From: a virus
Direction: 5' to 3' (one strand)
Virus record (IMG/VR): IMGVR_UViG_3300025759_000466
Location: 1 to 29,672 of that record
Length of the DNA stretch: 29,672 bases
Shown: one piece after another, positions 1-29,672 of the stretch
Layout of the letters: each line of letters opens with the position of its first letter
Numbering within the stretch: position 1 is the first letter of the stretch
Position numbers and translations under genes: made by a program
The notes under the pieces: generated by a model
What the model was told of the DNA's origin: nothing
Seen by the model: only the letters and a program-made list of their open reading frames with translations
Databases searched by the model: none

Positions 1-201
1 AGATTTCTTTCTTTTCATGCCTGCGCTAGTGCATGCAGACATTGTGGGGCGGCATGCTGGGTAGCCTGTCTTTCTACTCTTGCCTGTATTCTTTCTACCG
101 CAAGGCACAAACTTGCCTGCGGCTTTAGAAGCTTTACAGTCTACCCAGCCCTTGCCTGAGTTTCTGCTAAACCACTTACGTAAGTTTTCGCTACCGCTCA
201 T
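1..201 (-). CDS. Small Lys/Cys-rich phage protein, C-terminus cut by window edge
   Basis: Reading the minus strand from the ATG at 201 gives an open frame of 67 residues that runs off base 1 without a stop. It begins MSGSENLRKWFSRNSGKGWV and continues with DCKASKAAGKFVPCGRK, then YPACRPTMSACTSAGMKRKK. The KWF..(N/K)GWVDC..PCGR..YPACRP pattern resembles a family of short basic proteins (I believe DUF5872-like) found in marine phages and some algal viruses; that name is from memory. Four cysteines are visible among many Lys and Arg, which would suit a metal- or disulphide-stabilised nucleic-acid-binding or internal virion protein. Its ATG overlaps the TGA of the upstream gene (ATGA), which supports this start. 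Function unknown. Confidence 0.7.
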   Translation of the reverse strand, partial: MSGSENLRKWFSRNSGKGWVDCKASKAAGKFVPCGRKNTGKSRKTGYPACRPTMSACTSAGMKRKKS

Positions 202-368
202 TTCTTTTTCTTTTTGTTGCCCCAGTTCTTAGCACCGACCTTACGGCACTTAGAAAGAGCGCCAGATGCATATGCTGAAGGCCAGACTCTGTATCTAGAC
301 TTGACCTTGTGATAGCACGCATCTCGCTTAGCCCCACCCTTTTTGTATTCTAGGGTTGGGTAGTTCAT
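198..368 (-). CDS. 56-residue Lys/Cys-rich conserved phage protein
   Basis: A short complete frame on the minus strand runs from ATG at 368 to TGA at 198-200 and encodes 56 residues: MNYPTLEYKKGGAKRDACYH, then KVKSRYRVWPSAYASGALSK, then CRKVGAKNWG and a lysine tail. The DACYHKVK..Y.VWPSAYASGALxKCRKVGA.NWG signature is one I recognise from many marine phage genomes, where it is usually a small protein of unknown role; the recognition is from memory. Two cysteines, high positive charge and several aromatics suggest nucleic-acid binding or packing inside the virion. Both ends overlap neighbours by ATGA junctions, so it is probably translated by coupling. No enzyme motif is visible. Confidence 0.8.
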   Translation of the reverse strand: MNYPTLEYKKGGAKRDACYHKVKSRYRVWPSAYASGALSKCRKVGAKNWGNKKKKK

Positions 369-1045
369 CTCTTAGATCTCTTACGACGGTCCTTCATACC
401 GCCCTTGCCGAACAGTGAGCCAACTGCTGGTCCTGAAGGTCCTTGGCCTCTAGCAGCTTTCTTTTTGGCCTTAGCCTCTTTCCTTGCTGCTCTCTTGGTA
501 ACCTTAGCGCTGTCCTTTTCAAGACCCTTGAGCAAGTCTGAGGTAGTCTTCTCCACCAAGAATGGTGACTTTGGCTTAGTAACCTTCTTCTTTTCCTTAA
601 CGTTAGGAGATGTCATGTCACCCTCCTTGTACTTCATCATTCCATTCTTCCCCTTCTTGATGACACCGCGGCCCTTCAAGATATCAGCTTGTGTTACCTT
701 GCCGTCACCAGTCAAATCAGGAAACTTCTTGCCTTTGCTTTTAAAGTCACCAGCCTTCTTCTTCATCATGCCTTTCTTGGCAGCAGCAGGAGGTCCAGCA
801 GATGGGCCACCACCCATTACGCCTGCGACTTTGTTTGCCATTCCAAGTCCCTTACCAATCTTCTGCATTGTGGGATTGTCAGACTTCTGCATAGCTCCTG
901 CAGCAAGTCCTGCTACTGGGCCAGCAAGTGCTCCAAGCATTGCTTTCTTTCTAGGCTTCTTCTTAGGGTCTACTCCGGGCTTCACCGCTCCGAACTTCAG
1001 TCTCTTAGGACCTTTAGACATGTAGGATGCTTTTCCTTTTTTCAT
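365..1045 (-). CDS. Very basic 226-residue protein with a hydrophobic segment and an EF-hand-like loop
   Basis: The protein is dominated by Lys, Arg, Gly and Ala. Residues 1-34 are basic. Residues 36-51 form a small Ala/Gly/Leu hydrophobic stretch (MLGALAGPVAGLAAGAM). Residues 110-121 read DLTGDGKVTQAD, which fits the calcium-binding loop of EF-hand or dockerin repeats (acidic or oxygen side chains at positions 1, 3, 5, 9 and 12, Gly at 6). The C-terminal third is lysine-rich and probably disordered or helical. Such proteins occur in marine phages without known function; an internal, DNA-associated or membrane-active virion component is possible. It starts 11 bases after the 40-residue gene and ends in an ATGA overlap with the next small gene. 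Function unassigned. Confidence 0.75.
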   Translation of the reverse strand: MKKGKASYMSKGPKRLKFGAVKPGVDPKKKPRKKAMLGALAGPVAGLAAGAMQKSDNPTMQKIGKGLGMANKVAGVMGGGPSAGPPAAAKKGMMKKKAGDFKSKGKKFPDLTGDGKVTQADILKGRGVIKKGKNGMMKYKEGDMTSPNVKEKKKVTKPKSPFLVEKTTSDLLKGLEKDSAKVTKRAARKEAKAKKKAARGQGPSGPAVGSLFGKGGMKDRRKRSKR

Positions 1046-1056
1046 TGTTTTAGTTT

Positions 1057-1179
1057 TTAGGATATGATTCCCAGAACATCTCTGTTTATAAGAGCCACTA
1101 TTTCATTGACCTTATCTATAATCTCCTGCTGAGTTGCAGAGGAATCAAGTTCTGTTATTGCTTGTTGAGGTGATGCCAT
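1057..1179 (-). CDS. 40-residue hypothetical protein
   Basis: A frame of 40 codons runs from the ATG at 1179 to TAA at 1057-1059: MASPQQAITELDSSATQQEI, then IDKVNEIVALINRDVLGIIS. Its ATG shares one base with the stop of the fibre-like gene upstream (TAATG), the junction type used elsewhere in this cluster, and it fills the only otherwise empty gap of over 100 bases at this end. The predicted product is a single amphipathic helix with regularly spaced Ile, Val and Leu, which could form a small coiled-coil oligomer. I do not recognise a family. Confidence 0.6.
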   Translation of the reverse strand: MASPQQAITELDSSATQQEIIDKVNEIVALINRDVLGIIS

Positions 1180-2597
1180 TACACTACGAGTGATACAGTT
1201 GATTGAAAGGTGAGGTACACTATCGCAGAGATAGTAGCATCGTCAAGTCCTACTGTGAATAGAACATAGTCTCCCTCACTGAGTGATGATGTGGTGGTGA
1301 CGTCATGTGCTAGCCACCCACCTGTTGTATTGTTGGATGTAAACTCTTTGTCTGCTCTCAGCGTCCAAGACGTGGACCCAACTGTAGACCCGAATGAAGA
1401 CACGCTCCATATCTGAGCTCTGTAGTTTTGAGAGTATCCTGTTGAGTTTACAGGCTTGTGGTTAAAGTCCCACCTGACCTTACCATCCGCAGGCACTCTG
1501 AAGGACAAGCCCCCATAAGTATTGGATATGCTCTGAGTGGTGGTATCTACTGTACCCGTATCAACGGTGTCCCAGACCTCAGTATTCCACAAGTAGTAGC
1601 TAGTACCAAATGAGCTGTTACCGCAGATTATTGTCCTGTTGCCATCGTCTGCATCAAACTGAAATCTACCAGCTAGCGTACAGATGTTTGTTGTATTGAT
1701 GGAGTCAACCTGCTCAGGGACACCGCTAGAATCCCCAACCCAGATCTTGCCTTGTGCTAGATTGGGGAGGTCATTGGATCTACCAATAGCCATAACTACA
1801 ATCTCCCCGTTGTTGGCATTGCTTCTACCGACCTTACCTACGTTCTGTATTAGGTTTGTACCAGTAGGCTTTGTTGCAGTAAGACCACCTGTTGCAGCAA
1901 CATAGAGTACATCTCCTTCAGAGAAGCTGCTTGTGTCAACATCATCAAGACTACCTATAGCAGTGGCTTGACCGTTACCGTTTGTTGAGTAGTCATCGAA
2001 TGCCAACCCAATAGATGGCATCTTGGCAGAATCAGCAGCATCTGCTTTTGCTACGGTGATTCTATTCTGACCATTGTTGTAACCAGTGATGTACAGTGGA
2101 TCACCCTTAGTGACAGCCTCATCAAATCTGACCTCGAGGGTTACTCTATCTGCATAGTCCCACTCTGCATCATAGTCAGTCCCGCTTACCTTCCTAAGGA
2201 CTTGAAACTGAGATCCTCCAGCAGGTAGGCCTGTAGCAGCATCCTCAGTAACTTGGAAGGTTATTGAGTTTATTGAGGTTACAAGAGGAGATTCAAAGGA
2301 AGGTTCTTGTTTTGGGACTCTACCATCCTTCTGCCTAGTACCCCCAGCTAGAGATACATTTGAGTACAGCAGTGTCCCTGCACCATCTCTAGCTTGTGCT
2401 GATATTGCTATGCAGGCTTCTTTCTCATTCCCCGCAGTAACTGCAAGCTCTACTTTTGCTGTAGTCTCTGTCCCATCTTGGTAAGTTCTAAACGTAAGCA
2501 GCACTGCACCACTTGACGCATAGGTAACTGTTTTCAGTTCCTCTGTGTCAAATGATGCAAAATCAGATGCTGTTCTTATGAATATGAACTTAGACAT
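1179..2597 (-). CDS. Tail-fibre-like / receptor-binding virion protein (472 aa)
   Basis: The middle of the protein (about residues 164-275) carries a pattern widespread in phage fibre proteins: GDPLYITG, then a segment ending MPSIGLAFDD, then TSSFSEGDVLYVAATGGLTA, VGKVGRS and NGEIVVMAIGRSNDLPNLAQGKIWVG. This looks like a beta-rich fibre repeat domain. The last roughly 180 residues are rich in Thr, Ser, Trp and Tyr in alternating hydrophobic strands (for example YVLFTVGLDDATISAIVYLT), as expected for a beta-sandwich or receptor-binding head. The first 80 residues probably form a separate attachment domain. It follows a small beta-rich protein with a 4-base gap. Role inferred: host recognition or virion decoration. 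Confidence 0.7.
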   Translation of the reverse strand: MSKFIFIRTASDFASFDTEELKTVTYASSGAVLLTFRTYQDGTETTAKVELAVTAGNEKEACIAISAQARDGAGTLLYSNVSLAGGTRQKDGRVPKQEPSFESPLVTSINSITFQVTEDAATGLPAGGSQFQVLRKVSGTDYDAEWDYADRVTLEVRFDEAVTKGDPLYITGYNNGQNRITVAKADAADSAKMPSIGLAFDDYSTNGNGQATAIGSLDDVDTSSFSEGDVLYVAATGGLTATKPTGTNLIQNVGKVGRSNANNGEIVVMAIGRSNDLPNLAQGKIWVGDSSGVPEQVDSINTTNICTLAGRFQFDADDGNRTIICGNSSFGTSYYLWNTEVWDTVDTGTVDTTTQSISNTYGGLSFRVPADGKVRWDFNHKPVNSTGYSQNYRAQIWSVSSFGSTVGSTSWTLRADKEFTSNNTTGGWLAHDVTTTSSLSEGDYVLFTVGLDDATISAIVYLTFQSTVSLVV

Positions 2598-2601
2598 AGA
2601 A

Positions 2602-3030
2602 TTAGTCCGTGTATATGACTATGTATTCCAACACAGTGTCAGCCACATCGGCCTTGACCATGATGTCTGACTCAGCAGAGTATGGGAGAATGATTGACTG
2701 TCCACCAGCAAGGTATCCAAGTGTTGCATCGGCAGTACCATCTTCATCCCCATCAAGCTTGATTGCAACAGCCTCTGTGAACGTGATGGATGATGGATCG
2801 GTTGACAGGTTCTTAATGAACACATATGCCAGTTGGTTCTCACCAGTTGCATCGAAGTCACTAGCATCGACAAGTACTTCGTCTGAAGTACCAATCTTGA
2901 CTCTAGCCAAACCTGTTGACAAGTCCAGTCCTGCTGTGCCGTCTGTGGTGAGTGAGAATGACGCACCAAGAGCTACATTTGACGTAGTAATGTCGCTGTT
3001 AAGTGCAAGTTTTATAGTTGAAGTTGCCAT
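2602..3030 (-). CDS. Small beta-rich virion protein (142 aa), likely paralogue of the 7321-7746 product
   Basis: The sequence is rich in Thr, Ser, Ala and Asp in alternating strands and has no Cys. Its second half, with AYVFIKNLS, GGQSIILPYS and VLEYIVIYTD, lines up with the 141-residue product at 7321-7746 (VFVFLRNTA, SGEFTYFPWI, KLEYILTPMR). The two have almost the same length and probably share a fold. Such proteins in phage late operons are usually minor head or tail decoration components; that role is inferred. It lies 2 bases after the membrane/coiled-coil gene and directly before the fibre-like gene. Confidence 0.65.
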   Translation of the reverse strand: MATSTIKLALNSDITTSNVALGASFSLTTDGTAGLDLSTGLARVKIGTSDEVLVDASDFDATGENQLAYVFIKNLSTDPSSITFTEAVAIKLDGDEDGTADATLGYLAGGQSIILPYSAESDIMVKADVADTVLEYIVIYTD

Positions 3031-3032
3031 GA

Positions 3033-3248
3033 TTATGAGTCTATTTGTTTACGAGCTAATATCAGCTTTATCTCAGCGATGTCTGAAGCAAGCTGCTTCA
3101 GAGTAGCATGAACTTCATCGTTCTGTCTCTCTAGGGCTATAATCCTAGACTTGTTCTTGCTTATCTCCTGAGTGAGCTTTACGTAGGTACCTACGAGACC
3201 ACCAGCCAGTATGATAATTTGATATAGATTAAGGGTATCTAGTTCCAT
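3033..3248 (-). CDS. 71-residue membrane/coiled-coil protein (holin or XhlA-like candidate)
   Basis: I choose the ATG at 3248, which shares a base with the upstream stop (TAATG), over the in-frame TTG nine bases earlier. The N-terminus is acidic (MELDTLNL), followed by one hydrophobic segment at about residues 9-24 (YQIIILAGGLVGTYVK), then a charged helix to the end with heptad-like Ile and Leu positions (ISKNKSRIIALERQNDEVHA and beyond). One N-terminal membrane segment plus a cytoplasmic or periplasmic coiled coil resembles small XhlA-type lysis proteins and some spanin-like proteins. It could equally be a virion membrane anchor. A separate, better holin is present at 6926-7324. Confidence 0.6.
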   Translation of the reverse strand: MELDTLNLYQIIILAGGLVGTYVKLTQEISKNKSRIIALERQNDEVHATLKQLASDIAEIKLILARKQIDS

Positions 3249-3511
3249 TATTTCCAATTACTGCACGATCCGCATCTCCAGACACGAAGTGACTTGTTTA
3301 TTCTTGAGTTAGGGTCTCTTGCTGTTTTGGCGCTGGTTAGTCTTCTCTTCATGCCACACATCCGCTTGCAGAAAGAGTTGCGCCTCTTACCGCCTTTGGG
3401 TTGTGGTGGCTTTATATTTTTGCCCTGGGCACGCAGTGATGCTCTACCCTTGGCATTAAGTCCTCCCTTAGGATTCTTACCTTCTTTTCTTGTCCAAGCT
3501 CCTGATGCCAT
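3248..3511 (-). CDS. 87-residue basic protein, DUF6321-like family
   Basis: The protein begins MASGAWTRKEGKNPKGGLNA, followed by KGRASLRAQGKNIKPPQPKG, RRNSFCKRMCGMKRRLTSAK and DPNSRINKSLRVWRCGSC. The WTRKEGKNPKGGLNAKGR...SFC.RM.GMK..LTSAKTA.DPNSRINKSLR.W.C pattern is one I recognise as a conserved small phage family (DUF6321 from memory, found in marine myoviruses and others). It has five cysteines, strong positive charge and no hydrophobic core of any length. Biochemical role unknown; nucleic-acid or zinc binding is plausible. It is one of several tiny Lys/Arg/Cys-rich proteins at this end of the window. Confidence 0.8.
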   Translation of the reverse strand: MASGAWTRKEGKNPKGGLNAKGRASLRAQGKNIKPPQPKGGKRRNSFCKRMCGMKRRLTSAKTARDPNSRINKSLRVWRCGSCSNWK

Positions 3512-3522
3512 AATTCTTTCTA

Positions 3523-3774
3523 TTAGGGTATATCTGGGATTACAACTATGTCCTCCTCATACCAATCTCCATCAACATCAGTTACTAGAGCACGCATCTG
3601 AGCATAGGTGTATGTGGTTTTTCCGATCAGTGCTGCCGGGGTACTACCTCTCCAACTTAGTATGCAGTTTGTACCATCAGTAGATCTCCTAACATCTTCC
3701 ACAGACGTCTGGCAAGTAACGGCTACAAGCTGTTTAGTCAGCTCTGATGTAGGTATTATAGTGTAAGTCTTCAT
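3523..3774 (-). CDS. 83-residue hypothetical protein
   Basis: The product starts MKTYTIIPTSELTKQLVAVT and ends EEDIVVIPDIP. It is mixed alpha/beta in composition with two Cys (CQTSVEDVRRS, NCILSW) and a segment TTYTYAQMRALVTDVDGDWY. No family is recognised. It starts inside an ATGA overlap with the LamG-domain gene and is followed by an 11-base gap, so it belongs to the run of small late genes. Probably a minor virion component, by position only. Confidence 0.6.
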   Translation of the reverse strand: MKTYTIIPTSELTKQLVAVTCQTSVEDVRRSTDGTNCILSWRGSTPAALIGKTTYTYAQMRALVTDVDGDWYEEDIVVIPDIP

Positions 3775-4559
3775 GAGTTGTATGGCAATGTCTCACTGAC
3801 TGCTGACAAGTATGTTGGGTCATTAATCTCCGTTCCATCAGCGTAATTTTCAGCTGAGTCTTCTGTGTTGTTCTCAAATCTGTACCACCACATCAGCTTA
3901 CCTAGTCCTACATCACCCCACGTAGTTAGGTCTATTAGATTGTTGTACATGTAAAGTACATTGGCTGCGGAAATCTCTGTCTTGAATAGCGACATTTCGT
4001 CTATATCCACTGGATCATAGTTTGCCGATCCTAGCAACTTGCCAAGGAACATACTTCCAGTTTCAATCACGTCACCGCTGTCATTATAGTTGAGGCTGAG
4101 TGCTAGAGCTCGTCCGTCTAGGTACAGTGACGTAGACCAGTTTGTAGACCTTGTAGACGTTACGGTAAACATGTGCCACGTATCATCAGAAATAGTGATA
4201 GGTGCGGAAGTAAGTATTACAGGACCTCCATTGGCAGCGTAGAAGTTTATAGATGTACCGCTACCACTAACAAATACTCTAGTGTAGTTAGTAGTTGTGC
4301 CCATGTTCCATATCTCAGTGTTAGCGTTGGCATCTATATCAGCGATTCTAAACCAGATATTGAATGTGAACTGGTTATCAGCGTTGACGTCAGCAAATGC
4401 TGTTGCTGCGGCGGGTGATCCAATAAAACGAACAGTCTGATCTACACCATCTAGAGATATAGCGAACTTATTCTCTACAGATGACCCACTACCAGAAGTA
4501 CCACCCTGCCTAAACAGGGTTGGTATGGACATGCTTCCTATGCTGTTAGGACCAAACAT
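3771..4559 (-). CDS. LamG/concanavalin-like lectin-domain virion protein (262 aa)
   Basis: After a Gly/Ser-rich start (GGTSGSGSS at about residues 19-27) the sequence reads as a laminin-G/concanavalin-like jelly roll: NKFAISLDGVDQTVRF, then QFTFNIWFRIADID, TWHMFTVTSTRS, STSLYLDGRALAL, MFLGKLLGS and VDIDEMSLFKTEISAANVLY. Order and spacing (SLDG, F.I..WFR.., W.....T, LYLDG, DE.S.F...LS..-.-..LYN) match the LamG_3 type. Such domains bind carbohydrates or host surface structures in phage adhesins. It sits among small structural genes with a TGATG start overlap and an ATGA end overlap. Carbohydrate binding is inferred; no specific ligand residues are assigned. Confidence 0.8.
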   Translation of the reverse strand: MFGPNSIGSMSIPTLFRQGGTSGSGSSVENKFAISLDGVDQTVRFIGSPAAATAFADVNADNQFTFNIWFRIADIDANANTEIWNMGTTTNYTRVFVSGSGTSINFYAANGGPVILTSAPITISDDTWHMFTVTSTRSTNWSTSLYLDGRALALSLNYNDSGDVIETGSMFLGKLLGSANYDPVDIDEMSLFKTEISAANVLYMYNNLIDLTTWGDVGLGKLMWWYRFENNTEDSAENYADGTEINDPTYLSAVSETLPYNS

Positions 4560-4843
4560 CAGTCACAGCTGTAGTAAGCCAGTACCTTAGCACCTGAAGT
4601 AAATGCTACACTTGCAAAGTCCCCGAAGATTGTTACACCTGCAGGTATTGCAAAGTCTACTGCATCCTCAATGTTGGAGGTGCATGCAGAGACATCCAGT
4701 GTGGACTCTGCTATAGCCTGTACAGCTGAGAATGGTCCTGAGTGCTCGCTGGTATCATCTATGAAAATGACACCGCAATCCCCTACACTAGCTCTATCTT
4801 TGATAGACTTCAGCAGTCTTTCTTCTTTTGTTTGAAAAGCCAT
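4559..4843 (-). CDS. Small virion-associated protein (94 aa)
   Basis: The product begins with a basic helix (MAFQTKEERLLKSIKDRASV), then SGPFSAVQAIAESTLDVSAC and ends with short strands (FAIPAGVTIFGDFASVAFTS, then VLAYYSCD). The GPF.AVQ...E.TLD.......N..... .IPAGVTI.G.F....L.SG..LAYY pattern is common in small phage proteins encoded near tail or fibre genes. The closing strands recall the C-termini of the 141- and 142-residue beta proteins in this window, so a shared small structural fold is possible. Its ATG overlaps the upstream stop (TAATG). Confidence 0.65.
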   Translation of the reverse strand: MAFQTKEERLLKSIKDRASVGDCGVIFIDDTSEHSGPFSAVQAIAESTLDVSACTSNIEDAVDFAIPAGVTIFGDFASVAFTSGAKVLAYYSCD

Positions 4844-5520
4844 TACTGTTGTGGTTTATTGTCTTGTTGTTTATCATTCTCCGTATCTGGGAAAGTGCCC
4901 ATCAACAGTTTTAATTCACCCCCGATCACACCTTGGTTGATCGCAGAGATCATGTCCGCAGGTAGAGGGTATGGACTTTGATCATCATAACAAGGTCCAT
5001 TGTTACAGGTATTGAATTTGAATACCTCTTCAGGGTCTTCAAAAACTCCTCTAACATTTATTGCCTCCAAGCCGTTAGGATTGTAGACGTAAATATACTC
5101 ATCAATTACGTAGTATTTGCTAAGTCCAGAAGTATATTTATCATATTGTAGGTATTCTACCTCATAAGGTTCTACTCTAGGAATAGTTCCTGTACCATCA
5201 GGTTTACCTATGTACGTAAAAGCGTCCTTGAAATTGAATCTAACTGTCCTAGGCATTTTCGTGTTTGTTCTATACACTGGACAATCAGTGGGTAGATTGC
5301 AGCACTTACTACCATCCACCTTTATCAGGTTAATACAACCTAGATCTTGTTCTATAGTTTTAGAGACGTGCCCATTGCGAGCATAGTCTCTACGTATTAA
5401 CATAGCACGATAGTGCTTAATGTTAAACTTGATCTGATCTAACGAGATATTCTCGTCATTGCTTGATCTACCCCCACGAACAAGGTTCAGAAGGTTGTAT
5501 GCCATTTCATCCAAAGTCAT
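4843..5520 (-). CDS. Conserved connector/ring-type structural protein (225 aa)
   Basis: The N-terminus MTLDEMAYNLLNLVRGG, then DENISLDQIKFNIKHYRAML, IRRDYARNG and IEQDLGCINLIKVD matches a protein I recognise from crAss-like and related phages (MTL.ELAY..L.LIR.G..SDDE.IS..QI.F.I.HYRA.LIRRD...N......EQDLG). It has paired cysteines (SKCCNLPTDC and CNNGPC) and strand-rich middle regions (FTYIG, KYYVIDEYIYVYNPNG). The C-terminus is polar and Gln-rich. Such proteins probably form part of the neck or ring assembly under the portal. It overlaps the small acidic gene by 14 bases. The start pattern also resembles that of the 405-residue protein at 18971-20188. Role inferred from family resemblance. Confidence 0.7.
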   Translation of the reverse strand: MTLDEMAYNLLNLVRGGRSSNDENISLDQIKFNIKHYRAMLIRRDYARNGHVSKTIEQDLGCINLIKVDGSKCCNLPTDCPVYRTNTKMPRTVRFNFKDAFTYIGKPDGTGTIPRVEPYEVEYLQYDKYTSGLSKYYVIDEYIYVYNPNGLEAINVRGVFEDPEEVFKFNTCNNGPCYDDQSPYPLPADMISAINQGVIGGELKLLMGTFPDTENDKQQDNKPQQ

Positions 5521-5800
5521 CGAACTGATCTTTTGCTTTCACTAATTCTGCGCACTTCTCGTACTCTTCTGTATCTGCGAAGTACTGTATAATATCATCG
5601 ATGACCAATGTGAACGTTTCAGGAGCTGTTGGATCAAACGGCAAGAAGATCATGTCCTCTGCTTTGTCCAGCAACTCCTTAATGGTGAGCTTGCCTGTAG
5701 CTACTTCATAAGCATTTCTATAGGCCTCATCCAATATCTCCATCTCCTCTTCGGCAGAGGCTAGGGAGTCTTCATCATGTTCATCTTCAAACTCTAACAT
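5507..5800 (-). CDS. 97-residue acidic helical protein
   Basis: The open frame extends upstream to an ATG at 5947, but that would overlap the C-terminal part of the metallophosphoesterase gene by 160 bases. I place the start at the internal ATG at 5800 (MLEFEDEHDEDSLASAEEEM), which overlaps the upstream stop by 14 bases. The product is strongly acidic and mainly helical, with TGKLTIKELLDKAEDMIFLP, then PFDPTAPETFTLVIDDIIQY and EEYEKCAELVKAKDQFDDFG. The DD.I.YF...EEYEKCAEL.. motif recurs in small phage proteins of unknown role. It could be a chaperone for a neighbouring structural protein or a regulator; function not assigned. Confidence 0.65.
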   Translation of the reverse strand: MLEFEDEHDEDSLASAEEEMEILDEAYRNAYEVATGKLTIKELLDKAEDMIFLPFDPTAPETFTLVIDDIIQYFADTEEYEKCAELVKAKDQFDDFG

Positions 5801-6929
5801 TTGCTTGTAAATATCCTTCAAGTCCCTTGAACTTATTCCATATATATGCTTGCCCTGTTCGTTTAGCTTCATACCCCATTTGCTTATGCCATTCATCGTT
5901 AGGACAAATAGAAGGTATGAACCGTACTTTGATACCTCTGTACTCATTTACCATTTCTTTGTGAAGATGCCCGCAGTGTACCTCGCGGTGCTTAGTACGC
6001 GCAAACATTTCTGGTTTTTCAGTTGCCATTATGAGTGGCATGTCTGCAGGCTTCTCCTTGTCTCCGTGGGTAAACATCAACATGTTGTCTCCGTACTCGT
6101 AGTACTTGCGAGAGCTGTAGCTGTTATCCACTTTGACATTGTCATCATTCCTGTACCATCCTGCTAGCACATCTCCTGCATAGAACATGCGCTCGTAGTC
6201 ATGGTTGCCTGATACAACGATCACATCTACAGGAGCCTTCTTCTTCAAGAAGTCTATTGCACTTGTCATCAGTTGCCAGTAGCCTCTGAAGGTATCCTTC
6301 CATCCTCCGGAATCCTGTTGTGGTGTTCCTTTGGTGGTGGTACCTCTCATCCCCTCTGAGTTCATACCATCATTCCCAATAGGGAGTATGAACTTCTCAA
6401 TCTCAAGCCCCGCTGCTTTCTGTACAAGCTCTTCCACAACCATCAGGTATTGCATCTCTATCTGTGTGAGACTCAAATCATGAAGCTTGCCGTAGTGAAT
6501 GTCTGGGAGTGATATCTCGTATGCCACTGGCTCTACGATTGGTTTACGCTGTATTCTTTCAACCGTGGGGCTGTAGGTTGCAGCGAAGCGTTCTATCTCA
6601 TCTTTGATAGCTTCAACGCTCATAGACTCTCCTTTGGTAACAACTGAGAATCTCTGTTGTCCAGACACCGTCTGCCAGAACTTTACACTGGAAACATCGG
6701 ACGGGGTGATGCCATTCTTGTCAAGGTATGATTGGAACTCAGTGATAACGCTGTTGTTGTCGTTATCGTTATCAATGCTTTCCTCTCCACGAGCTAGCTT
6801 TCTAGCTTCGTACAACGCTGTCTCACAATCTTCGATAGGGCAGTTAAGTCTCTCAGATAGTACGTCAGCGCTTTTCTTTAGATAACCAGGTTTTTCTGTT
6901 AAGAAGTCCTTGATTTCATCTATAGTCAT
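5787..6929 (-). CDS. Calcineurin-like metallophosphoesterase (380 aa)
   Basis: Residues about 135-350 carry the two-metal phosphoesterase motifs in order: LPDIHYGKLH (D143, H145), PIGNDG (184-189), GNHDYE (241-246), FTHGDK (287-291, H288) and CGHLHKE (H321, H323). This is the calcineurin-like/Mre11-SbcD superfamily fold, which uses Mn or Fe ions to cleave phosphodiesters or phosphomonoesters. Residues 1-105 form a helical, acidic extension (including DNDNDNN at 53-58) that may bind a partner or DNA. It starts with an ATGA overlap after the holin gene. Phage homologues are described as nucleases or phosphatases; substrate unknown. Placement inside the late lysis/structural block rather than a replication block is unusual. 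Confidence 0.88.
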   Translation of the reverse strand: MTIDEIKDFLTEKPGYLKKSADVLSERLNCPIEDCETALYEARKLARGEESIDNDNDNNSVITEFQSYLDKNGITPSDVSSVKFWQTVSGQQRFSVVTKGESMSVEAIKDEIERFAATYSPTVERIQRKPIVEPVAYEISLPDIHYGKLHDLSLTQIEMQYLMVVEELVQKAAGLEIEKFILPIGNDGMNSEGMRGTTTKGTPQQDSGGWKDTFRGYWQLMTSAIDFLKKKAPVDVIVVSGNHDYERMFYAGDVLAGWYRNDDNVKVDNSYSSRKYYEYGDNMLMFTHGDKEKPADMPLIMATEKPEMFARTKHREVHCGHLHKEMVNEYRGIKVRFIPSICPNDEWHKQMGYEAKRTGQAYIWNKFKGLEGYLQANVRV

Positions 6930-7324
6930 TTATTATAGTTTTTGGTTTGCGTATGCTTTTCGAAGGATCTCCCTCCGAAATAGGCACCTATCACAGTGAT
7001 AAGCACCAGTTGTAGCAGGTCTACCCAGGTGTCCTTGACGTCAAAGGACAATGCCCCTGCATCAATGAACACCATGATGATGGTAGATACTACAAGAAAA
7101 GCCAGTACCAGCGGGCGTATATTCTTGCTAAGCCATGTCCCATTCTGCATATCTGCAGCCCACCTAGCAGTAATCTCTTTTTCAAGATCAGCCTCGTGAT
7201 TGAGAATAAGCTGCTTGAGCTTACGCTTTGCTTCTTTGCGTTCTTCGTCCGTAGTGATAACCTCATCGAGTATATCTCCAGCTTGTCCAAACAACGAGCC
7301 CAGTATGGCCTTGATCCCACTCAT
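6926..7324 (-). CDS. Holin of the 3TM / gene-transfer-release type
   Basis: The 132-residue protein starts with a short hydrophobic helix (residues 3-14, GIKAILGSLFGQ), then a charged coiled segment (TTDEERKEAKRKLKQLILNH), then the signature ADMQNGTWLSKNIRPLVLAF. Two membrane helices follow at about 71-89 and 101-116 (QLVLITVIGAYFGGRS), with a short basic/polar tail. The W(A)xDM..-.SWLSKNIRPL....- YFGGRS.EK pattern matches the 3TM holin superfamily (PF11351). Holins accumulate in the inner membrane and open it at lysis time. Flanking genes are joined by ATGA overlaps on both sides. No endolysin lies beside it; the only peptidoglycan-hydrolase-like gene seen is at 23720-24661. Confidence 0.8.
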   Translation of the reverse strand: MSGIKAILGSLFGQAGDILDEVITTDEERKEAKRKLKQLILNHEADLEKEITARWAADMQNGTWLSKNIRPLVLAFLVVSTIIMVFIDAGALSFDVKDTWVDLLQLVLITVIGAYFGGRSFEKHTQTKNYNK

Positions 7325-7746
7325 CGCATTGGGGTCAATATGTACTCCAGCTTCACACCGTCAGAGTCGTTAGAGAATACCTCCAACTTGTCTGTAGCTG
7401 CGTCACAAATCCAGGGGAAGTAAGTAAATTCCCCTGAATTCAGTGACATCACAGCATCTCGTGTGCCGTTGTTGTTGAATTGTATAGTGATCTTTTTTCC
7501 TGCAGCCGTAGCTGTGTTCCGCAAGAACACAAAAACTCTGTTTGCAAAATCACCAGTCTCATCGGAGTCGTAGTAGTCTGTACCGCTAGCGACTTCGTAA
7601 GGGCTGCTACCGCTGGTAGCCTTGATGACTCTGACATTGTTTTCGACCAGGTTTTCGACTGCGAATACCTTGTCGTGTCTTTGAGCAACAGAGTTCCTAT
7701 ATAGGTTGGAGGAACGTAAAGTGAATCTTGTATTTAGTGTACCCAT
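7321..7746 (-). CDS. Small beta-rich virion protein (141 aa)
   Basis: The product begins MGTLNTRFTLRSSNLYRNSV and continues with strands VRVIKATSG, RVFVFLRNTA, KKITIQFNNNG, GEFTYFPW, DKLEVFSN and KLEYILTP. It has a single Cys and a composition typical of small decoration or fibre-base proteins. It matches the 142-residue product at 2602-3030 in length and in the order of its second-half motifs. Start is within a TAATG junction with the coiled-coil gene, and the stop overlaps the holin start (ATGA). Virion role inferred. Confidence 0.65.
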   Translation of the reverse strand: MGTLNTRFTLRSSNLYRNSVAQRHDKVFAVENLVENNVRVIKATSGSSPYEVASGTDYYDSDETGDFANRVFVFLRNTATAAGKKITIQFNNNGTRDAVMSLNSGEFTYFPWICDAATDKLEVFSNDSDGVKLEYILTPMR

Positions 7747-8150
7747 TATTCTATAATTTCGAGGAGGCTCTCGACCTGTTCCCCTGTAATGTCTTCAGGC
7801 AGCTGCTGCTCTTTGATTGGATGTAGAGTAACTTCTGCGATGCTGTCGAGTAAATCATTGATATCATCCATCTGCTTTTTCCTAGCTTCGATGAGTTCTT
7901 TGTTCTCCTCTTCCAGAGCTTCGATCTCCTCAGACTTTTCTTCCTTGGCGAGCTCGTGAACTTTCACAGAGAGTTCCTGGAACTCAGGTGTTGGGATTGC
8001 AGCTCTTTCGATTGGATCAAGAATGAGGCGAAGCTCCTTCATGTTCTTACCGACAAGCACAGCGAATCGTGAGCCCTTGATGTCCTTTACTGCTTCGAGT
8101 CCTTTGTACAACGTGAGCAGATCTCTGTTAGTGAGGTTAAACTTTTTCAT
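7746..8150 (-). CDS. 134-residue coiled-coil protein
   Basis: The product begins MKKFNLTNRDLLTLYKGLEA, followed by an LDPIERAAIPTPEFQEL segment, then a long charged helix (about residues 70-105) with EEIEALEEENKELIEARKKQ, and ends VTLHPIKEQQLPEDITGEQV plus a short acidic helix. It resembles short phage proteins that share the LxP...IxT.EFxELxxKxxEL and LP.DITGEQ.E.L..II patterns; DUF1617-like is a weak guess. The coiled coil suggests an oligomer, perhaps a tail-assembly factor or fibre chaperone, since it directly follows the fibre gene. It is the first gene after a candidate promoter at 8176-8200. Confidence 0.65.
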   Translation of the reverse strand: MKKFNLTNRDLLTLYKGLEAVKDIKGSRFAVLVGKNMKELRLILDPIERAAIPTPEFQELSVKVHELAKEEKSEEIEALEEENKELIEARKKQMDDINDLLDSIAEVTLHPIKEQQLPEDITGEQVESLLEIIE

Positions 8151-8167
8151 AGTGTTTAGGTTTTAAT

Positions 8168-8205
8168 GGTTTTCGCAAATTTACGTCGTAGTGTTTATAA
8201 TAAAA
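8168..8205 (-). promoter_or_regulatory. Candidate Bacteroidota-type promoter before the coiled-coil/holin block
   Basis: On the minus strand, bases 8183-8176 read TAAATTTG, an exact match to the Bacteroidota -7 consensus TAnnTTTG. About 17 bases upstream lies a T-rich run (TTTTTTATTA) that could serve as a degenerate -33 TTTG element. A transcript starting near 8168 would have a leader of about 18 bases before the ATG at 8150. The element overlaps the stop codon of the fibre gene. A single 6-base consensus match in an A/T-rich gap can occur by chance. Confidence 0.35.
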
Positions 8206-9722
8206 AAGTGGATCTTGGCTACACCACTAGTTGCAGCAGATCCAGGATTTGTAAGTCTTATTATGCAGCTACCCGCTGATGGTGTGTCTGCAACATTTGC
8301 TATGAGTGTAGCACCATCTGCTTCTATAGCAACTGCAGCACTCTGTATGCTCAACAAGATAACAGAATTAACTGCTATGTTTGAGTTTGTGAAAGTGAAA
8401 GATTGCTCAGCACCACCTGCGATTGTTGTAGCATGCAGTGAGATTATCCCAGCAACAGCATTCAGGGTTACACCCGTAGTAATGCTAGTAGACTGAGTTA
8501 CTGCTGATGTACCCTTCATCACGAGACCCTCATCTGTATCAATTGTGAGGCTGCCTTCGTTGATCGTTACATCGTAGCTGCTATCAACAGTGAGTGCATC
8601 AGTACCAGCAACTTTGAGGACAACAGTTCCATCAGAGCCACTGCCTGCTTTTGCTCCACCCTCTATGTAGACAGTACCACCATCTGCGTTTCCTGCTGCA
8701 GCACCACCTTTTACAGTAACTGAACCACCATCGTGGGCATCACCGTTTGTAGATCCTGCGATAGTAAGTGCAGGAGATGCTCCTGATGAGGAGTTTCTAA
8801 GCTTCAAGGTCTGAGCAGAAGATCCTGTGCTATTTCCAAGTTCTACATCACCGTCTACGTTCAGCGTGCTTGTGAAGTATGCAGATGAGTCACCAATGTA
8901 TACGTGGTCGTTGGTTGTACTAAGTGACAACCCCTGGGTAGTAGTACCAGAGCCAGTGATAAACCCACTACCAATATCGATAGCGTTGTCGTTGGTCTCA
9001 ATTGTAGCAGTAGCGCTGATAGTGTTTACTGTAGGCTTAGCCCACTTAACACCGTTAGCTTGAGCAGAATCTGCAGTCAATACAAAACCTGTAGTCCCAA
9101 CTGTCAATGAGGTTGGGGCAGTAGAAGCTGATGTACCTACAACTATTGATCCTTTGGGCATTGCAGCTATTGCTTGCAGTGCACCAGTACCGTTGCCGTA
9201 CAGTATTCCATACTGCGTCAAGGTTGTAGCGCCAGTACCCCCACTACCAATAGGGAGTGTACCTGTGTGGTGGCTAGTATCGCTAAGAGTCAATACGTTG
9301 CTACCCCCAGACTCTGACAAGAATCTAGCGCTTGTGTTGCTTGCAACGTTAAGATCAATGTTTGCTTGACTCAGCTCGATGACAATGTTCTTCTTTGCAG
9401 GATCTGCTGTGCTTACATCGGTTCTGATTTTCAGTGCCCCGTTGTCGTCATCGACATTGATTCCCTTGAAAATAAGCACAGACTTGTCTGCGCTTCTTGT
9501 GCTACTACCAATACCCCCACCTACGAATATATCTTGAACTGTAGTACCTGCTGTACCCTCAGTAACAGCACCGGTCACCTTACCACTCTGCAGTGTTGGG
9601 AGAACGTCATTAAGGCCAATCCTAGTAGAACTTCCAGAGTCTACGTTACTCAAGAGCAAGTACTCTCTGCTGGTGTTACCAGACTTGTCGATTGTTCTAA
9701 GTTCGTTTATACGTTTAGCCAT
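8181..9722 (-). CDS. Tail fibre / spike protein (513 aa)
   Basis: Residues 1-45 (MAKRINELRTIDKSGNTSRE, YLLLSNVDSG, TRIGLNDVLPTL) look like the N-terminal virion-anchoring segment of phage fibres. Residues 155-190 hold LPIGSGGTGATTLTQYGILY, then GNGTGALQAI, the GGTGAT..... fibre motif seen in many phages. The shaft is Gly/Ser/Thr/Ala-rich with repeating strands (GGSVTVKGGAAAG, GGTVYIEGGAKAG, GTVVLKVAG). The C-terminal 100 residues form a more compact beta-rich tip (SFTFTNSNIAVNSVILLSIQ). It has one Cys. It directly follows the giant adhesin gene with a TAATG start. Host-surface binding is the likely role. Confidence 0.85.
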   Translation of the reverse strand: MAKRINELRTIDKSGNTSREYLLLSNVDSGSSTRIGLNDVLPTLQSGKVTGAVTEGTAGTTVQDIFVGGGIGSSTRSADKSVLIFKGINVDDDNGALKIRTDVSTADPAKKNIVIELSQANIDLNVASNTSARFLSESGGSNVLTLSDTSHHTGTLPIGSGGTGATTLTQYGILYGNGTGALQAIAAMPKGSIVVGTSASTAPTSLTVGTTGFVLTADSAQANGVKWAKPTVNTISATATIETNDNAIDIGSGFITGSGTTTQGLSLSTTNDHVYIGDSSAYFTSTLNVDGDVELGNSTGSSAQTLKLRNSSSGASPALTIAGSTNGDAHDGGSVTVKGGAAAGNADGGTVYIEGGAKAGSGSDGTVVLKVAGTDALTVDSSYDVTINEGSLTIDTDEGLVMKGTSAVTQSTSITTGVTLNAVAGIISLHATTIAGGAEQSFTFTNSNIAVNSVILLSIQSAAVAIEADGATLIANVADTPSAGSCIIRLTNPGSAATSGVAKIHFFIINTTT

Positions 9723-12700
9723 TAGATTATAATTTCTTGACCATCAGCCCCCAATATACCAGAGAGTCGGTCACCGTTAGAGTTGTCTTTAGGATTAAGA
9801 TAGTTGTCCAATTTCTTTGGATCTATCAGGTTGGTTGGTTCTGTTTGGGTTGGTGTGTTCTCTACCGAGCAGGCCGTACACATACGAGTCATGAACTCGT
9901 AGAAGGTCTGCAAGTACTTTTCATCACCAGTTGCAACGTTTGTCTTGGTCTGAAGCCTGTAGCTGTAGCAACGCTTCCAGCCTGACTGTGGCAGTCCTGG
10001 GTGCAATCCAAGTGGGGCTATGTCTCTCTCAGCTATGTAGAAGTTCTGAGTCATAGTACCCTGCTTGAGCCTATTGTACAACACCATGTTGCCTTTGGTG
10101 TACCCGTCATTCCCGTTCCAGATTCTTCCACCACCTGACAACCAATCAGCCTGACAGTCTTTGACCATAGACCTTTGCTTGGAGTCATTGAACAGTGCCT
10201 GGTCACAGTTGAACAAGCAGTCAAGGAGATTGCCCTCCAGACCACCCATGAACAGGTAGCTAATCAATGAAAGCTTGATAATGTCCTCTCTCTCGTACTG
10301 AGATCCAGCCTTGAGTCTGAACATCAACCTCTTGCCCTCATCAGACATGCACTGGAATGCTTGTTCCTGTACAATAGAGAATCCTCCGGCCTGTCCAGCG
10401 AACGTACATGGCACCTCTACAGGTGGGTCAATAATAAGAACAGGGGGATCTGAAGTAATTTCTCCTGTCTCTTCTTCCTCCGGACAGTTACCCAAAATCA
10501 CACATGGTGGTGGTGGGGGCTCACAGTCATCGGGAGTAGGACATGGGTTTGATATAACTGGGTCACACTCTGGATTCTCAGGATCTGGACATATAGAAGT
10601 CTGCTGACACTCTACATCAACCGCTGGATCACATGGTTCCCCAGTTATACAATCTGGATCATCGATTGGGTCTGTGCATGAGCAGTAGTCACATATCAAG
10701 TTGTTTGACGCATCAAGTGGTGCATCAGGGTTGTAGTTGCAAGCATTTGGATCTGTGCACTCACCCTCTGACCCAGTAGTAGGATCACAAATAATCTCCT
10801 CTACCCTACCTGTCTTGTACTTGTATCTACCACTTGCGGGCAGATTCTCTTGTGCATCTGTACAGTCTATGCAATCCTCATCATCTGGATTGTCATCGCA
10901 GAAGGATGGGGGCTCTTCACAGCTACCATCATCGATTGTAGCATCTTCGTCGTAGTTGTCTGCTTCAGGATCTGTGCATCCTGGGTTCCAAGGATCACAC
11001 AAACCATCATCTCCTGGATCAAGACATGGTGGAATGCAATCATCCTCTGGAGGATTCATGGTTATGGTGGTGGTCTGTATTGAGCTTTCATACAAGAGTA
11101 TGTCCGCTGTGGTACAGTCCGCCAGGTTATCCGAGATGTTAGGGAGGTTCGGAACAACAAGCACGTAGTACGTACCTGGGATCAATCCCCCGTTCATGTT
11201 GCCTGCATTCTCGAACGTAACAGTGTAAGAAGACTGGCCTGGATTGGTGTATTGAAGAGGACTCCAGTATCCCACTCCGTCGATTACGATTGGGTTCTCA
11301 ACATTTGCATCAGGGTATGATTGGAATGTAAGAGCCAGTGAGTCCAAATAGCTATTCACGAAGCTGTACAAAGACTGGCCCCCAGGTATACCCAGCACAA
11401 CTGCAAAAGAGTCAACTGCGTAAATGTCTGGGGTGTAGTCTACAGTAACTGTAATTGAGCCTGTGCTTGTATTCGGTACTGGGACTTCATACTGCACAAC
11501 CTGTCCACCAACAACCACTTCCACCAGCTCACATACGGACTCCATGTTTACAGATGTAACCGTAGCGTCAAATACGGGGTTGCTGATTATCTCTTCACCG
11601 CACCCACCATCATCACACGTACCATCATCAATTGTTGCTGCAGGGTTGTATGTGCTGGAGGCTGGATCAGTACACCCAAGTATTACATCTGGGCACTCTG
11701 CAGTAAGGAATACATTGTGCGTATAGGTGCAGGGAGCATCTATACCCGCCTCTATCGCTGCTTCGGGGTATGGGTTAAGTATAGTTATTGTTATCAGGTA
11801 ATCACCTTCCTCTGAAAGTCCCTCAAACGTATTCTGCCAAACATCTGGGAATCCTTCTCCCCCACTATTTGATGCCTCATTCTGGCTTTGCGTTATAACT
11901 TCACCACTTGGGGTAGTCAGCGAGACCGTATAGGTCATATTGGGGTTGAACTGGTATGAGTTGGTAAATGGATTCCACATACCATCTATCTGCGTGGTGA
12001 TGTATCCGTCGGCATACCCGAACTGATACGCATCAGGCCCAGTCGATACAATGTAACCATTCGTCGCAAGATCTTCTAGATCATATGGCGGGCCGTCAGG
12101 CAAATCCCCAACGTTGATACACTGCAAATTTCCTTCAAGCGCACACGATGCTACGAATAACTCACACGATGTAAGTTCATCATCTATCTGATAGCATATA
12201 CTAGAGTTGTCTGATACAGTTACACCAATGAATGGACCATCCCCTAGAGCACCATTGACTCCATTAAGAGATTGCAGGCCGTTGCTATTACTAGTGGTAG
12301 TGCACTTGTAGTTTTGTGACGCAGCTGTACTTACATCTGTAGTCAAGCTAAATATTGGGAAACTTCCCCCACTGAGGTTCCATGCCCACTCAAAGTTGGC
12401 CAATGCTGCAAAGTAGTAGTCGTTTCCTACAGAAGCACAGCTGCATATACCTGTCCAGAAGATACCGTTCAATACAAACTCTGACAGGTCTCCCAGATCA
12501 TCATCACATCCTGTTGCCTCCAAACCGAGCTGGAACAGGTAAGGTTGCCCTGCAAGTATGTTGGTATTTTTGTATACCCCGTCTGTAAGAGTTGCAATGT
12601 TCGTCCACTCTGGGGCTTGAATTGTACCTCCCGTAGCCAAACTGTTGAATATAATTGTGCTTGTATCCACCAAAGAGTCTGGAGTGTCACCGCCAGACCC

Positions 12701-15700
12701 TCCATTGTAGATAGGATTTGACCAATCGATGCTACCATCGTTTATCATCCCATCGGTTAGTACTCTTATACGAAGTCTCCATGCAGTATAGTCATCTCCC
12801 CCGTCTTCCAGCAAAGAGAGTATATCATTCATTTGGAGTCCGGCACCTGTGTTGAGTACCTCTACTACAAACTTAGGCTTATCATTTTCCTCGGCCCACT
12901 CAGCAACTTCCCCTATCACGTGGTTGTCGCACAGAATAATTCCTCCACGGCGTGAACCGGGGCTTGTTATAAACACATCTTGCTCTGTCTCCGGAAGCCC
13001 GCCCGGGAAGTACGAAGCTGTGGTGTTATTGTCTGGGTGCTGTATAGTAGCAAGAGAGTTGTCACCTCCCACAAACTGGAAGCCTCCATGTCTAACCATT
13101 CCAAACCTCAAAGCCTGGAATGGGGATGAGGCGCTAGTGGCCTGAGTAGCGTTGAAGTCTAGGGATGATCCTAGGTAGAGATCGCTGCAGTCCTGACAAG
13201 ACCCATCATTTGTAGTGGCGTCTGGGTTGTAGTTAGGTGCTGACGAGTCTGTACATCCCTCTATGATAGACTCAACTATGTCATCGACTACCTCCTCATC
13301 AATGTAACCATAGTTCAGGAAAGGCATGTGGAAGATATGCCTATCCTTCATCTTAAGCTGTCCAGCACTGGTGATCTGATTGTATGCTGGAACGTCGCCT
13401 CCACCAGCGGTGGTTGTGTAATTTTCCAGGTCTTCGTAGTAGCTAGAGCTGTATGCAATAGTTATGAAACTTCCCTTAAACCCTGAATATCCTATGCTCT
13501 CGGGTCTGCTATCCTCAGAAGCCTTGTACAGGCCATATGCTTGTCTCCACTTACTCGGTATTCCAGGGGCATTTACTGCTGAGCCGTAGACCGCATTGCT
13601 GTTACCTAACAGCGTACTGCTGTTCTCTGGGAAGATGTCTGGGAAGATGTCTGTGTTTGCAGCATCAAGCTCAACATCTACCTCTGCAGGATTGTCGTAT
13701 ACGTCATCGTCGTCTGCTACAATTTCTATCAGCAGCTGGTATTTGCCTGGGGCAGTTTCAGTAACACTGATGTTATCTACGTCATCGGCATCCTCCAGTA
13801 CAACTTTGTACGAGTACTGGTTTACTCCTGCGGGACTCAACTGTGACAAAGGGCTGTATTCTATATGCCCAAACATCTCTAGAACTTTAGCAAGTCTCGC
13901 ATCTACAGTGCCGGAGTTGGCAATTTTGCTGCCGTCATCTGTCTCAAACTCCCCAGTGCATGAGTTCTCATACCGCATTAGGAACCTAAAGCCGAGGCCC
14001 TGAGCTCCCTCAAAATTAAATGCTCCACCAGATAAGGTTCCTGAGTCGTAAATAGGATAGCCAGCACCAGTCTGAGCTGATAAGTTACCATTCTGATTCC
14101 AGGTACTTTGCTCAGTGCTTTGGTTGCTGATTATATTGTACATACCAGATACCACCAGACACTCATCTGTTCCTGCAGCTATAATGCCCTTGTCAAAGGG
14201 ACTTAGGTTAAAAGGCTGGTACGTAGGCAGGTGATAGTTTATATAGCTCCCCGGAATTATTTGTCCCTTATATAAATTGTTAGAAGCAGTAAACACGTCA
14301 TTCCCATCACCATCGTTTGTCTGAGTTCTAGCAGTCATGTTAGGTGCTGCCAAATCCATAGGATAGCTGCTGTTAGAGCCCAGTCCGTTTGCGGTTGAGT
14401 ACGGGTATGGGAATACAGCCCCTAGAGTGCTTCCGTTGCCGTATGAACCATTCTCATTGTCATTGAGTAGGTTTACATTCCCAACACTCAACAGGAACGG
14501 GGTGGAGCCTTCTTTTCCTGCGTAGTAATCTGTTATTATCTGACTGTCAGAATTCTCAAGAGAAAGAGACTGCGGTAAACCATTTACTGATCCTTCCTTG
14601 TAGGTACTACCAACAGGGTGGTTCGTGACAAGGCTGTACCTCTCATTTTGATAATCGCCACTTATGGCTATACCGTCTTTTACAGGGGCATATCCGTAGA
14701 GCATGAAGGATATGTCATTTGCAAACAGCTTACTTATCCCATTCTCGTCCATGGGGTCGCCGTTCTTAAATGCCTTCCTAGCCTCCTTTACTGCAATTTC
14801 TGCATCAGCAAGTCCGTTCGGAGATCCTCCAATGTATTGGTTTCCTCCTATCAGGTTGTTGTATAGTTCTGCATTGAGGCCTGTAAGTGCAGGAGCTTGA
14901 CCTGAGTTTCCGTATGTGTGCCCACTGAATATAAGACTTGCGTACAAGTCCCAGGGGCTGTGTGGGTTCTGACCATCACTTGTATCAAGAGCATGGTAAA
15001 CCCCGTAGAAGTCCAAGTAGCTGACAGGGTTCTTGCTGCTATCAAATGTAGTATTTGATGCAAATGTACCCCCCACCTCATTTGCGGAGATCAAACCTGC
15101 CTCAAAGTTTGTGCCGTCACCCATAGCGTTGAGCTTCCATCTCAATCGATCAAGAATGCCTTCTCCGCTGGGCCATTGGTTTGTATTAGTTATATACAGC
15201 GTGCGTATAATACCTTTAAATACAGGCACCACAAAGTCTTCATCATCCGAAAGGTATCTACCTCCTGTATAGAAGAAGTTCCTACCTATGTTCATGCGAA
15301 TGTCATGAAGCGAGCCCCCTTGAGATAGTTGGTTGTTTGCCGAGCTTGTTCCGACAACTGCAGTGTTTGTGCCGAAGGGTTGATATACATCCCTGCCAAA
15401 TCCTAAGCCAACCTGTGTCTTAAGAAATGCGTTGCCATCAGCGCTGTTGTATAGCCTTGCAAAGACACTCAAATAACCGCCTGACCCCCCAGCACCATCC
15501 TTTATCCCAGGAGCTCTTGAGCTAGCAGATTGGGTAGTCAGTAGATTAAAGCCGCTCCAGTAGTAGGGCCTCATCGCCCCAGTCAACCTGGACCACCTCA
15601 TAGATTGTGGTGGGATTATGTTTGTTCCAAATAACGGGTTATTGAAATTTGTTGCTCCATAAACAGCAGCGTTGTCCCTCTCAAAGTGATCTGAGAAGAG

Positions 15701-17383
15701 CGGAGGCACTGAAGACGCCGAGTCTCTCTCTAGTACAGTACCGAAGAACCCGGACTGGCTGATGTTTTGAGTTCCATCAACACCATCTCCTGATTGTATA
15801 TTGTTTATATGTTTGCCGTAGAAAGCAGCAGAAGCCTCAGGAGCAGCATCAAATCCCCACCCTGTGGATACATTGGGATTTAGAGCATATATCTCGGGAT
15901 TGGAGTCAGCGAACTGATTTATTCTTGTAAACGGAACAGCATTGTTTCTAGCCCAGAACATAGGTATGCCCCACATTGAGCGAACTGGGTCATTTGCCAA
16001 CCCGTTTCTATACAAACCAGTACTTCCTGTCCAACCCAGCCATCCGTACTTAAGACCCCAGCTAGACTCTCCAAGAGGCTCTGGGTTGTCTCCTGCGTAA
16101 TTTGACTGAGGTGATATACCAAAGAAGTTGTTGAGGTTTATTACATCATTCTGGAAGTTCTGTAGACTGCCTTTGGCTCCTGCATAAGAAGGCTGACCAT
16201 CGTATCCCCTATAGATCCAAGTATTGTCCCACTGCCCTGTAACAAATGTCAGGAAACTGTGTTGCCGTGTGAAATACCTTACGTTCTGAATAGCAGGCCC
16301 TGTATAATTAGGGCCTCCCAATATTAGATAATTGAGATAGTTGACAGAGCTGGGAGCCAATCCGCCACTTCCAGGTGTAGAGTCTGTGTAACCATCTCTA
16401 GCCCAGTTACCGGGGACACTAAGATTTGCGTTCCCGTACATGTTGGGCAGTATACCATTTCCGTTAGGGTCATAGTTGTTTGCCGCAAAGTTTGAAGGAT
16501 CAGAAGTGTCCCATCCATTAAGTAGTCCTGAGTAAGGCTGACTTGTATTGCTGAATACTATTGCCCCCCAGGGCTGTGCATATGGTGTATAAGCTATGTC
16601 GTCAGTTAGAAACTGAACGTTCTCCAAGTGATCCTCAGTAAGCTTCTTTCTGGAGATGCTGTACCACGTATTGCTAGGTATACTACCAGTTACTTGCTGG
16701 TAGTTAGACTCTCCTTTGGGCTTACCTACGTATGCCTTTGAGATATTGTACGTGGCTATCCCTGTGTACTCATCACTGCTATTGGGTACCCCAACGTGTT
16801 CAAATCCGAAAGCTTTGTCGAACTGAGGTGGCTCATCATTAAGTGACAATCTACAGTTTTCAGGGGGCATCAGTCTAACCCACAGATCATCTTGAGATCC
16901 GTCTGAAAAATTCACCAAAACTTTGAGATAGACTGTAGCAAGCAGCTCGTCAACGGCATCGTTGTATAAGTCACTGCCTCCAGGGATTACTATATCTATC
17001 CCCTGTCTGGGGTAACCAGCATGGACTGTAGCCCAAGTAATTATCCTATGAGCAATGGCTTGTCCTTGATAATCATACGTGTAGTTCCCAAAACTACCTG
17101 CCCCAACACCAGGACTGTTACCTACATTTCTAACTGCGTAACGTTTTGCGCCAATAGGTATGGCCATTACAGGTCTAACAGATGCACCAGCATTGTCAGC
17201 TACAGCAACGTCTTCTAGTGAGGGGTTGTTTATTGCAGCAAAATTGCCTGATGCAGGCCATTCTATTCTTACTACAATCTCGCTGCTCGCACCTGCAATA
17301 TATGGGTTAAGAACATTTGCAATGCTAGGCTTAAGCTGATAAGCAAACAGGACTTTTTGTGTCCCTTGTGTTACGTTTGGCAT
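9722..17383 (-). CDS. Giant 2553-residue virion/adhesin protein with CTD...DDGSC repeats
   Basis: This single frame takes up a quarter of the window. Residues 1-1370 are Cys-poor and rich in Asn, Gly, Ser, Tyr and Pro, in many short segments that look like beta-rich structural modules. From about 1370 on, cysteine content rises sharply. Four copies of a motif C-T-D-x5/6-N-Y-N/D-P-x-A-x4-D-G-S/T-C are visible at about 1375-1400, 1903-1928, 2134-2158 and 2207-2235 (the last degenerate). Similar motifs are common in secreted proteins of marine Bacteroidota. A Pro/Cys/Asp-rich linker (about 2160-2310) precedes a distinct C-terminal domain (about 2310-2553) with FQCMSDEGKRLMFRLKAGSQ, MGGLEGNLLDCLFNCDQALF and YSYRLQTKTNVATGDEKYLQ. 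No tape-measure-like coiled coil or membrane helices are evident. Likely a tail or appendage adhesin; function inferred. Confidence 0.75.
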   Translation of the reverse strand: MPNVTQGTQKVLFAYQLKPSIANVLNPYIAGASSEIVVRIEWPASGNFAAINNPSLEDVAVADNAGASVRPVMAIPIGAKRYAVRNVGNSPGVGAGSFGNYTYDYQGQAIAHRIITWATVHAGYPRQGIDIVIPGGSDLYNDAVDELLATVYLKVLVNFSDGSQDDLWVRLMPPENCRLSLNDEPPQFDKAFGFEHVGVPNSSDEYTGIATYNISKAYVGKPKGESNYQQVTGSIPSNTWYSISRKKLTEDHLENVQFLTDDIAYTPYAQPWGAIVFSNTSQPYSGLLNGWDTSDPSNFAANNYDPNGNGILPNMYGNANLSVPGNWARDGYTDSTPGSGGLAPSSVNYLNYLILGGPNYTGPAIQNVRYFTRQHSFLTFVTGQWDNTWIYRGYDGQPSYAGAKGSLQNFQNDVINLNNFFGISPQSNYAGDNPEPLGESSWGLKYGWLGWTGSTGLYRNGLANDPVRSMWGIPMFWARNNAVPFTRINQFADSNPEIYALNPNVSTGWGFDAAPEASAAFYGKHINNIQSGDGVDGTQNISQSGFFGTVLERDSASSVPPLFSDHFERDNAAVYGATNFNNPLFGTNIIPPQSMRWSRLTGAMRPYYWSGFNLLTTQSASSRAPGIKDGAGGSGGYLSVFARLYNSADGNAFLKTQVGLGFGRDVYQPFGTNTAVVGTSSANNQLSQGGSLHDIRMNIGRNFFYTGGRYLSDDEDFVVPVFKGIIRTLYITNTNQWPSGEGILDRLRWKLNAMGDGTNFEAGLISANEVGGTFASNTTFDSSKNPVSYLDFYGVYHALDTSDGQNPHSPWDLYASLIFSGHTYGNSGQAPALTGLNAELYNNLIGGNQYIGGSPNGLADAEIAVKEARKAFKNGDPMDENGISKLFANDISFMLYGYAPVKDGIAISGDYQNERYSLVTNHPVGSTYKEGSVNGLPQSLSLENSDSQIITDYYAGKEGSTPFLLSVGNVNLLNDNENGSYGNGSTLGAVFPYPYSTANGLGSNSSYPMDLAAPNMTARTQTNDGDGNDVFTASNNLYKGQIIPGSYINYHLPTYQPFNLSPFDKGIIAAGTDECLVVSGMYNIISNQSTEQSTWNQNGNLSAQTGAGYPIYDSGTLSGGAFNFEGAQGLGFRFLMRYENSCTGEFETDDGSKIANSGTVDARLAKVLEMFGHIEYSPLSQLSPAGVNQYSYKVVLEDADDVDNISVTETAPGKYQLLIEIVADDDDVYDNPAEVDVELDAANTDIFPDIFPENSSTLLGNSNAVYGSAVNAPGIPSKWRQAYGLYKASEDSRPESIGYSGFKGSFITIAYSSSYYEDLENYTTTAGGGDVPAYNQITSAGQLKMKDRHIFHMPFLNYGYIDEEVVDDIVESIIEGCTDSSAPNYNPDATTNDGSCQDCSDLYLGSSLDFNATQATSASSPFQALRFGMVRHGGFQFVGGDNSLATIQHPDNNTTASYFPGGLPETEQDVFITSPGSRRGGIILCDNHVIGEVAEWAEENDKPKFVVEVLNTGAGLQMNDILSLLEDGGDDYTAWRLRIRVLTDGMINDGSIDWSNPIYNGGSGGDTPDSLVDTSTIIFNSLATGGTIQAPEWTNIATLTDGVYKNTNILAGQPYLFQLGLEATGCDDDLGDLSEFVLNGIFWTGICSCASVGNDYYFAALANFEWAWNLSGGSFPIFSLTTDVSTAASQNYKCTTTSNSNGLQSLNGVNGALGDGPFIGVTVSDNSSICYQIDDELTSCELFVASCALEGNLQCINVGDLPDGPPYDLEDLATNGYIVSTGPDAYQFGYADGYITTQIDGMWNPFTNSYQFNPNMTYTVSLTTPSGEVITQSQNEASNSGGEGFPDVWQNTFEGLSEEGDYLITITILNPYPEAAIEAGIDAPCTYTHNVFLTAECPDVILGCTDPASSTYNPAATIDDGTCDDGGCGEEIISNPVFDATVTSVNMESVCELVEVVVGGQVVQYEVPVPNTSTGSITVTVDYTPDIYAVDSFAVVLGIPGGQSLYSFVNSYLDSLALTFQSYPDANVENPIVIDGVGYWSPLQYTNPGQSSYTVTFENAGNMNGGLIPGTYYVLVVPNLPNISDNLADCTTADILLYESSIQTTTITMNPPEDDCIPPCLDPGDDGLCDPWNPGCTDPEADNYDEDATIDDGSCEEPPSFCDDNPDDEDCIDCTDAQENLPASGRYKYKTGRVEEIICDPTTGSEGECTDPNACNYNPDAPLDASNNLICDYCSCTDPIDDPDCITGEPCDPAVDVECQQTSICPDPENPECDPVISNPCPTPDDCEPPPPPCVILGNCPEEEETGEITSDPPVLIIDPPVEVPCTFAGQAGGFSIVQEQAFQCMSDEGKRLMFRLKAGSQYEREDIIKLSLISYLFMGGLEGNLLDCLFNCDQALFNDSKQRSMVKDCQADWLSGGGRIWNGNDGYTKGNMVLYNRLKQGTMTQNFYIAERDIAPLGLHPGLPQSGWKRCYSYRLQTKTNVATGDEKYLQTFYEFMTRMCTACSVENTPTQTEPTNLIDPKKLDNYLNPKDNSNGDRLSGILGADGQEIII

Positions 17384-17395
17384 GTCTGTAGGGTT

Positions 17396-17857
17396 TTAAC
17401 ATCCACATGCACAAACCTCTGTGCACAGTTCTTTTGCTTTGTTGTACTTCTCTACCACACTATCAGTAAGCCCAAGACTGGCTTCGTATTCAGCTGCCTG
17501 CAGAAGCAATCGTATAGTCTGTGCTCTATTCAAATCTTCTTTGCACTTATTGCACTTGCATGTACAATTGATTGCGTCGTGAACCAGCTTTGCGATACAG
17601 CAGTCTATCTCTTGACTACCGATAGTTATGTAGGTCTTTGCTACACCTCCCTTCACGTCAGACACAGTCACTCTATTGACTCCTCTGGTATCCAAGTAAA
17701 GGGTACGAACAAACTTACCACCACGAGTCTTGGTTCTAGCTTGAGTAGACTGACCGTTGATGAGGTTAGTTGCTGATATGATGTAGTTTCTATTTGGGGC
17801 AAGTCCTCTAGTAGTGACTTTGAGCTTTCTATCCCCAGCTAAGTGTTTAAGACCCAT
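17396..17857 (-). CDS. Small Cys-rich structural protein (153 aa) upstream of giant adhesin
   Basis: Residues 1-80 look like a small beta domain (LKVTTRGLAPNRNYIISATN, TLYLDTRGVNRVTVSDVKGG). Residues 84-153 are helical with ten cysteines: CC at 86-87, C98, C100, C102, C105, then C145, C149, C151 and C153 at the C-terminus, around an AQTIRLLLQAAEYEASLGLT helix. This split resembles small phage proteins with CCIAKLV...C.CKC..C and ELC..C.C.C patterns. Metal binding or cross-linking is plausible. It lies just after a terminator-like hairpin and 12 bases before the giant cysteine-rich protein, so an adaptor or chaperone role for that protein is possible. Confidence 0.7.
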   Translation of the reverse strand: MGLKHLAGDRKLKVTTRGLAPNRNYIISATNLINGQSTQARTKTRGGKFVRTLYLDTRGVNRVTVSDVKGGVAKTYITIGSQEIDCCIAKLVHDAINCTCKCNKCKEDLNRAQTIRLLLQAAEYEASLGLTDSVVEKYNKAKELCTEVCACGC

Positions 17858-17874
17858 GGTAAAAAAGAGATAAA

Positions 17875-17898
17875 GGGGGACACTAAATTGTGCCCCCC
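17875..17898 (-). terminator. Rho-independent terminator candidate after the 346-aa gene
   Basis: In minus-strand RNA a nine-base-pair stem forms from GGGGGGCAC and GUGUCCCCC, with one G-U wobble, around a six-base A/U loop. It begins 6 bases after the stop at 17905 and is followed by UUUAUCUCUUUUUU. The strong GC stem plus a U-rich tail is the standard intrinsic-terminator layout. It lies inside the gap between the 346- and 153-residue genes, so it probably reduces rather than blocks read-through into the adhesin genes. Confidence 0.75.
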
Positions 17899-17904
17899 AT
17901 TAAA

Positions 17905-18945
17905 TTAGAACAAGTACTCAACTGGTGTACCTGCAACAGGGACAGAGCCCACGTTCAGTACATCCTTAACTGAGTCAGTTCCGGTTGTTTCATAAATAAC
18001 AGCAGTTCCAAACTGCGAGCCCTTGACAACATTACGATCACCGTCGATGCGGTAGGTAATTTCAAATCTGTCAAAGGTGTTTCCGTCTGCGACAAAGTCA
18101 GTGACGGTTTGAGGGAAGTACATGCGGTTGTAGTTCGCGTGAGACGCTGCTCTTGCCTGCAACTCATCAGTACGTGCCTGCCAATCATTTCCTGTGCCAG
18201 GAGCGAATGCTGCTACGACGACGCTGCTAGTAAAGCGATCATCAGTAACATTCTCCAGGATTGCTTCAAAGACCACACCCGCGTGGCGAGCGACAATATC
18301 AACGTGAGTAGTATCATCGTTGGTAGTGAACATTGCGTCCAACGTAGCATTGCCTGAGATTGCAGTGATGATGTTGTCCACTGTGTTCTCCACAGCAGCA
18401 CCAGCATCCACAGAGATGTTGATTACCTTGTGGTTTGTGGTGTTAAACACGTGCAGTGGGAACTGCTTTGATGCACCACTCAAGTCTGCAATAACTGCTT
18501 CGTTGTGGACGTAGTCGAGGTAACCAGTAGGCTGCTTACGAACAATGATCTTAAGGTTGAGAACATCACTACCAATATCACCAGCATTAGGAGTGATTTT
18601 GACTTCGTGACGTGTAGAAGCTTCATAGCGAGCTGCTGTAACACGAACGATGTCAGATGTGTTGATGATTGGGGTAGCAATAGGATTACCGCTTCCATAT
18701 CCTTGGACAACCTGAATTTTGTTCTTGAGCATGTAGCCATTGGCTATGGTAACAACGTCACCTGACGTAGCGTCAGTTCCGTCTTCAAGGTCAGTACCGA
18801 ACAATCCGGTGGCAAACCAGGCACCGCCAGTAGCTGCATCGAGGGTCCAGAATCCGAGCTTCTTTGATACAAGATCGGCAAATCTATCAGTACCAGCAGT
18901 TCCAGCTGCTTCCAGTGCACTGTTGCTAATAAATACTTGTTTCAT
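17905..18945 (-). CDS. Virion structural protein (346 aa), tail-tube-like or neck component
   Basis: The product begins MKQVFISNSALEAAGTAGTD and is rich in Thr, Asp, Val and Ala with many predicted strands (MLKNKIQVVQGYG, DIVRVTAARYEAS, NLKIIVRKQPTG, VINISVDAGAAVENTVDNII). The C-terminus YFPQTVTDFVADGNTFDRFE, ITYRID, FGTAVIYETTG, VEYLF fits a compact beta domain. No Cys is present. It sits downstream of the 405-residue connector-type protein and ends at a strong terminator, an expression pattern shared with the capsid gene; abundant structural proteins often show this. No enzymatic motif is visible. Tail tube is one possibility, but I cannot show homology. Confidence 0.6.
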   Translation of the reverse strand: MKQVFISNSALEAAGTAGTDRFADLVSKKLGFWTLDAATGGAWFATGLFGTDLEDGTDATSGDVVTIANGYMLKNKIQVVQGYGSGNPIATPIINTSDIVRVTAARYEASTRHEVKITPNAGDIGSDVLNLKIIVRKQPTGYLDYVHNEAVIADLSGASKQFPLHVFNTTNHKVINISVDAGAAVENTVDNIITAISGNATLDAMFTTNDDTTHVDIVARHAGVVFEAILENVTDDRFTSSVVVAAFAPGTGNDWQARTDELQARAASHANYNRMYFPQTVTDFVADGNTFDRFEITYRIDGDRNVVKGSQFGTAVIYETTGTDSVKDVLNVGSVPVAGTPVEYLF

Positions 18946-18970
18946 AATTAAGTTTTTGAAACATTAAACA

Positions 18971-20188
18971 TTACTCGCTCTCCAGGACTTCCCTGGATTG
19001 CGTATTATATCTTGGGGATTCGAATCCTTCCAAGATGCTTTTAACTGCCATTTCTACGATCTCATGATGCGTATGCTCTGGCAGCTCGCAGCCTACTCCA
19101 CCACGTTTGGTCATAGAAGCAGGCTTACGGATATACCTTAACTGTATGTAGCTAGGTATAAAAGTTGTGTTAGTATACAAATCTACAAAAGTTTCCTGTA
19201 TCGTATACAAGATAGAGTCAGGTTTTGTAGAATTAAAAGGGTCATCAAGAAGTGCATAGATATCGTCTTGCTGAGAAAACTTGCACTTTGTCCTATAGAT
19301 TCTAAGTACCCCTTCAGGCTGACTAGTTGTCACTGGACTATGCTTGATGATAAAAGTTGAGGTTGGTGCTGTAGAACTAACCAATTCTACTTCCTCCCCA
19401 TCTACTGGGTTGATCCATGTAATGATGTAGTAGGCACCATTGTATCCTGTAGCATCTCCCCCTTCTTCGCCACTGCCTTCAATAGAAGCTCCACTGATTG
19501 GGATGAATCCTTCTTCATCTCCAGAGTATACCTTTTCAAGGTAGAGCTCGTTGCCGTCAGCAGGGGGTGAGTCTGTAGCTACAGTATCAAAGTATCTGTC
19601 TGTAAAGCTGTCGTTGTTAGACAAGCTCGGTACTATCCCCATCCCATAGTACGGACCAATCAAGTAGTCGTAAGACAATCCTCCAGGTGAGGATATGACT
19701 TCTTCTGGTGTACCGCTAGCATTTGCTATCTGGATACTCTTGATCTTGTATCCTGGGAGTGGTGGGGTAAGAGAGATCTTGAGATAGTCCTTGTACACGT
19801 TAGTCTCCGTAAACGGGAGAGCCTTATTTCTGCAGTCATGTGTGACCTCAGCCATCACGTTGACAAGGAACATGTAGTCATTGGGAACCTTGTATCTGTA
19901 TGAAGATATATTCCCGTTTGTTTTTGATGTATACCCAATCCCCATGAAGCTGTGGGTCTCTGTGGTATAATCCTCCACGAGGTGGCGGAGGTCGTCCAAT
20001 CTCTTCTGAGACTGTTCGAACCCCCGCTGATATTTATTGCCTCGTGGATTGTAGCGCTGATTGATGAATCTGCGCATAGCAGTGTTTAGCTCGTAGTCTA
20101 TTTCTTCTGGAAGAAGACCATCTGCTTGGAAGGATGCAATCTTCTGCACCCCCAAGTTTACCGCTATGTGCATTTCTTCTATCGTCAT
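18971..20188 (-). CDS. Connector/ring-type structural protein (405 aa) with FnIII-like insert
   Basis: Residues 1-60 (MTIEEMHIAVNLGVQKIASF, then DGLLPEEIDYELNTAMRRFI and NQRYNPRG) form a helical start typical of a phage neck family I associate with crAss-like and related phages. Residues 75-160 carry strands with a YRYKVPNDYMFLVNVMAEVT core, and residues 345-365 (YIQLRYIRKPASMT) look like the closing part of the same domain. Between them, about 245-335 resembles an inserted fibronectin-III-like or Ig-like module (GAYYIITWINPVDGEEVELV, then EGVLRIYRT). The protein has three Cys. It starts in an ATGA overlap after the 267-residue gene. Probably a ring or adaptor beneath the portal. Confidence 0.65.
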   Translation of the reverse strand: MTIEEMHIAVNLGVQKIASFQADGLLPEEIDYELNTAMRRFINQRYNPRGNKYQRGFEQSQKRLDDLRHLVEDYTTETHSFMGIGYTSKTNGNISSYRYKVPNDYMFLVNVMAEVTHDCRNKALPFTETNVYKDYLKISLTPPLPGYKIKSIQIANASGTPEEVISSPGGLSYDYLIGPYYGMGIVPSLSNNDSFTDRYFDTVATDSPPADGNELYLEKVYSGDEEGFIPISGASIEGSGEEGGDATGYNGAYYIITWINPVDGEEVELVSSTAPTSTFIIKHSPVTTSQPEGVLRIYRTKCKFSQQDDIYALLDDPFNSTKPDSILYTIQETFVDLYTNTTFIPSYIQLRYIRKPASMTKRGGVGCELPEHTHHEIVEMAVKSILEGFESPRYNTQSREVLESE

Positions 20189-20988
20189 GCTATTGTTTTA
20201 AGCTGAGCTCTCATAGAATTGATAGCTCCTGAGTTTTTCTTGTTGTTAAAGTAAACTACCGTATCAGTCATGTCTTCTCCGATAGTCTCATCTCCATAGA
20301 TGACTTGATTCCCAATCTTACGCAAGACACCAGCTTCAACAAGCTGCTCAATCTCTGCCTTTACGTCAAGATTCTTATCAAGTGATATCTTCAAGAACTT
20401 TGCAGGCTCTTTGTCTTTGAGTCCGTAAAGTCTGTTCTCAATCTCAATCTCAGTCAGTCTTGCTGGGTTGGACTTTGTCATCACCCAGAGTATTCTGCGC
20501 ATCTTGTCAAAGTCAGATGAGATCTTGATGAACTCCTTGTCTGCATCCTTCTTGAGCTTGATCTTGGCATTCTCTTTGACGAGGTCACCTTCTGGATCGT
20601 AGATGTAGAATCTTTTTCTACTGTCTCTGCCCATCTCTTCTTTAGATCCTGCGACCTGTCTGTGCTTCTTGCACCATGCGTAAGTCACGTAGTCTATAGG
20701 ATTTATTGCATCCCCGTTTTCGTTGAGGGTAATATCCAACTCCACTCCTTCGAATGGTACTTTCACACGCATGTTTGCCCAGAATGCTTTTTCCTGAGCT
20801 GGCCAATCTTGATGATCGGGGGGAACGTCAAGTATATGCTTTAGGTGCCGTTTGGCTTCTTCCCCTTCAAGTCCTTTTAGGGGTTGACGACCAACAAAGA
20901 TTGAACCAATGGTAACTCTTGCCGTTGCAAGAATCTCCTTAGGCAAGTAGCCATTTTGCTCCTGCCTTCTAATGTAAACTTTTTTCAT
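20185..20988 (-). CDS. Conserved late protein downstream of capsid gene (267 aa)
   Basis: The product begins MKKVYIRRQEQNGYLPKEIL and continues with ARVTIGSIFVGRQPLKGLEG, EEAKRHLKHILDVPPDHQDW and EKAFWANMRVKVPFEGVELD. A Lys-rich helical middle (RILWVMTKSNPARLTEIEIE) and a C-terminal ..EIEQLVEAGVLRKIGNQVI segment follow. The GS(I)FVG..PL.GL...E...L..IL...P....W......FW.N....VP..GVELD pattern is shared by proteins encoded just after the capsid gene in crAss-like and related phages, from memory. Possibly a head-internal or head-completion protein. No catalytic motif is seen. It follows a hairpin placed after the capsid gene. Confidence 0.6.
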   Translation of the reverse strand: MKKVYIRRQEQNGYLPKEILATARVTIGSIFVGRQPLKGLEGEEAKRHLKHILDVPPDHQDWPAQEKAFWANMRVKVPFEGVELDITLNENGDAINPIDYVTYAWCKKHRQVAGSKEEMGRDSRKRFYIYDPEGDLVKENAKIKLKKDADKEFIKISSDFDKMRRILWVMTKSNPARLTEIEIENRLYGLKDKEPAKFLKISLDKNLDVKAEIEQLVEAGVLRKIGNQVIYGDETIGEDMTDTVVYFNNKKNSGAINSMRAQLKTIA

Positions 20989-21021
20989 GTTCTTTTTAGT
21001 TTAAGAATAACTATATGATGA

Positions 21022-21061
21022 TGCATAACGGGGGGACCACCGCTGCAGTCCCCCCTATGCA
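21022..21061 (-). terminator. Strong stem-loop downstream of major capsid gene
   Basis: The arms GGGGGGAC (21030-21037) and GTCCCCCC (21048-21055) pair perfectly around a 10-base loop. The flanks TGCATA (21022-21027) and TATGCA (21056-21061) extend the stem, with a 2-base AC bulge. The hairpin begins 15 bases after the capsid stop codon and lies in an 87-base non-coding gap. No long U-tract follows on the minus strand (the sequence reads TCATCATATAGTTATTCTT), so it may act as a partial terminator or as a 3'-end stabiliser of the capsid mRNA. Confidence 0.65.
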
Positions 21062-21075
21062 AACCAAACACCAAA

Positions 21076-22530
21076 TTACGATGCAGTGCACTGCAAATCG
21101 AGCGAAGTATCGAATCTGCGGAGCAGGATACCAGCCGTCTTCAACATGTGCACAGAAGCACCGTCTATATCACTTGCGCGAGTGTCAGACTCTGCGAAGC
21201 CCTTAGGCACAACAGAACCAGCAACAGCCCAACGCAACATCTCACGACCCTTCTTGTTGATCATCTGGAGGTTGTTCTCTCCGTCATACGTAGACTGATC
21301 GACGAACGTCATTCTGTATGATTCGAGAGGCAATCCAGTCTCAGGGTGCTTCTTAGAAGCCTGAGCAACAGGACCATGGTCAAACAATGGAGACTTCACC
21401 ACGTTCACTCTGTGACCATCGATGTGGTCGTATGAAGTGAAGTAACCGGTGATACCCAAGCTACGACCGCTTCCAGTGATGAACTTAGACTCAGTAGTCT
21501 GGAGGTATCTGTTGTCACTGCTGCCGTAGTAGTTACGCAGAGCCTTATCGAACTCACGTGCACCACCAACACCAGTGTACAACGTCACCTGCTTGTCCGT
21601 AGCATCAGTCATGCCGTAGAACAAGTCACCGATAACATCCTCAATCTTCTTCTGAGTCAAAGTAGAGTAAGTGTCCTTGTTGATGATCTGCTCGAACAAA
21701 CCAGGACCAGAAACAACTGGTTGACCGTTCTCGTCAGTCATCTGCGTACGACCATTGTCGTCATGAGTACGCTGACCGTACCAGTAGTACATCTCACACT
21801 CTTCCTTAAACTTGAGCATGTGACGGTACTCTTCGTAGTCCATCCACAACTTGGTAGAAGAACCTTCCTTGGTTGGGAGCTCGAACTCAGCAACGTAGTC
21901 CTTAGCGTTACCAGAGAACTGGTAAGACTTACGGACAGTACCAATCTTAGAGCGGACCAAACCAGGAGCTGTCCAGTTAGAAGCATTTCCGCGAGAGAAG
22001 TCCATTCCAACGTTTGCGAACAACATACCCCAGAGTGCGCCTGCTGCGAGGTCACCACCAGCAGCTGTGCTCAATCCACCTGCGTTGGGCTTAACCAACT
22101 GGAGGGTGTATTCGAAACCATCTGCGACGGGCATAGGATCAGTCATAATACGAGCCAACTCACCTGATTGTGAAACCAAGGTGTATGGGAAGATGAACCA
22201 CTTGTCGGGGAACACCACCTTAAAAGTTGAACCGTTAGAACCAACGGTGGTGTCGTCACCACCAGATTTCTGAGCCACACGAACAACCGGACGGGTGTTA
22301 ACTTCATGGGTTTTGACACGGTACTCGTACTCGTAACGATCGATCGAGCGCGTGTTGCCAACCCCTTCTGTCAAGAAGGAAAGAGGAAATTTCTTTTCTT
22401 CACGTCCGGCCAAGTGCGTAATGATGGGAGAGAGCTCTGTGGGCTTCTCCATCAGGGCATTGACCAACGAATTTGTGTCGGTCATTTGCGAGTCATTGTA
22501 GTACGTTTTCAGTACTTGCATCAAAGCCAT
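21076..22530 (-). CDS. Major capsid protein (484 aa)
   Basis: Assigned by position and character: portal, virion lysozyme, acidic scaffold, then this 484-residue gene, followed by a strong hairpin and neck genes. It begins MALMQVLKTYYNDSQMTDTN and contains segments typical of HK97-fold capsids: a long helix-rich middle (MDYEEYRHMLKFKEECEMYY, then WYGQRT), strands such as FKVVFPDKWFIFPYTLV and a loop AGGDLAAGALWGMLFANVG. LYTGVGGAREFDKALRNYYG is a recurrent capsid-like motif. It has two Cys, one in the helical middle and one near the C-terminus. Several alternative plus-strand frames across it are shadows. Length and order fit the crAss-like type of head module; family assignment is inferred. 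Confidence 0.75.
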   Translation of the reverse strand: MALMQVLKTYYNDSQMTDTNSLVNALMEKPTELSPIITHLAGREEKKFPLSFLTEGVGNTRSIDRYEYEYRVKTHEVNTRPVVRVAQKSGGDDTTVGSNGSTFKVVFPDKWFIFPYTLVSQSGELARIMTDPMPVADGFEYTLQLVKPNAGGLSTAAGGDLAAGALWGMLFANVGMDFSRGNASNWTAPGLVRSKIGTVRKSYQFSGNAKDYVAEFELPTKEGSSTKLWMDYEEYRHMLKFKEECEMYYWYGQRTHDDNGRTQMTDENGQPVVSGPGLFEQIINKDTYSTLTQKKIEDVIGDLFYGMTDATDKQVTLYTGVGGAREFDKALRNYYGSSDNRYLQTTESKFITGSGRSLGITGYFTSYDHIDGHRVNVVKSPLFDHGPVAQASKKHPETGLPLESYRMTFVDQSTYDGENNLQMINKKGREMLRWAVAGSVVPKGFAESDTRASDIDGASVHMLKTAGILLRRFDTSLDLQCTAS

Positions 22531-22558
22531 GATTGTATATTTTAAAAGTTAGTTTTGC

Positions 22559-23677
22559 TTAAAAAAGCGCGTTTATGTCCAGTTGATCTGGATCAAATTC
22601 TGATTGCTTACGTCTCTGTGCACCTTTTGCACTCTTAACCTTTTCTTGGTTGGAGATAATTCTATCTCTAAGATTGCGTGCACTAGCCGTTTTAGCTTTA
22701 GTCTTTATAATGTCGTCGAGGTTGAACCCACTGTACATCATGTAATCGATGGCCAGCTTGAACTCGAGATCTGCTTCTGAGTAGTCAAGGTCTCGTTGGG
22801 TTCTCCCACTTTCGTCCACAGGTGCAGAGATGTACTCAAAGAATCCAGACTTGTCTCTGTCAGGGATTACTACCCCACCAAACTCACGTCCGTCTTCCAA
22901 GGTGTTGGCGACTCCGTCCCAGAACTCTTCACGCTGTTGCTCCTGCTCTTCAAACTGACGTTGTTGCTGAACGAGCATCTCCTCTCTCTGCTGCTTCTGC
23001 ACTTGAGACAAGGAGTCTTTGGCAATCTTTGCTTTTGAGAACAGCTTGCCTGAGTCTTCGTAATCCTCCAGCATCTCATTGATGAACTCATCATCATGAC
23101 CTTTGTACTGGAAGTACTGCTGAAGAATGGTCTTCTGGGTAAGGATGTCATTCTCCGACAACGAGAAGTTGTCGTAGTCTGCTCCTGGGTTGTATGCTTC
23201 AAAGAACTGTGTGGATTCCCCACCTGAGAGAACGTAGTCCAAGTGCTTCTGCACTTCTGGGAACTGAGTAAACAATTCCTGCAGTTGTGACTCCGCTACC
23301 TCTTGCGAGATATCCTTCACGTACTCGGTCAAGCCTTCTACAGTATCATCGTAGTCTGCTTCAAGCTCAAAGCCTAGTACGCTTGAGATCTGATTTGCGA
23401 TTGTTAGATCTGAGTCTTCGAGCTCAGGCTCCTCTTCAACCTCGTCTTCTACGGTAAGATCTCGTTTCTGCGGTTCCTGATCTTCATCTACGTAGTCCTC
23501 GTGGTCTTCATCACCTCTCTCTCGGACATCTTCGTCTAACTCGTTTTCAATCTCCTTAGGTTCCTCAACTTCTTGAGGTGCCTGTTCTTCAACTACATCG
23601 AGGCCTGGTGCCCCATCACCGATGACATCATCGAATGATATTGAGTCGAAGTTTAGTTTGTTGTTTGGGTCTGACAT
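22559..23677 (-). CDS. Scaffold / head assembly protein (372 aa)
   Basis: The N-terminal 100 residues are extremely acidic (IENELDEDVRERGDEDHEDY and VEEEPELEDSDLTIANQISS) and probably disordered. Residues about 215-250 form a Gln/Glu/Arg-rich coiled coil (DSLSQVQKQQREEMLVQQQR). The C-terminus is basic (KTAKTASARNLRDRIISNQE region) and ends DPDQLDINALF. Placed directly upstream of the capsid gene, this acidic-disordered, coiled-coil, basic-tail plan is typical of phage scaffolding proteins, which bind capsid subunits during shell assembly and leave afterwards. No protease motif is present. The 42-base leader lacks a Shine-Dalgarno sequence. Confidence 0.75.
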   Translation of the reverse strand: MSDPNNKLNFDSISFDDVIGDGAPGLDVVEEQAPQEVEEPKEIENELDEDVRERGDEDHEDYVDEDQEPQKRDLTVEDEVEEEPELEDSDLTIANQISSVLGFELEADYDDTVEGLTEYVKDISQEVAESQLQELFTQFPEVQKHLDYVLSGGESTQFFEAYNPGADYDNFSLSENDILTQKTILQQYFQYKGHDDEFINEMLEDYEDSGKLFSKAKIAKDSLSQVQKQQREEMLVQQQRQFEEQEQQREEFWDGVANTLEDGREFGGVVIPDRDKSGFFEYISAPVDESGRTQRDLDYSEADLEFKLAIDYMMYSGFNLDDIIKTKAKTASARNLRDRIISNQEKVKSAKGAQRRKQSEFDPDQLDINALF

Positions 23678-23719
23678 TTTGCAAAAATATTTGTTTGAGT
23701 GTTTGGTTTACTTGTAAAA

Positions 23720-24661
23720 TTATCTTTTATACCTCCTATTACTATATGACACTCCACCAAAACGGAGGCCATACTTGCTGAGTTCTGTCTTAGCGGCTTG
23801 ACGAGACTCTTCGAATGATTTCCTATCCCCCTTTGCTTCTACCTTTTTGTGCCCTTTCAGCCACAGGTCCGCTATTGGCATCTTGCCTGTCGCGTAGTGT
23901 TTTAGGTACAAGTCCGGGTTCTGTGCAATATCAGAGTAGAACAGTGTATACTGTTGGTCCTTAGATAACTGATCTGCGCTAGTAGCCTCCATGATCTCTG
24001 GGTCTGGCTGCAATCCCATTGCTCTAGCTGAAGCGGCGTGTCTTCTTTGTGCAGTTTTAAGGGCTGCTCCCTCGAACTGCAGCAAGCCTCTACCAGGCCC
24101 TCCCCCATCTTGCACAGCTTCGGGGTCCATGCGTTGATGTGGTCCCGACTCATGGAACGCAAGAGTATCTGTTGTAGCTCTCCAGAACTCAGGCGTCTGA
24201 CCTCTAGTATCAGCTAGATGGCGCTCAAATGTTACTGCATCGAGAGTTTCATCGATGTCAGCACTCTCCATACTATCTGTAAAGTCCCCGCCTTGCATGC
24301 GTGCGGGTGTTTCTAGTACTGTACCCTTTGCTGGGCCAGTATCTAGAGATTGGATGCCGGGAGGTACGGACTCGTAGGACTTGACTAGATGTCCCTGCTC
24401 ATCGTACTTCTTTATATCTATCGGGGCTTTCATGCCCACCGTATTGAATGGGGTATTAGGAGGCACGTCCGTGAAGACCATAGACGCTTCCGTATTCCCG
24501 GCCTGATGAAAGGGTCTGAGCCCTTCCTTAATTTGATCAGGGGTACTTGCAACAAATGCTTGAGAAGATGCATCTGCTTGTCTAAACAGATCCACATAGC
24601 TGCCTTGGTATCCTTGCAGCTTTGCGTCGTTTATAATCTGTCTCCTCTGCGCGTTTGTCAT
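23720..24661 (-). CDS. Virion-associated lysozyme / transglycosylase-like protein (313 aa)
   Basis: Residues 160-197 hold the only peptidoglycan-hydrolase-like signature in the window: TDTLAFHESG (E171 as candidate catalytic glutamate), MDPEAVQ and GGGPGRGLLQFEGAALKTAQ. The E-S-G ... GRGL.QFE spacing is that of lysozyme-like/SLT-type muralytic domains. The first 130 residues are polar with several prolines (VPPNTPFNTVGMKAPIDIKK) and may anchor it in the virion. The C-terminus is basic (SYSNRRYKR). It starts at an ATGA overlap with the portal gene and precedes the scaffold gene, so I infer a head- or ejection-associated enzyme that opens the cell wall at infection. Use as the lysis enzyme is not excluded. 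Confidence 0.65.
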   Translation of the reverse strand: MTNAQRRQIINDAKLQGYQGSYVDLFRQADASSQAFVASTPDQIKEGLRPFHQAGNTEASMVFTDVPPNTPFNTVGMKAPIDIKKYDEQGHLVKSYESVPPGIQSLDTGPAKGTVLETPARMQGGDFTDSMESADIDETLDAVTFERHLADTRGQTPEFWRATTDTLAFHESGPHQRMDPEAVQDGGGPGRGLLQFEGAALKTAQRRHAASARAMGLQPDPEIMEATSADQLSKDQQYTLFYSDIAQNPDLYLKHYATGKMPIADLWLKGHKKVEAKGDRKSFEESRQAAKTELSKYGLRFGGVSYSNRRYKR

Positions 24662-26868
24662 ACTCCGTTAGGTTCCAGATCCCCCTCTTTGTCCAATGCA
24701 CGTTCTTTAAGCTGTATCTCTTTCTCTTTTAGCTCAAACTCACGTATCATCTTCTCCATGTCTAGATTGAACTTACCACTCTGATCTTTTGCTTCTGCTG
24801 CGATCAAAGCCTTTTCAATCTCTACCTGCCTGTCTTTGTCTTTCTCAAGTGCATCCATTTGCATCTGCTGTTGTTGCATCTGCATCTGCTGCTGTGCTTG
24901 TTGCTGCTGTGCCTGTTGCTGAGCTTGCTCAAGTTCTTTCTGAGCTCTCTCAGCCTTCTTGATCTTGTCCTTGATTCCAGTGTAGTTCTCACTGTCGAAC
25001 AAGTCCAGTACTGCAGAAGCAGGTACACCATTCTGTACCATTGCCTGTCCGAGGGCTCTAGCCTGGTCAAGCTTGTCTTGCTCTCTGCCTGCGTCAGACA
25101 CAAAGATTCCATACTCACTCTCCATGTATTGGAGTGATTCTATGTCGAACATTTCTATGGTGTTGTCGGGCATGACGTACATGCCTTTCTTTCCATTGAC
25201 CCACGCTTCTTTAGAATAATCCAAAAGGCCCTGGAGCTCTCTCTGCTCAAAGCGTGCGAATTTGCGGAAAAGATCTTCAGTAATGTGCGATGACTGAACG
25301 ATTGCTTGTTGAGATGCTGCTTTTCCTTCATAGGGTCCGATTCCACCTTGGCGCTGTCTATTTACACCAGATATTTTCTCCCACTCCAATTGTATAGACT
25401 CCAGCAACTGCAAGTACTGACCGATCGTTTTGATCGACATGTCAAGTACTGACTGGTGCTGAGGTGAGAGCTGTATTCCTTCTTTGTTGTAGTCAACCCA
25501 TGCAATGCCAGTGCCCTCTACGAAGTACATGAACTTGTCCATGTCCCACTTCTTGGGAATCATGTTGATATCGAACTGAGCGATGATGTCCTTGCTTCGC
25601 GCGATAGCCAACTCCATACGATACTTGAAGATGTTGTAGTTGAGCTGGAATGGGATACCAAGAGAAACGAGAGAGATATTGTCTGAATTGATATCAGAAT
25701 ACTTCCGCCCGTTGACTGGGAGTTTACAACGAGATGGGTTGTCTAGGGATGTACGTTGGTTGGACAGGGGATTGATGTTGACGAAAAATCTGCCGTCAAT
25801 TCTTGTTCCTTCCCAAACTTCGTTTACCCACTCATAACGGACTTTGGCGCCCATCTCCCTCATTTCTCTGGTAAGTCTAAATCCTTCTTCGACTATGGTT
25901 TCTTCCATAAGTCCAGTTGCTGGGTCTGGGTATTCCAAGAAGCCGATTCTCTTCCTGCCCTTCCAGTAAACTGTAATGCATTCTACAAGTCTGTTCCTGT
26001 AGATATTCTCATCGCTGCCCGACGCCTCTGACCTATACAGCAGGTACGAGTCAGCTGATGCTTGATTGGGGTTTTCAAGTTCCAATACCTGCTGATCGTT
26101 CAGGTACTCCCCAAATATGTCTATGACTGTGGAGGCGTGTGCATACTTGCGAACCATTGCCCAGTCACCATCTTCCACAAACTCAAGGTCTGGATCTTTG
26201 TCGTAGTCAATATCCAGTGGGTTGAGTACATCGTAGAAAGGCTCGTTGCGAACCACCCCTTTGTGCGAGTAGGTCTCACCACACACCAGGAAGTGGAAGA
26301 AGTTCTTGAGGAACTTGTCCTTGACCTCCTCGCTCTGCATGATGTAGTTCATTGCAGCCTGGCCCTTGATTGCTCTACGATCTACGTAGCTGCGCTCGAA
26401 CTCTTGCAGCAACTGCTCTGGGGGTTGAGGTGCTTCACCTTCTTCCTCACCCCTACCAGCTTGCATTCTTTGTGTAAACATGTTGCTTGCAAGCTGAAGG
26501 AGCATCTTGTTCTTTTCCTCCTCCTTTATAGAAGTAGCGTCCCCATTCTTTACAGTAACTGTATAGTTCAAGGGACGCTTTGCTTTTTCACCAAGCAGCA
26601 AGTCAATGATTGGCTTGATGATGGGGTAGTTGCGAAGCTTTGATGGGAAGTTGCTACGAGTCTTGCCATATGGCTTCAGGACATATCTGTAGTCCTGCTC
26701 GTCTATAACTCCGTTGTAGTAATCGTAGAGTGACTTGAGATAAGATCTTCTCTCACTTACCCCAAACTTTGAGAGGTTGATAAACGCCTCAACACAATCC
26801 TCTCTCCACTTCTTTGATTTCTTAGACAACGGGATACGCTGCCTAGGTATATTTGCCTGTCCGTACAT
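24658..26868 (-). CDS. Portal protein (736 aa)
   Basis: The gene directly follows TerL. Its N-terminus (KWREDCVEAFINLSKFGVSE, then LKSLYDYYNGVIDEQDYRYV and LRNYPIIKPIIDLLLGEKAK) matches a recognisable portal type from crAss-like and related phages. The middle has portal-type helices and strands (GDWAMVRKYAHASTVIDIFG, EMGAKVRYEWVNEVWEGTRI, FMYFVEGTGIAWVDYNKEG). About residues 635-675 form a Gln/Met-rich coiled coil (AQQQAQQQQAQQQMQMQQQQ) consistent with a long C-terminal barrel helix, followed by charged helices. At 736 residues it is near the usual 700-800 for this type. Twelve copies would form the DNA entry/exit ring at one capsid vertex. Confidence 0.85.
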   Translation of the reverse strand: MYGQANIPRQRIPLSKKSKKWREDCVEAFINLSKFGVSERRSYLKSLYDYYNGVIDEQDYRYVLKPYGKTRSNFPSKLRNYPIIKPIIDLLLGEKAKRPLNYTVTVKNGDATSIKEEEKNKMLLQLASNMFTQRMQAGRGEEEGEAPQPPEQLLQEFERSYVDRRAIKGQAAMNYIMQSEEVKDKFLKNFFHFLVCGETYSHKGVVRNEPFYDVLNPLDIDYDKDPDLEFVEDGDWAMVRKYAHASTVIDIFGEYLNDQQVLELENPNQASADSYLLYRSEASGSDENIYRNRLVECITVYWKGRKRIGFLEYPDPATGLMEETIVEEGFRLTREMREMGAKVRYEWVNEVWEGTRIDGRFFVNINPLSNQRTSLDNPSRCKLPVNGRKYSDINSDNISLVSLGIPFQLNYNIFKYRMELAIARSKDIIAQFDINMIPKKWDMDKFMYFVEGTGIAWVDYNKEGIQLSPQHQSVLDMSIKTIGQYLQLLESIQLEWEKISGVNRQRQGGIGPYEGKAASQQAIVQSSHITEDLFRKFARFEQRELQGLLDYSKEAWVNGKKGMYVMPDNTIEMFDIESLQYMESEYGIFVSDAGREQDKLDQARALGQAMVQNGVPASAVLDLFDSENYTGIKDKIKKAERAQKELEQAQQQAQQQQAQQQMQMQQQQMQMDALEKDKDRQVEIEKALIAAEAKDQSGKFNLDMEKMIREFELKEKEIQLKERALDKEGDLEPNGV
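24850..24935 (-). repeat. CAG/CAA-rich stretch encoding portal poly-Gln coiled coil
   Basis: The minus strand here is a run of CAG and CAA codons interspersed with ATG, giving a Gln/Met-rich helix near the portal C-terminus. It is a low-complexity coding tract rather than a mobile or regulatory repeat. Such tracts can vary in length between related phages by slippage. Confidence 0.6.
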
Positions 26869-26878
26869 CCTTGCGAAA

Positions 26879-28834
26879 TTACTGATATATATGATCGAAC
26901 CAGTCGTCTGCAGATCGGTCCTCTAGAATTTCAACCACTTCTCTATTATATAGCTCTCGTGTGTGGTACATCCCCACCATAAACGCCATAACACGGTCAA
27001 AGTTGCCTCTGTGGTTGAACTTGAGAAGCTCCTGTATAAGTGCTGGATCGTAGATTCTATGCAGGTTTAGAGTGACGTTCCCCTCCTCGTCTGTGTGTCT
27101 TGGGGTGATTAGCCAGTCCCTGATGTATAGCTCACCCTGTCTTTTGCGCTGTTCGGTCATGTGCATCCCGTACTGACGCTTTACTGTCTTGGAGCGAAGG
27201 TCTCGCTTGTCTAGCATCTCAAACTCTTCCTGTAGCTTATGTAGTTTGCGATATCTCTTCGCGTAAGCAATAAGCTCGCCACGATCGTTCTCGAACCCAA
27301 TCTTGGCGTTGTAGTACTCCGCCAGCATAAATAGATTGCGGTTGTACTCATCTTGTGTCTGTGGTCTACCGACATAGCTTGCTACGATTATATCATCCGG
27401 CTTGGATAGATTGTTTGGTCGCTTGATTACGTAAGACGCCCCAAGCGATTCGTTGCTTGCTGACTTAGACTGTGCGTAAGGGTCATGGCATATAAGATAC
27501 AGATTGTGTGGTACCTCGCCTTCCTTTGTTGTGTGAGGTGCCTCGTAGATTACGACTGCTCCTTCAGTTTTGTCTCCCTTTCTGTGAGGGAACTTATAAA
27601 CCGGATGTACTTCCCCAGATGGGCGGAATGACGCTCTCCCGTCTTTGTTGTAGTACATGACACCTGCGGTTCCTTCTGCTTCAAGTCCATGGGCTTTAAT
27701 TTTGTTATACTGCTCTTTAAGTGAGTTAACGTCGAATAGATTTGCTGTAACCTGGAGGGTTGCTTCTTGCGGCGAAAACGGGTGCTCCGCGACATACTGG
27801 TCAAGTGCCTTTGGGTCATTGGCCCCTTTCTTCTTTTCCCTTTGTACCTCTTCATGTTGTTTGGCTTGGTCTTTTAGCGAGTTCCCATCGTCATCGATGA
27901 ACCCGTCTAGGTTGGTAAATATGGGGACAAAGTAACCACATTTGGTACCCATGGCTCCTGCATCCCACTCGTTGTCAAATGATAGGCAGTCGTATGATTC
28001 AGGGTGATAGAACAGTTCCTCCATACCCTCAAAGCCTGATCCCTCTTCACCTCCCGTACCAAATGCTATCATGGTACCCAGTGTCTTGGAACCCTGTCTC
28101 ATTGTAGGCATAGCTACCTCCCAAGCCTTGAGCAATCCAGAGAATGACCCTGCCTCCTCGAAGAATATCAGATCACCTGCTTTACCACGGACCTTGTCTG
28201 GGTTGTCTTTCAGAGATACCCCAATAATCTGCGACTTCATACCGAGCTCTACGTCTGCCCCGTTTACATTCTTCTTGTACCCTGACTGCTTGTGCATCTC
28301 ACGGTCACGCAGTCGTGGTTGTGTCCATGCTGTGTTGTCATCGATGAATGATAGAAAGTCCCAGGCTTTGCTGAGCAGTCCGTCCCCGATCAGGTATTCC
28401 TTCTGAGATGCGAATACGTAGTTCTTGGAGTTACGCATCAGGAAGTAGTTCCTAGCTAGCATAGCCCCTGCCTTGTAAGAGAATCCCTTACGTCGTGCCT
28501 TCAGTACAATCAGGTGTTTGTTTGTTCTTCTAGCTTCGTCTACCGCAGTGAAGTAGTGGTGGTCTCCGTCGTAGAAGGCAGGAAATGTTCTGTCTCTTCG
28601 GGCGATCTTGGTACCATCTGCCAGGAAGTCGTCTACGACTCGGTCGATGGGGCAAAAATTTAGGTAGAAGTAATGGTATCCGGTTAGATCTAGGTATCCC
28701 TCTAAGCATCGTTTTCTTTCTTCATCCCAGTATTCATAGTACTCCTTTGTACCTGGGATGGCATCTGTGTAGAAGCCGTGGTTTAGGTAGTGCTGCGCTG
28801 CAGGTGAGTACTTTATACTGTTCTTAAATTTCAT
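26879..28834 (-). CDS. terL: Terminase large subunit (packaging ATPase/nuclease)
   Basis: I choose the ATG at 28834 (MKFKNSIKYSPAAQHYLNHG), giving 651 residues with an 11-base overlap. The upstream ATG at 28873 would overlap the methyltransferase gene by 50 bases. With this numbering a Walker-A-like KARRKGFSYK lies at 112-121, Walker B LIFFEEAG at 222-229, and the coupling motif MIAFGTGG near 255-262. The RNase-H-like nuclease half shows YLICHDPY (D451) and IGFENDRGEL (E515, D517), then a conserved FDRVMAFMVGMYHTRELYN end. Large terminases cut concatemeric DNA and pump it through the portal, which is the next gene. The Walker A lacks the canonical GK(S/T), as in several terminases of this type. 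Confidence 0.93.
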   Translation of the reverse strand: MKFKNSIKYSPAAQHYLNHGFYTDAIPGTKEYYEYWDEERKRCLEGYLDLTGYHYFYLNFCPIDRVVDDFLADGTKIARRDRTFPAFYDGDHHYFTAVDEARRTNKHLIVLKARRKGFSYKAGAMLARNYFLMRNSKNYVFASQKEYLIGDGLLSKAWDFLSFIDDNTAWTQPRLRDREMHKQSGYKKNVNGADVELGMKSQIIGVSLKDNPDKVRGKAGDLIFFEEAGSFSGLLKAWEVAMPTMRQGSKTLGTMIAFGTGGEEGSGFEGMEELFYHPESYDCLSFDNEWDAGAMGTKCGYFVPIFTNLDGFIDDDGNSLKDQAKQHEEVQREKKKGANDPKALDQYVAEHPFSPQEATLQVTANLFDVNSLKEQYNKIKAHGLEAEGTAGVMYYNKDGRASFRPSGEVHPVYKFPHRKGDKTEGAVVIYEAPHTTKEGEVPHNLYLICHDPYAQSKSASNESLGASYVIKRPNNLSKPDDIIVASYVGRPQTQDEYNRNLFMLAEYYNAKIGFENDRGELIAYAKRYRKLHKLQEEFEMLDKRDLRSKTVKRQYGMHMTEQRKRQGELYIRDWLITPRHTDEEGNVTLNLHRIYDPALIQELLKFNHRGNFDRVMAFMVGMYHTRELYNREVVEILEDRSADDWFDHIYQ

Positions 28835-29309
28835 TGTCTGAGTTGTATATGACACCAAACTTCTTCTTCCCATCCGCCAAGACTTCTGTCTCCCCTGAGC
28901 CTATTGCTGCCCATAGTTGTAGGAACAATGAATTTTCTGCTTGCCTCTGGATGTCATCCACGATGATCACCTTCCCACCCATCTTTAGTTCTTGTACATA
29001 GTTCAGTATTCCTAACCTCCCTATTTTGCCTGGGGGCCCATCGATTAGGAGCATGTCGTAGTCTTTGGGTACTTCGTCTATCACAGCTGGATCGTACCAC
29101 CCATCTACGATTGGGGCATGGTAATAAGTAATGCCGTCGTACTTGTTCATCCACTTCATGTCGTGCTCAACACAGTGCATGTCGTAGTGCTCACTAAGCT
29201 TGTGACTACCAGACCCACTCCCCATCTCCAGTATTTTGACTGGTTGTGGGGATCGTTCTCTGATCCAGTTGTACAGCTTCTCTCCTATGGCCCACCCACC
29301 TAGACTCAT
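28824..29309 (-). CDS. Class I SAM-dependent methyltransferase-like protein (161 aa)
   Basis: The compact fold shows motif I (ILEMGSGSGSHKLSEHYD, residues 26-43), an acidic residue at the end of strand 2 (CVEHD, E48), the strand-4 region DYDMLLIDGPPGKIGRLG (83-100) and a strand-5 GGKVIIVDDI (111-120). At 161 residues it is about the minimal Rossmann core with no obvious target-recognition domain. The IDGPPG segment is like that of small methyltransferases that act on sugars or small molecules rather than of DNA methylases with an (N/D)PPY motif. It lies between TerS and TerL with ATGA overlap upstream. Substrate unknown: virion protein, DNA or glycan are all possible. Confidence 0.75.
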   Translation of the reverse strand: MSLGGWAIGEKLYNWIRERSPQPVKILEMGSGSGSHKLSEHYDMHCVEHDMKWMNKYDGITYYHAPIVDGWYDPAVIDEVPKDYDMLLIDGPPGKIGRLGILNYVQELKMGGKVIIVDDIQRQAENSLFLQLWAAIGSGETEVLADGKKKFGVIYNSDNEI

Positions 29310-29672
29310 TGTGAATACTTGTTTGTGATAACACCACCTCTGTTTGGGTTGTCTTTCTGCTGATGCTTCTTGACAATCTCCTCAAGCTCATCCAAACCAT
29401 TCACCACTTTGCTCATGTTTGACAGGTTGGCGATCAGGTCTTTGGCATGATAGATGGGCTTCCCATTATCATCCAGTATGTTTAGATCTACTGTCCTAAA
29501 GTACTTCTCCAACTTGGTGACTGATGCCCTAGCAGATTTAAGGAGTTTTATGGCTGATGTTTCAGACAGTTCCTTATACTTATCTATTGCACCTCTCACT
29601 TTAGGGGTGAACTTAACCTTTAGGTCTTGACTTATTTTTTTAACCCTCTCACTCTCGTCGTACACAGCGTAG
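29306..29672 (-). CDS. Probable terminase small subunit, N-terminus cut by window edge
   Basis: The frame stays open to the window edge and ends at 29306. A GTG at 29665 begins VYDESERVKKISQDLKVKFT, but the codons before it are open, so the true start is probably beyond the edge. Visible segments are helical: KELSETSAIKLLKSARASVT, KLEKYFRTVDLNILDDNGKP, HAKDLIANLSNMSKVVNGLD and a C-terminal RGGVITNKYSQ. I recognise this SETSA..LLKSAR.S..KL.KYF..VDLN..DDNGKP.Y.AKDLI.NLS..GKVV.GL pattern from small packaging proteins near TerL. With the gene order methyltransferase, TerL, portal downstream, TerS is the best guess. No catalytic motif is expected. Confidence 0.65.
   Translation of the reverse strand, partial: YAVYDESERVKKISQDLKVKFTPKVRGAIDKYKELSETSAIKLLKSARASVTKLEKYFRTVDLNILDDNGKPIYHAKDLIANLSNMSKVVNGLDELEEIVKKHQQKDNPNRGGVITNKYSQ

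Follow-up and report, generated by a model that had tools for sequence, protein, structure and literature searches.

Small basic proteins of a marine crassvirus are probable internal head proteins with polyprotein counterparts in T4-like phages

Results

The DNA analysed here (the window) comprises the entire virus record, a linear 29,672-base fragment whose predicted genes are on the minus strand. It is a fragment of a marine crassvirus, a relative of the gut crAssphage, and is placed in Crassvirales because of its terminase, portal, major capsid protein and ring proteins 2 and 3/4; the crassvirus major capsid, ring and terminase proteins that define membership are all present. The terminase large subunit (26879-28873, minus strand, as are all genes below) is about 40-43% identical to those of crAss-like phages, and the portal protein (24658-26868) falls in PHROG 6547. 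The Crassvirus major capsid protein (21076-22530) matches PF23898 with an E value of 2.3e-82, crassvirus ring protein 3/4 (18971-20188) matches PF25710 and crassvirus tail ring protein 2 (4843-5520) matches PF25702. A metallophosphoesterase-like protein (5787-6929) is among the best conserved genes common to the crassvirus relatives seen (66-87% identity); as mechanically called, its reading frame overlaps that at 5507-5947 by 161 bases, and the true start of one of the two is probably further in. The window also encodes an acidic protein of 2553 residues (9722-17383) with 53 cysteines and a repeated GCTDPxAxNYxxxAxxDDGSC motif, probably a surface or adhesion protein, and, between the portal and a very acidic protein, a 313-residue protein (23720-24661) having a sub-threshold DUF192 match (E 0.003).

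At the left end, three consecutive genes joined by ATGA overlaps (P3/P2 and P2/P1) were found on the minus strand, as an earlier note on this DNA had described, and the fourth gene of similar character that it mentioned lies at 3248-3511. P1 (1-201) is a basic four-cysteine protein of the pattern KWF...GWVDC...PCGR...YPACRPT...C which runs off the left edge of the window; 67 residues are visible, and the closest relative has 76, about 9 more. Its identity is 77-83% in crassvirus relatives and 55-67% in the other separate-gene phages listed, and 23 columns are invariant among 24 sequences, comprising the four cysteines and 19 further positions. P2 (198-368) is a basic protein of 56 residues (DACYHKVK...VWPSAYASGAL..CRKVGA..NWG) with two invariant cysteines; the cysteine signatures that had looked conserved from the window alone are indeed conserved in both proteins. 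In other phages the P2 core, a module of PHROG 727 and PHROG 3477 proteins, retains 33-37 of its 38 residues. Of the 31-35 codons that specify unchanged residues, 11-25 (roughly one third to three quarters) differ synonymously. As the synonymous sites are heavily diverged and the protein is kept, the divergence is old and under constraint and does not reflect a recent transfer.

P3 (365-1045) is a Lys-rich, Cys-free protein of 226 residues with a net charge of +47 and a KDRRK tail. It has one EF-hand-like stretch, DLTGDGKVTQADILKGRG, which is also adjacent to, or fused with, P2/P1 at three other loci; a Dockerin match was below the cut-off and was discarded. The counterparts of P3 in relatives adjoin P1/P2 and are Lys/Arg-rich proteins of 120-507 residues with net charges of +30 to +92, several of them with a KDRRK-type tail; P3 is conserved in position and composition, not in sequence. 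P4 (3248-3511; 87 residues, net charge +23) is a member of DUF6321 (PF19846), with an E value of 5.5e-17 and 62.6 bits against a gathering cut-off of 28.5, and shows 80.8% identity over 78 residues to the homologue of the freshwater cyanophage MinM2 (H52). The four are genes and not chance reading frames. The description of small, strongly positive proteins also stands: P1-P4 carry +0.21 to +0.27 net charge per residue and, with values of -0.16 to +0.07 for all remaining genes, are the only strongly basic proteins of the window.

When solved structures were searched by sequence, P1, P2 and P4 had no significant match. In the AlphaFold model of a fused P1-P2-P4 protein, P2 and P4 form short helices (local pLDDT about 80-92); the P1 part is poor, as was P1 modelled alone (pLDDT 55). 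Foldseek with the fused model returned only defensin fragments with E above 3, which were dismissed as chance. The GenBank label 'RecA-like recombination protein', carried by some pelagiphage and cyanophage DUF6321 proteins (L164 3876-4127; L167 7992-8237) which are basic and 81-83 residues long, found no support in this analysis and was set aside.

The modules were found to be closely linked across phages. Of 80 loci selected by P1, 70 have P2 within 500 bases and 52 have P4 within 1.5 kb; of 80 selected by P2, 65 have P1 within 1.5 kb. Since dereplication on the short anchor reading frame was uninformative, the loci were clustered into phage backgrounds by their flanking DNA after masking of the modules. 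By this measure P1 is present in 10 of 15 P2-selected backgrounds and P2 in all six P1-selected ones, and P4 in 5 of the 15 and 2 of the 6, respectively. These backgrounds include unrelated heads, namely the crassvirus capsid, T4-like cyanophages, a gpT-like capsid with an SU10 adaptor and an SU10-type capsid. In phages with separate genes the usual order is P4-P2-P1, commonly with abutting genes or overlaps of 1-4 bases, and single-chain proteins combine P1-P2-P4 (40), P1-P2 (15) or P2-P4 (5). Flavobacterium phage immuto has a P2-P1 protein. The earlier note had proposed one shared process and named absence of co-occurrence in related phages as evidence against it; linkage was found instead, and the conserved adjacency, the stop/start overlaps and the P1-P2-P4 fusion in unrelated phages support the proposal. 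Hundreds of sequenced cyanophage and pelagiphage records hold P2 and DUF6321 modules, and among 84,980 prokaryote genomes only 14 P2 relatives were found, all on metagenome-assembled contigs.

In cyanophages, the single P1-P2-P4 protein is T4-GC119, encoded between the small and large terminase genes. The T4-GC119 protein of S-SM2 (L162 7672-9798) also contains a DUF192 domain (E 3.6e-24). In the fused proteins the modules are more basic and the linkers more acidic. The T4 prohead protease gp21 is known to cleave after L/I-X-E (PMC9026906). Of 147 unique module starts, 106 have a [LIVMF]xE motif, its residue set picked after inspection, in the 8 residues that precede them; random linker positions gave 28±5 and shuffled upstream 12-mers 35±5. 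The strict [LI]xE form precedes 62 of the 147, against 12±3 and 20±4, respectively; the proteins are related, so the counts of both forms are not independent events. At the same 147 starts xD and xK were not enriched, and other spacings were much weaker. Cyanophage T4-GC119 thus has predicted L/I-X-E sites before its mature parts, as is the case for T4-type internal head proteins. Peptidase S77, the gp21 family, is encoded in all four cyanophage records tested and was found in none of eight crassvirus, gpT-like and SU10-like records (including three crassvirus relatives), which are possibly fragments.

Many of the fused cyanophage proteins begin directly with a module and lack a targeting N-terminus. 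T4 internal proteins enter the head via a 10-residue N-terminus (PMC3012670), and the DUF6321 protein S-SZBM1_192 begins with MKTFKQYITE-A, compared to MKTYQEFIAE-A of T4 IPII and IPIII. With a pattern composed after such examples were seen, capsid-targeting-like N-termini were found on 9 of 13 module reading frames vs 8 of 151 other reading frames in one T4-related group, and on none of 672 reading frames of the crassvirus, gpT-like and SU10-like groups. None of the 22 module reading frames of the crassvirus group has a capsid-targeting sequence, and since they lack this signal the window proteins were not classed as T4 internal proteins. The closest relatives of the DNA polymerase of the T4-related group are in jumbo phages like 121Q. 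No S77 was found in the four fragments of this group and no gp23 in those tested, hence the T4 kinship rests on the polymerase. At four loci (L017, L051, L061 and L065), several neighbouring genes have common M[KR]xx[EQ][FL]..E N-termini and resemble a battery of capsid-targeted proteins.

Published virion analyses bear on two of these homologues. The S-CREM2 protein gp137, of which the C-terminus is a DUF6321 domain, was detected weakly in virions with 4 unique peptides and 4.1% coverage (PMC10665884 Table 3), and the DUF6321 protein of S-SZBM1 (locus 192) was not among the 30 virion proteins detected. Further, the note 'similar to Synechococcus phage S-SM1 protein' stands on virion proteins and on T4-GC119 in the S-SM2 and P-HM1 records, and not on terminases or replication genes. 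As Sullivan et al. reported 41 virion proteins of S-SM1, this distribution indicates that the note probably marks the S-SM1 virion proteins.

The gene order to the left of the window was read from crassvirus relatives with longer contigs (L002, L084, L087 and L089). Beyond P2/P1 these have a gene of 160 residues with weak similarity (25% over 52 residues) to crAss001 gp42, which is annotated as HU/IHF-like, followed by a tail tubular/R1 ring homologue and then large proteins at the muzzle position and, for L002, at that of the cargo protein gp45. From this order, the P1-P4 set lies inside the virion gene block, between the R2 and R1 ring protein genes.

Discussion

Our analysis points to P1, P2 and P4, together with the Lys-rich P3, as probable small basic internal head (cargo) proteins, made from separate mini-genes in the window crassvirus and, in T4-like phages, as a polyprotein that a protease would cut. 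In the proposed course of events P1-P4 would be late products like the head and tail proteins; they would be packed into the capsid alongside the DNA and probably leave with it at ejection. In T4-like marine phages a capsid-targeting N-terminus may bring the modules into the prohead, or they may arrive there as a single chain, which gp21 protease would then cut apart at L/I-X-E. The window crassvirus has the same modules as separate overlapping mini-genes with neither targeting nor cleavage signals. Judging by their positive charge and paired cysteines, the modules may be compact and sit on the packaged DNA. The earlier note, whose reading is partly supported, had named DNA condensation inside the capsid as one possible role, and a location there agrees with the targeting N-termini, the protease motifs and the one published virion detection of the homologues, so that the copies of T4-like phages resemble internal head proteins. 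For the window crassvirus itself we infer packaging from homology, location and charge.

It is possible, in a more tentative and wider proposal, that the modules form a conserved kit of cysteine-paired basic mini-domains common to aquatic phages with unrelated heads and different bacterial hosts, which is packaged and, once injected, acts on one universal host or DNA target, as a head-protease polyprotein in T4-like phages and as overlapping mini-genes in the others. The unusual degree to which P2 is conserved, in phages of cyanobacteria and Roseobacter as well as in a crassvirus, suggests that its partner is also conserved.

We consider it rather unlikely that P1-P4 are late, non-packaged nucleic-acid-binding or host-takeover proteins which are co-expressed with virion genes by chance. 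Their strong charge, the weak likeness of the relatives' neighbouring gene to HU/IHF-like gp42 and the failure to detect S-SZBM1_192 in virions are in line with such a role, whereas the targeting and protease signals of the homologues, the detection of S-CREM2 gp137 in virions and the position of the set among virion genes in crassvirus, cyanophage, gpT-like and SU10-like backgrounds argue for packaging. A structural role in the tail barrel, the neck or the packaging apparatus (e.g. as glue, or as assembly factors near the terminase) and not as cargo is unlikely; the copies between R2 and R1 in crassviruses and between the terminase subunits in cyanophages would fit it, but the location of the same set differs between phages and the capsid-targeting signals indicate the head interior. 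The poorly conserved, low-complexity P3 and the spread of the modules over unrelated phages might suggest small selfish genes, low-complexity or hitchhiking, that play no part in the virion; this is highly improbable given the strong purifying selection on P1 and P2 and the conserved partners and order.

The internal head proteins proposed here invite comparison with IPI, IPII and IPIII of T4, which are small and basic and have a capsid-targeting sequence and gp21 cleavage. The T4-like marine homologues share with them the capsid-targeting-like N-terminus and/or the L/I-X-E before the modules. On the other hand, no resemblance of the mature parts was noted (compared without a sequence search), and the modules keep a high degree of conservation from one phage host to another, in contrast to the T4 set, which is described as diverse (PMC3012670). 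The polyprotein layout of cyanophages and the lack of targeting and cleavage signals in the crassvirus copies are further differences. The modules thus suggest that conservation of internal proteins can extend over phage lineages that are unrelated to each other. In case of crAss001, the virion stores several MDa of cargo (PMC10172136), and the P1-P4 set occupies the same genome region as the cargo proteins gp45-gp50 and HU/IHF-like gp42. The crAss001 cargo proteins are, however, large and different from P1-P4, and gp42 has its weak similarity to the gene adjoining P2/P1 in the relatives.

The families themselves are known already: P4 is a member of DUF6321 (PF19846)/PHROG 4689, 727 and 3477, and the P2 core lies within PHROG 727 and 3477 proteins. 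A literature search for DUF6321 found no paper, and the family descriptions mention neither function, P1 link, cleavage sites nor virion context. What is new is the joining of P1, P2 and DUF6321 with cleavage motifs and a virion context. The P1 link, the predicted head-protease processing and the virion link turn several uncharacterised families into one testable system. In Roseobacter phage CRP-901, P2 and P1 are encoded in a gap between annotated genes (L166 7838-8234).
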